Positions 1 to 64,000 of a DNA stretch of 64,000 nt are shown here, in pieces. The notes under the pieces were generated by a model, which was given only the letters and a program-made list of their open reading frames with translations, did not search any database and was not told the origin of the DNA. Source of the stretch: a virus. Each line of letters begins with the position of its first letter. The first letter of the stretch is position 1. The DNA lies in the IMG/VR virus record IMGVR_UViG_3300001589_000007, positions 1 through 64,000 of that record. One strand, 5' to 3'. Both the position numbers and the translations under genes were made by a program.

Positions 1-153
1 CCTGGAGCATATCCAACAGCAATTTACGAACACTTAATGAATGCTCGAGGCGGGCACCAGGCATATGAATTAGCACAGGCAACAAAAAACGATCCAAAGG
101 CACAAAAGTATCTTAAGGAATCGCTGATTAACATAATCAGCAAACTCCAGTAA
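1..153 (+). CDS. C-terminal end of an unidentified protein (partial)
   Basis: The first 50 codons in frame 1 are open and end at a TAA at 151-153, so this is the 3' end of a gene that starts outside the window. The visible tail is helical and charged, ending in a hydrophobic stretch (SLINIISKLQ). It sits 16 bases upstream of the gp22 gene and on the same strand. In T4 the gene before 22 encodes the prohead protease gp21, so that identity is possible from position, but I see no protease motif in the 50 residues present and do not assert it. Confidence 0.6.
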   Translation, partial: PGAYPTAIYEHLMNARGGHQAYELAQATKNDPKAQKYLKESLINIISKLQ

Positions 154-169
154 ACTAGGAGAAAATAGT

Positions 170-1264
170 ATGATAGATGCACTGAAAACACTCTTTGAAA
201 ACGATGTTGTTTCTGAAGATATCAGGGCCCAAATTGAAGAAGCTTGGGAAAGCAAAATTAAAGCGAATAGAATGCAGGTAACTGCTGAACTTCGTGAAGA
301 ATTTGCTTCTAAGTATGAACACGATAAAAGTCAAATGGTGGAAGCTGTTGACTCTATGGTGTCTGAAAGACTTCAAGCAGAAATATCAGAGTTTGCAGAC
401 GATCGCAAACAACTAGCTGAAGCTAAAGCAAAATATGCAGTAGCAATGCGTGAAAACGCAAATCTACTAAAGAGTTTTGTAATGCAACAGTTAGGAAAAG
501 AAGTTTCTGAGCTACACGAAGATCAAAAAGTTATGTCTACTAAGTTTGGACAGCTTGAAGAATTTGTTGTAGAGGCTCTAGCTAAAGAAATTAACGAATT
601 TTACGAAGACAAAAAGGACCTAGCTGAAACAAAAGTACGTTTAGTACGTGAAGCTAAAAAACACTTCAATAAGGTTAAGTCAAACTTTATTGAAAAGAGT
701 GCAAAGTTAGTATCTGAAACTGTAAGTAAGAACTTGAATAAAGAAATTACTTCATTAAAAGAAGATATTGAAGTTGCAAGACAAAATGACTTCGGTCGTA
801 AGTTGTTTGAATCTTTTGCATCAGAGTATGCTAACAGCTACTTGAATGAAAAGAGTGAAACAGCTAAACTTCTTAAAGTTGTCGATACTAAAAATCGACA
901 GTTACAAGAAGCTAAGAAGATTGTTGACAAGACTACAACTTTAACAGAAGCTAAATCAGCTGAAATTAAAAAAATTAACGAGTCAGTTCAACGTTCGGAA
1001 ATTATGAACGAATTGATTGCGCCATTAGGCAAAGATCAACGTGAGATAATGTCAGACTTACTGGAATCTATTCAAACTTCGAAACTAAAATCGTCGTTTA
1101 ATAAGTATCTACCAACAGTAATTGAGGGTAATAGTCCAGCGAAGAAGAAGGCAAAACTAGTAGAAGGCAAAGAAATAACAGGCAATAAAGAAGAAACTAA
1201 CGTTAGTAGACAAAAGCAAAACGAGAATGTCGTCGACATCCGTCGTTTAGCTGGATTAAATTAA
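170..1264 (+). CDS. gp22: Prohead core scaffolding protein gp22
   Basis: This 364-residue protein is almost wholly charged and helical, with long Glu/Lys/Ala-rich heptad-like stretches predicting coiled coil from about residue 10 to 300 and a basic, low-complexity tail (KKKAKLVEGK). That composition, its place directly before the major capsid gene, and the spacing of 10 bases identify the T4-type internal scaffold around which the prohead shell assembles and which the gp21 protease later degrades. T4 gp22 is about 270 residues, so this one is longer, as in marine relatives. Several L-x-E tripeptides, the type of site cut by gp21, are scattered along it. The start is the ATG at 170 behind an AGGAG ribosome site. 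Identity rests on composition and synteny more than on a catalytic motif. Confidence 0.85.
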   Translation: MIDALKTLFENDVVSEDIRAQIEEAWESKIKANRMQVTAELREEFASKYEHDKSQMVEAVDSMVSERLQAEISEFADDRKQLAEAKAKYAVAMRENANLLKSFVMQQLGKEVSELHEDQKVMSTKFGQLEEFVVEALAKEINEFYEDKKDLAETKVRLVREAKKHFNKVKSNFIEKSAKLVSETVSKNLNKEITSLKEDIEVARQNDFGRKLFESFASEYANSYLNEKSETAKLLKVVDTKNRQLQEAKKIVDKTTTLTEAKSAEIKKINESVQRSEIMNELIAPLGKDQREIMSDLLESIQTSKLKSSFNKYLPTVIEGNSPAKKKAKLVEGKEITGNKEETNVSRQKQNENVVDIRRLAGLN

Positions 1265-1274
1265 GGAGATAATT

Positions 1275-2447
1275 ATGTCAGAACTACTAGAAAGTCGCTG
1301 GCAAGAGACGAAAACAGCATTGATGGAAGGCCTTCACGGAAACAAAAAATCTGTAATGGGCACTACACTTGAAAATACTAGAAGGTATTTGTCAGAAACA
1401 TCAGCCGCTGGATCGACTACTGCCGGTAATGTCGCAACTCTTAACAGAGTTATCCTACCAGTTATCAGACGTGTAATGCCAACAGTGATTGCAAATGAAC
1501 TTGTTGGTGTACAACCGATGACAGGTCCTGTGGGTCAAATCCACACATTAAGAGTACGTTATTCAGATACCGCTGATGATGCAGTAGCAGGCGATGAGGC
1601 ACTAAGCCCATTCAAAATTGCTATTGGTTATTCAGGTAACGAGGCTGGTTCCGATGCTGGTAAAGCACAAGGTACTAGTTTAGCTGAAGGTACAGCTGGT
1701 AACAAACTCAGCATCCAGATCTTAAAGCAAACAGTTGAAGCTAAAACACGTAAGCTATCAGCTCGTTGGACTTTTGAATCTGCACAGGATGCACAAGCAC
1801 AGCACGGCATTGATGTCGAAGCTGAGATTATGGCGGCTCTTGCACAAGAAATTACCGCTGAAATCGACCAAGAAGTACTTGCTTCTTTACGTTCACTAAG
1901 TGGTACGGCTGTACAAACATACAACCAAGCCGCTGTATCAGGTACAGCAACATTTGTTGGTGACGAACATGCCGCATTGGCAGTTCAAATCAACAGAGCC
2001 GCTAACTTGATCGCACAGAGAACAAGAAGAGGCGCAGGTAACTATTGTGTTGTTAGCCCATTTGCGTTAACAATTCTACAATCTGCTACAACTTCAGCGT
2101 TTGCAAGAACAACTGAAGGCACATTTGAAGCACCAACAAACACTAAGTTTGCAGGTACTTTGAATAACGCAATGAGAGTATACGTAGACACATACGCCGC
2201 TGATAACTCAATGGCGCTTGTTGGTTACAAAGGTTCAAGTGAGTCAGATGCTCCAGCATTTTACTGCCCATACATCCCGTTGATGTCAAGTGGTGTTGTA
2301 ATGGATCCATCAACATTCGAACCAGTAGTGAGCTTTATGACTAGATACGGGTATATTGAATTATCAAATACTGCATCGTCTCTAGGTAATGCCGCTGACT
2401 ACTTAGCAAATGTTGCTATTACTTCAGCGAACGTTAGCTTTAGCTAA
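1275..2447 (+). CDS. gp23: Major capsid protein gp23
   Basis: This is the 390-residue T4-type major capsid subunit (HK97 fold) that forms the hexamers of the head. Recognisable gp23 features include the segment VILPVIRRVMPTVIANELVG near residues 59-78, the following GPVGQIHTLRVRY, an ELSIQILK-type strand before a KTRKLSARWTFESAQD helix around residue 160, and the C-terminal YGYIELSNT. A candidate gp21 cleavage site, LSE, lies at residues 39-41 and would remove a short N-terminal delta peptide. T4 gp23 is 521 residues, so this is a compact version. It follows gp22 with an AAGGAG ribosome site and ends before a strong terminator, as expected for a very highly expressed gene. Confidence 0.95.
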   Translation: MSELLESRWQETKTALMEGLHGNKKSVMGTTLENTRRYLSETSAAGSTTAGNVATLNRVILPVIRRVMPTVIANELVGVQPMTGPVGQIHTLRVRYSDTADDAVAGDEALSPFKIAIGYSGNEAGSDAGKAQGTSLAEGTAGNKLSIQILKQTVEAKTRKLSARWTFESAQDAQAQHGIDVEAEIMAALAQEITAEIDQEVLASLRSLSGTAVQTYNQAAVSGTATFVGDEHAALAVQINRAANLIAQRTRRGAGNYCVVSPFALTILQSATTSAFARTTEGTFEAPTNTKFAGTLNNAMRVYVDTYAADNSMALVGYKGSSESDAPAFYCPYIPLMSSGVVMDPSTFEPVVSFMTRYGYIELSNTASSLGNAADYLANVAITSANVSFS

Positions 2448-2464
2448 TATTGCTTTAAAATTTA

Positions 2465-2494
2465 AAATAGGTCCTTTCGGGGGCCTATTTTTTT
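2465..2494 (+). terminator. Rho-independent terminator after gp23
   Basis: AAATAGG (2465-2471) pairs with CCTATTT (2484-2490), extended inward by T-G and C-G pairs, and the stem runs into a T tract ending at 2494. It closes the gp22-gp23 transcription unit. Confidence 0.9.
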
Positions 2495-2496
2495 GA

Positions 2497-2503
2497 CTAA
2501 ATA
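2497..2503 (+). promoter_or_regulatory. Candidate late promoter (CTAAATA) for the riboswitch transcript
   Basis: CTAAATA is a known variant of the T4-type late promoter in cyanophages. It lies just after the gp23 terminator. The expected start, six bases after the motif, is base 2509, right before the first stem of the riboswitch at 2510. The motif is short, so the call rests on this exact placement. Confidence 0.55.
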
Positions 2504-2506
2504 TTT

Positions 2507-2554
2507 GTACGTTCATCCTATAAGGACGGAAGTAGCATAAGCGAAGGAACGCAC
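2507..2554 (+). ncRNA. Glutamine riboswitch of the glnA / Downstream-peptide type
   Basis: The sequence matches, from memory of the family, the conserved core of the glnA and Downstream-peptide RNAs, which bind glutamine. CGTTC (2510-2514) pairs with GAACG (2547-2551) to form P1. TCC (2516-2518) pairs with GGA (2524-2526). The signature GACGGAAGTAG (2525-2535) and CGAAGGAACG (2542-2551) are both present, with a small GC stem (2535-2536 with 2541-2542) between them. The family is known from cyanobacteria, marine metagenomes and a cyanophage. In the Downstream-peptide class it precedes a very short ORF, as it does here (2578). It probably tunes translation or transcription of that ORF in response to host glutamine. 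A covariance-model search would settle the class. Confidence 0.85.
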
Positions 2555-2577
2555 TTAACTGTAAAAGGGAGAGTGGT

Positions 2578-2679
2578 ATGGATTATCTTACGTTATGGTA
2601 TTTTAAACGTTTAATCAAAGAAGAAAAAATAAGAAAAATTAACTTTTTATTAAAAAAAAGGTTGACATCTAGTACATAG
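2578..2679 (+). CDS. 33-residue peptide downstream of the glutamine riboswitch
   Basis: An ATG at 2578 with a good purine-rich ribosome site (AAGGGAGAG, 2565-2572) opens a 33-codon frame ending in TAG at 2677-2679. The peptide starts MDYLTLWYFKRLIKEEKIRK and is strongly basic after an aromatic N-terminus, so it may form an amphipathic helix. Its position 24 bases after the aptamer matches the small ORFs that define the Downstream-peptide RNA class. In cyanobacteria, glutamine-riboswitch peptides act on nitrogen assimilation, for example as inhibitors of glutamine synthetase. Whether this phage peptide does the same is inference. The stop codon overlaps the promoter of the next RNA. Confidence 0.65.
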   Translation: MDYLTLWYFKRLIKEEKIRKINFLLKKRLTSST

Positions 2680-2690
2680 ATGCTATTATA
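2662..2690 (+). promoter_or_regulatory. Host-type sigma-70 promoter for the ncRNA
   Basis: TTGACA (2662-2667) is a perfect -35 box. The -10 is TATTAT at 2684-2689 (16-base spacer) or ATTATA at 2685-2690 (17-base spacer). The start would fall near 2697. No late octamer is present, so host polymerase could use it early. Confidence 0.75.
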
Positions 2691-2696
2691 TATACA

Positions 2697-2940
2697 TAAC
2701 TTAGGAGATATCCTTTAGTTAGATAGTGCAAGGAAATGCGTTTATAGAGACGTAACTTGGCTAGTAGCTGTAGTGGCACTGCATGACTGTAGAGATACAG
2801 AGATGTGGATTTTGGAAGTAACTATCCGATGCTAGGTTTCGCTGGTGACACAGAAATGATCTGTACCGGCGCTTGTAGGTGATCATTAAGTCCTACCTAT
2901 CACTTTATATTAAAGGCTCGCCTAAAGCGAGTCTTTTTTT
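2697..2940 (+). ncRNA. Candidate structured non-coding RNA, about 240 nt, class unknown
   Basis: The stretch runs from a strong promoter to a strong terminator and holds no plausible ORF. The two ends pair: CCTTTA (2712-2717) with TAAAGG (2911-2916), and AGT plus GATAG (2717-2726) with CTATC plus ACT (2897-2904). Inside are three clear hairpins. CTGTA-GAGA-TACAG (2787-2800) has a GNRA tetraloop. GCTGGT (2841-2846) pairs with ACCGGC (2865-2870) and is capped by ACAGA/TCTGT. GTAGG (2875-2879) pairs with CCTAC (2892-2896). This is the architecture of an independent multi-branched RNA. I do not recognise it as tmRNA, RNase P RNA, 6S RNA, a tRNA or a group I intron. Confidence 0.7.
2912..2940 (+). 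terminator. Terminator of the ncRNA
   Basis: AAAGGCTCGC (2912-2921) pairs with GCGAGTCTTT (2927-2936) around a CTAAA loop, followed by T's to 2940. Confidence 0.92.
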
Positions 2941-2970
2941 ATGACTAAATTTCCGTAACTTTCTTTTAAT

Positions 2971-2978
2971 GATAAATA
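2971..2978 (+). promoter_or_regulatory. T4-type late promoter, with folded leader to 3067
   Basis: GATAAATA at 2971-2978 gives an expected start near 2984, hence a leader of about 84 bases before the gene at 3068. The leader holds CCGTAT-A-ATACGG (2997-3009) and GCAG/CTGC (3016-3019 with 3030-3033). TAATACG (3002-3008) can alternatively pair with CGTATTA (3033-3039), which would break both hairpins. Confidence 0.8.
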
Positions 2979-3067
2979 CTTGTGTCACAAATCGTGCCGT
3001 ATAATACGGACTTATGCAGAATTGACCCACTGCGTATTACTTAGAACGTAACTTAAGGAGAAAACAA

Positions 3068-3439
3068 ATGGGACGTCCAGTAAATAAAAGATTTTTTGGT
3101 ACGCTTGCAGATGGTACAAATATTACCATTAACTGTCAAGTAGCAGGAAATGCAGAATCAGCAGTAGGTATGATTCTTTCACAAAGATCAGTAAACAAGT
3201 TTAACGTTGATGATAAAAAAGACGGCACAGGTAACGAAGGTGTTTGTTTATTAGTTGATAAAGCAGATGGGGCATTAGGCGCTAACGAAATGTCAATTAA
3301 CGCACAAGATGCCCAAGGCGGAACGATTAGAATTTCTAAATTGTATAACAGAACATGCAAAGATTTTTCTAATAACCGTTACACGTGGGTAATTGAAAAT
3401 GATTCAACAACTTCAGTTATGAGAGTAACAGCTATCTAA
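3068..3439 (+). CDS. Small putative virion structural protein
   Basis: A 123-residue protein (MGRPVNKRFFGTLADGTNI...) with no signal peptide or membrane segment and a beta-rich composition. Similar short proteins lie among capsid and fibre genes of marine T4-like phages, but I cannot name the family. Position after gp23, its own late promoter at 2971, an AAGGAG ribosome site and a folded leader suggest a late, abundant product such as a capsid decoration or fibre-associated protein; that is inference. No enzyme motif is visible. Confidence 0.75.
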   Translation: MGRPVNKRFFGTLADGTNITINCQVAGNAESAVGMILSQRSVNKFNVDDKKDGTGNEGVCLLVDKADGALGANEMSINAQDAQGGTIRISKLYNRTCKDFSNNRYTWVIENDSTTSVMRVTAI

Positions 3440-3444
3440 GTAGA

Positions 3445-3464
3445 TGGGGGATTAACTTCCCCCA
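3445..3464 (+). other. Intergenic hairpin without T tract
   Basis: TGGGGG (3445-3450) pairs with CCCCCA (3459-3464) around an eight-base loop. No T run follows, so it is more likely an mRNA 3'-end stabiliser or attenuator than an intrinsic terminator. Confidence 0.55.
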
Positions 3465-3490
3465 ACTATAATAAGTAATAGGAATTATTA

Positions 3491-4471
3491 ATGTCTAAGA
3501 CCAAAATTTTAAGCCTTCCAACAAGTGACTATAGACTCAAAGTCCAAGATGGCGGTAATATTACACTTGATACAGGTACCGTTACTGGTATTACAACAAT
3601 CACAGGTAATTTGGTAGTTCTAGGCGCAACAACACAAGTTAGTTCAACTGACTTAAATTTAAAAGATAATGTACTTGTTTTAAATGACGGAGAAACAGGA
3701 TCAGGTATTACATTAAATACTTCAGGTATACAGATAGACCGTGGTAACTTTCCTGATGCAAAAATAATATTTGACGAAACTGTTACTTGGGCAGATCCAA
3801 TTAGTGCAACAACTATAACAGGCGGATTTACTCTAGTAAATGCTTCAGGAACACTACAGGGCTTACGAATCAATAGTGTATCAACAGGTGGAGGAGATTT
3901 ATATCTTATTAACTCTGGAACTGGTGTTATAAGTGTAACCGGTACTAACAATTACGAAACACAAATTACAGATGACGATGATATTCCTAATAAAAAATAT
4001 GTAGATGATACGATTGTAACTCAGCTTACTAGTACCTTTCAAAGAAGGATAGAAGAAGGCTCAGCAACTAAATCATTTGTAGAAGTGAGAGATTTAGAAG
4101 TTAGCGGAGCTCCAAGTGTAGTAACTTTTAATCTTGATAGTTTTGTTAAAGGACAAATTTTTAATAATAGAGTTGAATTTGAAGATATACGTTTACAAGA
4201 GAATACAATTACAACAACAGCATCAGATACTGATTTAATATTATCATCACCAGGAACTGGCGGAGTTGTTGTTGAAGATAATCTAACACTTACACTAACT
4301 CCAGGAATTGATGATGCGGCAACAGATCCAAATGCTCCATCAGATGGACTTAAGGTATATGTAAAGGCACCTGCGGCTGGAGGTACTGGTTTATTTTTCA
4401 AACATAGTGCTTCAAAATCAGGAGAAATAATAAGTAGACAGAATGCTCTTTTATTGAGCATGTTGTTTTAA
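3491..4471 (+). CDS. Tail-fibre-like structural protein
   Basis: A 326-residue protein with the beta-strand-rich, Thr/Gly/Asn-rich repeats typical of phage fibre shafts, such as TGITTITGNLVVLGATTQV near residue 34 and ENTITTTASDTDLILSSPGT near residue 237. The second pattern, an 'I...T..SDTDL.L...GTG' module, recurs many times in the giant fibres encoded at 6361 and 11939, so this protein is a short member of the same scaffold family. A segment PNKKYVDDTIVTQL near residue 166 resembles a short helical linker seen again near the end of the protein encoded at 36063. No chaperone or peptidase domain is visible. Likely a minor fibre or adaptor of the adhesin apparatus. Confidence 0.75.
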   Translation: MSKTKILSLPTSDYRLKVQDGGNITLDTGTVTGITTITGNLVVLGATTQVSSTDLNLKDNVLVLNDGETGSGITLNTSGIQIDRGNFPDAKIIFDETVTWADPISATTITGGFTLVNASGTLQGLRINSVSTGGGDLYLINSGTGVISVTGTNNYETQITDDDDIPNKKYVDDTIVTQLTSTFQRRIEEGSATKSFVEVRDLEVSGAPSVVTFNLDSFVKGQIFNNRVEFEDIRLQENTITTTASDTDLILSSPGTGGVVVEDNLTLTLTPGIDDAATDPNAPSDGLKVYVKAPAAGGTGLFFKHSASKSGEIISRQNALLLSMLF

Positions 4472-4483
4472 AAAGGAAACAAA

Positions 4484-4822
4484 ATGGCAATAGCAAGCAC
4501 AGCAATAGGAAGTACTGATACAGACATATTAACTGTTCCGGCAGGTAAACAATATGCAGTACTAACAATTATGGTATGTAATACAGAACCGGCAAACCCA
4601 ATACACTTAGAACATGGTGAAAGCCAGTTTGATATGCACTTTATTCCAAATGGCGGAGCAAAGAGTAATACAAACATGGTTATAAACGACTTAGTATTAC
4701 CAGCAGGTGAAACATTTACTTTTGATAGTGAAAAAGTTGTGTTAGCGGCAGGCGATAAGATTACAATGCTTGGAGCATCACCAACTGTGTTAAGTGCAAC
4801 AGTTAGTTTCTTGGAAGTATAA
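4484..4822 (+). CDS. Small beta-rich structural protein (adhesin-locus accessory)
   Basis: A 112-residue protein starting MAIASTAIGSTDTDILTVPA. It has the pattern of a small beta-sandwich: 'TVPAG..YAVLTI.VCN', then a charged middle, then 'LPAGETFTFDSEKVVLAAGDKI'. The same plan (an entry strand, a middle and an 'AAGQKI' exit motif) occurs in the 106-residue protein at 28503 and, less clearly, in those at 17073 and 35635. I therefore read them as a family of small fibre- or neck-associated subunits. It lies 12 bases after the fibre gene at 3491 and 3 bases before the next gene, so co-translation is likely. Exact role unknown. Confidence 0.7.
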   Translation: MAIASTAIGSTDTDILTVPAGKQYAVLTIMVCNTEPANPIHLEHGESQFDMHFIPNGGAKSNTNMVINDLVLPAGETFTFDSEKVVLAAGDKITMLGASPTVLSATVSFLEV

Positions 4823-4825
4823 GAT

Positions 4826-5344
4826 ATGAGATTAATTAAAGCACAAAGTACTAGCGTAAGAAATATTAAAGCTAAAGGTATTCGATACGATATTAATCAA
4901 GTTGTTCAACTAGGTGGTGAACAAGGAGTAGTAGTTCCAATGGGAAATACTGCAAGCCGTCCTTTGTTTCCTGTTAACGGAATGATTAGATATAATACCG
5001 AAACTGGCTCACATGAATCTTATGCTGGAGGATCAGCAGGTTCCGGAGGGACTTGGGCTAAATTAAAAAGACAAGAACCAGTAAATATTGTACAACAGAA
5101 CTTAGGAGTAGGTGATGGTAGTGAGGTCGACTTTGGTCCTCTAGATAGCGGCGATATAGATGCACCAGTACCAAGTGCTCCTCAGAACGTAATAGTACTA
5201 GTTGAAACAGTTTTTCAGATTTCAAGTACGAACTATACGTTAGTACAAAATCCTGCAGGTAAGGCTGAAGGATTTTACATTAGATTTGGATCAGCACCCC
5301 CAGTTGGTAAGCCAGTAACAGTGCTACACAACTTTGATAAATAA
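4826..5344 (+). CDS. Fibre-related structural protein
   Basis: A 172-residue protein. Its middle contains RPLFPVNGMIRYNTETGSHE near residue 46, a form of the 'R......G..RYNT....E.Y....W' motif that recurs near the C-termini of the two giant fibres encoded at 6361 and 11939. There it marks the end of the shaft. The remainder is a beta-rich domain ending FGSAPPVGKPVTVLHNFDK. It may be a separate fibre-tip or linker subunit that matches the fibres' C-terminal module. It sits in the same tight gene run (3-base gap upstream, 18-base gap downstream). Confidence 0.7.
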   Translation: MRLIKAQSTSVRNIKAKGIRYDINQVVQLGGEQGVVVPMGNTASRPLFPVNGMIRYNTETGSHESYAGGSAGSGGTWAKLKRQEPVNIVQQNLGVGDGSEVDFGPLDSGDIDAPVPSAPQNVIVLVETVFQISSTNYTLVQNPAGKAEGFYIRFGSAPPVGKPVTVLHNFDK

Positions 5345-5362
5345 TATTAAGGAGACACTTGT

Positions 5363-6319
5363 ATGGCAACGTTAAAAAGTTTATTAGGCAGTAAGAATTT
5401 TACCAGTGGTGAAACTAATTTAGAAAAAGGTAAAGTTTGGGCATATGACAACGGCTCAATGTATGGGTGTATGTGTAACGGATTTTGTTGGGTTTCGCCA
5501 GGTAACGGAACTGTTAGATTAGAAGTATGGGGTGCTGGCGGTAGTGGCGCAAGAATGTGTTGCTGTGGAGGAGGTCTTCCAGGTAATGCGGCCGCTTATT
5601 CAATGAAAGAATTTAACGTAGGTAGCGGAAATTACTCGTGCGGATGTATGGGTAAATCTTGTGGTAATGCAAGTTCATTATGTAATAGAGGTTGTGGTTC
5701 TAATAGTGCCGCATGTTGGTTTAGTAATAGTACCAACGGGTGCATGTGTGCCCAAGGCGGAATGGGTGGACAAAGTTTTTGTTCAACATCTCCTAGCTTA
5801 TATTGTTGCTATAGAGCAAACGGTTATTGTACAACTAATAGAGGACCAAACTGTGGTATAGTGTGTAATGCCTGTAGTGGTGCTTGGATGGCATGTGGAT
5901 ATGGCGGAGATATAAACTGTTGTGGCTGTGTAAGTTGCTCTAGTTTCTTAGGATGTTATCCAGCTTGTACATGTATGAAGTATTATCATGTTGCATTACC
6001 TGCAAACGTATTTGCTAAAGAAGGTACTATTGTAACGTATTCTACTGAAGATGATAATCCTTACTCACGTTGGTCAGGTCAAGGAATGCACTCATATGTA
6101 AATGCACTTAATGCGGCTAGTAGAAATCCGTCACAAGGTGTTTATCATGGATCATGTTGGATGGGTAATAGAGCATGTCAGTGTTATGAAATGATGGGTT
6201 GTCAACAGCATGTACCTTATGGATCAGGCGGTCCTGCAAGTAATCCGTGTCCAGGTGTTAGAGACCACGGATGGCGTGGCGGTAGTGGCGCAGTACGTAT
6301 TAAGTACATAGCAAACTAA
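5363..6319 (+). CDS. Cysteine- and glycine-rich putative adhesin, paralogue 1
   Basis: A 318-residue protein with about 34 cysteines (over 10%), many in CxC, CC and CCC clusters (MCCCGGG near residue 66, then a run of GCMC, YCCY and NCCGC motifs to about residue 200). It begins with a short conserved N-terminus (MATLKSLLGS) and a VRLEVWGAGGSGARM strand of the glycine-rich type found in phage fibre-tip proteins. The C-terminus is a conserved PCPGVRDHGWRGGSGAVRIK. Two paralogues lie at 29202 and 30177 at the far end of the adhesin locus. I infer a disulphide- or metal-stabilised receptor-binding tip, but no known fold can be proven by eye. No signal peptide is seen, consistent with a virion part made in the cytoplasm. 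Confidence 0.8.
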   Translation: MATLKSLLGSKNFTSGETNLEKGKVWAYDNGSMYGCMCNGFCWVSPGNGTVRLEVWGAGGSGARMCCCGGGLPGNAAAYSMKEFNVGSGNYSCGCMGKSCGNASSLCNRGCGSNSAACWFSNSTNGCMCAQGGMGGQSFCSTSPSLYCCYRANGYCTTNRGPNCGIVCNACSGAWMACGYGGDINCCGCVSCSSFLGCYPACTCMKYYHVALPANVFAKEGTIVTYSTEDDNPYSRWSGQGMHSYVNALNAASRNPSQGVYHGSCWMGNRACQCYEMMGCQQHVPYGSGGPASNPCPGVRDHGWRGGSGAVRIKYIAN

Positions 6320-6334
6320 ATTTAAAAATATTCC

Positions 6335-6342
6335 GATAAATA
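6335..6342 (+). promoter_or_regulatory. T4-type late promoter
   Basis: GATAAATA, 18 bases before the GTG start at 6361; the leader contains an AGGAG ribosome site. Confidence 0.85.
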
Positions 6343-6360
6343 CTGTGTCAGGAGATTATA

Positions 6361-9300
6361 GTGGCACAACTAGGTAGAATATCTGGACAGGTATTAGAAA
6401 ATAACTTACTAAGGCAGAATGTAAATTTAGATTTTAGAAATCTAAATGCTAGTACGCCTCTTCTTAAATTTGATGTACAAAATAATCTAATCGGTGTTAA
6501 CACCTCATCTCCCTCACAACTTTTAACTGTTAATAGTACTGCTAACGCTACAAATCTATTAACAACTAATAGTGTTACTGTAAATAACTTTAGTATTACT
6601 AATACTGGAATAGATGCACTTTCAGGAACATTTACAGTAAATGGCGCTACTGGTGTAAACGCTACTGGTATCGGAACTGACCAATTAATTATAAGAGATA
6701 ATAGGATTTATTCTTATGTAAGTGATGCTCCTGTAACACTTTCACCAAATGCTTCAGGTACTATCGGTGCTCTAGTACATACACTAGATAACCCAAATGC
6801 TTATAGTACAAGTTCAGGTGATCAGTTTGGTGAGGTAGTAGCAATAGACGGTAACTCGGCTATAGTCGGCGCTCCATGGGAAGATGACGCAGGTGGATTT
6901 ACTTCAGGTAAAGCATACATATTCAATGTAACCTCAGGTGCTTTAGTACATACACTAGATAACCCAAATGCTTATAGTACAAGTTCAGGTGATTTCTTTG
7001 CTGGGTCAGTTGCAATTTCAGGTAACTATGCTATTGTTGGCGCTCGCGGAGAAGATGAAGCAGGTGGTAATAATTCAGGTAAAGCATACATATTCAATGT
7101 AACCTCAGGTGCTTTAGTACATACACTAGATAACCCAAATGCCTATAGCACAAGTACTAGTGATAGATTTGGTGATAGGGTTGCAATATCAGGTAACTCG
7201 GCCATAGTTGGTGCTTATATTGAAGATGATGCAGGTGGATTTAGTTCAGGTAAAGCATACATATTCAATGTAACCTCGGGTGCTTTAGTACATACACTAG
7301 ATAATCCAACTGCTTATGGCACTAGTGCAAATGATTACTTTGGTTCGAGTGTTGCAATAAGCGGTAACTATGCTATCGTTGGCGCTTATCAGGAAGATGA
7401 TGCAGGTGGTAGTAGTTCAGGTAAAGCATACATATTCAATGTAACCTCGGGTGCTCTAGTACATACACTAGATAATCCAAATGCCTATAGCACAAGTGGA
7501 GGTGATAGATTTGGTAGTGCGGTTGCTATATCAGGTAACTCGGCTATTGTAGGTGCTTGGGGCGAAGATGACGCAGGTGGATTTAGTTCAGGTAAAGTAT
7601 ATATCTACAATGTAACCTCAGGTGCTTTAGTACATACACTAGATAATCCAACTGCTTATAGTACAAGTTCAGGTGATACCTTTGGTTCGAGTGTTGCAAT
7701 AAGCGGTAACTTGGCTATCGTTGGCGCTTATCAGGAAGATGATGCAGGTGGTAGTAGTTCAGGTAAAGCATACATATTCAATGTAACCTCAGGTGCTCTA
7801 GTATCTACAATAGATAATCCAAACGCTTATGGTACAAGTGCAGATGATGACTTTAGTTATCAAGTAGCAATATCAGGTAACTCGGTTATTGTAGGTGCAG
7901 ATGGCGAAGATGATGCAGGTGGTAGTCAGTCAGGTAAAGCATATATCTACAAAATAGAAAATACTATTGAGTTACTAACCAACACTAATGTTACAGGCAA
8001 TTTACATGCTACTGGAAATATTACAGCTAACGGAAATATTGTTATTGGTAATGATGATAATGATAGTTTAACATTATCAGGCGAGTTAGTAACTGATATT
8101 ATACCAGATGCTACAGCAACATACAATTTAGGTAGCACATCAAAACGTTGGTCAAATTCTTGGGTAAAAGATGTTACTAGTAATGTAGTAACAGCTGACC
8201 TCGCAACTATTGACGGTGTTAGTTTAACACAAACACAAGGAAATATAGTGTATATTTCCAAAAATGGTAGTGACACAAATACAGGAACCCATCAAAATGA
8301 TACTGTTTTAACTTTAGAAAAAGCAATAACACTAGTATCAGCCGGTGATACAATTCATATATATCCTGGTACATATGTAGAAACATTTCCTTTAACAATT
8401 CCAGTTGGAGTAACCGTTACTGGTGAAGATATGCGTAATGTTATTCTAACTCCCACTGGTGCAACAGAGTCTAATGATGCTTTCTTAATTAACGGCGAAG
8501 TAACTATTGAAAATTTAACTATTAAAGATTTTTACTATAACAGTGGTGCTGATACTGGTTACGGATTTAGGTATACTGCAAGTAGTGTAGTAACTTCAAG
8601 AAGTCCATACATTAGAAATTGTACAGTTATTACTAAAGGTAGTGTAACAAGTGTAAGTGATCCTAGAGGATTTGCACAAGGAGATGCAGGCAGAGGAGCA
8701 TTAGTTGACGGTGCAAGTGTTACAACTTCAAGCAAAGAAGCTGGAATGTTATTCCATGCGGCAACATTTATTACTCCGGGTCAACAAGGACTAACATCAA
8801 AAAATGGTGCTAGGATTGAGTGGCTTAATAGCTTTACGTACTTTGCATCTATTGGCATAGTAACAGAACAAGGATCAACAGGACTTGCAGGACAAGGTGT
8901 AAAATACGGTTCAGAAATACGCTGTATTGGAAGTGCTAATGTTTACGGAACTAAGGCTATTGTAGCAGATGGTGCAGGTACACTAATATATCTAGTAAAT
9001 CATAACTTTGGATATATAGGTGTAGGTAAAGATGTAACGAACGACAAAACTTTACATATACAAGCAAATGAAGTTACTAAATTAAATAGTGCAGTAGTTG
9101 TGTTTACGTCTTTAGACCACGGCGGGGTTTATCGGGTTGGCAGTGCATTAGAAGTAAATCAAGAAACAGGTGAAACAGTAATTGACTCTACAAATTTTGA
9201 TTTTAGTGGAGTCGAAAAATTAACAATATCAACTGGTGGACAATCTGTACAGCTTAAAGGTGAAAAAGTAGAAACTGATTTTATTAAATTTTCAGGATCT

Positions 9301-11820
9301 ACATTAGAAACTATAGTAGGAGAATTAACTTTAGATGCAGGAGGCGGAGACTTTAATTTTACTAGTAATACTAATATCTCTGGTAATTTAGATGTAACAG
9401 GAAATGTAACATTAGGTGGAACACTTGTTAGGTTAGGAAATGCAGATACTGATAAGATAGATTTTAATGCTGACATTGAAGGTAATTTAATACCAAATTT
9501 AAATAGTTTTAGCTTAGGACGTAACGGAAAGCAATGGAATACTATACATGCTAGTAATATAGATCTTGATAACTTATCTATTCAAGGTAATAAAATTAAA
9601 ACAGACGAATCTAATGCAGATTTAGAATTAGATGGTAACGGCTCGTTTCCCGGACATGTTTACTTTACTGCAACAGACGTTTTAGGAACAGTTACTACTA
9701 CTGCAACTTCTGGAAGAAATGTTTTTACAGAAGCTAATATAAACGGACAACTTACAGTTACAGGTAATTTAATAGGAAGTGGAACAAGTCATACCTTACG
9801 TCAAATTAGCACATCATCATTAGTAGCAAATTCTAGTAATAACTTAACTACATTTGATAATATATCGTTTAACGGAAATCAAATTAATACAACAACAGGT
9901 AATGATGATTTAAACTTAGACCCATCAGGAACTGGAAAGGTCAATTTTTTATCAAATTTAGATGTGGTAAATCTAATTGCTCCTAGTGCAAGTGTTAGTA
10001 TTGCTAATGCGTCAGGATTAGATAAAGTAGTTGGAGAAGAGTTACTTTCACAAAATATTATTTTAACAGGTGATGCAGTAATAGAAGATATTGCTATAGC
10101 TGATAATATGATATCGACTAGAACTAGTAATAGCGATTTAGTACTTAAAGCAAGTGGAGCAGGAACTATAAGGTTCCAAGAAGATGTTATACTTACTGGC
10201 GATGTAATAACTCCGGCAACAAGTACTGTTGCATCAACCTCTACTGGTAATCTTGGTGCGAATAGATTAATAGTACAAACACTTAATTCAGAAAATAAAC
10301 AAATTATATTTGAAGATGTTATGTTTGCTGGTAATAGAGTTACAAGTACAGATTCTAATAGTGACCTAGAGTTTAGAGCAAACGGATCAGGTATAGTAAG
10401 AGTTAAGGAAAATTTTATTGCTAGTAATGATTTGACTGTAGGAAAAATAACTTCTTTACAAGCAACTACAATAAACAATACACTTACAGTTGATACTATA
10501 ACTGCAACAAATATATCCGGCGTAGGTAGCAGTATATTTGAAGGTGTATCTCTTAGTGGAAATGTAATTAGTACTAAAGACTCAGATGCTAATTTAGAAT
10601 TACGAGCTAATGGAACAGGTAAAGTTACATTTGGTGAAAACGTTGTTGTTGAAAATGATGTTACAGTTAGTGGTACAACCACTATTGGTAGCATAAATGT
10701 ACAAAATACATTTGAAACACTTAACTTTAATTCTGTAAATTTAAATATATCAGGAACATCAACACTAAAATCAAATATTGATAAAGTAAGAATAAGCGGT
10801 AATACAATTAATACTATTGTTACTGACACTGATTTAGAATTACGTGCAAGCGGTTCTGGTGTTATTTCTATGAATGAGAATGTTGTAATTCCTAACAATA
10901 TTACAGTTAGTGGAACTCTTAACACAAAAAATATTAACATACAAAATGATGTAGATTTAGGATCGCTTGAAGTACTGGGCAACATACAAATTAATGATAA
11001 TTTTGTAGAAACAACAGTTAGTGATAGTGATCTAGAACTTAGAGCAAATGGAAGTGGAATAGTTGATTATAACGGATTATCTTTTAGTAGTAATATATTA
11101 ACAAATACTACAGGCAATCTACAATTAGATCCTACTGATATATTAAAGATTAATACAACTGGTTCTATTTTATTATCAAAAGGCACAACTGCACAAAGGA
11201 GTGGATCACCTACAGTTGGCACAGTTAGATATAACACAACTATAAATCAATTTGTTGGATATGGTCCAACAACAAATGTTGTATTAAGTAGTGCATTACT
11301 TTCGGACAATTATCAGACAGGAATAGAACTTTCTAGTATTGGTATTAGTAATGATTTAAATTTTAAGATAAACGGATCTATTGTTTCTAAGTTTACTAGT
11401 AATAATAAAACCGAATTTAATAAAGTTGAACTTAGTGGTATGACTTTAGATTCTAATAACCTTACAGTTACATCTGCTGATACAGACTTAACACTTGATG
11501 CTAGACATGCAAGAGTTGCATTTGATAAATTACAGTTTTCTGATTTATATGTTTATGCAGATAATGCAACAGTTTCCTTTGCAAATACAGGCCAAGGATC
11601 AGTTAAATTTAACGATAATAAAGCGTTAGTATTACCTGCAGGAAACAGTGCAGGTAGAGAAACATCACCAGAACTAGGCCATACAAGATACAATACTGAG
11701 CTTGCATATTTAGAGGTATTTACTGGCGGAGCCTGGACTACAGCCGTCGGAAGTGGCGGTGCAGCCTCGGCTGCCGACATGGCAGATGTCCTTAATACCT
11801 ACACTATCATCTTTGGGTAG
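6361..11820 (+). CDS. Giant modular tail-fibre protein with seven-bladed beta-propeller and beta-helix
   Basis: An 1819-residue fibre starting at a GTG behind AGGAG. Order of parts: an N-terminal attachment region (MAQLGRISGQVLENNLLRQN) shared with the protein at 11939; seven 57-residue repeats at about residues 136-534, each with D.FG..VAI.GN.AIVGA and GKAYIF, which is the FG-GAP/integrin-type blade; a 'YNLGSTSKRW' fibre module near residue 590; a right-handed beta-helix (residues about 625-925) of the pectate-lyase-like type, with VYISKNGSDTNTG and AGDTIHIYPGTY; then about a dozen shaft modules of the form 'I..T..SNSDLELRANGTG'. It ends with the RYNTELAYLEVF module. Seven blades would close a propeller exactly. 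The likely role is host recognition or binding of surface sugars at the tail. Confidence 0.9.
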   Translation: MAQLGRISGQVLENNLLRQNVNLDFRNLNASTPLLKFDVQNNLIGVNTSSPSQLLTVNSTANATNLLTTNSVTVNNFSITNTGIDALSGTFTVNGATGVNATGIGTDQLIIRDNRIYSYVSDAPVTLSPNASGTIGALVHTLDNPNAYSTSSGDQFGEVVAIDGNSAIVGAPWEDDAGGFTSGKAYIFNVTSGALVHTLDNPNAYSTSSGDFFAGSVAISGNYAIVGARGEDEAGGNNSGKAYIFNVTSGALVHTLDNPNAYSTSTSDRFGDRVAISGNSAIVGAYIEDDAGGFSSGKAYIFNVTSGALVHTLDNPTAYGTSANDYFGSSVAISGNYAIVGAYQEDDAGGSSSGKAYIFNVTSGALVHTLDNPNAYSTSGGDRFGSAVAISGNSAIVGAWGEDDAGGFSSGKVYIYNVTSGALVHTLDNPTAYSTSSGDTFGSSVAISGNLAIVGAYQEDDAGGSSSGKAYIFNVTSGALVSTIDNPNAYGTSADDDFSYQVAISGNSVIVGADGEDDAGGSQSGKAYIYKIENTIELLTNTNVTGNLHATGNITANGNIVIGNDDNDSLTLSGELVTDIIPDATATYNLGSTSKRWSNSWVKDVTSNVVTADLATIDGVSLTQTQGNIVYISKNGSDTNTGTHQNDTVLTLEKAITLVSAGDTIHIYPGTYVETFPLTIPVGVTVTGEDMRNVILTPTGATESNDAFLINGEVTIENLTIKDFYYNSGADTGYGFRYTASSVVTSRSPYIRNCTVITKGSVTSVSDPRGFAQGDAGRGALVDGASVTTSSKEAGMLFHAATFITPGQQGLTSKNGARIEWLNSFTYFASIGIVTEQGSTGLAGQGVKYGSEIRCIGSANVYGTKAIVADGAGTLIYLVNHNFGYIGVGKDVTNDKTLHIQANEVTKLNSAVVVFTSLDHGGVYRVGSALEVNQETGETVIDSTNFDFSGVEKLTISTGGQSVQLKGEKVETDFIKFSGSTLETIVGELTLDAGGGDFNFTSNTNISGNLDVTGNVTLGGTLVRLGNADTDKIDFNADIEGNLIPNLNSFSLGRNGKQWNTIHASNIDLDNLSIQGNKIKTDESNADLELDGNGSFPGHVYFTATDVLGTVTTTATSGRNVFTEANINGQLTVTGNLIGSGTSHTLRQISTSSLVANSSNNLTTFDNISFNGNQINTTTGNDDLNLDPSGTGKVNFLSNLDVVNLIAPSASVSIANASGLDKVVGEELLSQNIILTGDAVIEDIAIADNMISTRTSNSDLVLKASGAGTIRFQEDVILTGDVITPATSTVASTSTGNLGANRLIVQTLNSENKQIIFEDVMFAGNRVTSTDSNSDLEFRANGSGIVRVKENFIASNDLTVGKITSLQATTINNTLTVDTITATNISGVGSSIFEGVSLSGNVISTKDSDANLELRANGTGKVTFGENVVVENDVTVSGTTTIGSINVQNTFETLNFNSVNLNISGTSTLKSNIDKVRISGNTINTIVTDTDLELRASGSGVISMNENVVIPNNITVSGTLNTKNINIQNDVDLGSLEVLGNIQINDNFVETTVSDSDLELRANGSGIVDYNGLSFSSNILTNTTGNLQLDPTDILKINTTGSILLSKGTTAQRSGSPTVGTVRYNTTINQFVGYGPTTNVVLSSALLSDNYQTGIELSSIGISNDLNFKINGSIVSKFTSNNKTEFNKVELSGMTLDSNNLTVTSADTDLTLDARHARVAFDKLQFSDLYVYADNATVSFANTGQGSVKFNDNKALVLPAGNSAGRETSPELGHTRYNTELAYLEVFTGGAWTTAVGSGGAASAADMADVLNTYTIIFG
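6766..7962 (+). repeat. Seven tandem 171-bp coding repeats (beta-propeller blades)
   Basis: The seven copies lie in register with the reading frame and are very alike at DNA level over their 'GALVHTLDNPNAYSTS' segments. The last copy has diverged most. This is the pattern of recent tandem duplication within the fibre gene. Confidence 0.9.
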
Positions 11821-11824
11821 ATCA

Positions 11825-11832
11825 TATAAATA
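11825..11832 (+). promoter_or_regulatory. T4-type late promoter
   Basis: TATAAATA, giving an expected start near 11838 and a leader of about 100 bases before the gene at 11939. Confidence 0.85.
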
Positions 11833-11883
11833 CATTATATAATAGATGCATAGACCTAATTGTGTTTATTATCATACTGTGGT

Positions 11884-11921
11884 TAGCCCGCAATGTAAGG
11901 TGGCTAGAGGGACAGGATCCC
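11884..11921 (+). other. Folded 5' leader of the fibre gene at 11939
   Basis: TAGCC (11884-11888) can pair with GGCTA (11902-11906), and GGGA (11909-11912) with TCCC (11918-11921), just before the GAGGAG ribosome site. I see no match to a known riboswitch. Confidence 0.4.
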
Positions 11922-11938
11922 CGTATTGAGGAGAAAAG

Positions 11939-14900
11939 ATGGCTGTAGGTCGCATATCCGGTCCGCTCTTAAAGTCAAATCTCGTTAGAAACGGGGTAGA
12001 CTTAGCATTTGAGACGGATCTTCTATATCTAGATGTAGGTAACAGCCGTGTTGGTGTAAAAACTACAACTCCACAATACGACTTAGATGTAGCAGGAACC
12101 CTTCAAGCAACTAACTTACGAGCTACAACAGCTCTTACAGTGGGTAATATTATATTAGATTCTAATGGACTTAGAAACCCTAATGGAAGCATCACATTAG
12201 GTACGGCTGATGAAGTAATTTATCAAAATAAATTAACAATCGACTCTATTGAAATAAATGACAATACTATTAGTACTAACGAATCAAATGCTAACCTAGA
12301 AATAGATGCAAACGGTACAGGCACTATTGAATTACTTGCTAACACTAATGTAACTGGTAATTTACATGCTACAGGAAATATTACAGCTAACGGAAACATT
12401 ACATTAGGTGATGCTGATACTGATAATATTACACTTAATGCTGAAATTGCTAGTGATATTATACCTGATGTTCATAATACACATAACTTAGGTAGTACTA
12501 GTAAACGCTGGAATGACCTATTTGCAACTAATGTAAATGCTACAAATGTTAATGCAACATCATTAAATATTGGTTCAATTAATTTAGCACAAGTCCAAGG
12601 TAATATTGTATATGTTTCCAAAAATGGTAACGATACAAATGCCGGATTACATCAAAATAATCCAGTACTTACAATTACAAAAGCATTAACTTTAGCATCA
12701 GCTGGTGATACAATTCATGTATATCCTGGAGATTATGAAGAAGTATGCCCAATGACTATACCAGCCGGTGTTACTATTAAAGGTCATAGTATGCGTACTG
12801 TGAGTGTTAATCCTACTTCTGGAACTAACAATAACGATATATTTTTATTAAATGGTGAAACTACTATTGAAGATCTAACTGTTAAAGATTTCTTTTTTAA
12901 TAGTGGAGCAAACGAAGGCTACGCTTTTAAATTTGCAAATAATATCACAGTAACTTCAAGAAGTCCTTATATTAGAAACGTGAGTGTACTTACAGCAGGA
13001 TCTGTAACTAGCGGAAGTGACCCTAGAGGATTTGATCAGGGAGATGCAGGAAAAGGAGCATACTTAGATGGACAAGTTGCTCATTCATCAAGTAAAGAAG
13101 CAGGGTGTTTATTCCATGCAGTAACATTTATTACTCCAGGAGTTGATGCCCTTTCAGTAACTAACGGAACAAGAATTGAATGGCTTAATAGTTTTACTTA
13201 CTTTGCTTCTAAAGGACTATATGCGTTTGATGGAACACAAGGTTTAAAAAACGCAGGTCAAACAGCAATAAGAGTTGGCGGCTTAACTGGATCATTTTCA
13301 GCAAGTGAAACGTTTACTTTAAAGAGTGTTGACGGAAGTAGTACGTTAGGTACAGGTACTATTGCTAGTAAAGATGCAGATGGAAAATTTTATATAAATG
13401 GAAAAGTTAGTGGTGTAAGTGAAGTTACAACACGTACAGCAAAAAATCAAAGTGCAGTTGGTAATGCACAATTAAGTACAGCTCAAAAGAAATTTGGAAG
13501 TGCTAGTTTATTATTAGACGGTACAGATGACTATGTAAGTATGGGAGCTAGTGATGATTTTGGTTTTGGCACTGGCGACTTCACACTTGAATGTTTTATT
13601 AGATTAGGTACAGTCAGCGGAGTACAAACAGTATTTGACTTACGTGCAGGATTAGCTTCAGATATTACTCCTACATTATTAATAGATGGTACTACACTAA
13701 AATTTAATGTTGCTGATGTTACAAGAATATCAGGCGGGACGTTAGCAGTAAATACATGGCACCATATTGCAGTAAGTAGATTATCTAACACAACTAAACT
13801 ATATTTAGATGGTGCAAAAGTTGGTACAGGGATTTTAGATAATAATAATTATGGATCAAGTAAACCAGTTAGATTAGGTGCTACATTTGCAGGAACAAAT
13901 TCAGTTAACGGATACATTGATGACGTAAGGATTAGTAATAGTTCTAGATACTCATCTGATGCAGGATTTACTGTTGCTACAGCAGAGCTAGTAGGCGATG
14001 TAACTACTAAATTTTTAGCACACTTTAACGGAGCAAATGCTTTTACAACTTTTGTAGAAGATATTAAAATTGCACAAAATATTGAATTTAGCGGAGGAGC
14101 AACAGCTAACTATATAGATTTATTTGATGTAACCGATTTTGGTGGTGAAATTAGATCAATAGGTAGTGCAAACGTATACGGAACACACGGAGCATATGGT
14201 GATGGCCCAGGTGTTATTATGTACTTGGTAGGTCAAAACTTTGCGTATATCGGTAATGGAAAAGCAGTTGATAATGATAAATCAACAGTTATTCAAGCTA
14301 ACGAAGTTGTTGAAGATAATAATGCTAAAGTAAATTTTACTAGTGTTGACCATAGAGGAGACTTTAGAGTAGGAGATGCATTTTACGTTGATCAAGAAAC
14401 AGGACAAGTGCAATTTAATACAGCAAACCTAGAAGTCATTACCACTAATGGTTTAACCTTCCAAACAGGTAGTGATACAACGTTTATTGATGGTACTAAA
14501 ATTGAAACTGGTGATTTTAGAATACAAGGAAGTACAGTTAAAACTTTAACCACCGACATGACAATATCAAGTGTTAGTGGATCAATTAATATAGTAGATA
14601 ACACAAATATAACTGGAAATTTAGATGTAACTGGAAATGTTACTATAGGTGGTGATATTACTATTGGTGATGCTGATACTGACGGAATACAATTTACTGG
14701 AGATATTGATAGTAATTTAATTCCAAACGTAGATGCAACATTCAATATAGGTACAAATACAAAACGTTGGAATAATGTTTTTGCTAATAATTTAGACTTA
14801 GATAATATTATAATCTCAGGTAACAAAATTGAAACTACTATTTCTAACTCATCTCTTGAACTAGATGCAAACGGCACTGGAAAAGTTAAAGTTCTAACTG

Positions 14901-17068
14901 ATTTAGAAGTTGATAATACACTGGACGTAACTGGGATTGCAACTTTTAATTCACAAGTTAGAACTACAAATAACTTAACAGTTGATGGAAACATTGTTCA
15001 GTCTTCAGGTACTACTACACTCGATGGTGGCTTAATAGTTAATAACGGACTTACTGTTGCAGGTAGTGCAATATTTGATAACATTGATATTATCAATAAT
15101 ACAATTAGTACAAGTGATAGTAATAGCGATTTAGAACTTTCAGCAAGTGGAAGCGGTAAGGTTGTTATACCTGCCGGAACTGATTTATCAGTAGGCGGCG
15201 ATGTTGCAATTAGTGGAGGACTAACTCTTACTAATCTAACTGCAAGCGGAAATATTACAGCGAATAGTGTTAATGTTAATACATTGTCAGTAGCTGGAGC
15301 CTTCCAATTTGAAAATATACAAATTGACGATAATGTTATTAGTACTACTATTAGTAATAGTGATTTAGAATTACGTGCAAGCGGCACAGGCAGAATAATA
15401 ATACCATCAAACAATCTTGTAATTGAGCAAAATCTTTCTGTACTAGGTGCATTTACACCACAAAATCTAAACGTAAGTGATACAGCTACAGTAACAGGAA
15501 ACCTAAACGTAACCGGCACTACGTCAATACTAGGTCAGGCGAATTTTGAAAATATTCAAGTTGCTGGTAATGTACTAAGAACAACAGACAGTAACAGTGA
15601 TTTAGAATTAGAAGCCGCAGGAGCTGGTGATGTAAAAATTACTAATAGTAATGCAATTATTGATAATAATTTAACTGTCAGCGGAACAGCAATTTTAGGA
15701 GTAATGACTGCTTCAAACATTAATACTGGAAATATTGTAGTAAATGACACCATGACCATAAACGGTCAAGTAAATTTTGAAGATATTGAAATTAATGATA
15801 ATATTATTACTACTACAACTTCAAACAGCAACTTAGAATTAAAAGCAAATGGAACCGGTACTGTTCTTATACCAAATAATAATGTTGTAATTACAAATGA
15901 TTTAACAATAAACGGTAATACAAACTTTACAAATATTACAACTAGTGGATCGTTTAATGCTGGTGATGCATTAATTACTGGCACATTAACTGTAACAGGC
16001 GTTGCGAATTTTGAAGATATTAGGATAGATGACAACTTTATTACTACGACACAAAGTAATAGTAATTTAGAATTACGTGCAAACGGCACTGGAAATATTA
16101 GTGTTCCAAATAATAATGTTGTTATTACAAATGACTTAACTGTAGATGGAACAGTAACACTTAACACATTAAATAGCACAGGAAAAATTACAGCAAATAG
16201 TTTTACTACTGGTGATATATTAATTGACGATAACTTTATTACTACAACTACTAGTAATAGCAATTTAGAATTGAGAGCAAATGGAACAGGATCTGTTACT
16301 ACTGGTAACTTTAGTTTTAATACTAATGTATTAAGTACTGACGGTGATATGGTGCTAACACCAGCATCAGGTATACTACAAGTTAATAGTACAGACAGTG
16401 TGTTATTACCAAAAGGTACAACTGCACAAAGAAATGCAAGTCCTGTAACAGGTATGACTCGTTATAATACAACAACTAATAAATTTGAAGGTTATAATGG
16501 AAGTTGGGTAGAGTTAAGCACAGAACTTAAAGATAGTGATAATGATACGTACATCACAGCAGAAAATACACCAGGTGCTAACGATAACATTATTAGATTT
16601 TATAATAGTGGAGCACTTACTGCTAGTTTGGATGCAACTAAATTTAGCACAGCAAAACTTGAAGTAGATGATATAGAAATTGACGGAAGCACTATTACGA
16701 CGATAAGTACTAATACAGATTTAAACTTAAATGCTAATGGTACTGGCAGTGTTGTAATAGATAATTTTAAAATTAAAAATAATACAATTACAAATACAGT
16801 AACTGATGCAAAAACAGTATTCCAACCAACAGGAAGCGGATATTTTAAATTTGCAGGTACTAAAGGAGTTGTTATTCCGTCTGGTACTGATGCTACAAGG
16901 CCAAACCCGTCTAATTCAGAAACGGGTATGACACGTTATAATACGTCAGCGGCTAGAGTAGAAATTTTTAATGGAACGAACTGGGTATCAGTTGCTGGTT
17001 CCAGTGGAGGAATAAGTTTTGGTGATGCAGAGGCTTTGGCATTGGAGTACGTTTTAGCGTTAGGATAA
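11939..17068 (+). CDS. Giant modular tail-fibre protein with beta-helix and LamG-type lectin domain
   Basis: A 1709-residue paralogue of the fibre at 6361. It has the same N-terminus (MAVGRISGPLLKSNLVRNGV), a 'NLGSTSKRW' module and a right-handed beta-helix with VYVSKNGNDTNAG and AGDTIHVYPGDYEE. In place of the propeller it carries, inside the beta-helix region at about residues 435-715, an extra block. That block contains a concanavalin/LamG-like jelly roll, with FGSASLLLDGTDDYVSMGAS, FTLECFIRLG, NTWHHIAVSRLSNTTKLYLD and GYIDDVRISNSSRY. After the block the beta-helix resumes with GEIRSIGSANVYGT, the same words as in the sister protein. About ten shaft modules and the RYNTSAARVEIFNG end module follow. 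The LamG part is a probable carbohydrate-binding domain. Confidence 0.9.
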   Translation: MAVGRISGPLLKSNLVRNGVDLAFETDLLYLDVGNSRVGVKTTTPQYDLDVAGTLQATNLRATTALTVGNIILDSNGLRNPNGSITLGTADEVIYQNKLTIDSIEINDNTISTNESNANLEIDANGTGTIELLANTNVTGNLHATGNITANGNITLGDADTDNITLNAEIASDIIPDVHNTHNLGSTSKRWNDLFATNVNATNVNATSLNIGSINLAQVQGNIVYVSKNGNDTNAGLHQNNPVLTITKALTLASAGDTIHVYPGDYEEVCPMTIPAGVTIKGHSMRTVSVNPTSGTNNNDIFLLNGETTIEDLTVKDFFFNSGANEGYAFKFANNITVTSRSPYIRNVSVLTAGSVTSGSDPRGFDQGDAGKGAYLDGQVAHSSSKEAGCLFHAVTFITPGVDALSVTNGTRIEWLNSFTYFASKGLYAFDGTQGLKNAGQTAIRVGGLTGSFSASETFTLKSVDGSSTLGTGTIASKDADGKFYINGKVSGVSEVTTRTAKNQSAVGNAQLSTAQKKFGSASLLLDGTDDYVSMGASDDFGFGTGDFTLECFIRLGTVSGVQTVFDLRAGLASDITPTLLIDGTTLKFNVADVTRISGGTLAVNTWHHIAVSRLSNTTKLYLDGAKVGTGILDNNNYGSSKPVRLGATFAGTNSVNGYIDDVRISNSSRYSSDAGFTVATAELVGDVTTKFLAHFNGANAFTTFVEDIKIAQNIEFSGGATANYIDLFDVTDFGGEIRSIGSANVYGTHGAYGDGPGVIMYLVGQNFAYIGNGKAVDNDKSTVIQANEVVEDNNAKVNFTSVDHRGDFRVGDAFYVDQETGQVQFNTANLEVITTNGLTFQTGSDTTFIDGTKIETGDFRIQGSTVKTLTTDMTISSVSGSINIVDNTNITGNLDVTGNVTIGGDITIGDADTDGIQFTGDIDSNLIPNVDATFNIGTNTKRWNNVFANNLDLDNIIISGNKIETTISNSSLELDANGTGKVKVLTDLEVDNTLDVTGIATFNSQVRTTNNLTVDGNIVQSSGTTTLDGGLIVNNGLTVAGSAIFDNIDIINNTISTSDSNSDLELSASGSGKVVIPAGTDLSVGGDVAISGGLTLTNLTASGNITANSVNVNTLSVAGAFQFENIQIDDNVISTTISNSDLELRASGTGRIIIPSNNLVIEQNLSVLGAFTPQNLNVSDTATVTGNLNVTGTTSILGQANFENIQVAGNVLRTTDSNSDLELEAAGAGDVKITNSNAIIDNNLTVSGTAILGVMTASNINTGNIVVNDTMTINGQVNFEDIEINDNIITTTTSNSNLELKANGTGTVLIPNNNVVITNDLTINGNTNFTNITTSGSFNAGDALITGTLTVTGVANFEDIRIDDNFITTTQSNSNLELRANGTGNISVPNNNVVITNDLTVDGTVTLNTLNSTGKITANSFTTGDILIDDNFITTTTSNSNLELRANGTGSVTTGNFSFNTNVLSTDGDMVLTPASGILQVNSTDSVLLPKGTTAQRNASPVTGMTRYNTTTNKFEGYNGSWVELSTELKDSDNDTYITAENTPGANDNIIRFYNSGALTASLDATKFSTAKLEVDDIEIDGSTITTISTNTDLNLNANGTGSVVIDNFKIKNNTITNTVTDAKTVFQPTGSGYFKFAGTKGVVIPSGTDATRPNPSNSETGMTRYNTSAARVEIFNGTNWVSVAGSSGGISFGDAEALALEYVLALG

Positions 17069-17072
17069 GAGA

Positions 17073-17402
17073 ATGGCAACATATTTTAGAAACAAAATTA
17101 TTAAAAACATAGGAACACAAAAAATTGAAGTGTTTGCAAGCGATGGGTCAACTAACGCTACGGTGCTAGGAATAAATGTAGCAAACATAACTGATTTTGC
17201 AGTGAACGTAAACATTTATGTTAAAGATGATACAAGTGTTGAAGGGTTTTTTATGAAGGATGTTATGATAGCACCAAATAGTAGTTTTAAAGGAATGCTT
17301 GGAGGAGAAAAATTAATTATTCCTGCAAACAATTCCTTATTGATACAAAGTAATTTAACTGATAGTTGTGATGCTATCATAAGTTATGTAGATATAGTAT
17401 AG
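17073..17402 (+). CDS. Small beta-rich structural protein
   Basis: A 109-residue protein (MATYFRNKIIKNIGTQKIEV...) that begins 4 bases after the giant fibre. Strand-rich with a 'MIAPNSSFKGMLGGEKLIIPANNSLLIQS' middle, which resembles the 'AAGDKI' exit strand of the small proteins at 4484 and 28503. Probably a fibre- or virion-associated subunit of the same small-protein family. No catalytic motif is visible. Confidence 0.65.
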   Translation: MATYFRNKIIKNIGTQKIEVFASDGSTNATVLGINVANITDFAVNVNIYVKDDTSVEGFFMKDVMIAPNSSFKGMLGGEKLIIPANNSLLIQSNLTDSCDAIISYVDIV

Positions 17403-17411
17403 GAGTAATAG

Positions 17412-18146
17412 ATGTCAAATTCAGCATATTTTGGTAATGGAGCAGATAATGTAATGAACGGGTTAGACGGTAGATTCTTTTATGGACTACGTAGAACTGA
17501 CGACGGAGAATTGTTTATTACAAAAGTAGATCAAATGGATCCAAATGAAACTATACAAGTAAACGCACCAGGCGATCCTAGTAAAAATTATAAAGACTTT
17601 GAACAAGGCACTGACTTCTTTGAAGGCCGCGATCAAAATCATGAATACGTTTATGAAAATTTAACATACGAACAACTACGTTGGGATGACAGACATTTAT
17701 TTTATTATATTAATCCAGAAGGAGAATTAGTTGTAAGATTCAACAGACCTTACACATATCCATCTGGAGTAAGTAGTGACGGAAATAGCGATTATAACCC
17801 AAGACACTTTAAAGTTACTGTTGCAACTGGCACAACAGGATATGGAACTGGAAATAGATACTATCTAAATGGTATTCTTATACCAACATTAAATTTATAC
17901 GAAGGACAGACATATACATTTGGACAAGCAGATTCCTCAAATAATACACATCCAATTAGATTTTCAACAACTCCAAACGGAACACATGGCGGTGGAGTAG
18001 AATATACTACTGGCGTTACTAAAATAAGTACAGCTGGTTTAGAGGGAGCATATGTTAAAATTCAGGTACCTGTTAATGCTCCAACATTATATTATTATTG
18101 TGTAAATCATAGTGGTATGGGCGGACAAATAAATACACTTACTTAA
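17412..18146 (+). CDS. Virion protein with C-terminal cupredoxin-like domain
   Basis: A 244-residue protein. Residues 1-120 are an unfamiliar acidic, aromatic-rich domain (FEGRDQNHEYVYENLTYEQL). Residues from about 130 to the end look like a cupredoxin beta-sandwich: an entry strand FKVTVAT, YEGQTYTFGQ, then a histidine in NTHPIRFS (H180), and the closing loop LYYYCVNHSGMGG with C230, H233 and M236. Those four residues are the set that binds type-1 copper in plastocyanin-like proteins, so an intact copper site is possible. It is encoded among tail fibres with close spacing on both sides (9 and 15 bases). An adhesin or virion decoration role is inferred from place alone. Confidence 0.75.
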   Translation: MSNSAYFGNGADNVMNGLDGRFFYGLRRTDDGELFITKVDQMDPNETIQVNAPGDPSKNYKDFEQGTDFFEGRDQNHEYVYENLTYEQLRWDDRHLFYYINPEGELVVRFNRPYTYPSGVSSDGNSDYNPRHFKVTVATGTTGYGTGNRYYLNGILIPTLNLYEGQTYTFGQADSSNNTHPIRFSTTPNGTHGGGVEYTTGVTKISTAGLEGAYVKIQVPVNAPTLYYYCVNHSGMGGQINTLT

Positions 18147-18161
18147 AGATTAGGAAAGAAA

Positions 18162-21100
18162 ATGGCTGAATTTAGAATTGATAGAATTAGATATAACTGG
18201 AAAGGTATGTGGGGTGCCTCAACAGCTTATATTAAAGATGACATAGTTGCATATGGTGGTAAAACATTCGTTGCTTTAACCAGTCATACTGCATCTGCTG
18301 ATTTTAATACAGACTTAGATAATATATTAAGTGGAGAATCAACGCCTAAATGGGAACAAGTTGCTGATGGTAAAGACTGGAAGGGCGATTGGCTCCCTTC
18401 AACATTTTATAAAGTTAATGATTTAGTTAAATATAGAGGAATTGTTTATAGTTGTATTGATAGCCATACTAGTGCATCTAGTGTAGCATTAGGATTAGAG
18501 AACGATCAAGCTAAATGGACCCCTTATGCTAAAGGTTACAACTGGTTAAATCTATGGTCAGCATTTACTGAATATAAGAAAAATGATGTAATACGTTATA
18601 ATGGTATTGTTTATATTTGCCTTGTTGATCATCAATCAAATACAACTAGTGCAGGTATAGAATACGATCAATCAAAATGGGCCATACTCCAAAGAAGTGA
18701 TTTTTGGAAAAATAATTGGGCTGTAGGAACACGATATGTTAAGGACGATGTTGTAAGATATGGCGGTAACTTATATAGATGTACGGTTGGTCATACCAGT
18801 AATGATGACCTTGCAGAAGGAATAGGTACAGACTTAGGATTAGATTCAAGTGTTGCTAAATGGGAAATGGTTAGCGAAGGTATTGAATATAAAGGCGAAT
18901 GGACTGGTACTAACTACAAAACTAACGATATTGTAAAATATGGATCTAGCTTGTATAAAGCTAAAAGAGGAATGAGTGGAACTGACACATTTTTTATTGG
19001 ACAAGACTGGGACATATGGGTACCTGGATTAGGATACGAAACAGAGTGGAATGCGGCAGTACTTTATCAACCAGGAGACATTATTACGTATGGTGGATAT
19101 ACATACACATGTTTACAACTTAGTGTAGGTGAAAATCCTTATGAGCAAGGATTACTTCAAGATGCAGGTAAATGGGAAATATTAACTAGAGGATATGATT
19201 TTAAAGGTGACTGGAATATTACCCTAGTATATCCAATGGGTAGTGTAGTTAGAAAGAACGGATATTTATACGAAGCAAGGGTTGTGATAACACCTGGTGA
19301 TTTAGTTGAGCCAGGTGATAATACACCAGGCGGCAGTGATCAACCAATTAAGGGCGGAGTATATGATGCAGACGGTGAAACAAAGTGGTTATTATTAGTA
19401 ACTGGGATATTTTGGAAAGGTGAATGGAGAGAAGCCGCTGGTGAAGATACTCCTGAAGATGATAGTTCATACTTTCAGTATTATCCGGGCGATGTTGTTA
19501 TGGATCGAAGTATTACATATATTTGTAAAAAACAACATTTTAGTAATTTATTTGAAGCAAGACCTATATTTGACTTGGACGAAGAAACAGGAGCCGCTCA
19601 ATACTGGACTATATATTTTGGTAACTCAACAGCGGCAGTAAATAACACACTACGTTACAGAGGAGATATTAGGACATATAATACAACATATGATGGAAGT
19701 ACAACCGGACCAACAAACCTTAGTATAGGAGCCGCTGGATCATCATTGAAAGTTGATAATACTAATATAGTAAAATGGGAAGATTTAAACAAAACAGTAA
19801 ATGTCTATTATGTTTCCCCAGACGGAACAGATGCTGTAGGGTTCGGATCTAACCCTGCTACAGCATATGCATCTATTAATTATGCATGTCAGTTTATACG
19901 AGGTGATGTAGCGGCTAGAGCACCTGCTACAATATTCATAGCAACAGGATTGTATCAAGAAATTCTACCAATTGTTGTTCCGGCAGATACTGCTATTGTC
20001 GGCGATGAACTAAGAAGTGTAACAGTACAGCCTGCCGCAACATATGAAACATCAGATATGTTTAGAATGCATAACGGTTCAGGTTTAAGAAATATGTCAC
20101 TACAAGGATTAAATGGAACACTAGGTGATCCTAATAGTAATCTAACAAGACGTCCAAGTGCAGGAGCATATGTTGCACTAGATCCTGCAAACGGACCAGA
20201 TGATACATATGCACACATTACTTCTAAATCTCCTTATGTACAAAATGTTTCAACATTTGGTAATGGATGTATTGGTATGAAGGTAGACGGAACATTACAT
20301 AATAGCGGTAATAAGTCTATGGTTGCTAACGATTTTACACAAATTTTAAGTGATGGGATTGGATACTGGGTCAATGCTGATGGATTATCAGAACTTGTTA
20401 GTGTGTTTACATACTACTGCCATATTGGATATCTTTGTACTGATGGTGGAAAAATTAGAGCCTTAAACGGAAATAACTCCTATGGATTATACGGTAGTGT
20501 TGCAGAAGGATATAATGTTCTTGAAACCCCAGCAACAGCAATAGTTAATAATCGATCGAAACATGCACAAATCTTTAATACCTATACTGATAAAAATGAA
20601 ATATTTGGATTTGGGTTTACAAATGCAGGACAAGATTATACAAATGCAACAGTTTCGTTAGCAGGTCCAGGAACTGGTGCAACTCCATCTTATACTGAAT
20701 TTAGAAAAGGCGGAGTGACGGAAATATTTGCAACAGAAGAAGACTCAAACTTTATAGGTGGTGCAAACTATCAATACGTATTAAATAAAGCTCAAAACGG
20801 TAACGCAACTCAAATTACATTGTCAGGTGCAGATACAGGAACAGAGGCCAAGTATATTGGTATGCGAATAAGAATTAATTCAGGAACAGGAACTGGACAG
20901 TTTGCTAAAATTAAAACTTTTAATCCAGCTATAAAATTAGTTACAGTAGAACAAGAGTCGACCGGCCAACCAGGCTGGGAACACGTCACCGGAATGCCCA
21001 TAGTAGTAGCACTAGACGAAAGTAGCTTCTATGCTATCGAGCCAAGGGTAGATATACCACTTCCAAGTTTTGCAACATCAACAACAAATTTGAACGCAAC

Positions 21101-23033
21101 AGCTAGATGGCAAGGTATTACATATGGTGCTAATGGATTTGTAGCTATTGCAAAAGGATCAACAACTGGAGCATTATCTACTGACGGATTATCTTGGAGT
21201 TCAACTACACTTCCAAGCACAGCTGACTGGCAAGCAGTTACTTTTAATAATGGAAGATATATTGCAGTTGCAGAAGCCGGTAGTGCCGCGGCATATTCAA
21301 CAGACGGTAATAATTGGAGTACTTCAACACTGCCTACAACATTAGACTGGAGTGATGTATGTGGTAACAGTAATACAGTTATAGCAGTTCCTAGAACAGG
21401 TGACAGTACAGGTTCAACAACTATAGCAAGGTCTACTGATAACGGTAGTGCATGGGCCTCAGTGAATGTTGGCTTTACTGCTGACTGGGCTAGTGTATCT
21501 TATGGATTAAGCAAATGGGTTATTATACAAGGAGGCGGCGATAAAGCCTACTACAGTATTAACGATGGAGTATCTTGGATAGCAAGTACTCTTCCTTCAA
21601 GCCAAGAATGGAATAGAGTAATATTTGCTAACGATAGATTTGTTGCTATATCAGAAAAAAGCGATAGTACAAGATGTGTAACCGCAGTTAGCTTAGACGG
21701 AATAACATGGCATGCAGGTAGCATGGAGACAGGTACGTGGAGAGATCTTGCATATGATAACGGATTATTTGTAGCATTAGATCCACTAACAGATATTGTA
21801 GCAATGAGTAGAGATGGATTTGCTTGGTATTCAAATATTACTACCTCAGCGGCTGATTGGACTAGCGTAGCGGCATATGACGGAGTTTGGATTGCTGTAG
21901 CTAGTGGAACAGATAGTGGTACTAGAATTGTTACAGGTGCAAAAGCAGAAGCGATTGCTATTGTAGGTAGTGGAAGAATTGCAACTTTTGTTATAAGTAA
22001 TCCAGGTAGTTTTTATCAATCGGCAACTCCTCCTGTAGTCACAGTTTTTGATCCTGTATCAACGTTAGCAGTAACAAACGTAGCAAAAGTTGCTGACGGT
22101 GTGCTTGGATGGCCTACTTGGGGTAGTAGGGGAATTAACTACTTCAGTGTTATTGCTACTATTTCAGGCGGAGACGGATATGCTGAACTTTTACAAATTA
22201 CAGATCGATTAATAGTTAGTAACTTATCAGAAATGCCAGGACCTGGTGATAATATTGCCATATCAGGAATAGACGATGTAACCTTTTATGTTGTTAAGAC
22301 TATTTCAAGTGGAGGTTCAGCACCAACATTTGATGCTGAATTCCAAATTAGCCCAAGTTTAGGTAGGGCAGAAGCAGTAGCACATGCAACTAATGTTACA
22401 TTAAGAAAAAATTATAGTCAAATTAGACTTACAGGACACGATTTCTTAGATATTGGTTCAGGTAACTTTACAGATACAAACTATCCAGCATTATATGTAT
22501 TTGGGTTTGATTCAGTAAATGAACCGCAACAATTTAATGAAGTGTTACAATATGACGGCGGTAGAGTTTTCTACACAAGTACAGATCAAGATGGTAACTT
22601 TAGAGTTGGTGAGTTGTTTGAAGTTGAACAGTCAACAGGTACAATATCAATTAATGCTAGTTTCTTTGACCTTAGTGGACTAACTGAGTTAGCACTAGGC
22701 GGAGTAGTACTAGGTGGAACAGGTGCTGTTGTTAGAGAATTTAGTACAGACGGCACATTTACAGCTAACTCAAATAACATTGTACCAACGCAAAAAGCAA
22801 TTGGTATATATGTTAAATCACGTATTTCAAGCGGTGGATCAGATGTAGCAGTTAACAGACTAAACGCTGGTAATATTAGTCTTACAGGTGATAAAATATT
22901 TACTCCACTTAATGGAAGAATTAATTTTAATACATCAGTAAATATACAGGGTGATCCAACAGGTACAGCCCCTCATGGAATAGAAGGTAGTATAGTTACT
23001 ATAGCAATGTTCGCAGGTGGATCAGGTGTATAG
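18162..23033 (+). CDS. Giant tail-fibre protein with eight CBM-like repeats, beta-helix and Asp-box repeats
   Basis: A 1623-residue fibre. Residues 1-480 are eight modules of the form 'W.G.W...T.Y...D.V.Y.G..Y.C...H.S', which resembles the chitin/cellulose-binding CBM5/12 type. Next is a beta-helix region (about 545-800) with VYYVSPDGTDAVG, the pectate-lyase-like opening, and a 'TKSPYVQNVSTFGNGCIG' turn region. Residues about 965-1235 carry six Asp-box-like motifs (LSTDGLSWSS, YSTDGNNWST, YSINDGVSWI, VSLDGITWHA and others), the turn found in sialidase-type propellers. The C-terminal third has GHDFLDIGSGNFTDTNYPAL and a DQDGNFRVGELFEVEQ module shared with the next gene. No catalytic Arg triad is evident, so the Asp-box part is probably binding, not sialidase. 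Confidence 0.88.
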   Translation: MAEFRIDRIRYNWKGMWGASTAYIKDDIVAYGGKTFVALTSHTASADFNTDLDNILSGESTPKWEQVADGKDWKGDWLPSTFYKVNDLVKYRGIVYSCIDSHTSASSVALGLENDQAKWTPYAKGYNWLNLWSAFTEYKKNDVIRYNGIVYICLVDHQSNTTSAGIEYDQSKWAILQRSDFWKNNWAVGTRYVKDDVVRYGGNLYRCTVGHTSNDDLAEGIGTDLGLDSSVAKWEMVSEGIEYKGEWTGTNYKTNDIVKYGSSLYKAKRGMSGTDTFFIGQDWDIWVPGLGYETEWNAAVLYQPGDIITYGGYTYTCLQLSVGENPYEQGLLQDAGKWEILTRGYDFKGDWNITLVYPMGSVVRKNGYLYEARVVITPGDLVEPGDNTPGGSDQPIKGGVYDADGETKWLLLVTGIFWKGEWREAAGEDTPEDDSSYFQYYPGDVVMDRSITYICKKQHFSNLFEARPIFDLDEETGAAQYWTIYFGNSTAAVNNTLRYRGDIRTYNTTYDGSTTGPTNLSIGAAGSSLKVDNTNIVKWEDLNKTVNVYYVSPDGTDAVGFGSNPATAYASINYACQFIRGDVAARAPATIFIATGLYQEILPIVVPADTAIVGDELRSVTVQPAATYETSDMFRMHNGSGLRNMSLQGLNGTLGDPNSNLTRRPSAGAYVALDPANGPDDTYAHITSKSPYVQNVSTFGNGCIGMKVDGTLHNSGNKSMVANDFTQILSDGIGYWVNADGLSELVSVFTYYCHIGYLCTDGGKIRALNGNNSYGLYGSVAEGYNVLETPATAIVNNRSKHAQIFNTYTDKNEIFGFGFTNAGQDYTNATVSLAGPGTGATPSYTEFRKGGVTEIFATEEDSNFIGGANYQYVLNKAQNGNATQITLSGADTGTEAKYIGMRIRINSGTGTGQFAKIKTFNPAIKLVTVEQESTGQPGWEHVTGMPIVVALDESSFYAIEPRVDIPLPSFATSTTNLNATARWQGITYGANGFVAIAKGSTTGALSTDGLSWSSTTLPSTADWQAVTFNNGRYIAVAEAGSAAAYSTDGNNWSTSTLPTTLDWSDVCGNSNTVIAVPRTGDSTGSTTIARSTDNGSAWASVNVGFTADWASVSYGLSKWVIIQGGGDKAYYSINDGVSWIASTLPSSQEWNRVIFANDRFVAISEKSDSTRCVTAVSLDGITWHAGSMETGTWRDLAYDNGLFVALDPLTDIVAMSRDGFAWYSNITTSAADWTSVAAYDGVWIAVASGTDSGTRIVTGAKAEAIAIVGSGRIATFVISNPGSFYQSATPPVVTVFDPVSTLAVTNVAKVADGVLGWPTWGSRGINYFSVIATISGGDGYAELLQITDRLIVSNLSEMPGPGDNIAISGIDDVTFYVVKTISSGGSAPTFDAEFQISPSLGRAEAVAHATNVTLRKNYSQIRLTGHDFLDIGSGNFTDTNYPALYVFGFDSVNEPQQFNEVLQYDGGRVFYTSTDQDGNFRVGELFEVEQSTGTISINASFFDLSGLTELALGGVVLGGTGAVVREFSTDGTFTANSNNIVPTQKAIGIYVKSRISSGGSDVAVNRLNAGNISLTGDKIFTPLNGRINFNTSVNIQGDPTGTAPHGIEGSIVTIAMFAGGSGV

Positions 23034-23057
23034 AAATATTAAGGAGTATAGGGTTTT

Positions 23058-23065
23058 GATAAATA
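23058..23065 (+). promoter_or_regulatory. T4-type late promoter
   Basis: GATAAATA, followed 24 bases later by the ATG at 23090; the leader carries GGAG at 23079-23082. Confidence 0.85.
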
Positions 23066-23089
23066 CAAGTAATAACATTGGAGTTACCC

Positions 23090-26000
23090 ATGGCAGAGTT
23101 TAAGTTAGGAAGAATTAGGTTTATTTGGAAAGATGAATGGTCTTCTTCTACCACTTACTATAAGGACGATGTAGTAAGATACGGCGGTAAAACTTTTATA
23201 TGCATAGTTGGTCACATAGCTCAAACTGACTTTATGTTAGATTTAAATAATGCAACTCCTAAGTGGCAACAGTTTGCTGACGGACAAACCTGGAAAGGTG
23301 AATGGGCAGTCTCAACAGTTTATAAAATTAATGACGTTGTAAAATATGGCGGACTGTTATATATTTGTAATACTGGACACGTTTCAGATACTAATAATAT
23401 TGGAGGTCTTGAAAGTAATTTAGGCGACGATAGTACTGCGGCGTTTTGGGATCTATTCTCAGAAGGGTTTGATTACAAAGGTAATTGGACAGTTAACACT
23501 AGATACAAAGTAAATGATATTGTTAAGTATGGCTCTAGGATCTATATTTGTACAGTATATCATGTAAGTTCAGCAACACTGACTCTTGGTTTAGAAACCG
23601 ATCAAGTTAAATGGGATATGATGAGTGACGGACAAGACTGGAAAACAGATTGGACGATTAATACTCGATATAAAGTCGGCGACTTAATTAAATACGGTGG
23701 ACAAGTTTATAGAGCAAATACAGGACATACGTCTGCAACAACTATTACATCAGGACTTGAAGCAGATCAAAGTAAATGGGATTATTTTCATAAGGGTATT
23801 GAATATCGAGGTGAATGGGCAAATGCAACACGTTATAGAATAAATGATGTAGTAAAAGATTCAGGCGGTACTTGGATTTGTACGACTTATCATACTTCAG
23901 ATGCAACACACGAAAATTTAAGATTAGATCAATCTAATTGGGCAATTTTTATTGCTGGATTGGAGTTTGAAGATACATGGGGACCATATAGTGAATATCA
24001 ACCAGGTGACATTGTTACATATGGTGGGTATACATATATTGCTAAAACTAATAATACGCAACAAAAACCAGCAGAACAAACGGCACATTGGCAAGTATTT
24101 GTAACTGGGTTTAATTTGCGAGGAGACTACGGAGACGATTCAACAAATCAAGATTACTTAGTTGGAGATGTTGTACGACTAGGAGGATATACATATCTTG
24201 CCAAAGCTAACTCAAACGGACAGCGTCCTCCAAACGCAACTTATTGGGATAAGTTAAACGAAGGTGCAAAATGGAAGGCCGCATTTACTAATAGCACTTT
24301 TTATGATGCAGGAGATGTTGTAACACAAGGCGTAAATGCATACATTTGTATATTAGCCCATACATCTAATAACGGAGTCAACGATCCAGCAAATGACGGA
24401 GCAGGACAATATTGGAACTTCTTATCAGGTGGTGCAGAATCAGGCAACTTAACAACAGCCGGCGATCTAGTTTACTATGGTGGATCAGGCCCACAAAGAC
24501 TACCAATTGGAAAACCAGGACAAGTACTTAAAGTAAACGACGATGCAACAGCTCCAGAATGGGCTTACTTTGGATTTGTTAATCATGTTTATTACTGTGA
24601 TAATACTAAGGGTACTGACGGAGAAGCTCCTGGGCACGGTATTACAATGGACCGTCCTTTTAAAACTATTAAATTTGCATGTGAACAAATTCAGTTAGGT
24701 GCAAATTTACAAGAAGATAGAAAACTACTAGAACAAAATAGAGCATTTATGCAATCAGAAGTAGTTGAATTTATTGATTGGAGTGTTGCTAATAACAGTG
24801 CTCCGTTTACAAGTAGCTTTACATATAACAAGACTAAATGTTCTAGAGATACTGGTATATTAGTAGATTCTATAGCATGGGATATTAGCCATGGCGGAAA
24901 TGTTAAATCAAGAGAATCAGCACTAGCATATTTTGTTGGAGGCGCTAGCCAAGTATCGGGTCAAGAAAGCCAGACAGTAGCGGCTCTTGATTATCTAAAG
25001 GTACTTGTATCTCATGTGCTAGAAAAAACTGATCCAGCAGTAAATTATCAAACATTAAATAGTATTAGCCCAGCAGTTACACAAGTTAAACCGTCGGCAC
25101 TAACAACATCACAAGCTACAATGTTTAAACCAACAGGAGCGGCATACACTCCTACATCAGGACTACTAGTGCTGACAATTGGTACACATCCATTTAAGGT
25201 AGGACAAACTATTAGTATTGGTGAAAGAAGTTTAACGTTTACGTGTGCCCAAGATAGTCATGCAACTAATCACTTCTATCCAAGGAACACTGATCCTGCG
25301 GCAGGAAGTTATAGAGCTATTACAGCAGTTACAGCAAATACTATCAGTGTAAATGTAGGTATATCAAGTAATACAACTGCTCACCTATTTGTAAGTTCTC
25401 AGGAAAATGCTGTAGCACCGGTTGGGATTGTAGGTACAACAAGACACTTATTAGCACTCACAACCGATGCAATTACAGCAGGAAGTATAAGTGGTGTTCC
25501 AGCAGTAGTAAAAGCACAAAAAACTATATTTTGTAAAACAGGACAGTTTTTAGAAACACTTCCTATTAGAGTACCAGAAGATACAGCGGTTGTAGGCGAC
25601 GAATTGCGTTCGACTAAGATTAGTCCAGCAGGTACAGTAACAGCTTCAGAAGACACTCCAAAAAGTTTAGCATCAATAGCAAGATTAGCGGCAGTTATGC
25701 CTACACTAATTAGTAACGGAAATATTACAGAATCAAGTGGTAATAGTGTAACACAAGTAATAACTAGACCAGCAGGCTCAACAGCCGCAGGTAACTATAT
25801 ATCAAACTTGTTTACTGAACTTCATGATTATATTGATTATGGTGCAAATGGTGCATCAGGAGATAGTACTGTTCCTGCATTTAGAGGAACAAACACTCCG
25901 AGAACAGATACAGGATATACATATGCTGTAGAAATACTTGAACAAAATAGAGCATACTTAGTAGCAGAAGTACATGCATATATCGCAGTAACATATCCAA

Positions 26001-28480
26001 ATTACGTTTACACAATTACAGCATGTACAAGAGATGTTAATAGATATATTGATGCTGTTAAAATAGATGCAATTTACGATTCAAACTATAATGTGTTTAT
26101 GGCAGGAAGATATTATTTAAATTCATTAGCAGGTAATAATGCTGAAGATATGTTCTATATGCGTAACGGTTCGGGATTAAGAAACTGTTCATTGAGCCAG
26201 TTATCAGGAACTTTAGGTAGTGCAAACGTATACGGAACTAAACGTCCAAGTGCAGGAGCATATGTAAGTTTAGATCCAGGTTGGGGACCAGACGATACAA
26301 GAGGATGGGTTACTACAAAGTCACCATATGTACAGAACGTTTCAACATTTGGTACAGCATGTATTGGATTAAAAGTAGACGGAGCCATACACAATGGTGG
26401 TAATGATAGTATTGTTGCTAACGACTTTACACAAATTTTAAGTGATGGTATTGGTTTTTGGGTTAGTAACTTAGGTAGAGCAGAGCTTGTTAGTGTGTTC
26501 ACGTACTATTGTCATATCGGATATCTTGCAGAATCAGGTGGTAAAGTTCGTGCTACAAATGGTAACAATTCATATGGTGATTTTGGATCAGTTGCTGAAG
26601 GCATTGATGCAACAGAGTCACCAGTAACTGGTAAGGTAGATAACCGACAACTTGAAGCACAAGTTGGAGCTGTTCTTACTGATGGCGCAAATGAAATTTT
26701 ACAATTAGAATATTTAAATGCAGGACAAGGATATACAACTGAACAAACAAGTGGTATTCTTACAGTTGATACGCTTAGTGGCGGTGATTCAAGTCGTGTA
26801 AAAGGAACTTATCAAGGAATTGTAGGAGCAAGTGCAGGATCTGGTACAGGACAGGAGTTTACATTACAAGTTGAAGCAAATGGTGTGTATACTGTTACAG
26901 TGACTAAAGCAGGGACAGGACATGCAGAAAATGATACTATTACTATCGCTGATGGATTAATAGGCGGCGGCGGCGGTGTGTCAGCAACATTTGATGTTGC
27001 AACTATCGGAGCGGCAACACAATATTCGATTGCTGGTGAAGGATTTGGTGCGGCAGTAAGTGCTACTAATATTGCTAACGGAGGCGTATTTGAAGTACAA
27101 GTTGATGCTGATAGTAGTACGTTCGGCGGCGACGGTTATAAAGAAGTTGCAAGTAACGCACAAGCAGGAAATACAACTCAAATTAGTTTAGCGGCGACAG
27201 ATGTTAGTGGTACTGGTGCATATAATGGTATGAGTATATACATTCTAAGTGGGCTAGGAAAAGGCCAATACGGTGTAATTAACACATTTGACTCCGGTAC
27301 TAAAATAGCAACAATATTAAAAGAATCAGATGGATCAAGTGGCTGGGAACATGTAAAAGGTTCAGCAATTGAAGCATCATTAGATTCAACTACTGCTTAT
27401 ATCATATCACCTAGAGTTATATTTGATGCTCCAGCAAGTGGTACTAGGGCTAGAGGTAGAGCAAGAGTATCAGATGAGAAAGTTGTTGAAATTAGAATTA
27501 TTGAACCAGGAAGTGGTTATAGTGCAGGTAGCCCTCCAGTAATGACACTTGTTGATCCAAACAATACTATTGAAATGGCACACACTGTTAGAGTAGGCAA
27601 CGGCGTATTAAGACAACCTACATTCTCAAATAGAGGTACTAACTATATTACAGCTACAGCTACAATAAGCGGTGACGGTTTTGCTGATATTAATCAAACA
27701 GGAACTAAGATTCGAGTAGATGGATTAACATCAACTCCGCAAAAAGGATCAAATGTAGAGTTTGCAAGCATATCAAATAAATGGTATAAACTTGTTGCAA
27801 TTACTAACTTGACAGGCAACGGACCATTTAGCGGATTACTTCAAGTAAGTCCAACAATTGGAGCTGATGAAAGACCACCGCATGACAATGCAATTACAAT
27901 ACGTAGACGTTATAGTCAAGTACGTTTAACAGGACACGACTTCTTGGATATTGGTACTGGTAACTTTACTAATACTAACTATCCAGGTGATCCGTCTACC
28001 CTACCAGATGCTACAAAAGAAACAAGTGATTTTGGCGGAGGACGAGTATTCTATACAAGTACAGACCAAGATGGTAACTTTAGGGTTGGTGGATTATTTA
28101 ACGTTGAACAGGCAACAGGTATTGCTACACTAAACGTTGAAGCATTTAACATTAGCGGATTAAACGAACTACAGCTAGGTAGTGTCGCATTAGGTGGCGC
28201 TGGTGCAGTTATTAATGAATTTAGTACAGACGGTACATTTAGTGCAGACAGTGATAGTATTGTTCCTACACAGAAAGCAATTAAAACTTATATTACATCA
28301 CAAATTGGTGGTGGTGTTGCTACTCTTAATGTGAACAGTGTAACAGCTGGTGTAATTGAAATTACAGAAAATAAGATATCAACCACCAGTGGAGGCAAGA
28401 TTAACATAAATAATGTTGTAAACTTCAAAGGTGGAATAGATGGAGCACCTGTAGCATTACAAATGTTCTTACTAAACTAA
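23090..28480 (+). CDS. Giant tail-fibre protein with eight CBM-like repeats and beta-helix
   Basis: A 1796-residue paralogue of the protein at 18162. I choose the ATG at 23090 (MAEFKLGRIRFIWKDEW) over an upstream in-frame TTG at 23078, because it matches the sister start (MAEFRIDRIRYNWKGMW) and has GGAG at the right distance. Residues 1-460 are eight CBM5/12-like modules. They are followed by an 'EQNRAFMQSEVVEFI...KTKCSRDTGILVDSIAWDI' helical module that recurs in the 2479-residue fibre, a beta-helix region, the 'KSPYVQNVSTFGTACIG' turns, a glycine-rich region, and the GHDFLDIGTGNFTNTNYPGD and DQDGNFRVGGLFNVEQ modules. The Asp-box block of the sister protein is absent. Tail adhesin is the likely role. 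Confidence 0.88.
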   Translation: MAEFKLGRIRFIWKDEWSSSTTYYKDDVVRYGGKTFICIVGHIAQTDFMLDLNNATPKWQQFADGQTWKGEWAVSTVYKINDVVKYGGLLYICNTGHVSDTNNIGGLESNLGDDSTAAFWDLFSEGFDYKGNWTVNTRYKVNDIVKYGSRIYICTVYHVSSATLTLGLETDQVKWDMMSDGQDWKTDWTINTRYKVGDLIKYGGQVYRANTGHTSATTITSGLEADQSKWDYFHKGIEYRGEWANATRYRINDVVKDSGGTWICTTYHTSDATHENLRLDQSNWAIFIAGLEFEDTWGPYSEYQPGDIVTYGGYTYIAKTNNTQQKPAEQTAHWQVFVTGFNLRGDYGDDSTNQDYLVGDVVRLGGYTYLAKANSNGQRPPNATYWDKLNEGAKWKAAFTNSTFYDAGDVVTQGVNAYICILAHTSNNGVNDPANDGAGQYWNFLSGGAESGNLTTAGDLVYYGGSGPQRLPIGKPGQVLKVNDDATAPEWAYFGFVNHVYYCDNTKGTDGEAPGHGITMDRPFKTIKFACEQIQLGANLQEDRKLLEQNRAFMQSEVVEFIDWSVANNSAPFTSSFTYNKTKCSRDTGILVDSIAWDISHGGNVKSRESALAYFVGGASQVSGQESQTVAALDYLKVLVSHVLEKTDPAVNYQTLNSISPAVTQVKPSALTTSQATMFKPTGAAYTPTSGLLVLTIGTHPFKVGQTISIGERSLTFTCAQDSHATNHFYPRNTDPAAGSYRAITAVTANTISVNVGISSNTTAHLFVSSQENAVAPVGIVGTTRHLLALTTDAITAGSISGVPAVVKAQKTIFCKTGQFLETLPIRVPEDTAVVGDELRSTKISPAGTVTASEDTPKSLASIARLAAVMPTLISNGNITESSGNSVTQVITRPAGSTAAGNYISNLFTELHDYIDYGANGASGDSTVPAFRGTNTPRTDTGYTYAVEILEQNRAYLVAEVHAYIAVTYPNYVYTITACTRDVNRYIDAVKIDAIYDSNYNVFMAGRYYLNSLAGNNAEDMFYMRNGSGLRNCSLSQLSGTLGSANVYGTKRPSAGAYVSLDPGWGPDDTRGWVTTKSPYVQNVSTFGTACIGLKVDGAIHNGGNDSIVANDFTQILSDGIGFWVSNLGRAELVSVFTYYCHIGYLAESGGKVRATNGNNSYGDFGSVAEGIDATESPVTGKVDNRQLEAQVGAVLTDGANEILQLEYLNAGQGYTTEQTSGILTVDTLSGGDSSRVKGTYQGIVGASAGSGTGQEFTLQVEANGVYTVTVTKAGTGHAENDTITIADGLIGGGGGVSATFDVATIGAATQYSIAGEGFGAAVSATNIANGGVFEVQVDADSSTFGGDGYKEVASNAQAGNTTQISLAATDVSGTGAYNGMSIYILSGLGKGQYGVINTFDSGTKIATILKESDGSSGWEHVKGSAIEASLDSTTAYIISPRVIFDAPASGTRARGRARVSDEKVVEIRIIEPGSGYSAGSPPVMTLVDPNNTIEMAHTVRVGNGVLRQPTFSNRGTNYITATATISGDGFADINQTGTKIRVDGLTSTPQKGSNVEFASISNKWYKLVAITNLTGNGPFSGLLQVSPTIGADERPPHDNAITIRRRYSQVRLTGHDFLDIGTGNFTNTNYPGDPSTLPDATKETSDFGGGRVFYTSTDQDGNFRVGGLFNVEQATGIATLNVEAFNISGLNELQLGSVALGGAGAVINEFSTDGTFSADSDSIVPTQKAIKTYITSQIGGGVATLNVNSVTAGVIEITENKISTTSGGKININNVVNFKGGIDGAPVALQMFLLN

Positions 28481-28502
28481 ACTTGAAAATGGAGAAGAAA
28501 AA

Positions 28503-28823
28503 ATGGCAACAGGAAGATTAGGCGCAAACGATATGGCTTCGGGCACACTTACTACGGTATATACGTGTCCGGCTGATACTTATGCGATTGCGAGTTTAAA
28601 CCTTTTGAATAGGGGAAACCAAGCTCTTACTATGCGAATCGCAGTAGCGGCGGCTGATACTCCTACACTAGGTGAATATATAGAATACGAAGTAGAAATA
28701 TTATCTAAAGGAGTACTTGAAAGAACAGGTATTGTTTTAGCCGCAGGACAAAAAATTGTAGCATATGCTAGTGGACCAAATGTGTCCGCAGTAGCTATGG
28801 GTATAGAAACTTCAACAGCGTAA
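28503..28823 (+). CDS. Small beta-rich structural protein
   Basis: A 106-residue protein (MATGRLGANDMASGTLTTVY...) with the strand plan 'TVYTCPADTYAIASLNLLNRG', a charged middle, and 'GIVLAAGQKIVAYAS'. This resembles the 112-residue product at 4484, so the two are likely paralogous fibre- or neck-associated subunits. It has a GGAGAAG ribosome site and lies 22 bases after the giant fibre. Function unknown. Confidence 0.7.
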   Translation: MATGRLGANDMASGTLTTVYTCPADTYAIASLNLLNRGNQALTMRIAVAAADTPTLGEYIEYEVEILSKGVLERTGIVLAAGQKIVAYASGPNVSAVAMGIETSTA

Positions 28824-28841
28824 AGGAAAAGGAAAACAACC

Positions 28842-29174
28842 ATGGGAAGATATATTACAACAGTTGGAACTGCAGGGACTACTACAAGAGAAATTAGTAC
28901 AACCTTTAGTGCCAGTGTAAACGACAGAATACTAGCAAATACTGCAAGTAGTGCTTATACAATTACATTACCGACAAACTCAAGTTTGTTAGTATCAGAT
29001 ACTATTCAAGTTATTGATATTTCAAATAATGCAGGTAGTAATAATTTAACTATTGGCAGAAATAGTAGCAAAATTAACGGTGCATCAGAAGACTTAGTTA
29101 TTGACGTAAGTGGAGCTATTGTATCACTAATTTATACCGGCACAACTTACGGTTGGGTAGTTGGCGCAGTTTAA
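28842..29174 (+). CDS. Small fibre-tip-like protein
   Basis: A 110-residue protein (MGRYITTVGTAGTTTREIST...). The segment NDRILANTASSAYTITLPTN, followed by 'VSDTIQVIDISNNAGSNNLTI', is a pattern common in the C-terminal domains of phage tail fibres, where a small beta-structure with 'YTITLP' precedes a 'D..NNAG.NNLTI.R' loop. It may be a free-standing fibre-tip module. It is followed 27 bases later by the second cysteine-rich adhesin. Confidence 0.7.
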   Translation: MGRYITTVGTAGTTTREISTTFSASVNDRILANTASSAYTITLPTNSSLLVSDTIQVIDISNNAGSNNLTIGRNSSKINGASEDLVIDVSGAIVSLIYTGTTYGWVVGAV

Positions 29175-29201
29175 AAGAAAGATTATTAAAGGAAACCAGG
29201 T

Positions 29202-30161
29202 ATGGCATCATTAGAAACACTCATTAAAGCTAGAATTCCAGTAGGAACTGAAGAAAATTTAGAAACTGGTAGAATTTATAGTTTCACTGAAGGTACTACA
29301 TATTCCAAGGCATGTAAGTGTTGGTGTTGGTGTCCTGGAGCAGGCTCAGGTACCGTAGACATTGAAGTTTGGGGAGCAGGCGGCAGTGGCGCAAAGATGT
29401 GTTGTTGTGGAGGTGGACTTCCAGGTAATTCAGGAGCATACGCTAAGAAAACAATTACAATGAACACAAGCACATACTTATATGGTTGTACAGGATTTGC
29501 TTGCGGTAATTCAGACGCACTATGTTTTAGAGGCTGTTCAGAACCAACAACTGTTTGCTGGCAAAGTACTTCAACAAACGGTTGTATATGTTCTAGAGGC
29601 GGCAAAGGTGGACATAGTATGTGTTCAACAAATTCAAGTTTATACTGTTGCTTTAGAGCACAAGGATATTGTACAACTAATGTAGGACCAAACTGTGGTA
29701 CTGTTTGTAATATGTGTTCAGGTGCATTATGTGCTATTGCATATGGTGGAGATATAAATAGATGCGGAAATATTTCATGCATGGGTTATCATGGTTGTTA
29801 CCCAGGATGTATATGTTTCTTTAGATCTTATGTTGCATTTCCTCCAGGAATGATTTCAGAGTGCGGAGGAATTGTTGGATTTGCTAACTCTAATGATAGT
29901 TCAGCATCACGTTGGTCAGGTATGGGATACGGACAAACAGTTGCTATGTTAGCAGGAGCGGGTAGACAGCCAGGAGGCGGTATACCATGGAAAGCATGTT
30001 ACAGAAGTGATATGAGTTGTGGTTGTTACCAAACTAACGGTTGTCAAAGTACTGTACCATACGGAGTTGGCGGACACGGAGCATTTCCTTGTCCTGGAGT
30101 TAGAGACTCAGGCCACAGAGGTGGTATGGGTGCAATCAGAATCAAGTATGTGCAAAGTTAA
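29202..30161 (+). CDS. Cysteine- and glycine-rich putative adhesin, paralogue 2
   Basis: A 319-residue paralogue of the proteins at 5363 and 30177 with about 33 cysteines. Conserved landmarks: an N-terminal pair of helices ending in YSFTEG; a KCWCWCPG cluster at residues about 39-46; the strand VDIEVWGAGGSGAKMCCCGG; YCCFRAQGYCTTN near residue 150; and the end PCPGVRDSGHRGGMGAIRIK. Cysteine positions are largely kept among the three copies while the residues between them vary. That suggests a fixed disulphide or metal scaffold with variable loops. Adjacent to copy 3 (15-base gap), so this pair is a tandem duplication. Confidence 0.8.
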   Translation: MASLETLIKARIPVGTEENLETGRIYSFTEGTTYSKACKCWCWCPGAGSGTVDIEVWGAGGSGAKMCCCGGGLPGNSGAYAKKTITMNTSTYLYGCTGFACGNSDALCFRGCSEPTTVCWQSTSTNGCICSRGGKGGHSMCSTNSSLYCCFRAQGYCTTNVGPNCGTVCNMCSGALCAIAYGGDINRCGNISCMGYHGCYPGCICFFRSYVAFPPGMISECGGIVGFANSNDSSASRWSGMGYGQTVAMLAGAGRQPGGGIPWKACYRSDMSCGCYQTNGCQSTVPYGVGGHGAFPCPGVRDSGHRGGMGAIRIKYVQS

Positions 30162-30176
30162 GGAGTAGGAACGAAA

Positions 30177-31136
30177 ATGGCAACATTACAATCAATATTA
30201 CAATCAAGAGCAGGTTCTACTACAGAAACTAATCTTGAACCTGGTAAAATTTGGGCTTATTCCACCGTGACAGATTATACTACATATGGTGGGTGTCATT
30301 GTTGGATTTCACCAGGTAACGGAACAGTAGATTTAGAAGTGATTGGAGCTGGAGGTAGTGGATCAAGAATGTGTTGTTGTTCATCAACTCTTCCAGGAAA
30401 CTCAGGCGCATATGTTAAAAAAACAGGACTAGCAGTAACAGGCAGTTGTTATATATGCATGTATGCTGGTAAGAGTTGTAGAAACGCTAGTCAACTGTGT
30501 AACAGAGGATGTTCAGAAGCCGGAATGGCTTGTTGGACAGGTGGCGGTACAAGCGGTTGTATATGTGCAGAAGGTGGTAGATCAGGAACTAGTTTTTGTA
30601 GTACAGGAACAGCACGAAGGTGCTGTATGATGGCTAACTCATTTTGCGGAACAACATACAGTGGATATTGTGGACTTGTATGTAACCATTGTCCAGGTGC
30701 TTGGTGTGCGTGTGCATACGGCGGTGACGTAAACAGAATGGGAAATATTAGCTGTAGTACATACTGGCATTGCTATCCAAACTGTAACTGTAGTACAATC
30801 CATCACGTTGCGATTGCTCCAGGTTACTTTAGTGAATGCGGAGGAGTTGTTTCATACGGATTAGATGGCGATAACGGCCACTCTGAATGGTCAGGTATGG
30901 GTTTCCAGGGATATATACAAGCACTAAATTCAATGAGTAGACAACCAAGTCAAGGCGCGGCCTGGACTGAATGTTGGGACGGTGCAAGAATATGTCAGTG
31001 TTATGACACACAAGGGTGTACAATGTATGTACCACACGGATCAGGTGGTCCAGCGGCAACACCATGTTCGGGCGTTAGAGATAATGGTTGGGCAGGCGGA
31101 GACGCCATAATTAAAATTAGATATGTAGCATCTTAA
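30177..31136 (+). CDS. Cysteine- and glycine-rich putative adhesin, paralogue 3
   Basis: A 319-residue paralogue with about 32 cysteines. It keeps the MATLQSILQS N-terminus, the VDLEVIGAGGSGSRMCCC strand, GCICAEGG, the HCYPNCNCSTIHHVA cluster and the C-terminal PCSGVRDNGWAGG. In this copy some glycines of the central strand are replaced by Ser (CCCSSTLPG), so it is the more diverged member of the tandem pair. It has a strong AAGGAG ribosome site. The same inference as for the other copies applies: a virion surface adhesin or fibre-tip protein of unknown fold. Confidence 0.8.
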   Translation: MATLQSILQSRAGSTTETNLEPGKIWAYSTVTDYTTYGGCHCWISPGNGTVDLEVIGAGGSGSRMCCCSSTLPGNSGAYVKKTGLAVTGSCYICMYAGKSCRNASQLCNRGCSEAGMACWTGGGTSGCICAEGGRSGTSFCSTGTARRCCMMANSFCGTTYSGYCGLVCNHCPGAWCACAYGGDVNRMGNISCSTYWHCYPNCNCSTIHHVAIAPGYFSECGGVVSYGLDGDNGHSEWSGMGFQGYIQALNSMSRQPSQGAAWTECWDGARICQCYDTQGCTMYVPHGSGGPAATPCSGVRDNGWAGGDAIIKIRYVAS

Positions 31137-31142
31137 TAAATA
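31135..31142 (+). promoter_or_regulatory. Possible late promoter
   Basis: AATAAATA overlaps the stop of the preceding gene and lies 20 bases before the ATG at 31162; it differs from the usual octamer at the first base. Confidence 0.5.
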
Positions 31143-31161
31143 AAACGGAGAGAGAAATAAA

Positions 31162-31845
31162 ATGGCATTAAATATAACATTCGAGGTAACATTACCCGAC
31201 GAACCTTATCATAAAACTACAACCAAAGGCGATAAGTTTACATGCACTTACACTGGCCCACGCTATGTGTTGATGCAAATAGACAGAGACGACTTTCAAG
31301 TACGTGAAGGCGGCAGAGGCGACAAACCAACTGACGATTCTGTAAATGAAAAATACTTTGAACAAGACGATTACTTCTACTTACTAGTAGATGCAACAAA
31401 AGATGCAGATAGTGCATTTTATTGTGCATATGTAACACACGAATATACACATCCAGATGTGGAAGATTTTAGCTGTACAGAAAAAGATGCAGATGGAGAA
31501 GAATTTACTTGGACACACCAGTATGAAGGTACAACAGGTATGCTAGGACATCTATATTGGGCAGAATCATTACTACATAATCCAGGCGGAGCAGGATGGT
31601 CAGGGCCTACTTTTAGAGAACATGTAAACGATTGGGCATCAATGGTTTCGTCATGTAAGGATCAAGCAGAGTCAATTGATGCGGCTCTAGATGATAGTAA
31701 TCAATCAATTTCAGATGCTGATAGAGCTATATTAACTACTAGAAGTACTTGGTTAAAGACAGTAGAAAAAAAATATGAAAAAAACGACCATTGGAAAATT
31801 CCATTTCCAGAGGCACCATTACCACAGTTTGATCTTCCAGACTAA
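31162..31845 (+). CDS. Unknown protein at the end of the first adhesin block
   Basis: A 227-residue acidic protein. The first half is beta-rich (MALNITFEVTLPDEPYHKTT) with a conserved-looking aromatic pattern (YVLMQIDRDDFQV, DYFYLLVDA). The second half is helical (RAILTTRSTWLKTVEKKYEK) and ends with FPEAPLPQFDLPD. Its place as last gene before a terminator, directly after the adhesins, is where phages often keep a fibre-assembly chaperone. That is only a suggestion and I recognise no family. Confidence 0.7.
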   Translation: MALNITFEVTLPDEPYHKTTTKGDKFTCTYTGPRYVLMQIDRDDFQVREGGRGDKPTDDSVNEKYFEQDDYFYLLVDATKDADSAFYCAYVTHEYTHPDVEDFSCTEKDADGEEFTWTHQYEGTTGMLGHLYWAESLLHNPGGAGWSGPTFREHVNDWASMVSSCKDQAESIDAALDDSNQSISDADRAILTTRSTWLKTVEKKYEKNDHWKIPFPEAPLPQFDLPD

Positions 31846-31869
31846 ACTAATTTAACTCTCATCCAGTCT

Positions 31870-31923
31870 AGACTGGGTTCAACGTGTATACTTGATATAT
31901 ATTATTGGACCCAGTCTTTTTTT
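31870..31923 (+). terminator. Terminator with long stem after the adhesin block
   Basis: AGACTGGGTTC (31870-31880) pairs with GGACCCAGTCT (31907-31917; one G-T pair) across a 26-base AT-rich loop, with T's at 31917-31923. A shorter palindrome, CCAGTCTAGACTGG (31863-31876), competes with it. Confidence 0.85.
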
Positions 31924-31942
31924 ATGGAGTATAGAGAGTAAT

Positions 31943-32920
31943 ATGACAACAAGATCAAAAGCGTTTTTTTTAAATGGCGGAGCAGGAAGAATGCTTTGTT
32001 CAATACCAGCATTAGAATTATATGAACAAGAGTCAGGTGATAAAGACTTTGTAGTTGTGTGTGAAGGCGGCACAGATATGTTTAAAGGGCATCCAACGCT
32101 GGATGCTAGAGCATATGACCCCTGGCATAAAAATTTATTTAAGGACGTATTAAAAGGAAGAGATGTAGTATATCCAGAACCATATAGAGTTTGGGAATAT
32201 TATAATCAGTTATGTAGTTTAGCACAAGCATTTGATATTGAATTAAACGCAAAGGGTATAAGAGAGCTTCCTAAACCAACATTAAAACTTAGCAAAGACG
32301 AACTACTTGTTGGCAGAAAACTAATTAATGAGATAAAAGAAAAAATTAAAAAAGACAAGTTATTAATACTACAGCCTTTTGGTAGAGGTATTGAAATAAT
32401 TGACGATACTCCAATGGATCATACTGCAAGAAGTTTTGAGTTTACTGATCTTAAAAAGCTAATGAAAGAGTTAGAGAAAGATTTTGCACTTATTATGATG
32501 AGCGAGCTTAAAATTGATCTAAAAGGTGAAGGACTAAAACGTGAAGTAGCAATGCCTGAAGGATTAAATATTAGGCAATGGGCCGCAATGATTAAATATG
32601 CAGATCACTTTTTAGGTTGTGATAGTGTAGGACAACATTTAGCATATGTTGTAGGAACAGAAACCACAGCAGTACACGGTGCAACATTTCCAGTAAATGT
32701 ATCTTATCCTAACACTGATAACTTTAACGTATTAGATCTAGGAATGGATGAACGAATTTACGATCCTATACGTATTGTACAAGAAGAGTCGACTCATAGA
32801 CATAATGAAAATTTAATGGCAATGGACGATAAAATTAGAGACTACGTTCTTGGAGTCGTAAAAGGAACAATTAAACATACTAGCGGTGATATCGAACCTG
32901 AAATGATCGAAAAGAAATAA
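31943..32920 (+). CDS. GT9-type (heptosyltransferase-like) glycosyltransferase
   Basis: A 325-residue protein counted from the ATG at 31943 (MTTRSKAFFLNGGAGRMLCS); the open frame extends upstream into the terminator, so that extension is rejected. The opening 'FFLNGGAGRML' is a GT-B donor-side glycine loop. The C-terminal half has MIKYADHFLGCDSVGQHLAY, then VVGTETTAVHGATFP. These match the GT9 signature of a GPMHLA-like helix followed by 'G.P...LFG', in which ADP-heptose is the usual donor in LPS-core heptosyltransferases. The ADP-heptose genes at 45019-49394 supply a fitting donor. It overlaps the next gene by one base (TAATG), so the two are coupled. Acceptor unknown. Confidence 0.75.
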   Translation: MTTRSKAFFLNGGAGRMLCSIPALELYEQESGDKDFVVVCEGGTDMFKGHPTLDARAYDPWHKNLFKDVLKGRDVVYPEPYRVWEYYNQLCSLAQAFDIELNAKGIRELPKPTLKLSKDELLVGRKLINEIKEKIKKDKLLILQPFGRGIEIIDDTPMDHTARSFEFTDLKKLMKELEKDFALIMMSELKIDLKGEGLKREVAMPEGLNIRQWAAMIKYADHFLGCDSVGQHLAYVVGTETTAVHGATFPVNVSYPNTDNFNVLDLGMDERIYDPIRIVQEESTHRHNENLMAMDDKIRDYVLGVVKGTIKHTSGDIEPEMIEKK

Positions 32921-33783
32921 TGGCAAGATTATTTGTATTAGGTTGTAGTTTTACAAATTATGCATGGCCTACCTGGGCTGATATGTTAGGTACAGAGTTT
33001 GAGATATACGAAAACTGGGGATACCCAGGATTAGGCAATCAAGCAATATGTGAAAGATTAGTTGAATTGCATGCTAGAGAACATCTTACAAAAAATGATA
33101 TAGTAATTATTCAATGGACCAGTCATTTAAGAAATGATTATCATACAACTGACACTCGTAGAGAGGGTGTCCTAGAAGGAGTTGGTTGGAAAACTTGTGG
33201 AAGTATTTTTAATTATATTAACTCTGAGTTATATAGTGATGAATGGATTAAGACATTTTGGGATGAAACTAGTTATACAATGCATTTACTAAACAATATT
33301 GTATTAGCACAAGGGTTTTTAAAAAATATAGATTGTAATTGGTATATGACTAGTATGGGAGAAATTGAAAAAATGAATTCAGACTATCCAGACGGTTTAC
33401 AAGGAGAAGTAGGAAGCACTAGTAATATATGGAAAGATATCCCGCCATTAGGTATGTATAAAGATTTAATTACAAATGATAGATGGATTAGACCTGTAGG
33501 TACTACTGCTTGGAATAGCAAGATTGACCATTTTAAATTTAAAGGTCCAGATTATAAATTTATTACTGATAGACATCCGAGTATTGATCAGCATGCTGAA
33601 TACTTATTAACTGAAGTAAAACCAAAGATTAATAATAGCCAGAATTTAAGTAAATTATCAAAAAAATGGATAGATAAAGTTAATAATATATATAAGAATA
33701 CACATAAAGATTTTGATAATTTTTGTGAAACAATATATAAAAACTTGCCTGAGTGGCAAGGTAATAGATACAGAGGATTTTAA
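32920..33783 (+). CDS. SGNH/GDSL-type hydrolase-like protein
   Basis: A 287-residue protein. Block I is VLGCSFT with a candidate nucleophile Ser10. A GYPGLGNQA segment at 34-42 fits block II, and IVIIQWTSHL at 61-70 fits block III. The D-x-H pair near the end, in TDRHPS (D217, H219), fits block V. Such enzymes act as esterases or acetyl-transferring hydrolases on sugars and lipids. Together with the GT9 transferase and the carbamoyltransferase in the same run it suggests removal or handling of an acyl group on a surface glycan. The block II Gly/Asn are present, but activity is unproven. Confidence 0.7.
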   Translation: MARLFVLGCSFTNYAWPTWADMLGTEFEIYENWGYPGLGNQAICERLVELHAREHLTKNDIVIIQWTSHLRNDYHTTDTRREGVLEGVGWKTCGSIFNYINSELYSDEWIKTFWDETSYTMHLLNNIVLAQGFLKNIDCNWYMTSMGEIEKMNSDYPDGLQGEVGSTSNIWKDIPPLGMYKDLITNDRWIRPVGTTAWNSKIDHFKFKGPDYKFITDRHPSIDQHAEYLLTEVKPKINNSQNLSKLSKKWIDKVNNIYKNTHKDFDNFCETIYKNLPEWQGNRYRGF

Positions 33784-35601
33784 ATGAGTAAAAAACCAAT
33801 TTGGATCGCGGCAATCGCAAGAGGACATAATGCAGGAGTTTGTTTACTTAAGGACGGAGAAGTAATATTTTCAGTTGAAGAGGAAAGACTATCAAGACAA
33901 AAGTATGACGGTGGACCTTTTGCGAGCATGGTTAAAATACTAGACTACACTGATAAGATTGACTATCTTGTAGTTGCACATACACAACCTTTACAAGAAA
34001 CAGCAGGTAAAGTAGATTATAGTGGTGATGATGTTTATACAGGACTAGCAAGAAAATTAGGATTAATTGATCAAAAAGCAAACAATACATCTTTTGAACA
34101 TCCTCAAGTAATTGACTTAGCATTTATGCATCATAAATTACATAGTGCATGTGCATTTTATAGAAGTGGATTTGATAGTGCAGTTAGTGTAATCGTTGAC
34201 GGAGCCGGTACATTTGTTCCATTAGGAATTAATAGTGAACAAGTAATGAGTTGGGAAGTTGAAAGTATTATTGACTGCGACTATCCTGCAGAATTTAGTA
34301 CTAAATTTAAGGTATATGGCACAAGGGAACCTATTCCAGGAGGCATGACTAAAATGCAATCGGATATGTTTGGCGAAACTGGAGAAAGTCATGTAGCCAT
34401 AGTTTCAGATAGAGCTGGTATTACTAAAGTGTACGAAGCAGTAACACAGTATTGTGGCTGGAGTGGAATTGAAGCAGGAAAAACTATGGGACTATTTCCT
34501 TATGGTAAAGAAAATAGTAGTATACCTAAATTATTTGACGATCAATCTCTCTATCCTTTATCAAATAGAAACCTAATTGTTCCTAACTATCCTAACGGTG
34601 CTATAGTAAATAGTGGCATATATGAATTTCTAAATGAAATAAATCAAATGGAAAACCAAGATAAGGATCTGTCTAAGCTAGATAGTAGACGAGATATGGC
34701 ATATGCTTGTCAAGTAGAAACTCAGGAACAAGTCGTAAAATTGATTAAACAAGCTGTTGAAGAAACAGGAAAGAAAAAAGTAGTTATTAGTGGAGGATAT
34801 GGATTAAACTGTGTTGCTAACTATCATTACTTAGATGTACTTAAAGACGAAGGAATTGAAATCTATGTTGAACCAGTAAGCAACGATGCAGGCACAGCAA
34901 TGGGTGCGGCAATGATGTTTTGGTACGGGTTGGAAGAAGATTCAAATGTAAAACAAACACAATCTTTATATCTAGGTCCTGATAATAACTATACAATTGA
35001 TGATATTATTAGTAAAACATCAGCAGTAGAAGGTATTTCTATTGAAGATGCTACTAACTATAATATTGTTGAACTATTAACACAGAAAAATATTGTTACT
35101 ATCTTTCAAGGTAAAAGTGAAAATGGACCACGTGCATTAGGTAATAGAAGTGTACTATTTGATCCAACATTTGAAGATGGAAAAGACTTTGTTAATGGAG
35201 TTAAACATCGAGAGTATTTTAGACCATTTGCTGGTAGCATATTACAAGAAGATGTACACGAATGGTTTGATTTGCGAGGAATGGATGATAGTCCATACAT
35301 GATGTATGCAGTAAATTGTCAACCGGGTATTGCAGAAAAAATACCAAGTATTATTCATGTTGATGGTACATGTCGTATACAGACTGTTACAAAGGAACAG
35401 AATTCACATTATTACGATCTAATTAAAACATTTAAAGATAAAACAGGTACTCCGATACTATTTAATACAAGTTTTAATTTAGGCGGAGAGCCGTTAGTTG
35501 AAACATTAGAAGATGCTATATGGACATTACAACAATCAAACATCGAGTACTTGTACTTGCCTGAATTTAAGAAACTTATAACGGTTGCCAATAAAGAATG
35601 A
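33784..35601 (+). CDS. Carbamoyltransferase (NodU/CmcH/TobZ family)
   Basis: A 605-residue protein, normal length for the family, which transfers a carbamoyl group from carbamoyl phosphate via carbamoyl-adenylate to a sugar or antibiotic hydroxyl. The N-terminal half is the TsaD-like ATP-grasping fold, opening IAAIARGHNAGVCLL and containing FMHHKLHSACAFYRSGF (metal-binding histidines H116/H117 and H120) and SVIVDGAGT. Near residue 338 is VISGGYGLNCVANYHY and near residue 366 SNDAGTAMGAAM. The C-terminal carbamoylation domain begins around residue 440 with FQGKSENGPRALGNRS. A single base separates it from the SGNH gene, so the cassette is one transcription unit. Confidence 0.93.
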   Translation: MSKKPIWIAAIARGHNAGVCLLKDGEVIFSVEEERLSRQKYDGGPFASMVKILDYTDKIDYLVVAHTQPLQETAGKVDYSGDDVYTGLARKLGLIDQKANNTSFEHPQVIDLAFMHHKLHSACAFYRSGFDSAVSVIVDGAGTFVPLGINSEQVMSWEVESIIDCDYPAEFSTKFKVYGTREPIPGGMTKMQSDMFGETGESHVAIVSDRAGITKVYEAVTQYCGWSGIEAGKTMGLFPYGKENSSIPKLFDDQSLYPLSNRNLIVPNYPNGAIVNSGIYEFLNEINQMENQDKDLSKLDSRRDMAYACQVETQEQVVKLIKQAVEETGKKKVVISGGYGLNCVANYHYLDVLKDEGIEIYVEPVSNDAGTAMGAAMMFWYGLEEDSNVKQTQSLYLGPDNNYTIDDIISKTSAVEGISIEDATNYNIVELLTQKNIVTIFQGKSENGPRALGNRSVLFDPTFEDGKDFVNGVKHREYFRPFAGSILQEDVHEWFDLRGMDDSPYMMYAVNCQPGIAEKIPSIIHVDGTCRIQTVTKEQNSHYYDLIKTFKDKTGTPILFNTSFNLGGEPLVETLEDAIWTLQQSNIEYLYLPEFKKLITVANKE

Positions 35602-35602
35602 C

Positions 35603-35610
35603 GATAAATA
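35603..35610 (+). promoter_or_regulatory. T4-type late promoter
   Basis: GATAAATA overlapping the start of the gap after the carbamoyltransferase; ATG 24 bases after it at 35635. Confidence 0.85.
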
Positions 35611-35634
35611 CATTGTAGACTGTAGGAAACTATA

Positions 35635-36024
35635 ATGGATTTAACCAAATTCCTCAAACGAGGACTTAGAAACACAATATTACTTAAAGGCGGAACCAAC
35701 TTTTCATATGAAGGTATGTGGAAAGAAGTTCAGCAAGATTTAACAATTGACTCTTGGCATATGGGAGATTTTTCTTCTGCTGAATATACTCTTAACATCG
35801 AACTTGGTAGAGATGTTAAAGAAATAATAAAGATATTGTTAACAGCTTCCCCAAATGATGCGTCTGTTGTAGTATATGGTAGAGCCAGTACTACCAGAGA
35901 TTTAGTTAGTGTTACTGCTACAGTTGATAATTCTTTAGTACAGTTAATTCTTAATCCAAAAACGGCCGCTGATAAAGGAGCCAAGGCGTATTTCTCTGCA
36001 ACATATTTCCGTAGTCATACGTGA
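35635..36024 (+). CDS. Small structural protein
   Basis: A 129-residue protein. It starts MDLTKFLKRGLRNTILLKGG and continues with 'YTLNIELGRDVKEIIKILLTASPNDASVVVYGRAS', a beta-rich pattern that recalls the small subunits at 17073 and 28503. It has its own late promoter. It resumes the virion genes after the enzyme cassette. Function not recognised. Confidence 0.65.
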   Translation: MDLTKFLKRGLRNTILLKGGTNFSYEGMWKEVQQDLTIDSWHMGDFSSAEYTLNIELGRDVKEIIKILLTASPNDASVVVYGRASTTRDLVSVTATVDNSLVQLILNPKTAADKGAKAYFSATYFRSHT

Positions 36025-36034
36025 TACAAGAGTG

Positions 36035-36042
36035 GATAAATA
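36035..36042 (+). promoter_or_regulatory. T4-type late promoter
   Basis: GATAAATA, 20 bases before the GTG at 36063, with TTGGAG between. Confidence 0.85.
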
Positions 36043-36062
36043 TATTATATTGGAGATGTTGA

Positions 36063-37025
36063 GTGGCTATAGAATACCGTCAGTTTGAATCAGACTTTGG
36101 ATTTAAAAGTCCAGGATTTACTGTGGATGACGCAGGCAATGTTGTTGTTACTTCTTTAAGTTATGTAGGGGGAAGTTCATCTAGTGCAACTGGTGATTAT
36201 ACTGTCACTGAAACAAGTTCAAATTTTAGATTAGCAAGTGACGATTTTACTGTTGCCGCTACTAATAATCCTAGTATTGAAATTACTAGAGGAACATCAT
36301 ATTCTTTTACACTTACTAGTTTAAGTACCGTAACGTTTAATATATTAAACACAGACGGCTCTAGTCTATATAATACCGGCCTTGCACATACTGCTACAGA
36401 CAATACTATTACAAACGGATTAGCGGCGCAAGGTAAACAGTCAGGAAAAGTAGTATTTTCAGTTCCGGCTGATGCACCTGCTACATTATACTATGGAGAT
36501 GCAGACGGTTTTCCAAAAGGTACACTTACTGTTGTAGATCCAATTGTTACAGGAACAGGTAGTTTTAGCGACCTTGTTGTAACAGGTGCTTCTTCATTAC
36601 AAACACTATCAATTAATTCAACTACTAATTCAACCGATGTTGGAGTAGGTGCATTAATTGTTCAAGGCGGTGCTAGTATTGCAAAAGATGTTTTTATAGG
36701 CGGTACATTAACTTCGTCAAGTTTTAAAGCAAACGGAGTTGGAGTTGCTGAATTTGAAGCAGGGACTAATATAGTATTAACTGCCGGTAACAAAATAGAA
36801 ATTGTTGTTGAAGATGTACAACGTGGAATAATTAGTGCTACTGGGTTAACTGTTCCAGTAGTCGATACTACAATTAATAATACCTCCATAGGAGCGACAA
36901 CAGCTTCTACAGGAGCATTTACGTCAGCTACCGTTACTAAGGATGCAACTTTACAAACAGACATAAGTAATAAGAAGTACGTAGACTCAACAGCAACAGC
37001 ATTATCGATTGCACTAGGAATTTAG
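36063..37025 (+). CDS. Fibre-like protein with a degenerate cupredoxin-like domain
   Basis: A 320-residue protein from a GTG behind TTGGAG. Residues about 48-158 have the strand order of the cupredoxin-like domain in the protein at 17412 (ITRGTSYSFTLTS, NTGLAHTATDN, FSVPADAPATLYYGDADG). The Cys-x2-His-x2-Met loop is replaced by LYYGDADG, so any copper site is lost here. The C-terminal half is fibre-shaft-like, with ATVTKDATLQTDISNKKYVD at the end, which resembles the NKKYVDDT linker of the protein at 3491. Likely an adaptor or short fibre. Confidence 0.72.
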   Translation: MAIEYRQFESDFGFKSPGFTVDDAGNVVVTSLSYVGGSSSSATGDYTVTETSSNFRLASDDFTVAATNNPSIEITRGTSYSFTLTSLSTVTFNILNTDGSSLYNTGLAHTATDNTITNGLAAQGKQSGKVVFSVPADAPATLYYGDADGFPKGTLTVVDPIVTGTGSFSDLVVTGASSLQTLSINSTTNSTDVGVGALIVQGGASIAKDVFIGGTLTSSSFKANGVGVAEFEAGTNIVLTAGNKIEIVVEDVQRGIISATGLTVPVVDTTINNTSIGATTASTGAFTSATVTKDATLQTDISNKKYVDSTATALSIALGI

Positions 37026-37028
37026 AAC

Positions 37029-40000
37029 GTGGCAAAAAAGAGAATTCATAATTATATATTTAAACCAGGAATAGGTTATACTGAAAATTTATATCCTAAT
37101 GCATATTCTTTATTAAACAGTAATAGAGCGTTCTTACTTGCAGAAAGTCTTGCATACATTGACCAAGAAATTATAGATGCTACTAAATGTCAAAGAGATA
37201 TCGGATATATAATTGACGGTGTTGCATTTGATGTTGCACTACAAACAAATTTTAGTACACTATTCTTAGGAAGAGCTGAACGTTACTCTGTTGATAACTC
37301 TAATACAGTAATAAGAACAATTAATCGAACTAAAACAAGTGTAGCGGCACTTACTGATGTAGCGGCTGATGCTACATCGCTATCTAGATCTAATGCGGCA
37401 TTTACTGAAATACTTGATATTATACAAAATAATTCACCTAATACATTAACATTAACTAATCCAACAGATGCTACTGCTAGTAGAATAGCCGCTAAAGATA
37501 AAATTATAGCAAACAAAGATTTTTTAAGAAATGAAATTATTGCATGGACTAATGTAACTTATCCTACATATGATGCAACTCAATCAAACGGTGTTTCATC
37601 TGGAGCCTGTGATGTAAAATATGCTATTGAAGCGGCCGCCTATGACATATTATATGGCGGAAACAGCGGAAGTTATGACGTAGCAAAACTATTCCCTAAC
37701 TCAGCGGCATCTACGGTGAGCTTATCTGGTACACATCAAACACATGTTGTAGCGGGATACGGAAGATTAAAAACGATCATAGCCCAAGTAGTATTAGGAA
37801 CTACAGTTTCAGTAACTGCTGGAAATAGTACAGTCCAAGTTACATCAGGAACAAATGCAGATTCTTCAGACGGAACAGTAGTTACAAGTTTAATTGATAT
37901 CTTTAACGATGTACTACAAACAGGTGCATCTACTTTAGCTGGGTTAACTAGAACAGTGCCAGCTATTACATGGGCGTCCACAGGAATACAAACAGCAAAA
38001 GCGGCAATTGATACTAACAAAGCAACAATAGTTGCGGCTGTTACTTTTCCAACTACATATTCATATAACCAAACAAAATGTCAAAGAGATTTAGGATATA
38101 TGCTAGACGCATATAAGTACGATCTTCGCTATGGTGGAAATAGTAAAACATACAAGTATGCTAAAAAGTATTGGGACGGTGATGTTGCACAAATTGACGG
38201 TAACAGGGTTCCAGAGATTGATACCCATGCACACATTGCTGATTTAATAAACAATTATATTTTTCCACAAGTTACATGGACTAAATTAGGATCAGTAGAT
38301 CAAGTTACTGATGCAACTATAGCATACGAAGGATCAGCAACAACTACACGTATTACAGAATTATCTAATTTACTTATTGATACTATAACAACAGGATTAA
38401 GTGCGTTACCTACTTTCGTAGACACAGGGGCAGGATATATTAAATTTATTGGAAACTATAATAGTTCCGATATACTTTTAATAACAAACACATCAGATAA
38501 CGAAGTTATATACAGCTTTAATGAACCTCTTAAAGGTGGGCTTACCGAAATAAGCCAAGGAACTGTAGGCGATCCAATTGGACAACAGTTTTATGCTGAT
38601 CCTGACTTTGCAAAATATTTACAAGTAACAGATGCAGTTACTACTATTCAATTAAACTTTAATACCGCTTCAGGTTTATCAACAGACGAACTACAAATAT
38701 TTGTTGACACTGACGAACTTGTTGTAAGACCATACGAGTTTGGAACAGATGCTATTGAACGTATGCGAGTTGCACCGCCATTAAGTATGCTTGATGCTGA
38801 CTTTGAATACGGACTACAACCTACTAAATGGTCGGCGATTGCTACCATGAGAGGGTATCCATCAGTATACGAAATACCTGGCACAGAAACTGATGTAAGC
38901 CTAGTAAGGACTGATAGTTCAGCAGGTACCGGCGGTGTTGGTGCATCTTTAATTGTTGTTACTACTGTGGGTGCTCACGGTTTTGAAGAAGGCGATGCTA
39001 TCACACTTAAAGGATTAAATCAAGGAGTAATAGGTACAGCAAGGGCTGAAGGTGCATTTATTATTACAGAAGTTCCTAGTCCGACTACATTTACATATTA
39101 TGCTAAAGCAAAGGTAGGTTCCGGCGGAACAATAGACATTCAAGTAGAATCTACACAATTAAGAAAAGCTGGCTTTTACACTGGAGCATCTATAGGTGAA
39201 TCACCTGGTGTTGTAGTACAAAGTAACGGTAGTAGTGGTACAATATCACCAGCGTTAGTTGTTCCAACAGGCGAAGATATTATTCCATTTACAGTAGTTA
39301 CTGGTGCGGCACCAGAGATAGGTTCACCATTAACAGGAACAGGAATTCCAACAGGTGCTCAGGTAACTGGTAAGGTAGGTCCGGGAGGAGTTATAGTAAC
39401 TCCAGTAATGACTGCTGATACAACCCAAGGATCAACATCAATCGAAGTTCAAAGTGTAACAGGAGTAGCAATAAATCAAGCCGCTGATCGAGGTGATGGA
39501 CAAGCAATGATTGTTAATAGTGTTGCAGGCACTACTATTAATTTTAATGATGCATTAACAGCAGAATTTAAAGGTAACTTAGTAACCTATACTGATGTTA
39601 ACGGTGTTAATGATACTTCAAACGGTAATGGATTGATATTAAACGTTAGCAGAGCTAGCGGAAGCTATACTGTTGATTCTATTGTAATATCCGGAGAAAG
39701 TTATGAAGTAGGAGATCAGTTAGTTATTTTAGGTGATGTTGTAGGCGGTACATCACCAGCAAACGATATGAGTATTGTAGTTAATAGTATTGATACAGCA
39801 GGAGAAGTATTATCTTTAACTGTAAGCGGAACGGCATTTGCTGGGAATGGAACTTTTAATTCTGTAACTGCTACATACTTACACAATAATGGTGATGGTG
39901 GGATATGGAATGTTACATACGATGGCGGTGTATATTCAGGAACATTAGTTGAACCATCGTATTCTAACCAAACAGGTACTACATCAGGTGGAGCAGGTAC

Positions 40001-43000
40001 AGGAGCAATATGGAATGTTACATCAACAAATAATACATACGGTATTACTATTGATCCAAATGAAGTTGGAGTGACAGGGTATTCTCAATATGACTTAATC
40101 AAAATTCCTGGTAATACGCTAGGAGGTGCAACACCTGATAACGATGCACAAATAACTATTACTTCAATTAACTCTGTAGGATTTCCTACAAACTTTACTG
40201 TTGCAGGTAACGGTGCAAATGCACAAAATAACTATATAGGTGTTACATATTCAACTAATGGCTCCGGTGTTGGAGCAACTTTAAATATTAATGCTGTGGG
40301 GTCAACATATACTGCGGCATTTTCAGTAACAGGATCAGGATTTTCTGTGGGGAATACTGTAACTGTGTTAGGTACACAGTTAGGTGGAACAACACCAGCA
40401 AATGATTGTACAATTACTCTTGATACAGTTGATACAGGTGGTGAAATACTTACATTTACAGTAACAGGTACAGCATACAATGTTGCTACATATAATAATG
40501 TTAGTAATGGTACAAATTTAATAGGTTCGGGTGCATCCTTTGACGTAGCTAAAAATGGTACATCATATACAGTATCACTAAATGCAAGCGGTGCTGATTA
40601 TGCACCAAACCAAACTATTACATTACCAGGTATTAACTTTGGAGGTGCAACACCCAATAACGATCTTGTGTTAACAATTACTGATGTAGATAATGATTCA
40701 ACACTTACAGCAGGACCATTATTAACATTTAATGCAGTAGGTACAGCAACAAGAGGAACAAACGGGTATGTTGTAAATGACGTATTAAAAATTAGTGGTG
40801 GTCAATTTACTAACGGACAAAACGTTACTAACGATATGATTATACTTGTTACTGGTGTAGGCGGAGCTGGTAATATTACTTCAAGTTCTTATTCAGGAAC
40901 AGCACCAAATGCTACAGCCACGTATAATGCTGTAGCCCCGAGTGGCGGTACTGGTTCAAGTTTAACTCTTGATGTTACACGAACCGGAGCAGTATACAGC
41001 CTAGTATTAAATGATGTAGGTAGTGGATATGTAGCGGCTGAAACATTAACAATAGTGGGTGCATCATTAGGTGGATCAACACCAGCAAATAATGCTACAG
41101 TTACAATTGACGGAGTAGACGGATCAGGTGCTGTTACTTCAGCAAGTATTTCAGGTGCGGCAGCCAATGCTGGATCAGCAAATGGACTAGCATCTGAACA
41201 AAATCCAGGTTCAGGCGCAACATTTAACGTTGGATTAAGTGGTGGAAGTTATACTGTAACTATAGCTAGTGCTGGTAGCCAGTATGTTGCAAATCAAAAG
41301 TTTAAAGTACTAGGTGAAAACTTATCAGGTATAACTCCTACAAACGATGCAGAAGTAACAATTAGTAGTGTTGATGCTACTGGTGCAATTACTGGTGCTA
41401 GTATTACAGGATCAGGGTCTACTGACGTAGCATCATTTGTAAATGTTGTTGTAAGTAATGCTTCGCTTACTGGTAACGGTGCTGACTTTAATATCTTAAG
41501 AGATGGTACATCAGCTGATAGTAGTGTAGGTATATATACTGTTACAGGTAGTAATCAAGGTAGCGGATACGATGTAGGTAATAGAATAATTATTGGAGGA
41601 GGATCTGTTGGCGGAACTCCTCAAACAAACGATATTACTATAAGTGTTGCAAGTATAGATAGTGCTGGTGCGATTGTAACATTTACATATATCGGTGATG
41701 CATTTGCTGGTACTGACTTACAATTATATTCAACAACTACAATAGATTCGGCAGTTACAGCGCCATTAAGCACAAGTCAAAATATAACTTTTGAGGCACT
41801 AGCAACATTAAGAATTACATTTACTACACCGCACGGACTTGTTCCAGGTGATACATTTATTACTACGGTATCAAGTGATAGTGGATCCAATAATCATAAC
41901 TTAGCGGCAGGATCGTTCTTAGCAATCGCAGTTCCAACAAAATTTACACTAGATTATACAGCTAGATCAGTTGGGGCTATTGTTACTTCAGGTACTGATA
42001 TTATTAGTGCTATTGTTTATCCAAGACCTGATAGCTTCTTTATACATAGACCGTACGATGGAGGTGTACAACTAGGAACTGGTGGACCTCAACACGGAGC
42101 TCAAGCAATACGTCAAAGTAAAAAGTATATTAGATACCAATCAGGTAAAGGTATTATGTATACAACAGGTGCATTATTTGCTCCAAGTTATGACCTAAGA
42201 GGTGCAACAGCTAATGGTGTAGAAACAGGCTCAACAATTACTGTCGTTACAGATGATAACGATCACGGATTACAAATTGGTGCAATTATTAAACTTATTG
42301 GTATTGATACTCCGGGATATAATGGCACATATACTGTTAATGACGTTACAGATGAGCGTACTTTTGAAGTTACTGCTGGTTTAAGATTAGGTGCTACAAC
42401 TGCTACTTTAAGTTTTAATGCACAAGTTTCAACTAGTAAATGGCACGGTGCAACAGTGCGTTCAGGTATTTTTGATGATCAAAATGGAATCTATTGGGAA
42501 TACGATGGTACTAACTTATTAGTATGTCAAAGAACAAGTACTAAACAAGTTGCAGGTACTGCAACTATATCACCTGATACAAATGTACTAACAGGTACAA
42601 ATACTAGATTTCAAGATCAATTGAAAGCAGGAGACAGAATTGTTATTAGGGGAATGACACATGTTGTTGCTCATGTTAATAGCCAAACTGAAGTTAATGT
42701 TACACCGGATTATAGAGGTGTTAATACTGCGGTAGGTTGTAAGGTATGTTTGGTAAGTGATAAAAAAGTTAGACAGTCTGACTTTAATCTAGATAGATTT
42801 GACGGAACTGGGCCAAGTGGTTACAACATTGATGTAGCAAAGATGCAGATGATCGGTATTGAATACAGTTGGTATGGTGCTGGTTTTATTGAATTTATGG
42901 TACGTGGTGCTGACGGTAATTTTATCTATGCACACAGAATGCGTAATTCAAACATCAATACAGAAGCATTTATGCGTACAGGTAACTTGCCTGTGCGTTA

Positions 43001-44468
43001 CGAAATTACTAATGAAGGTGCATTAGGTAGATTAAAAAATGCATTAGGTACTGGTGATACCATACTTTATTTAGATGATGTAGATTTCTTTCCAAATGCT
43101 GGAACAGTATATATTGATAACGAACTCATAACTTATACTGGTAGAGATGAATCAACTAATACATTTACAGGTTGTAATAGAGCGGCATCATTAACAAATT
43201 TTCAATCAGGCGCACTAAGAACTTATACAGCAGGCCCGGCGGCAATACATACAGCAAAAACTGGAGTAGTGTTGGTAAGTAACACTTGTACTCCACTTAT
43301 ATCGCATTGGGGATCTGCATTTATTACAGATGGCGGATTTGACGATGATCGAGGTTACATCTTCTCATACGCTGAACAAGGTCTAACTATTAGTACTACA
43401 AGACAAACAGCATTTTTGATTAGACTAGCACCAAGTGTATCAAACGCTATTACAGGTGACTTAGGTGATAGAGAACTATTAAATAGAGCTCAACTACTAC
43501 TAACAGGACTTGAAATTACAAGTGAATCAAGTACTGGCGGTATTGTTGTTGAAGGTGTTCTTAATCCTCAAAACTATCCTACTAACCCGTCATTGGTTGG
43601 TTGGTCAGGATTATCAGGACTTGCACAAGGTGGACAACCTAGTTTTGCTCAAATTGCTTCAGGCGCTGGTATTACATGGTCAACTGGTGCGGCGGCGACA
43701 ACAACGACACTTACTGCACAAGGTACCATAACAGCTCAGCTAGATAGTGGAATATATAATACAAATAATAATTCAAGTTATGTATTTGTTAGTGGTATTG
43801 ATTATAGAACTACATTTGGTTCAAATGATATTGAATTTGTTGTTGGACGTACTATAACTGGTGCAAATATTAGTAGTAATACAACCATTAACGACGGATA
43901 TATTGACAGTAGTGGTAATTATGGGTATTTTAGATTGAGTCGAAGAACAAGTGGTAGTATTGGTACAAACCAATCAAACTACTTTTCGCTAACTGAAGGT
44001 GGCGATCAAGTTAATACAAACTTTGCATTAGTAACACAAGCAAGTTGGGAAGCATCGGGCGGTACAAACGGAACAAATGTTGATCCAGGAACATCAAGTC
44101 CAAACTTTCCATCAGGTACACTAATTAACAACGTTGAACAAAAGAATTTTGCTGGTACAACATATTATCGACTTACATTTAATAACGCAATGGACGGAAC
44201 ACTAACAGCAGGTAGCGGTACAATTACGCTACAGTTTATTCAACCACCGTTTGCTCAACCAGGTGAAACAGTACTATCGTTTATTGCTACACCAAATGAG
44301 AGAGCGTCACTAGACTTATCACAGTTGAAAGAACTTACAAATACTACATTAGGCGGTAGAGGAACATTTCCAAATGGTCCAGATGTTTTAGCAATTAACG
44401 TTTATAAAACAACTGGCTCAGATGTAGTAGCTAATTTGATTCTACGTTGGTCTGAAGCTCAAGCCTAA
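37029..44468 (+). CDS. Very large tail-fibre protein (2479 residues) with tandem beta-repeats
   Basis: The largest gene of the window, starting at a GTG. The N-terminal 460 residues contain at least three copies of a helical module with the pattern 'KCQRDIGYIIDGVAFD' or 'KCQRDLGYMLDAYKYD..YGGN', also present in the fibre at 23090. Residues about 860-1560 hold seven or eight divergent repeats of roughly 75-100 residues with a 'GSGATFNV...G.YTV....G..Y..G......G...GG.TP.ND..I.I..VD..G.I......G.A' consensus. The rest holds folded domains with DDNDHGLQIGAIIKLIGID and an EYSWYGAGFIEFMVRG segment known in marine T4-like fibres. Its stop overlaps the end of the convergent oxygenase gene by four bases. 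No terminator is seen at the junction. Likely a major long fibre or its tip. Confidence 0.85.
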   Translation: MAKKRIHNYIFKPGIGYTENLYPNAYSLLNSNRAFLLAESLAYIDQEIIDATKCQRDIGYIIDGVAFDVALQTNFSTLFLGRAERYSVDNSNTVIRTINRTKTSVAALTDVAADATSLSRSNAAFTEILDIIQNNSPNTLTLTNPTDATASRIAAKDKIIANKDFLRNEIIAWTNVTYPTYDATQSNGVSSGACDVKYAIEAAAYDILYGGNSGSYDVAKLFPNSAASTVSLSGTHQTHVVAGYGRLKTIIAQVVLGTTVSVTAGNSTVQVTSGTNADSSDGTVVTSLIDIFNDVLQTGASTLAGLTRTVPAITWASTGIQTAKAAIDTNKATIVAAVTFPTTYSYNQTKCQRDLGYMLDAYKYDLRYGGNSKTYKYAKKYWDGDVAQIDGNRVPEIDTHAHIADLINNYIFPQVTWTKLGSVDQVTDATIAYEGSATTTRITELSNLLIDTITTGLSALPTFVDTGAGYIKFIGNYNSSDILLITNTSDNEVIYSFNEPLKGGLTEISQGTVGDPIGQQFYADPDFAKYLQVTDAVTTIQLNFNTASGLSTDELQIFVDTDELVVRPYEFGTDAIERMRVAPPLSMLDADFEYGLQPTKWSAIATMRGYPSVYEIPGTETDVSLVRTDSSAGTGGVGASLIVVTTVGAHGFEEGDAITLKGLNQGVIGTARAEGAFIITEVPSPTTFTYYAKAKVGSGGTIDIQVESTQLRKAGFYTGASIGESPGVVVQSNGSSGTISPALVVPTGEDIIPFTVVTGAAPEIGSPLTGTGIPTGAQVTGKVGPGGVIVTPVMTADTTQGSTSIEVQSVTGVAINQAADRGDGQAMIVNSVAGTTINFNDALTAEFKGNLVTYTDVNGVNDTSNGNGLILNVSRASGSYTVDSIVISGESYEVGDQLVILGDVVGGTSPANDMSIVVNSIDTAGEVLSLTVSGTAFAGNGTFNSVTATYLHNNGDGGIWNVTYDGGVYSGTLVEPSYSNQTGTTSGGAGTGAIWNVTSTNNTYGITIDPNEVGVTGYSQYDLIKIPGNTLGGATPDNDAQITITSINSVGFPTNFTVAGNGANAQNNYIGVTYSTNGSGVGATLNINAVGSTYTAAFSVTGSGFSVGNTVTVLGTQLGGTTPANDCTITLDTVDTGGEILTFTVTGTAYNVATYNNVSNGTNLIGSGASFDVAKNGTSYTVSLNASGADYAPNQTITLPGINFGGATPNNDLVLTITDVDNDSTLTAGPLLTFNAVGTATRGTNGYVVNDVLKISGGQFTNGQNVTNDMIILVTGVGGAGNITSSSYSGTAPNATATYNAVAPSGGTGSSLTLDVTRTGAVYSLVLNDVGSGYVAAETLTIVGASLGGSTPANNATVTIDGVDGSGAVTSASISGAAANAGSANGLASEQNPGSGATFNVGLSGGSYTVTIASAGSQYVANQKFKVLGENLSGITPTNDAEVTISSVDATGAITGASITGSGSTDVASFVNVVVSNASLTGNGADFNILRDGTSADSSVGIYTVTGSNQGSGYDVGNRIIIGGGSVGGTPQTNDITISVASIDSAGAIVTFTYIGDAFAGTDLQLYSTTTIDSAVTAPLSTSQNITFEALATLRITFTTPHGLVPGDTFITTVSSDSGSNNHNLAAGSFLAIAVPTKFTLDYTARSVGAIVTSGTDIISAIVYPRPDSFFIHRPYDGGVQLGTGGPQHGAQAIRQSKKYIRYQSGKGIMYTTGALFAPSYDLRGATANGVETGSTITVVTDDNDHGLQIGAIIKLIGIDTPGYNGTYTVNDVTDERTFEVTAGLRLGATTATLSFNAQVSTSKWHGATVRSGIFDDQNGIYWEYDGTNLLVCQRTSTKQVAGTATISPDTNVLTGTNTRFQDQLKAGDRIVIRGMTHVVAHVNSQTEVNVTPDYRGVNTAVGCKVCLVSDKKVRQSDFNLDRFDGTGPSGYNIDVAKMQMIGIEYSWYGAGFIEFMVRGADGNFIYAHRMRNSNINTEAFMRTGNLPVRYEITNEGALGRLKNALGTGDTILYLDDVDFFPNAGTVYIDNELITYTGRDESTNTFTGCNRAASLTNFQSGALRTYTAGPAAIHTAKTGVVLVSNTCTPLISHWGSAFITDGGFDDDRGYIFSYAEQGLTISTTRQTAFLIRLAPSVSNAITGDLGDRELLNRAQLLLTGLEITSESSTGGIVVEGVLNPQNYPTNPSLVGWSGLSGLAQGGQPSFAQIASGAGITWSTGAAATTTTLTAQGTITAQLDSGIYNTNNNSSYVFVSGIDYRTTFGSNDIEFVVGRTITGANISSNTTINDGYIDSSGNYGYFRLSRRTSGSIGTNQSNYFSLTEGGDQVNTNFALVTQASWEASGGTNGTNVDPGTSSPNFPSGTLINNVEQKNFAGTTYYRLTFNNAMDGTLTAGSGTITLQFIQPPFAQPGETVLSFIATPNERASLDLSQLKELTNTTLGGRGTFPNGPDVLAINVYKTTGSDVVANLILRWSEAQA
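39610..41720 (+). repeat. Seven to eight divergent repeats in the giant fibre gene
   Basis: Protein-level repeats of about 75-100 residues. The most conserved segment is 'GGTTPANDCTIT' and its variants. DNA identity is lower than in the propeller repeats, so these duplications are older. Boundaries are approximate. Confidence 0.75.
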
Positions 44469-45019
44469 GCGTGTATATTATAGTTTACAATACACCTAGG
44501 TACGTCAGTTGGATAACCGCCTGCATGTAAATGACTGCCGTCAAACAATACAACCCGGCCTTTTTTAGGAGATACTCGTTGTTTCTCTACTAGCTTAAAA
44601 TTATTTTCTATTGTTTTATCTTCAAAGAATACAGTATCTCCGTCTGAATCATTTACGTAATATATTAATGCTAAATGAGGTAAGGGTAAATCTGTATGCG
44701 GTCTGTAGTGAGGAAGTTTAGTCTTATGTGGAACTGTAATAAACAGTCTTGCTTGTATTATGTCAATTAGATTCATTTCTAGTTTTTCAAATACAATTTG
44801 AGGAACTTTGCTAAAATTTCCAAAGTGATCAGTGTTAGTAGTACTACTTTTAAATACATGTTGGAAGCTAACCGGTAATGGATTTTCACCATCAAACGCT
44901 GTAGGTTCTACTTTACAAGTTAAAGGAAGCATAGCATTAATATCTGTGCTTCCAAAAACTTGCATATGTAGATAATCTTGTATTTCAATTGGGATTAGAT
45001 CATCACGTACTATAATCAT
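44465..45019 (-). CDS. 2OG-Fe(II) oxygenase-like protein
   Basis: A 184-residue protein that would fold as a jelly-roll 2-oxoglutarate/Fe(II) dioxygenase. The iron triad is H108-x-D110 in YRPHTDLP and a distal H165 in HLHAGGYP, and the 2OG-binding Arg is R175 in VPRCIVNYN. It is the last gene of the minus-strand operon and overlaps the GmhB-like gene by one base. Its substrate cannot be read from sequence. In T4-like marine phages such enzymes are common and may hydroxylate proteins, sugars or nucleic acid. Its 3' end overlaps the convergent fibre gene by four bases. Confidence 0.75.
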   Translation of the reverse strand: MIIVRDDLIPIEIQDYLHMQVFGSTDINAMLPLTCKVEPTAFDGENPLPVSFQHVFKSSTTNTDHFGNFSKVPQIVFEKLEMNLIDIIQARLFITVPHKTKLPHYRPHTDLPLPHLALIYYVNDSDGDTVFFEDKTIENNFKLVEKQRVSPKKGRVVLFDGSHLHAGGYPTDVPRCIVNYNIHA

Positions 45020-45663
45020 TAGTATGCAGTTTCTAAATAATCTACAAATGCCGACAAATTATCAAACGCTAACATTGCTTTTGCAATCTTTTTATACGCA
45101 TGTCGACTATTAATTAATTCTTCAGTTTCAACACCATGACCTGTACGTATTAACACAGGCCTTGCACCAACTTTCATAGCGGCTTTTAAGTCTCTTAGTC
45201 TGTCACCTGCATAATATCCTTGTTTAAATTTTACATGAGGAATTTCTTTTTCTGCACGTTTGAACATTCCTGCGTTTGGCTTTGCATACATATCAGTTTT
45301 ATGACTACATGCACTATAGTATAACCCGTCAATACTGGGGCATCCTGCTTCGCCTAACGCTTTAAACATATGCTCGTGTACTTTATCAACATCTTGTTCG
45401 GTATATATACCTTTATGAATACCACCTTGGTTTGTAATTATAACAATTTTATGTCCAAGTTTGCGTAATTTTACAATGGCTTCTAAACTACCCTTTTCAA
45501 ATTCCCAATCTTCTACTTTATAAACATAATCGCCTATATCTACGTTAATAACTCCGTCTCTATCTAAGCCAACAACACATTTTGGTGCTATATATCCAGG
45601 CTTATAAAAGTCAATATCAACATCATTACTCCATACTATTTTTGGTTCAACCATCTTTAACAT
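45019..45663 (-). CDS. gmhB: D-glycero-D-manno-heptose bisphosphate phosphatase (GmhB-like, HAD-IIIA)
   Basis: A 214-residue HAD phosphatase. Motif I is LDRDGVIN with nucleophile D34 and acid D36. Motif II is TNQGG (77-81), the conserved Lys is in KPNAGMF (K128), and the metal acid is in AGDRLRDLK (D154, D158). The subfamily features fit GmhB, which removes the 7-phosphate of heptose 1,7-bisphosphate in the ADP-heptose pathway; histidinol-phosphatase relatives share the fold. GmhB often carries a CxH...CxC zinc loop. Only CSH (119-121) is visible here, so that loop is reduced. It overlaps the cupin by 17 bases. The HldE and HldD partners in the same operon make GmhB the best name. Confidence 0.85.
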   Translation of the reverse strand: MLKMVEPKIVWSNDVDIDFYKPGYIAPKCVVGLDRDGVINVDIGDYVYKVEDWEFEKGSLEAIVKLRKLGHKIVIITNQGGIHKGIYTEQDVDKVHEHMFKALGEAGCPSIDGLYYSACSHKTDMYAKPNAGMFKRAEKEIPHVKFKQGYYAGDRLRDLKAAMKVGARPVLIRTGHGVETEELINSRHAYKKIAKAMLAFDNLSAFVDYLETAY

Positions 45664-46063
45664 TCCCTGTTATTTCTTCAAGCATTCCAGCTTGGCTATC
45701 ACCAGGAATAATCCTGTAATTATCTTCAACACTATCAGCAGTGCTTACTTCAGTTATACTACTACCATCTTCTAATGCTTCTAACTGATGTGGACGCAAA
45801 GGCGGATTGTGCCATGTCATGCCTTGTGTAAGAGTGTGTGTAAATAATGTAGCAGTAGTTGTATCTAACCATCTAACAACAAAACTACCTTCGTTTACAA
45901 ACCATGTCTCGTCTTTTTCTTTATGAAAATGCATACTAAATTTATTTCCTTTTTTCTCAAAGAACATAATTTTTCCGCAGTACTTGTCAGTAGTTGCCCA
46001 AATAATTTCATATCCCCAGCCTTTGTCTACTTTACCTTCAAGTCTTGTAGGTGTCTCATTCAT
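45647..46063 (-). CDS. Cupin-domain protein, sugar-isomerase-like
   Basis: A 138-residue single-domain cupin. The core SMHFHKEKDETWFVNEGSF (residues about 43-61) gives the H-x-H-x5-E metal motif, and the second motif lies at P..PHQLEAL (about residue 90). The opening GWGYEIIW resembles the 'PWG' entry of the mannose-6-phosphate isomerase C-terminal domain of GDP-mannose pyrophosphorylase-type proteins. In this operon it could act as a sugar-phosphate isomerase or epimerase, possibly at the step where GmhA is missing, but that is a guess. It overlaps HldD by one base. Confidence 0.75.
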   Translation of the reverse strand: MNETPTRLEGKVDKGWGYEIIWATTDKYCGKIMFFEKKGNKFSMHFHKEKDETWFVNEGSFVVRWLDTTTATLFTHTLTQGMTWHNPPLRPHQLEALEDGSSITEVSTADSVEDNYRIIPGDSQAGMLEEITGNVKDG

Positions 46064-46887
46064 TAAAGATTCTCCTCAATCCATTCAAATGGTGTGGTAA
46101 ATTTAAATTTACCGATTGTGTTTAATAATTTATCATTGTTACTTTTTGTGAAACTCTGGTATTGACTTTTTACACTATCTGGAATAGGTATTTCTTTTAC
46201 GACAGCATTATGTTTATTAGCAATACATTTAGCAATATTGCCAAAGCTAGTTGCTTCACCTGTACCTACATTCCATATACCACTTTCATCTATATCTACA
46301 AATTTTGAAATAATTCTACAAACATCATCAACACATATAAAATCTCTACATATAGTATCACTACCTTCAAAAGGAAGTACAGATCCTTTAATTGCTTGAT
46401 CTGTAAATTTATGAAATACACTCATTTGAAACCCTTTATGATCTTCGTGGTTGCCATAAACATTAAAAAATCTTAATCCTTGTACATTGCATTGATATTC
46501 ACTCCAATCTAGCTTTTGTACAGTTCTATCAAATAAATATTTACTCCATGCATATGGTGACTGAGGTTGTAACGGACCGTCTTCTGTAAAATGCGTAGTA
46601 GGACCATATACACTTGCACTTGATGCATAGATAAGGTCAACGCCTTGCATATCACACACATGTAATAATCTTTCACTAAAGTCAAGATTTTGTTTCATAA
46701 CTTTTTCTACATCAGTTTCTGTGGTGCTACTAATAGCACCTAAATGTATAACTTTATCAAATTGACTGCAATCAGGAACTACATTTTCTATCCATTCGTA
46801 TTCAGCAATTCCGTGTCCTTCTTTCATAAGGTGTGCAGACAGATTTTTGCCAATAAAACCACTACTTCCAGTAATTAATATTTTCAT
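46063..46887 (-). CDS. hldD: ADP-glycero-manno-heptose 6-epimerase (HldD-like)
   Basis: A 274-residue extended short-chain dehydrogenase. It has the Rossmann glycine motif GSSGFIG (7-13), HLGAISSTTETD (48-59), ASSASVYG (88-95), Y112-x3-K116 in PYAWSK, GLRFFNVYG (137-145), EDHKGFQMSVFH (148-159, with K151 at the position of the second catalytic Lys) and FEGSDTICRDFICVDDV (173-189). AISSTTETD and the HKG-SVFH segment are typical of HldD, not of generic UDP-glucose epimerases. HldD normally uses NADP to invert C6 of ADP-D-glycero-manno-heptose. It is shorter than the E. coli enzyme (310). Between the cupin and the aldolase in the operon (1-base overlap, 2-base gap). Confidence 0.9.
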   Translation of the reverse strand: MKILITGSSGFIGKNLSAHLMKEGHGIAEYEWIENVVPDCSQFDKVIHLGAISSTTETDVEKVMKQNLDFSERLLHVCDMQGVDLIYASSASVYGPTTHFTEDGPLQPQSPYAWSKYLFDRTVQKLDWSEYQCNVQGLRFFNVYGNHEDHKGFQMSVFHKFTDQAIKGSVLPFEGSDTICRDFICVDDVCRIISKFVDIDESGIWNVGTGEATSFGNIAKCIANKHNAVVKEIPIPDSVKSQYQSFTKSNNDKLLNTIGKFKFTTPFEWIEENL

Positions 46888-46889
46888 TA

Positions 46890-47714
46890 TTAAGAACTTG
46901 CTCCTTCGATTGCTATGATATTCTCTGTAATACGCTTGTTAAATTCTGATTCGTCTTGGTACGAATATATTCCTTCACTTAATGCTCTACTAAAACTTGC
47001 ACTCATATCTAAATTTTCACTAAGTTTTTTACATGCTAAACTTGTCTCATAACCTCCACTAAGCCCAACAAGTTTTTTAACACTTTTATGTTGCGATAAG
47101 TCGTGATACAAATTAGCTTCGTTAGGAATAGTTAGTTTTAAAATAACTTGTGGTAGAGTATTATCAAACCTTTTACTAATATTATTTGCAAACGAATCTA
47201 AATGAGGTTTGATACTTTCATTTAATAACATTTCAAAATGATGTTTATGTTCAATATCAATAGGAATTTCAGGCTCAATAATCGGAACTAAGTTTTGGTT
47301 AGCAATTTTCATAGCATACTTAAACTGCTGATCCACAATACTTTCAATCATGTCTTCAGTTTTTACAATACTACGCATTTTTGTACCAGTACATCCATGC
47401 CAGGATGCGTATTCTGTCATGGAAAAAATATCAAATTCTTTTAATAAGCCATCCTCATCGCAACCACTATCAATTTTTAAATAGGATTCAATTCCTTTAT
47501 TCCTAAGTACTTCTACTGCTCCCTTATCAACAGAATCTTTGTAAAGTATTGCCGCCCAAATATTACTACTATTAAATGCAGGAGAGTTTATCATTCTCAA
47601 ACGCATTTCGTGTACTAACTCCATTTTATTTTCTTCTGTATATTCCTGTCCGTAGCGGTCTAAAACTCCGCCTGTTGATCCGCCGCTATGATCCATTGCC
47701 GCTATAAATTTCAT
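46890..47714 (-). CDS. fda: Class I fructose-bisphosphate aldolase (short bacterial type)
   Basis: A 274-residue protein that follows the short class I aldolase family closely: opening FIAAMDHSGGSTGGVLDRYG (residues 3-22), KIDSG (80-84), the GTKMRS phosphate segment (110-115), IIEPEIPID (145-153), the Schiff-base lysine K193 in LKLTIPNEANLY, LSGGYE (218-223) and SFSRAL (240-245). These enzymes interconvert fructose-1,6-bisphosphate with DHAP and glyceraldehyde-3-phosphate, and class I aldolases can also form sedoheptulose-1,7-bisphosphate. It overlaps its upstream neighbour by four bases. Phage aldolases of this class are unusual. A link to heptose precursor supply is inference, carbon-flow control being the alternative. 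Confidence 0.9.
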   Translation of the reverse strand: MKFIAAMDHSGGSTGGVLDRYGQEYTEENKMELVHEMRLRMINSPAFNSSNIWAAILYKDSVDKGAVEVLRNKGIESYLKIDSGCDEDGLLKEFDIFSMTEYASWHGCTGTKMRSIVKTEDMIESIVDQQFKYAMKIANQNLVPIIEPEIPIDIEHKHHFEMLLNESIKPHLDSFANNISKRFDNTLPQVILKLTIPNEANLYHDLSQHKSVKKLVGLSGGYETSLACKKLSENLDMSASFSRALSEGIYSYQDESEFNKRITENIIAIEGASS

Positions 47715-48268
47715 GTTAAGTCCTCCTCTAATATATAACTAAGATCTTTATCTGGATATGGAATGAAATTAAAATTAATTACACATCTAGTTTTTTGATC
47801 TGTGCATGTTGTTCCTGTATGTTTCCACCTTGCTGGAAAAACTATTAGTCTATTTGCTTTACTCTTGACTGATTTTATTTCTTTATTTTCGAATCTAGTT
47901 TCACCATTGTTTGTATTTAAGTAATAGATAGCAGTTAATGCTCCAGGAACAACAGTATCAGCATGATGTCCGTGTTCTACTATTTTATCTGCTTTTGGTA
48001 TTAGATTTGCTTTTATTCTAATAAGCTGTAGAGGCTGTAAAATTTCAAAAAATCTCCACATTAGATTAAATGTTTCTTGATTTGTAGTTGGTCCCATACT
48101 TTCATGAATGTTATGTACAAACTGTATTTGATAGTCTTCGCTACCTTTTGCTTTATCATCCTCATCTACAACATCAGTTTTATAAAACCACGGGAATAAC
48201 TCTCCGTACATAATATCTTTTAGCTCAGTAAATTGCTGAGTAGACAATGCGTTATCTATTACTTTCAT
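47711..48268 (-). CDS. 2OG-Fe(II) oxygenase
   Basis: A 185-residue jelly-roll oxygenase. The iron ligands are H102-A-D104 in EHGHHADT and H150 in ARWKHTGT, and the 2OG Arg is R161 in TRCVINFNF. This is a complete facial triad. The pattern 'ALTAIYYLNTNNGETRFEN' is common in phage and marine-bacterial members. It overlaps HldE by 17 bases and the aldolase by four, so it is translated in step with the heptose enzymes. Substrate unknown; hydroxylation of a sugar or protein is possible. Confidence 0.85.
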   Translation of the reverse strand: MKVIDNALSTQQFTELKDIMYGELFPWFYKTDVVDEDDKAKGSEDYQIQFVHNIHESMGPTTNQETFNLMWRFFEILQPLQLIRIKANLIPKADKIVEHGHHADTVVPGALTAIYYLNTNNGETRFENKEIKSVKSKANRLIVFPARWKHTGTTCTDQKTRCVINFNFIPYPDKDLSYILEEDLT

Positions 48269-49394
48269 CTAATATCCTTGTTGTACTGTGACCTTCTATT
48301 AAAGGAAAAATAACAACTTTAGCAAGATGATTACCTACTACAGTGTCAAATGTATAGTCGCCTCCTTTTACTATAATATCTGGCTCTAATCTGGTAATTG
48401 CTTCTAACGGTGTATCTTCTTCAAATATAATAACGTCATCTACAAAACCAAGCTCTAAGAGGCTTTCCTTGCGGGTGTCTTCTTCGTTTATGGGTCTTAA
48501 ATCGCCTTTTAATCTCTTAACACTAGAATCGCTATTAATACCCACTATAAGTCTATTTCCAAGTGTTTTAGCATAGTTTAGTAGTTTTAAATGCCCAACA
48601 TGTAGTATGTCAAATACACCATTAGTAAACACAATAGTATCTTCTACATCCTCTTGTTTAAGTATATATGTACCTGCATGTTTTACACTTTCTGTTGACC
48701 CTTTAACAGCAATCTCTAAACATTTCTTATGTGTATAATCTTTTGTAAGGCCATAAACAAATGCGGCCATAAAACAATCACCAGCACCTGTAACATCAGA
48801 TACTTCAACAGTTTCAACAGGGACTTCATATACTTCGTTGTCTATTGTAGCAATTACACTATGTCCTGCATCAGTAGTAATAATATTACCTTGCCATTGA
48901 TCGAATTCAAACTTAGTATATTCACTATTATTGGGCTTTACTAACCAAGCACCTTCATATTCGTGTGCATAGCGTTTAGGATCTACAATAACTTTAGATC
49001 CCTGACTATTAATATGTGCAATAATTTCTTTAGAATTATCTAACACACCTTTGTCATAGTCACTTAGGATAACATAGTCCCATTGTGAAAAATCACTACA
49101 TAGTACATTCTTAAGTACAGCATTTGAATCTGCATGCTCGTCTTCATCTAGGCGTGTAATATAGTGTCCATCAGATATGATTCTAGTTTTAATACTACGT
49201 GGTTGTTCGGTTTGTAATAGTGTTACATCTACACCTAAGTTTTTAAGATTTTCATATACAAGTCCTGCTCCACCTAAAGACGTAGAAATTTTTTCAACAT
49301 TAACAATAGGTACGGGAGCTTCTGGGCTAATTCGTGAACTAGTCCCGTAAATATATTTGTCAACTATTACGTCACCGAAAACTAAAACTTTCAT
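48252..49394 (-). CDS. hldE: Bifunctional heptose kinase / nucleotidyltransferase (HldE-like)
   Basis: A 380-residue two-domain enzyme. The N-terminal PfkB/ribokinase domain (1-240) has GDVIVDKYIYG (7-17), the GG pair in LGGAGLV (40-46) and VTGAGDCFMAAF with catalytic D206. The C-terminal domain (about 253-380) is a cytidylyltransferase-fold unit with FTNGVFDILHVGHLKLL (256-272; HVGH 265-268), IVKGGDYT (341-348) and GHSTTRI (368-374). In the family these make heptose 1,7-bisphosphate and ADP-heptose. At 380 residues it is about 100 shorter than E. coli HldE, mostly in the kinase part. It is the first gene of the minus-strand operon. The consensus promoter sits only five bases upstream. Confidence 0.92.
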   Translation of the reverse strand: MKVLVFGDVIVDKYIYGTSSRISPEAPVPIVNVEKISTSLGGAGLVYENLKNLGVDVTLLQTEQPRSIKTRIISDGHYITRLDEDEHADSNAVLKNVLCSDFSQWDYVILSDYDKGVLDNSKEIIAHINSQGSKVIVDPKRYAHEYEGAWLVKPNNSEYTKFEFDQWQGNIITTDAGHSVIATIDNEVYEVPVETVEVSDVTGAGDCFMAAFVYGLTKDYTHKKCLEIAVKGSTESVKHAGTYILKQEDVEDTIVFTNGVFDILHVGHLKLLNYAKTLGNRLIVGINSDSSVKRLKGDLRPINEEDTRKESLLELGFVDDVIIFEEDTPLEAITRLEPDIIVKGGDYTFDTVVGNHLAKVVIFPLIEGHSTTRILDESNR

Positions 49395-49399
49395 ACTTT

Positions 49400-49428
49400 A
49401 TTATACCTGATTATCTAGGTTTTGTCAA
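49400..49428 (-). promoter_or_regulatory. Perfect sigma-70 consensus promoter for the heptose operon
   Basis: On the minus strand: TTGACA (49428-49423), 17-base spacer, TATAAT (49405-49400), then five bases and the HldE ATG at 49394. The -35 lies inside the 3' end of the Nudix gene. It would give an mRNA with no 5' leader. No late octamer is nearby. Confidence 0.92.
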
Positions 49429-49855
49429 GTAAATCTATTACTTGGAACACAGTTTGTAATTTATTTAAACTAATTTTACTCTGGAGTGTATTACGTAATC
49501 CATGATGTAATGGCTTTGGCCAATGTCCAAAACTTACCCATGCATAGCCGTCGTGTTCTTCGTTTAGGCAAGGAATAAACTCGTTATCTATAACACACAA
49601 ATATGTATGAAATAAAAATCTAGAGTCAGTAGATACAAATGTTTCTAGAGGCATTGTTTTAGTAATAGTTGGAATCTCACCAATTTCCTCAGTGATTTCC
49701 CGCTGTAACCCTTCCCAAGGAGTTTCTGCTCCTTCGTTAGTGCCACCTACTAATCCCCATAAGTTATTGTGTTTACCGTTACGTCGATGCAAAAAGAGAA
49801 ACCTTTTTGTTTTTAGACTATAAAATAACGCACCACTACATACTATCTCTTTCAT
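49415..49855 (-). CDS. Nudix hydrolase
   Basis: A 146-residue protein with an exact Nudix box: G38-x5-E44-x7-REITEEIGEI (residues 38-61). Nudix proteins cleave nucleoside diphosphates linked to another group, including NDP-sugars, dNTPs, NAD or RNA caps. The opening VCSGALFYSLKTKRFLFLHR is typical. It follows gp15 by eight bases and is read with the late minus-strand genes, not with the heptose operon, whose promoter starts within its last codons. The substrate is open; ADP-sugar or dNTP are plausible. Confidence 0.9.
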   Translation of the reverse strand: MKEIVCSGALFYSLKTKRFLFLHRRNGKHNNLWGLVGGTNEGAETPWEGLQREITEEIGEIPTITKTMPLETFVSTDSRFLFHTYLCVIDNEFIPCLNEEHDGYAWVSFGHWPKPLHHGLRNTLQSKISLNKLQTVFQVIDLLDKT

Positions 49856-49863
49856 AAAAATAG

Positions 49864-51306
49864 TTATCCGTTAAGTGCTACTCTCCAAGTTCCTTGTGGA
49901 TATAATCCCTCGACACTAAGTAGCCATTCTTCGCCATTCCAGCGATACTGTACACCTGTGTTTAGGTTAGTGATATATGTTATTGTTGTGTTATTAATGG
50001 TAGCTGATGCATCAAATATTACGCTCCATGAACTTCCGCTCCATTCAATAATATCATTCTCACTAGCAACTGTATCTGTATTATCTAAATTTTTCCAAGC
50101 ATCGGCTCCATCTGTATTACTAGCATCACCTATTGCTCCAAGTAATAATACCCGAGTTCCTTGTGTTTTAGTTGCAGGAAAAGTTTTAGTAGGATCAATA
50201 ATAAAGTCAACTGAAGTTAATGAACTAAGTGCCCTATCTGAACTATCAATAATAGTATTAGCAGGAAAACTATCTATATCCCAATTAACAACAATCTGTG
50301 TATCGTTTAGTTCATTAAGAGCAAATGTACCTGTTATTGCACTACTGGTATCTAGTTTAGTAAGGAACACTCGACTAATTCCTGCTTGATATTGTCCGGG
50401 GTGTGTATCAATTATATTTCGCCAACTTGTTTGTCCTATTTTACCCTTATCTGATAATTCAACAACTGTTCCATTAACAAATAAATCATAACCTTGATAA
50501 TTTGTTGTTACAATATGTGGTGTAGCAGAAGTTTCTACTGCTCTACTCTTATTTTTATCTAATGTACCTGGAACAGCAGAGTCATCAAATGCATTTATAA
50601 GAGGAGTGGATAACCCTAATTCTACAGTTCCTTGCGATTCATCATATATGCTAGTAATAATATTTGCAATAACACCTAATCTTTTTACTTTAACAGGAGG
50701 TGATATGTATATAGGAGTTGTAAATGTAAGTGTTGCAACATCTATTTGATCATCAATACCTACCGGTATAGCACGTGAACTAAAATTTACATTATCTAAT
50801 GTTACAACTGACAAACTAGTCCAATCAATATAATTATCTGTAGTTTGTAATTCTAAACTAGGATTAAATAACATTAGTATTTGTTCTAATATTTGTAATT
50901 TTTGATCAGTATTTGTAGACCAAATATCTAAATTAACAGTTAACATATAAGGCGTCGGCATTAGTCTTTCAACTGTATAATTTTTACCTTCAAAATTTAG
51001 ATATTCTTTGCCAGTACTGTCATATGCTTTTTCTCTTACGTTAACTTTACTAACAAAACTTTGATCTGCTGTCCTGTCTCTATCTAATGCTAGTCCAGAA
51101 ATATATAATGCCATTCGAGGAGCACTAGGTATTTTATTTTCACTATTACCTTTAATGATACTAGCAACTTGCCTAGTTAAATCTCCATATAGCACTGGAA
51201 TAACTGTCTCTACTCCCTTACCATCTTTATAAGAATAGCTACTAAACATCCTTACTAGCTGTGTAATATATCGTCTTACTTGTCCATCATAAAAATGTTG
51301 ACTCAT
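49864..51306 (-). CDS. gp15: Tail sheath terminator/stabiliser gp15-like
   Basis: A 480-residue protein whose first 230 residues match the T4 gp15 plan: FYDGQVRRYITQLVRMFSSY at 5-24, a VIPVLYGD strand, PRMALYISG, then LMPTPYMLTVNLDIW, QKLQILEQILMLFNPSLE near 133-150, and VATLTFTTPIYISPPVKV (about 196-213). gp15 caps the tail and binds the sheath and neck. T4 gp15 is 272 residues. The extra about 250 C-terminal residues hold a fibre-like domain with an 'SSWSVIFDAS...GVQYRWNGEEW' end, so this is an extended form. It overlaps gp14 by one base. Confidence 0.85.
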   Translation of the reverse strand: MSQHFYDGQVRRYITQLVRMFSSYSYKDGKGVETVIPVLYGDLTRQVASIIKGNSENKIPSAPRMALYISGLALDRDRTADQSFVSKVNVREKAYDSTGKEYLNFEGKNYTVERLMPTPYMLTVNLDIWSTNTDQKLQILEQILMLFNPSLELQTTDNYIDWTSLSVVTLDNVNFSSRAIPVGIDDQIDVATLTFTTPIYISPPVKVKRLGVIANIITSIYDESQGTVELGLSTPLINAFDDSAVPGTLDKNKSRAVETSATPHIVTTNYQGYDLFVNGTVVELSDKGKIGQTSWRNIIDTHPGQYQAGISRVFLTKLDTSSAITGTFALNELNDTQIVVNWDIDSFPANTIIDSSDRALSSLTSVDFIIDPTKTFPATKTQGTRVLLLGAIGDASNTDGADAWKNLDNTDTVASENDIIEWSGSSWSVIFDASATINNTTITYITNLNTGVQYRWNGEEWLLSVEGLYPQGTWRVALNG

Positions 51307-52466
51307 TAGTTATCTGCCTTTGGTCTAAGTGCTTTTGATAAGCCTTGTCGCTCTTGTACTGTCTCGCCACCAATTTGACTTGAAGCTGTGTTGTTAATAA
51401 AGGAACCTTTTTGTGTAGTACGTGTGCTAGTATTAGATAGTGTAACACGAACATCGTCTTGAACCTTTAACCATCTAGTACCATCATATTTAAATAATCT
51501 TTTTGGTAGCATATCTGTCCTTAAAAAATAGTCGCCTTTTATTCTAGTTGTTGGAAATGAAATCCCTTGCCCAAAAGCGGCACCGTTTGGTGCTTCTCCT
51601 GTACCTAATAGATAACCTTGATAACCATCTCTAGAAGGCCTATCAGCAATCTCATCAGCACTTATGCTAATATTTGATGCGTCAAAGTCAGTCTCATCAG
51701 CAGTCTGTAACGCTACACTACCGTCTGGATTACTAGCTAGTGTATAGTAATGGCTAATATCGTATCCACTTTTAGACGCATCTGCTTCAGCTTGTGCAAC
51801 TACTGCATTATTAATTTGCATTTCTTGTTCATATGTACTTAACAGATCTCTAAGTGTAGTATCTGAGCCTTCTTCTGCTGGTAAGTCAAGTACTTCTTTA
51901 AATTCTTGGCTATCTACTATAGATTTTAATTTTAGTCTATATAAATGCGGATACCAAGTTGGACTAAATCCTTCTGCGGCTCTATTAATATCATCTACAA
52001 CATAAAATCTCTTTAATGCCATTGTATTATCATCAAGTGCATATTCGTCTTTTAGATGCGGTAATTCTATAACATCACCGTTCATAAGTTTTCTACCTAA
52101 TGTTTTTACACTGCTATTAATATGTACAGTCATAAAGAGTGTATCATTTTGTAAAAATAGACCGAATTGACTAAGATCAAAATCTACATCTTGTACGTTA
52201 TAGATACCACGCATCTCGTATATAGATGTATCATACTTACGATCTCTGTTTTCTAAAAATAACATGTCTTGTATATTTTTTACAGTAACTCCGCCGCTGT
52301 AGTTAGGCTGATCAGCAGTCGCATCAGCAGTCTCCGTATTTTCAGGTCCGAGGTACTTATGAACATATACGTCAGTTCCTCCTACGGTAAACATCTCAAG
52401 GACCTGTTTGTCTAAAAACGTGTAATCCTTGCCCTTTTCTGGTTTATATAATGATAGTCTTGGCAT
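51306..52466 (-). CDS. gp14: Neck protein gp14-like
   Basis: A 386-residue protein. I choose the ATG at 52466 (MPRLSLYKPEKGKDYTFLDK) over an ATG two codons upstream, because the upstream one lies at the edge of the late promoter and the downstream one sits exactly at its expected start. The region of residues about 20-190 follows gp14: GGTDVYVHKY, then RKYDTSIYEMRGIYNVQDVD, SQFGLFLQNDTLFMTVHINS, LMNGDVIELP and YPHLYRLKLKSI. gp14 joins gp13 to complete the neck. The C-terminal part (SFPTTRIKGDYFLRTDMLPKRL) is an added domain. It is encoded next to gp13 and gp15 but on the minus strand. Confidence 0.75.
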   Translation of the reverse strand: MPRLSLYKPEKGKDYTFLDKQVLEMFTVGGTDVYVHKYLGPENTETADATADQPNYSGGVTVKNIQDMLFLENRDRKYDTSIYEMRGIYNVQDVDFDLSQFGLFLQNDTLFMTVHINSSVKTLGRKLMNGDVIELPHLKDEYALDDNTMALKRFYVVDDINRAAEGFSPTWYPHLYRLKLKSIVDSQEFKEVLDLPAEEGSDTTLRDLLSTYEQEMQINNAVVAQAEADASKSGYDISHYYTLASNPDGSVALQTADETDFDASNISISADEIADRPSRDGYQGYLLGTGEAPNGAAFGQGISFPTTRIKGDYFLRTDMLPKRLFKYDGTRWLKVQDDVRVTLSNTSTRTTQKGSFINNTASSQIGGETVQERQGLSKALRPKADN

Positions 52467-52471
52467 ACACA

Positions 52472-52479
52472 TATTTATC
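52472..52479 (-). promoter_or_regulatory. T4-type late promoter for gp14-gp15-Nudix
   Basis: TATTTATC on the plus strand is GATAAATA on the minus strand. The expected start base is 52466, the A of the gp14 ATG. Confidence 0.85.
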
Positions 52480-52484
52480 GTTAC

Positions 52485-52492
52485 GATAAATA
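52485..52492 (+). promoter_or_regulatory. T4-type late promoter for gp13, divergent
   Basis: GATAAATA, six bases from the oppositely oriented octamer at 52472-52479; the two make an inverted repeat centred on TTA. GGAGA precedes the gp13 ATG. Confidence 0.88.
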
Positions 52493-52511
52493 CTAGTGGA
52501 GATTATTTAAT

Positions 52512-53270
52512 ATGGCAAACACAACAACGAAGAAACAAGAAGTATTTGACTACGTTCACGCTATGTTAGGTGGTGGAATGGTTGATGTAGAACTAGATCC
52601 TATACATTATGAAACTGCAATAACAAAAGCATTAACAAGATATCGTCAAAGAAGTGAACATTCAGCAGAAGAATCATACTTGTTTTTAAAAACGGTTGTA
52701 GATCAAAATAGTTACATACTTCCGTCAGAAGTTATGGAAGTTAGAAAAATATTTCGACGAAGTGTTGGTTCACGTACTGGTGGCGGAGATGGCGGAAGTA
52801 TATTTGAACCATTTAACTTAGCATATACAAACACATACCTACTATCTAGCACTAACATTGGAGGGCTTGCAACATACGATATGTTCAGTCAATATCAAGA
52901 ATTAGTCGGACGTATGTTTGGTAGCTTTATTGAGTTTAAATGGAACAATGTATCAAAAGAACTTACATTATTACAACGCCCTAGAGCAGAAGAAACCATG
53001 ATGCTATATGCTTATAATTATAGACCTGATGATTCCTTACTATCAGATTACCTAGCAATTGACTGGCTTAAAAGTTATACTCTTGCTACATGTAAATTTA
53101 TGTTAGGTGAAGCAAGATCGAAGTTTGCAACAATCGCCGGACCACAAGGCGGATCTCAGCTAAACGGTGATACATTGAAAGCTGAAGCACAAGCAGAACT
53201 AGAAAAACTAGAAACCGAAGTTTCAATGGCTGTTGCAGGCGGAACTGGTTATGGATTTACTATAGGCTAA
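52512..53270 (+). CDS. gp13: Neck protein gp13-like
   Basis: A 252-residue protein. The N-terminus VFDYVHAMLGGGMVDVELDP, then HYETAITKALTRYRQRSEHS and ESYLFLKTVVDQNSYILPSE, is the connector-type pattern of gp13: a helical head-tail adaptor with a beta-strand arm. The middle SQYQELVGRMFGSFIEFKWN and the C-terminal helix, AEAQAELEKLETEVS, also fit. T4 gp13 is 309 residues. The gene diverges from gp14 and has its own promoter. No terminator is seen before the next promoter at 53284. Confidence 0.8.
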   Translation: MANTTTKKQEVFDYVHAMLGGGMVDVELDPIHYETAITKALTRYRQRSEHSAEESYLFLKTVVDQNSYILPSEVMEVRKIFRRSVGSRTGGGDGGSIFEPFNLAYTNTYLLSSTNIGGLATYDMFSQYQELVGRMFGSFIEFKWNNVSKELTLLQRPRAEETMMLYAYNYRPDDSLLSDYLAIDWLKSYTLATCKFMLGEARSKFATIAGPQGGSQLNGDTLKAEAQAELEKLETEVSMAVAGGTGYGFTIG

Positions 53271-53283
53271 GCCAAAAAACTAC

Positions 53284-53312
53284 TTGACAATGTACTAAAG
53301 AAGTTATATAAT
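53284..53312 (+). promoter_or_regulatory. Perfect sigma-70 consensus promoter
   Basis: TTGACA (53284-53289), 17-base spacer, TATAAT (53307-53312). The usual start, seven bases after the -10, is 53319, which is the A of the next ATG. Confidence 0.92.
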
Positions 53313-53318
53313 GTAAGT

Positions 53319-53942
53319 ATGCAGTATATAACAACTCCAATGTGGTCAGTTCCACTATTTAAGACAAATATAGGTAAGCCTGATCCCATTACTATGGCTT
53401 GGGTTAAGAATTTAGATTATCCTCACGAAGCCTCAGGACATGATCATACTGACGACAAGTACATATTAGATCAACCTAAATTTAAAAAACTAAAAGCAAA
53501 ATTAAAAGAAGTATGTGATTTCTTTGTACACGAAGAATTAGGAATCAAAGACGATATTAATTTTGAAATACAAAATAGTTGGATTAATAGACATCGTGCA
53601 GGAGAACACAATACATTACACTGGCATTCAAACGCCATGTTAAGTGCAGTATACTATATTCAAAACGAGCCAGGAGCAGGAGCAATTCAGTTTCAACGTT
53701 CGCATTTATACTATAATTTATTTCATGATACAGTAAGAGTTGACTATAAAGATAAAGTACAAAATCAGTATAATTTAGATCTATTTGCTATTGAACCAGT
53801 TAGTGGCGATCTTGTTATATTTCCATCACATGTTGAACATATGGTTACACAAAATCAAACACCATCAGAACGTTATAGTCTAGCATTTAATCTATTTGCT
53901 AGAGGACATGTTGGTGCAGGGACGTCACAGATAAAATTATGA
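53319..53942 (+). CDS. 2OG-Fe(II) oxygenase-like protein, tandem copy 1
   Basis: A 207-residue protein of the jelly-roll family seen in marine phages. Landmarks: FEIQNSWINRHRAGEHNTLH near 82-101, the H101-W-H103 pair, SAVYYIQNEPGAGAIQF, and FPSHVEHMVTQNQTPSERYS with distal histidines and an Arg. The proximal site is H-x-H rather than H-x-D, as in the poorly characterised TIGR02466-type branch, so catalytic activity is uncertain. The start ATG coincides with the expected transcription start of a perfect promoter, so the mRNA would be leaderless. It overlaps the next gene by four bases. Confidence 0.75.
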   Translation: MQYITTPMWSVPLFKTNIGKPDPITMAWVKNLDYPHEASGHDHTDDKYILDQPKFKKLKAKLKEVCDFFVHEELGIKDDINFEIQNSWINRHRAGEHNTLHWHSNAMLSAVYYIQNEPGAGAIQFQRSHLYYNLFHDTVRVDYKDKVQNQYNLDLFAIEPVSGDLVIFPSHVEHMVTQNQTPSERYSLAFNLFARGHVGAGTSQIKL

Positions 53943-54589
53943 ATCATCAAGTAATTCCTTTATTTTCAGTACCTCTTTTTAAGTCTAATATTGGAAAAGT
54001 TGATCCTATCACTTTAGCTTGGATTAAAAACTTAAATTACCCTTCGCAAGCAGTCGGACATGACGGAAGTGATGATCATTTACCTAAACATAAGCAGGGT
54101 ATGCATATACTACATAACAAAAAACTTAGGAAACTTAAAGACCGTATACAAAACTGTATTAACTATTTTGTACACGAAGTGCTTGATATAGAAGATCATA
54201 TTAACTTTGAAATACAGGCAAGCTGGATCAATAAAATAGAACTTGGTGATGCTGATATTATAAAACACGGCCATGCAGGCTCAATGATTAGTGGAGTTTA
54301 TTATATAGATGCTGACGATACTACAGCACCTATAACTTTTGAAAAGGCATATATGTATCCAAACTTATTTCATAATAGTGTACCATTAACATTTAAGAAG
54401 CAAAATTATAATCAATATAATATAGAAGAATTTACATTAAATCCTCTCCCAGGAGATATATTATTATTTCCGTCTCATCTAGAACATACAGTACATCGTG
54501 TTGATACTAAAAAAGATAGGTACGGAATAGCATTTAACTGTTTTGCTAAAGGCGAAATAGGATACGGATCAGAACAAATAACGTTATAG
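53939..54589 (+). CDS. 2OG-Fe(II) oxygenase-like protein, tandem copy 2
   Basis: A 216-residue paralogue of the preceding gene. Both proteins share 'VPLFK.NIGK.DPIT.AW.KNL.YP' at the start, an 'INFEIQ.SWIN' strand, a KHGHAGSMISGVYYI region with the H-x-H pair, and LLFPSHLEHTVHRVDTKKDR near the end. The pair is a tandem duplication with overlapping ends, and the copies have diverged widely. Probably cotranscribed with the dNMP kinase (8-base gap). Substrate unknown. Confidence 0.75.
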   Translation: MNHQVIPLFSVPLFKSNIGKVDPITLAWIKNLNYPSQAVGHDGSDDHLPKHKQGMHILHNKKLRKLKDRIQNCINYFVHEVLDIEDHINFEIQASWINKIELGDADIIKHGHAGSMISGVYYIDADDTTAPITFEKAYMYPNLFHNSVPLTFKKQNYNQYNIEEFTLNPLPGDILLFPSHLEHTVHRVDTKKDRYGIAFNCFAKGEIGYGSEQITL

Positions 54590-54597
54590 GAAAAAAT

Positions 54598-55191
54598 ATG
54601 ATTATCGGAGTATGTGGTCTTATTGGCGGTGGCAAAGGTACTGTTGGCGATATTTTAGTAGAACATCACGGGTTTAAAAAAATATCATTTGCAGATAAAC
54701 TAAAAGATGCTGTTGCACTTATGTTTGATTGGGATAGAGAGTTGCTAGAAGGCATTACTGATCAGAGTAGACAATGGCGAGAAAATAAAGATGATTTTTG
54801 GTCAAAAGAAACTGGCAGAGATATTACTCCAAGATTAGTATTACAAGAGTTTGGTACTGAGTGCATGCGGAAAGGTTTCTTCGACGGTATTTGGGTTAGT
54901 ATGGTAAAAAATGAGATTATAAAAAATCCTAAACAAAACTATGTTGTCCCTGATGTTAGATTTCCTAACGAAGGAACAATGATAAATGATTTAGGCGGAC
55001 ATGTCTGGAGAGTTAGACGAGGAACTGATCCAATGTGGTTACGCATATATGAAGATATTGGAGAAGAACCATCTGACGTACACCAGTCAGAATACAAATG
55101 GTGTAGTATTAATCATAGTGCAATTATAGAAAATGACCAAAGCCTTGCTTATCTTAAAAATCTGGTAGCAAGTCACCTTGCTTCCATTTAA
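54598..55191 (+). CDS. gp1: Deoxynucleoside monophosphate kinase (T4 gp1-like)
   Basis: A 197-residue P-loop kinase. GLIGGGKGT (7-15) is the Walker A. LQEFGTECMRKGFFDGIWVS (about 82-101) and YVVPDVRFPNEGTMI (about 117-131) match the nucleotide- and phosphate-binding segments of the T4 gp1 family, which converts dNMPs to dNDPs for phage DNA synthesis. It probably shares the early sigma-70 promoter at 53284. Its last 38 bases overlap the antisense HNH-type gene. Confidence 0.88.
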   Translation: MIIGVCGLIGGGKGTVGDILVEHHGFKKISFADKLKDAVALMFDWDRELLEGITDQSRQWRENKDDFWSKETGRDITPRLVLQEFGTECMRKGFFDGIWVSMVKNEIIKNPKQNYVVPDVRFPNEGTMINDLGGHVWRVRRGTDPMWLRIYEDIGEEPSDVHQSEYKWCSINHSAIIENDQSLAYLKNLVASHLASI

Positions 55192-55489
55192 CTCCGATCT
55201 TTTGCATAACACGTTGACAGTTTGCACATACAGTTTTTAAGTTAGTAAACGAAGAATTATTCAAGTCACCGTCAATATGAAATACATTGAATTGTTCAGG
55301 ATGTTTACTAGTATAGTTACACTTCTCACAATTATTTTTTTTAATATATCCTGCCTGCTTCCATTTAGGGATTCCATGTTTAACTCCGTGTCGTAGACAC
55401 ACTTCACAGAGCCTTCGATAATAGGTTCTGCCGTCTTTTTTATAATTTATTGCCGCAGGACGTTGTCTACATACACATAATGGTCTCAT
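55154..55489 (-). CDS. HNH-type zinc-finger nuclease-like protein
   Basis: A 111-residue protein with C-x2-C pairs at CEVC (28-31), CEKC (54-57) and CANC (88-91). VFHIDGDLNNSSFTNLKTVC (69-88) is the HNH pattern: a His-x-Asp, then Asn and an 'NLK' before the second Cys pair. The family occurs scattered in T4-like marine phages and is usually taken as a free-standing homing-type nuclease. It is the only minus-strand gene between the kinase and the sheath, overlaps the kinase's end by 38 bases and carries a GAGG ribosome site ten bases before ATG. Cutting activity is inferred only. Confidence 0.75.
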   Translation of the reverse strand: MRPLCVCRQRPAAINYKKDGRTYYRRLCEVCLRHGVKHGIPKWKQAGYIKKNNCEKCNYTSKHPEQFNVFHIDGDLNNSSFTNLKTVCANCQRVMQKIGVKWKQGDLLPDF

Positions 55490-55556
55490 ATTGTATTTAC
55501 CTCACCTTTTCTGCCCCTTTAATTCATGGTATCTCAAGGTAATATTTCTAAATTCA

Positions 55557-55564
55557 TATAAATA
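55557..55564 (+). promoter_or_regulatory. T4-type late promoter for gp18
   Basis: TATAAATA, 40 bases before the ATG at 55605, with AGGAGA close to the start. Confidence 0.88.
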
Positions 55565-55604
55565 ATAATGAACACTTTACTAAGACTTATTAGGAGAAAA
55601 AGAA

Positions 55605-58600
55605 ATGGCGTTATCATCCCCAGGTGTTGAGGTTAAGGTAATAGACGAATCGTTCTATACACCAGCAGAACCCGGCACCGTACCAATGATTTTTATAGCC
55701 TCCGCCCAAGACAAGAAGAACGGCGCAGGAACAGGTACCGCACCAGGTACATTGGCTGCAAATGCAGGCAAACCTTACTTGATCACATCACAGCGTGATT
55801 TAGTAGAAACATTTGGTGAACCAAGTTTTAAAACAGATACAAACAATAATCCAATACACGCAGGTGAACTTAACGAATATGGTTTACAAGCGGCATATAG
55901 CTTATTAGGTGTAAGCAATAGAGCATATGTAACTAGAGCATCAATTGACTTAGGGGCATTGGCAGCAACTGCATCAGCTCCTACAGCAAATCCTGCGGCT
56001 GGCACATATTGGTTTGATACTGCAACTTCAATATTTGGAATTTTTGAATGGAACTCAGCGGCGGCATCCGTAATAGGTGGCCAGAGCTTTACTAACAAAG
56101 TTCCAACAGTAATTACTGATACAACAAAAGTTAGTGCCGGAGCACCAAAAGGATCAGTAGGATCAATTGGTGATTATGCAATAGTTGCAACTACAACCTT
56201 AAACAAGCTATACTACAAGAACTACTTAGGTACTTGGGTACAAGCTGGTACAACAGCTTGGAAAGCAAGCCACGGTACTGTTGCTGGTTCAGCTAATCCA
56301 ACTATTGTAGGTGGCAAAACACTAGTAATAAATTCATCTACTGTGACAGCTAGTGGCACTACAGCAAGTTCATTAGCAGGTGATATTAACACTGCGGCAA
56401 TTAGTGGTATTACAGCGGCGTCAATTGACGGTGTATTGACAATCTTTAGCACAGGTGCAAACGTTGTACTTGCAGAAGGTACAGGCGCATTAGGCGAAGC
56501 TGGAATGGCAGCCGGTACTTATTATGCTCCAGCATTAAGTATTGCTCCTCACACAAGTGTTCCATTATATAAGAGCGGTGATCCAAACTCACGCCCATCA
56601 GGTAGTATTTGGATTAAAACAACACAGCCTAATAAAGGTGCAAATTGGAAAGTTAAAGTATGGAATGATGCAACTAAGTTATGGGATACTAGCGCCGCAC
56701 CAATATTCAATACTCCACAAGAGGCACTGTTTAACTTAGATAAGACACTAGGCGGAGCAGGTTTGGCACTAAGTCAAATTTTCATCAAAGCAAACGACGG
56801 TGAAGCAACTGTTACAGCAGGCGATTTTAAAATTTATAAAAGAGCGGCAACAGGTAACACTACTATTACTAGTGGTATTATTACAACAGGTATGTCATCG
56901 GCAGCATTTACAATTAATATTTCAGAATCAATAGTTGGTAATGCGGCAATGAGTGCTGATGTAGCAGTAAGTGGAACCACAACAGGAGCGGCAACAGATT
57001 CCGACGTAGTTGCAAATGCAATTAATGCGGCAGGTTTAACAAATGTTAGTGCTTCTGTAGACGCTCAAAATAGAGTTGTTATCATACACAACGACGGTGG
57101 AGACTTTAGAATTAAAGATCAAACTGGAGCGGCTTTTGCTGAAATGGGCTTTAGTGCTTATGTAAATGCAAATAGTGGAACAACTAATTTGTATACTGCA
57201 CCAGCAGGTGATGCAGATCATGAGTTTGTAGCTTCAAACTGGAAAGTACTAACATATACAGCGTCAACTACTGCTCCAACAGCATTAGCGGCAAATGGTA
57301 CATTATGGTATAATTCAATTACTGACGAAGCCGACATTATGATACATAACGGTACTACTTGGGTAGGATATTTAGATTCAACAAGCCCGTATTATAGTGC
57401 TAGTGCAGGCGATCAAACTAGCCCAGGAGGTCCTATTGTAAGTGCAAGCGAACCTTTAGCGGCAACTGGCCAGTCAGATGGAACTGCTCTTAAGAACGGT
57501 GATATTTGGATTTCAACAGCAATTTTAGATGCATATCCAACTGTATACAAATACAGTACTGCACTTACTAAATGGGTGTTAGTTGACAGTTCAGATCAAA
57601 CTACTGAAGACGGTATACTTTATGCAGATGCACGTTGGGGATTAGCAGGTGCTACTAGTAATGTAGCAGGAACTATTGTAGAGTTATTAACAAATAACTT
57701 CTTAGATCCAGATGCTCCAGATCCAGCACTATATCCAAAAGGTATGATGTTGTTTAACTTACGTAGAAGTGGATTTAATGTTAAGAAATTTGTACGCAAT
57801 TATATTGATACAAATGCAGTTAACAAAAGATTTAACTCAGACGAAGCAATGACAAGTTATTATACACACCGTTGGGTTACAGAATCAGCTAACCAAGCAG
57901 ATGGTAAAGGAAGCTTCGGACAAGGCGCACAGCGTAAAGTTGTTATCCAAAGTCTACAAGCAATGCTTAATAGTAACGATGCAATTAGAGATGATGAATC
58001 AAGACTCTTTAATGTAATTGCTACTCCAGGATATCCAGAGCTAATTGGTGAAATGGTTACATTGAATACTGATAGAGGATTAACAGCGTTTGTATTAGGT
58101 GATAGTCCACCAAAACTAACACCAGATGCTACTTCACTTAACGAGTGGGGAACTAATGTTAACTTAGCAGTTGAAGATAATGCTAACGGACTTGTAACAA
58201 GTGATGAATACTTAGGTGTTTATTATCCATGGGGATTTAGCAGTGATAATGCTGGTAACAACGTTGTTGTTCCACCAAGTCATATGATGCTAAGAACTAT
58301 TGCACTTAGTGACCAAGTTAGTTATCCATGGTTTGCACCAGCAGGTACAAGACGAGGAGGCATTACTAACGCAACAGCAACTGGTTATATTGATAACGAA
58401 GGCGAATTTAATTCAATAGCATTAAACGAAGGACAACGTGATACACTTCAAGGTATTAAAGTTAATCCAATTACGTTTATGACAGGTGCTGGATTAGTTG
58501 CATTTGGACAGAAAACTAGAGCTAAAAATGCTAGTTCTTTAGATAGAATTAACGTTGCAAGACTAGTTGTGTATATGCGTAGTCAACTTAACAAACTTGC

Positions 58601-58859
58601 TAAGCCTTATATCTTTGAACCAAATGATAAGATAACAAGAGATGAGATCAAACAAGCCGCAGAGAGCTTGTGCTTAGAACTTGTAGGATCAAGAGCGTTA
58701 TATGACTATCTAGTTGTATGTGACGAATCAAATAACACACCAAGTAGAATAGATAAAAACGAACTATACTTAGATATAGCAATTGAACCAGTTAAGGCTG
58801 TGGAATTCATATACATTCCACTTAGACTTAAGAATACAGGAGAAATTGCAGGTCTTTAA
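55605..58859 (+). CDS. gp18: Contractile tail sheath protein gp18
   Basis: A 1084-residue sheath protein; T4 gp18 is 659. The N-terminus (LSSPGVEVKVIDESFYTPAE) and the C-terminal 400 residues, with FNVKKFVRNYI, GMMLFNLRRSG, INVARLVVYMRSQLNKLAKP and AIEPVKAVEFIYIPL, are the conserved fold that polymerises around the tube. Between about residues 115 and 660 is a large insertion of beta-rich, fibre-like domains, with GTYWFDTATSIFGIFEWN, PSGSIWIKTTQPNKGANWKV and NGTLWYNSITDEADIMIHNG. These would project from the sheath surface. Upstream is a 113-base gap with the late promoter. Confidence 0.92.
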   Translation: MALSSPGVEVKVIDESFYTPAEPGTVPMIFIASAQDKKNGAGTGTAPGTLAANAGKPYLITSQRDLVETFGEPSFKTDTNNNPIHAGELNEYGLQAAYSLLGVSNRAYVTRASIDLGALAATASAPTANPAAGTYWFDTATSIFGIFEWNSAAASVIGGQSFTNKVPTVITDTTKVSAGAPKGSVGSIGDYAIVATTTLNKLYYKNYLGTWVQAGTTAWKASHGTVAGSANPTIVGGKTLVINSSTVTASGTTASSLAGDINTAAISGITAASIDGVLTIFSTGANVVLAEGTGALGEAGMAAGTYYAPALSIAPHTSVPLYKSGDPNSRPSGSIWIKTTQPNKGANWKVKVWNDATKLWDTSAAPIFNTPQEALFNLDKTLGGAGLALSQIFIKANDGEATVTAGDFKIYKRAATGNTTITSGIITTGMSSAAFTINISESIVGNAAMSADVAVSGTTTGAATDSDVVANAINAAGLTNVSASVDAQNRVVIIHNDGGDFRIKDQTGAAFAEMGFSAYVNANSGTTNLYTAPAGDADHEFVASNWKVLTYTASTTAPTALAANGTLWYNSITDEADIMIHNGTTWVGYLDSTSPYYSASAGDQTSPGGPIVSASEPLAATGQSDGTALKNGDIWISTAILDAYPTVYKYSTALTKWVLVDSSDQTTEDGILYADARWGLAGATSNVAGTIVELLTNNFLDPDAPDPALYPKGMMLFNLRRSGFNVKKFVRNYIDTNAVNKRFNSDEAMTSYYTHRWVTESANQADGKGSFGQGAQRKVVIQSLQAMLNSNDAIRDDESRLFNVIATPGYPELIGEMVTLNTDRGLTAFVLGDSPPKLTPDATSLNEWGTNVNLAVEDNANGLVTSDEYLGVYYPWGFSSDNAGNNVVVPPSHMMLRTIALSDQVSYPWFAPAGTRRGGITNATATGYIDNEGEFNSIALNEGQRDTLQGIKVNPITFMTGAGLVAFGQKTRAKNASSLDRINVARLVVYMRSQLNKLAKPYIFEPNDKITRDEIKQAAESLCLELVGSRALYDYLVVCDESNNTPSRIDKNELYLDIAIEPVKAVEFIYIPLRLKNTGEIAGL

Positions 58860-58868
58860 ATTCTAAAA

Positions 58869-58894
58869 AATGGGGGCTAGAAATAGCCTCCATT
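58869..58894 (+). other. GAAA-tetraloop hairpin between gp18 and gp19
   Basis: AATGGGGGCTA (58869-58879) pairs with TAGCCTCCATT (58884-58894), with one G-T pair, around a GAAA loop. No T tract follows on the plus strand; on the minus strand a T tract would follow, so it could act as a minus-strand terminator or protect the gp18 mRNA end. Confidence 0.75.
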
Positions 58895-58898
58895 AAAA

Positions 58899-58906
58899 GA
58901 TAAATA
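58899..58906 (+). promoter_or_regulatory. T4-type late promoter for gp19
   Basis: GATAAATA, directly after the hairpin; CAGGAG precedes the ATG at 58927. Confidence 0.88.
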
Positions 58907-58926
58907 CTAGCAACAGGAGTTATAAT

Positions 58927-59556
58927 ATGGCAATCTCAACACTCTCAAAAATTACAGTACCTCTAGCAAGTGATACTTCAGCGTCGACACAAGGTTTGTT
59001 GATGCCGAAGTTACAATATCGCTTTAGAGTAACACTTGAGAACTTTGGTGTAAGTACACCAACAACAGAACTAACAAAACAGGTAATTGATGTAACAAGA
59101 CCAGTTGTAAACTTTGAGGAAATTGAAATCCCAGTTTACAACAGTAGAGCATACCTAGCAGGTAAGCATGCATGGGATCCGATTACACTTAACTTGCGTG
59201 AAGATGTAAACAACAATGTACAAAAACTTGTTGGCGAACAGTTACAGAAACAGTTTGATTTCTTTGAGCAGTCAGGTGCGGCATCAGGTATTGACTACAA
59301 ATTCTTAACTAGAATTGAAATACTAGACGGTGGTAACGGAGCAAATACTCCAAATGTATTAGATACATTTGAGTTATATGGTTGCTTTGTACAAAATGCA
59401 AACTACAACACATTAGCATACAGTGCTAATGAGCCAGTTACAATAGCACTAAGCATACGTTACGATAACGCAATCCAGTCACAAGGTGGCGGAATTGGAA
59501 CAGCAGTAGGTAGAACTCTTAACAGTCTAGTTACTGGTGGCGGCGGCATAGGCTAA
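58927..59556 (+). CDS. gp19: Tail tube protein gp19
   Basis: A 209-residue tube subunit. Features include MPKLQYRFRVTLENFGVSTP near 27-46, TKQVIDVTRPVVNFEEIEIP (52-71), YLAGKHAWDPITLNLREDVN (77-96), LDTFELYGCFVQNANYNTLA (139-158) and EPVTIALSIRYDNAIQ. This is the T4 gp19 fold (163 residues) with insertions. gp19 hexamers stack into the rigid tube inside gp18. It follows gp18 as in T4 and ends before a terminator. Confidence 0.93.
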   Translation: MAISTLSKITVPLASDTSASTQGLLMPKLQYRFRVTLENFGVSTPTTELTKQVIDVTRPVVNFEEIEIPVYNSRAYLAGKHAWDPITLNLREDVNNNVQKLVGEQLQKQFDFFEQSGAASGIDYKFLTRIEILDGGNGANTPNVLDTFELYGCFVQNANYNTLAYSANEPVTIALSIRYDNAIQSQGGGIGTAVGRTLNSLVTGGGGIG

Positions 59557-59582
59557 AAACTAATTGCCATATTACTATTATT

Positions 59583-59607
59583 AAAAGGAGCTTCGGCTCC
59601 TTTTTTT
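59583..59607 (+). terminator. TTCG-tetraloop terminator after gp19
   Basis: AAAAGGAGC (59583-59591) pairs with GCTCCTTTT (59596-59604) around a TTCG loop, followed by T's to 59607. Confidence 0.95.
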
Positions 59608-59628
59608 ATGACTCTCTTAATTAACGTT

Positions 59629-59636
59629 TATAAATA
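59629..59636 (+). promoter_or_regulatory. T4-type late promoter, start at the ATG
   Basis: TATAAATA; the expected start, six bases on, is 59642, the A of the next ATG. Confidence 0.82.
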
Positions 59637-59641
59637 TATGC

Positions 59642-60592
59642 ATGACAGATTTAGATAAAATTAATAAAGGACATTTTGATAGTGGTCCTATATCCAACGG
59701 ACAATTAGATCCGATTTTCTTGTCACCTTATAATATTAATACTCTTGAGGAATTAACAGAGTATAGTTCCTTTCATAAACTTCTTGCAGACAATTTAAAA
59801 AGAAAATTTAATATTCCTGAAGACACGTTAAATTGGGAGTATCCGTATATACGTAAAGAAGAAGAAAAAAACTTTAATAGCGATCCTTGGACATACACTA
59901 TTAATCAATACGGATTTAGAGACATTTGGCGTCAAAAAGCTAAACGTCCTAATTTAGGATTTTACGGATGTAGCTATACTTACGGAGAAGGTGTAGAATC
60001 TAAAAAACATTGGACTACTCTAGTTTCTAACAGATTTAAATTTAATAAATTTAATTTTGGTATAGGCGGATCAAGTGCATTGAGAGTTGCTAGAACTTTT
60101 GTAGCAACTAATAGAGTTTTAAATTTAACTCATGCCATTATATTATTACCATCTATGAATAGAGTAGATTATAGTTTCATATATGATAAACAAAATAGGA
60201 ATTGGACTAGGTCAGTAGGGTTGTTGCCTGCCATAAATCCAGAGTATGGTACAAGACATGGTGAAGAAGGCTTACTTAAAAAACATAAAGAAATTTATAC
60301 AGCATTTGATGATAACCTTTTTATTATGAATCTAATATATGCCGTATCTATGATTACTGAATCTGCAAGAGCAAATAATGTAAAAATAGTATTTGCTACA
60401 TGGTGTGCTGAAACATTATATACACTAGACAAAATAAATGCTCCAAATTTGTATCCTAATGTAGGACTTAACCTGAAAGATTATGCAAGAGATGGAGCAC
60501 ATCCAGGACCAATTACTAATCAAATTTTTACTGATAATATTACAGAATGGATATCTAGCACTCAAAAAAACAGTACATGGCCAGTTATTTAA
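59642..60592 (+). CDS. SGNH-hydrolase-like protein, second copy
   Basis: A 316-residue protein with an N-terminal 100-residue domain rich in aromatic residues and an SGNH-like core. LGFYGCSYTYGEGVESKKHW holds the nucleophile Ser111. FNFGIGGSSALRVAR (138-152) is the block II glycine region. THAIILLPSMNRVDY fits block III. The C-terminal RDGAHPGP gives D284-x2-H287. It shows only weak likeness to the protein at 32920. It sits between gp19 and a baseplate gene, and has no ribosome site, since the late promoter places transcription at the ATG. Possibly a virion-associated esterase; substrate unknown. Confidence 0.75.
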   Translation: MTDLDKINKGHFDSGPISNGQLDPIFLSPYNINTLEELTEYSSFHKLLADNLKRKFNIPEDTLNWEYPYIRKEEEKNFNSDPWTYTINQYGFRDIWRQKAKRPNLGFYGCSYTYGEGVESKKHWTTLVSNRFKFNKFNFGIGGSSALRVARTFVATNRVLNLTHAIILLPSMNRVDYSFIYDKQNRNWTRSVGLLPAINPEYGTRHGEEGLLKKHKEIYTAFDDNLFIMNLIYAVSMITESARANNVKIVFATWCAETLYTLDKINAPNLYPNVGLNLKDYARDGAHPGPITNQIFTDNITEWISSTQKNSTWPVI

Positions 60593-60612
60593 TCTACGCA
60601 CTTTATATTATA

Positions 60613-60620
60613 GATAAATA
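60613..60620 (+). promoter_or_regulatory. T4-type late promoter
   Basis: GATAAATA, 17 bases before the ATG at 60638, with AAGGAG between. Confidence 0.88.
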
Positions 60621-60637
60621 TTAGTAAGGAGATCTAT

Positions 60638-61774
60638 ATGGCTAATATTTTAAATGGCTTCTTTGATAATTTAGTAGGCGGAGTATCTAACCCAAAAGGA
60701 GATATGGCCGACTTTCAGCATGCGGCACGTTTATATACTGACGATTCATTTAGACTAGCTCCTAAAACTAAATTTCTTTATCATGTTGTATTTGAATTAA
60801 ATCCTAGTGCAACAAAAAATTTACCTCAATTAGATCAACGTCACAAAAATGAAATTAATCTTTTAGTTAAGTCAGCAGATCTACCTAAGGTAAGTATAAA
60901 CACTGTAACTAAAAATGCATATAACCGTAAAAAGAATGTGCAAACACACTTAGAATACGATCCTGTTAACATTACGTTTCATGATGACAACTTAGGTATT
61001 ACCACTATGCTAATGGAAGCATATTATAGATACTATTATCAAGACGGAGGTCATTATGCAGACGGTGCGTCAGCACCATTTCAATCAAGAATTACATATG
61101 CAGGAAGTGATAATCACAAATATCGCTATGGACTAGATAACGACAGTTTAGTTCCATTCTTTAATAAAATTACGATATATCAAATGGCCCGTCATCAATA
61201 CACTGGATTTACTTTAGTTAACCCATTAGTAACAGGCTTTCAACATGATAGTGTTGACCAAGCAGATGGTGCTGGATTAATGCAAAACCAAATGACATTT
61301 GCATATGAGAGTATATTCTATAGTAGAGGTGCAACCGGACAAGGTTCGCCTAGAGGCTTTGCACAAGAACATTATGATAATTCACCTAGCCCACTAGGTA
61401 TACTAGGCGGCGGGTCTTCAAGCCTATTTGGTGGTGGCGGAGTATTAGGAGGAGTAAGTAGTGTACTAGGTGACTTAGCTGGCGGTACATTTAACTTAGG
61501 AACTGCATTAACAGCGTTTAACACATATAAGAATGCAAAGACATTAACTAAGGAAGGCCTTAGAGAAGAAGGATTTAATATATTAAAGGGTGCTATTACT
61601 GATATAGGAAAACAATCGTCCAGCGGAGTAAGAACTACTAATTTTCCAAAGTCATCAGCAAATAGTAATAGCAAAACTTTAACAAGCGGCGGTAGTATTG
61701 ACACAAACAGTTCTGTATATGCAAGTAAAGTAGTTACTGCACAAAATAATAACTTTATGGACGGAGTAATATAA
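60638..61774 (+). CDS. Tube-fold baseplate protein (gp48/gp54-like)
   Basis: A 378-residue protein. Residues about 40-235 have the tail-tube pattern: KFLYHVVFELNPS, NLLVKSADLPKVSINTVTKN, KKNVQTHLEYDPVNITFHDD, NKITIYQMARHQYTGFTLVN and MTFAYESIFYS. T4 gp48 and gp54, which start tube growth on the baseplate, have the same fold and similar size. The tail (from about 245) is glycine- and serine-rich with short hydrophobic helices. I cannot separate gp48 from gp54 by eye. It overlaps the next gene by one base (TAATG). Confidence 0.72.
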   Translation: MANILNGFFDNLVGGVSNPKGDMADFQHAARLYTDDSFRLAPKTKFLYHVVFELNPSATKNLPQLDQRHKNEINLLVKSADLPKVSINTVTKNAYNRKKNVQTHLEYDPVNITFHDDNLGITTMLMEAYYRYYYQDGGHYADGASAPFQSRITYAGSDNHKYRYGLDNDSLVPFFNKITIYQMARHQYTGFTLVNPLVTGFQHDSVDQADGAGLMQNQMTFAYESIFYSRGATGQGSPRGFAQEHYDNSPSPLGILGGGSSSLFGGGGVLGGVSSVLGDLAGGTFNLGTALTAFNTYKNAKTLTKEGLREEGFNILKGAITDIGKQSSSGVRTTNFPKSSANSNSKTLTSGGSIDTNSSVYASKVVTAQNNNFMDGVI

Positions 61775-62241
61775 TGGCATATGGTAGTTCAGGTGGATCA
61801 AGTAGTTCAAGCGGATCGAGTAGTTCAAGCGGATCAAGTAGTTCAAGTAGTTCAAGCAGTACAGGCGGATCAATAACTAACTCAGGAATAAACTTAGTAC
61901 CCAAAGATAGTAGTAATAAAGTTAAACAATTTTTTAATAACTACTTTACTGAGCCTATTAGCTTCCCAGCTAATCAAGTAGATGCTGTTGTAGGATTTTT
62001 TCAATCTAGAGGATTTGACGATGCTAGTTCTACCGGTACAGCAACAGTTCTACTACAGCAAGCAAAGATTGATGATGTTAATGTATTCACATTGATTGAT
62101 ACTCTTAAAGGCCTAGAGGACATACAGATAAGCCAAATTGTTGCTGAGATATTAAATTATAATAGGCAAAAAGTTAGCACACTTGGGTATAAGATTACCT
62201 CAGGAAATACTAGGGTAGAAAATAGAAACATAGTGGTATAG
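61774..62241 (+). CDS. Conserved phage structural protein with Ser-rich N-terminus
   Basis: A 155-residue protein. Residues 4-32 are nearly all Ser and Gly, encoded by the 18-bp repeats. The rest is a compact helical domain, with QFFNNYFTEPISFPANQVDA near 51-70, VVGFFQSRGFD, ATVLLQQAKIDDVNVFTLID and VAEILNYNRQKVSTLGYKIT. It resembles a conserved protein found beside gp4 in marine T4-like phages. I cannot give a function. Its place between a tube-fold baseplate protein and gp4 fits a baseplate or head-completion factor. Confidence 0.75.
   Translation: MAYGSSGGSSSSSGSSSSSGSSSSSSSSSTGGSITNSGINLVPKDSSNKVKQFFNNYFTEPISFPANQVDAVVGFFQSRGFDDASSTGTATVLLQQAKIDDVNVFTLIDTLKGLEDIQISQIVAEILNYNRQKVSTLGYKITSGNTRVENRNIVV
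61795..61857 (+). repeat. 18-bp tandem repeats encoding Ser/Gly tract
   Basis: Three copies of GGATCAAGTAGTTCAAGC or near variants (61795, 61813, 61831) followed by a half copy. They keep the reading frame. Confidence 0.85.
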
Positions 62242-62243
62242 TT

Positions 62244-62684
62244 ATGGCTCGATTTGCTCAGGGTAAATATACACTTAAAAATCCAGAAAAATTTGTAGGC
62301 AACAAGTCACCCACTTATAGAAGTAGTTGGGAGTTTACATTTATGCGATTTTGCGATGAAAATCCAGCAATTAAACAATGGGCTAGTGAAAGCATAAAAA
62401 TTCCTTATAGAAATCCATTAACAGGTAAACATACAATATATGTTCCTGATTTTTTTATTGCATATGCTGATAAAAACAGCAAGCAAAAAGTAGAACTAAT
62501 AGAAATTAAACCAGCAAATCAAACTCATCAAAATAAATTAGGCAAGAGTGTGCATAACAAAGCGGCTTGGATAGTCAATCAAGCTAAATGGGAAGCGGCA
62601 TTTGCGTGGTGTAAACAAAAGGGCATAACATTTCGTATATTAAATGAAACAGACATTTATCATAATGGAAAGCGATCAAGATGA
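62244..62684 (+). CDS. gp4: Head completion protein gp4
   Basis: A 146-residue protein, close to T4 gp4 (150). Landmarks: PTYRSSWEFTFMRFCDENPA (29-48), IPYRNPLTGKHTIYVPDFFI (about 58-77), VELIEIKPANQT (87-98) and a C-terminal ITFRILNE strand. The E...D...E-x-K spacing is that of a PD-(D/E)XK nuclease fold. gp4 acts late in head maturation, probably trimming or sealing packaged DNA before the tail joins. It has a short 2-base gap upstream and overlaps the next gene by four bases. Confidence 0.88.
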   Translation: MARFAQGKYTLKNPEKFVGNKSPTYRSSWEFTFMRFCDENPAIKQWASESIKIPYRNPLTGKHTIYVPDFFIAYADKNSKQKVELIEIKPANQTHQNKLGKSVHNKAAWIVNQAKWEAAFAWCKQKGITFRILNETDIYHNGKRSR

Positions 62685-63301
62685 ACTTAGAACAATATAA
62701 AACACAGATGACAGACATAGCAATGAGCCACGGTAAATTTGTAAGAGGTGCAAAGTATGTTAGACATTGGGACTTACATTTTTCAGAAAAAGAATACGTG
62801 GTTAAAAAAGCTGAAGAATTTGGTATGTTAGATGATGTTAAAACAGCAATTGATATTGGCACAGGTGTAGGAATGCTACCATATGTGCTGATGCAAAAAG
62901 GTATACATGTTGAAGCTACTGATATAGAGGAAGAAATTACAGGACCAATGTTTAAAAAATGTTGTGATTTAATTAACTTAAAAAGATATCACTTATACAT
63001 TTACAACGGAAAGCCTATGGATTTTCCAGGAAAGTACGACTTGTTTATTGCTAGTAGAACGGAATTTGACCGAGAATTTTTAGAACCTGGTGAAGTATTT
63101 GATTATAAGTTTTTCTTTAATGACGTATTTCAATATGTTGATAAAGTGTTTATAAAAACAAATAACGCAGGATCAGGAAAAGGATATCCTGAATGGCTAA
63201 AACCTTACTTATATAACCCAGGAAAAGAAGGTTTTGGTAAACCTTATAGAGCTTGGTATATATACATAACAAAAGAGCAATGGCTAAATAATAGCAGTTA
63301 A
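62681..63301 (+). CDS. SAM-dependent methyltransferase-like protein
   Basis: A 206-residue protein with a Rossmann-type methyltransferase core. Motif I is AIDIGTGVGMLPYVL (56-70). The next acidic residue is in VEATDIEEEI (D81). The motif IV-like strand is YDLFIASRTEFD (near 125). There is no target-recognition domain, so DNA methylation is unlikely; a small-molecule, sugar or protein substrate is more plausible. Overlaps gp4 by four bases and precedes gp16 by ten. Family not resolved further. Confidence 0.75.
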   Translation: MNLEQYKTQMTDIAMSHGKFVRGAKYVRHWDLHFSEKEYVVKKAEEFGMLDDVKTAIDIGTGVGMLPYVLMQKGIHVEATDIEEEITGPMFKKCCDLINLKRYHLYIYNGKPMDFPGKYDLFIASRTEFDREFLEPGEVFDYKFFFNDVFQYVDKVFIKTNNAGSGKGYPEWLKPYLYNPGKEGFGKPYRAWYIYITKEQWLNNSS

Positions 63302-63311
63302 CGGAGTTACT

Positions 63312-63797
63312 ATGACACAAAAACTTGAAGAGCTTTTAAATTTGCCAGAATCAAAAGAAATTATTGATAAAGAAAAAGCGGAAAAAGCAGAAACAGCAAT
63401 AATTGAGCAGAAAGAAACTAAGCGTGATATAGCAGAGTTTGATAAGATTGCAAGTGCTTTGCCAGCTGTAAAAGGGTTAGGCGAAAAAGCTGATGCAGAA
63501 TTAAATGACATTGCAGAAAGAGCTTTGCAAAGTTATGAAGACCTAATGGATCTAGGCATGAATGTGGAGAGCAGATATAGTGGTAGAGTTTTTGAAGTGG
63601 CTGGAGGAATGCTTAAAACGTCTCTTGATGCCAAAGTCGCAAAGATGGACAAAAAATTAAAAATGATAGAACTTCAACTTAAAAAAGATAAACAAGACCA
63701 GTCAGATACTAGTGATAATGGCAATATAGTTAATGGACAAGGATATGTTGTTACTGACAGAAATAGTCTATTAGAGAAGCTAAAAGGTATGACTTAG
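63312..63797 (+). CDS. gp16: Small terminase subunit gp16
   Basis: A 161-residue protein, the length of T4 gp16 (164). It is nearly all helical, with ERALQSYEDLMDLGMNVESR near 74-93, followed by AGGMLKTSLDAKVAKMDKKL (101-120) and MIELQLKKDKQD. This is the signature order of T4-type small terminases, which form a ring that helps gp17 bind and cut the concatemer for packaging. The C-terminal MNVE... and LLEKLKGMT segments fit the family. gp17 is not in the window; the next gene starts at 63824. Confidence 0.85.
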   Translation: MTQKLEELLNLPESKEIIDKEKAEKAETAIIEQKETKRDIAEFDKIASALPAVKGLGEKADAELNDIAERALQSYEDLMDLGMNVESRYSGRVFEVAGGMLKTSLDAKVAKMDKKLKMIELQLKKDKQDQSDTSDNGNIVNGQGYVVTDRNSLLEKLKGMT

Positions 63798-63805
63798 GAT
63801 AAATA
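63798..63805 (+). promoter_or_regulatory. T4-type late promoter
   Basis: GATAAATA immediately after the gp16 stop codon, with AAGGAA before the ATG at 63824. Confidence 0.88.
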
Positions 63806-63823
63806 CTTTATAAGGAAATGCAT

Positions 63824-64000
63824 ATGAAATCGTTTACAGATATATTATTAGAATCAAAAAAAGTCTATCAATTTAAAATAGGTTTTTGTGGTACAATGCC
63901 CGAAGGCTTAGAAGATAGAATAGAAACTTGTTTAAAGAAGTTTGATCTAATTGGCATGTCAGCAGGCAAAAAAACACCAATACAAGAACGTCCATTAGAT
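63824..64000 (+). CDS. N-terminal part of an unidentified protein (runs off the window)
   Basis: The frame from ATG 63824 stays open to the end of the window (59 codons). It begins MKSFTDILLESKKVYQFKIG, a short amphipathic helix followed by a strand, and continues into a charged helix (EGLEDRIETCLKKFD) and STPIQ-like 'KKTPIQERPLD'. The opening helix plus 'TPIQERPLD' resembles small conserved proteins of marine T4-like phages, some of them structural, but I cannot assign it. It is not gp17, which has a Walker A motif further in. Confidence 0.6.
   Translation, partial: MKSFTDILLESKKVYQFKIGFCGTMPEGLEDRIETCLKKFDLIGMSAGKKTPIQERPLD

Follow-up and report, generated by a model that had tools for sequence, protein, structure and literature searches.

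In a large T4-like phage, a type I glutamine riboswitch placed behind the major capsid gene precedes a conserved open reading frame (ORF) for a small basic peptide, and the whole probably constitutes a late-promoter-driven, glutamine ON switch for a host-directed peptide of 33 residues. The window, i.e., the whole stretch of DNA analysed, corresponds to 64 kb of a 70 kb IMG/VR virus contig, and its relevant features are collected in Table 1. In the mechanism proposed, a T4-type late promoter would start a short mRNA, the 5' end of which would be the L-glutamine aptamer of type I. Without ligand, GCACUU just past helix P1 would base-pair with the stretch over the Shine-Dalgarno sequence, so that translation would be held back. 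At high glutamine, the ligand-stabilised P1 would reclaim the shared bases, namely the last G of P1 and the linchpin C pairing with the junction G, the ribosome-site stem would open, and the 33-residue basic peptide would be made late in infection, presumably to act on a target in the host. The aptamer, the late-promoter position, the covarying stem, the coding conservation and the recurrence behind the capsid gene are directly supported. Cassettes of this kind, a sensor joined to a peptide, are carried by many aquatic phages, as the relatives show, and these phages probably make a tiny host-directed protein solely in glutamine-rich infected cells.

Table 1. Features of the riboswitch-peptide locus and its surroundings (positions in the window).
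Feature	Position	Strand	Evidence
Terminator-like hairpin and T run, ending the capsid-gene transcript	2464-2491	+	12-bp stem, -14.5 kcal/mol, z -4.1
T4-type late-promoter-like box, ACTAAATA	2496-2503	+	-15 from aptamer GTTC
Glutamine riboswitch aptamer, type I (RF01739, glnA leader)	2508-2555	+	Rfam cmscan
Candidate expression platform, stem CACUU (2552-2556) / GAGUG (2571-2575)	2552-2575	+	folding z, covariation
33-codon ORF for a small basic peptide of the aromatic-Cys family, net charge +6	2578-2679	+	in-frame homologues
Sigma-70-type promoter, TTGACA-16-TATTAT	2662-2689	+	11/12 consensus matches
Diverged manA-type RNA (RF01745)	2698-2906	+	36.8 bits, E 7e-8 (701-nt search), cut-off 55.2
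Intrinsic terminator, directly past the manA-type RNA	2912-2936	+	z -4.45
Late-promoter-like box, GATAAATA	2971-2978	+	ahead of the freshwater-2 RNA
Freshwater-2 RNA (RF02980), leader of gene 3068-3439, the next of the structural region	2995-3070	+	58.5 bits, cut-off 49.9

The presence of a glutamine riboswitch, first put forward in an earlier note from the letters of the sequence, was borne out by the Rfam covariance-model search that the note had proposed as a check, the type I model RF01739 matching over its complete length (model positions 1-53) with 53.6 bits, against a gathering cut-off of 35 bits, and an E-value of 5.6e-9 for the 64 kb window. The class had been named there as Downstream-peptide/glnA and only the second part of this name holds, since the type II (Downstream-peptide) model RF01704 reaches 19.2 bits against a cut-off of 33 and was rejected. 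The spacing of 24 bases given between the aptamer and the ORF likewise needs correction, as the ATG stands 22 nt past the aptamer match. The aptamer is made of three helices, with P1 at 2510-2514/2547-2551; all strongly conserved consensus positions of RF01739 are kept and the conserved junction sequences are fully retained. Over 20 viral aptamers, compensatory changes on both sides occur at 6 of the 12 pairs of P2 and P3. We infer that the window aptamer binds L-glutamine. It is very improbable that the aptamer has decayed to a functionless remnant, as might be suspected from the close relative L122 (capsid 96% identical), which has no aptamer and another gene in the slot: every strongly conserved model position is present in the window aptamer, which is conserved jointly with the peptide, the promoter and the stem, and L122 lost or never had the entire unit, no broken aptamer being kept there.

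The ORF behind the aptamer, described in the earlier note as tiny, basic and provided with a strong ribosome site, encodes MDYLTLWYFKRLIKEEKIRKINFLLKKRLTSST and has GGGAG at 2567-2571 as its ribosome site. Its conservation in related phages, also proposed for verification, is clear: in-frame homologues occur in 13 relatives, across which the divergence at the three codon positions is 0.267, 0.254 and 0.433, respectively, and close pairs give a dN of 0.02-0.06 for a dS of 0.18-0.49, i.e., a dN/dS of about 0.1-0.2, with stops in the two other reading frames. As judged from these substitution patterns, the 33-codon ORF is coding and under purifying selection. With a significant covariance-model match and a reading frame preserved in relatives, neither of the refuting outcomes named in the earlier note occurred. 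Members of the wider peptide family begin with the aromatic-Cys motif M..[FYW]..[WYF]C and share basic residues, the window peptide having a Tyr in place of the family Cys. The latter peptide is predicted by AlphaFold2 as one helix (pLDDT 92); an amphipathic, membrane-active helix was considered and is not claimed, the helical moment being below that of shuffled sequences. It matched none of the Pfam and PHROG families, including DUF4278 (PF14105), and a profile search against the PDB returned chance matches only.

A more specific proposal is that the peptide acts like IF7/IF17 and blocks the host glutamine synthetase at high glutamine. The sensor and the stem design are indeed shared with the leaders of these inhibitors, and size and positive charge are similar; nonetheless, profile similarity is absent (hhalign probability of 0.4% over 12 columns, upon which homology to IF7/IF17 was rejected) and, according to the description of Melnitz, a related phage infecting OM43, both phage and host lack glnA and homologous genes for glutamine synthesis (PMC9004378). 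Such an activity is thus improbable and, given the lack of homology, the comparison with cyanobacterial glutamine-synthetase inhibitors drawn in the earlier note is to be read as an analogy. Of the nitrogen-sensing device proposed there, what stands is an aptamer before a conserved basic peptide in the late region, and what finds no support is the link to glutamine synthetase or PII. Phage "nitrogen-sensing host control" is a plausible reading of the locus.

Respective to genomic position, the gene upstream of the riboswitch (1275-2447) encodes the major head protein (PHROG 138, E 3.5e-101), 65-70% identical to those of jumbo phages, e.g., Phosso, PA5oct and GAP32, in agreement with the placement after the major capsid gene initially reported. 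Because a terminator-like hairpin, also found in the relatives L125, L137 and L143, separates the two, the riboswitch is not simply part of the capsid mRNA. T4-type late promoters start transcription about 6 nt after their box, and the start expected here, at about 2509, would thus fall at the first aptamer bases. The box of the window deviates from the late-promoter consensus TATAAATA and plain counts of TATAAATA across the window are fewer than expected by chance, so that it is the placement of the box with respect to the aptamer, rather than its frequency, on which the promoter claim is based. Viral riboswitches were gathered with an exact core pattern (at least 120 stretches). In the 97 viral first-copy aptamers among the matches listed, NNTAAATA starts at -18 to -14 in 54 cases, with 32 at exactly -15, and gives eight matches at 44 other positions. 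Just 1 of 65 cellular glutamine riboswitches has this late box, and it precedes a 77-codon ORF resembling a phage peptide family. From this positional evidence, the aptamer is predicted to be the 5' end of a late transcript.

The capsid linkage recurs as well. Among the matches listed, a gp23-type capsid gene ends no more than 700 nt upstream in 31 of the 90 viral first copies having at least 700 nt of upstream sequence; the capsids of these 31 loci are 32-87% identical to that of the window, and the late box abuts the riboswitch in 26 of them. The cassette is sporadic, being carried by 4 of 58 capsid relatives with sufficient downstream sequence. A riboswitch is present in 5 of 12 tested contigs, each having a single site with one copy or a tandem. 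In L122, the ORF occupying the slot after the capsid gene (5171-5434) resembles IscU/NifU by eye, and this slot seems to serve for cargo.

Downstream of the peptide ORF, the sigma-70-type promoter overlaps the 3' end of the ORF and drives the next RNA rather than the riboswitch; in many relatives, a comparable promoter lies at -4 to +21 relative to the stop codon of the peptide. RNAs matching RF01745 reach 80-82 bits in the homologous slot of L070, L089 and L143, and 55-82 bits over the syntenic relatives as a whole. With its own promoter and terminator, the manA-type RNA resembles a free-standing RNA or an attenuated leader and not an ordinary 5' UTR. The arrangement of promoter, manA-type RNA and terminator (2662-2936) was also seen in several relatives, and the order late box, freshwater-2 RNA and gene (2971-3439) in about ten related loci; altogether, the 620-nt gap upstream of the next structural-region gene holds three structured RNAs. 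The absence of a terminator between the ORF and the manA-type RNA, by which the transcript could reach 2936, and the lack of a strong terminator ahead of the next gene in some relatives would allow the riboswitch to control the manA-type RNA or the structural genes, the 33-codon ORF being then a leader peptide or a chance ORF. This is distinctly improbable considering the purifying selection on the ORF, the promoter and terminator belonging to the manA-type RNA itself, the constancy of the peptide as a partner where the following genes vary (in Melnitz, a gp33-type late-transcription coactivator), and the building of the candidate expression platform on the peptide ORF's own ribosome site.

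This expression platform covers the ribosome site and the region 2548-2580 folds with a z of -2.96. In the leaders generally, GCAC(U/C)... straight after P1 pairs with ...GUG(U) just ahead of the start codon, the stem covering or abutting the ribosome site in 53 of the 60 clear-register leaders among the matches listed. With true partners, the mean stem is 6.42 bp, compared with 5.58 +- 0.10 bp upon shuffling (maximum of 500 shuffles, 5.85). With the register fixed from the other positions, p4 is paired in 98% of leaders against 77 +- 3% when shuffled, a value reached by 0 of 2000 shuffles, and its pairs are C-G (32), U-A (24) and U-G (3); p5 and p6 contribute little to the covariation. Shared descent of the leaders means the shuffles somewhat overstate the significance of these figures, though the alternative pair types span several peptide families. 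Cellular leaders exhibit the stem design of the phages, p2 being mostly G-C in place of the A-U of phages, and the cyanobacterial IF-like and DUF4278 leaders have an equivalent design, GCGCCUC/GAGGCG. A covarying ribosome-site stem is thus observed as a candidate expression platform, and its location over the ribosome site points to a translational switch.

As to the direction of the switch, a review of the crystal structure describes how bound glutamine brings G23 into P1, where it pairs with C60, so that P1 is stabilised from the base upwards (PMC11477058). C2552, the base after GAACG, is presumed to be the natural equivalent of this linchpin residue and is also the first C of the ribosome-site stem; being common to both, it leads to the prediction of an ON switch. 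The prediction agrees with the equivalent stem of the IF-like leaders and with the reported control of IF17 synthesis by the gifB glutamine riboswitch at a glutamine threshold (PMC7760959). Glutamine would rather unlikely act in the OFF direction, with the stabilised P1 stacking on the ribosome-site stem, the peptide being repressed and then made in glutamine starvation. Coaxial stacking is conceivable as the stem starts right at P1, and the ribosome site is equally paired in modelling with P1 enforced. Withholding the linchpin C in folding moved the mean unpaired probability of the ribosome site from 0.36 to 0.39, a shift that does not discriminate ON from OFF. In marine proteobacterial genomes, moreover, type I aptamers precede large ORFs resembling, by eye, an ammonium transporter (428-438 aa) or glutamate synthase, and the transporter-like ones are expected to be glutamine-repressed. 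However, these transporter-like leaders have no ribosome-site stem, whereas one is present in the IF-like and glutamate-synthase-like leaders, whose products should increase with glutamine. The stem also takes up the final base of P1 together with the linchpin C, hence competing with the bound state. Among second codons, those complementary to the 5' P1 strand GUUCAU are enriched (37% versus 10.5% of background genes), in line with a release of the start codon upon P1 formation, with shared ancestry as a confounder. The ON direction is thus the likelier; together with glutamine binding, timing and host action, it belongs to the part of the mechanism that we infer.

Glutamine riboswitches are already known from phages and also from positions ahead of small proteins (PMC2864571, PMC9004378, PMC9964418). 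In the cultured OM43 phage Melnitz (MZ577097), the riboswitch has been described as controlling tmRNA (PMC9004378). It lies at 2500-2548 of the Melnitz stretch L202, just past a tmRNA model match ending at 2492. Behind the riboswitch comes an ORF of 32 aa, MTLYQQWCYLKAQKEYRRRQKILMYFRIRLKG, at 2571-2669 including the stop (46469-46567 of MZ577097); this ORF is unannotated, the record listing an opposite-strand ORF instead. The order tmRNA, riboswitch and peptide is the same in the metagenomic relative L068. As in the window, the aptamer of Melnitz is of type I, 85% identical over 72 nt including the ribosome site and start codon, and the ORF behind it belongs to the same peptide family; unlike in the window, no late-promoter box abuts the riboswitch. 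We read the 32-aa peptide, and not the tmRNA, as the client of the Melnitz riboswitch, which argues for re-annotation of this element. To our knowledge, phage riboswitches are usually listed without a client gene. The client identified here is small enough to be synthesised and recurs in the cultured pair Melnitz/OM43, making the use by phages of knowledge of host glutamine directly testable; gene callers can miss such phage micropeptides under riboswitch control.

Other known systems share parts of this design. The gifB-type RF01739 leader has in common with the window the aptamer, the three-helix junction, the ribosome-site stem after P1 and a small basic client protein, but the window belongs to a T4-like phage, its cassette stands behind a late-promoter box and a capsid gene, and its client is unrelated to IF17. 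The Downstream-peptide motif (Glutamine-II, RF01704) precedes ORFs of 17-100 aa in cyanobacteria (PMC2864571) and was also found in the phage contig MedDCM-OCT-S04-C24, but represents a different aptamer type. The glnA element of the cyanophage S-CREM1 (PMC9964418) places tandem glutamine-type aptamers before a 48-aa ORF; unlike in the window, this client bears the YRG motif of DUF4278-type proteins and the capsid gene is not adjacent. No description of a capsid-linked, late-promoter micropeptide cassette was found in the literature searched, from which most subscription journals lay outside, and the cassette appears undescribed.

Over the viral glutamine riboswitches, the clients are several unrelated families, including DUF4278 proteins as attested by Pfam matches. 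With the client defined as the ORF at the earliest start codon having a ribosome site, a definition slightly biased toward short products, the 94 distinct ORF products among the matches listed (93 from the window and the loci, plus Melnitz; one is cut off by the end of its stretch) are all of 16-78 aa, with a median of 38, and all positively charged, with a median net charge of +6. Their family-wise conservation indicates that these ORFs are genes. In cyanobacteria, type I aptamers precede DUF4278-like, IF-like and small membrane proteins, as named by eye. A client family of 65 aa also occurs in cultured pelagiphages, with no glutamine riboswitch found in the regions examined, which shows that the association of clients with the switch is not strict. 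Two further riboswitch leaders, used as BLAST queries against named phages, gave no match, such short structured queries being perhaps weak. As a tentative extension, the post-capsid slot of aquatic T4-like phages may possibly serve as a late glutamine-gated micropeptide checkpoint, reading host nitrogen status when capsids are being produced and releasing a host-directed effector, with the sensor-plus-slot conserved and unrelated peptide families swapped.

Phage-type riboswitch-peptide cassettes were also encountered in three genome contigs, L259, L241 and L297, filed as Pelagibacteraceae, a proteobacterium and another cellular genome, respectively; these are probably phage contigs binned with their hosts. 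Elsewhere in the window, host-like metabolic genes lie at 33784-35601 and 44465-49394, namely a Nol-like carbamoyltransferase, a sugar epimerase/dehydratase, a fusion of PfkB with a cytidylyltransferase, a PNK3P phosphatase, a class-I aldolase-like protein and a 2OG-Fe(II) oxygenase. An ORF of 1819 aa (6361-11820) with repeats of about 60 residues (ALVHTLDNPNAYSTSSGD...) is probably a tail-fibre or adhesin-type protein, and the structural region further encodes a 318-aa protein (5363-6319) with an unusually cysteine-rich middle part.
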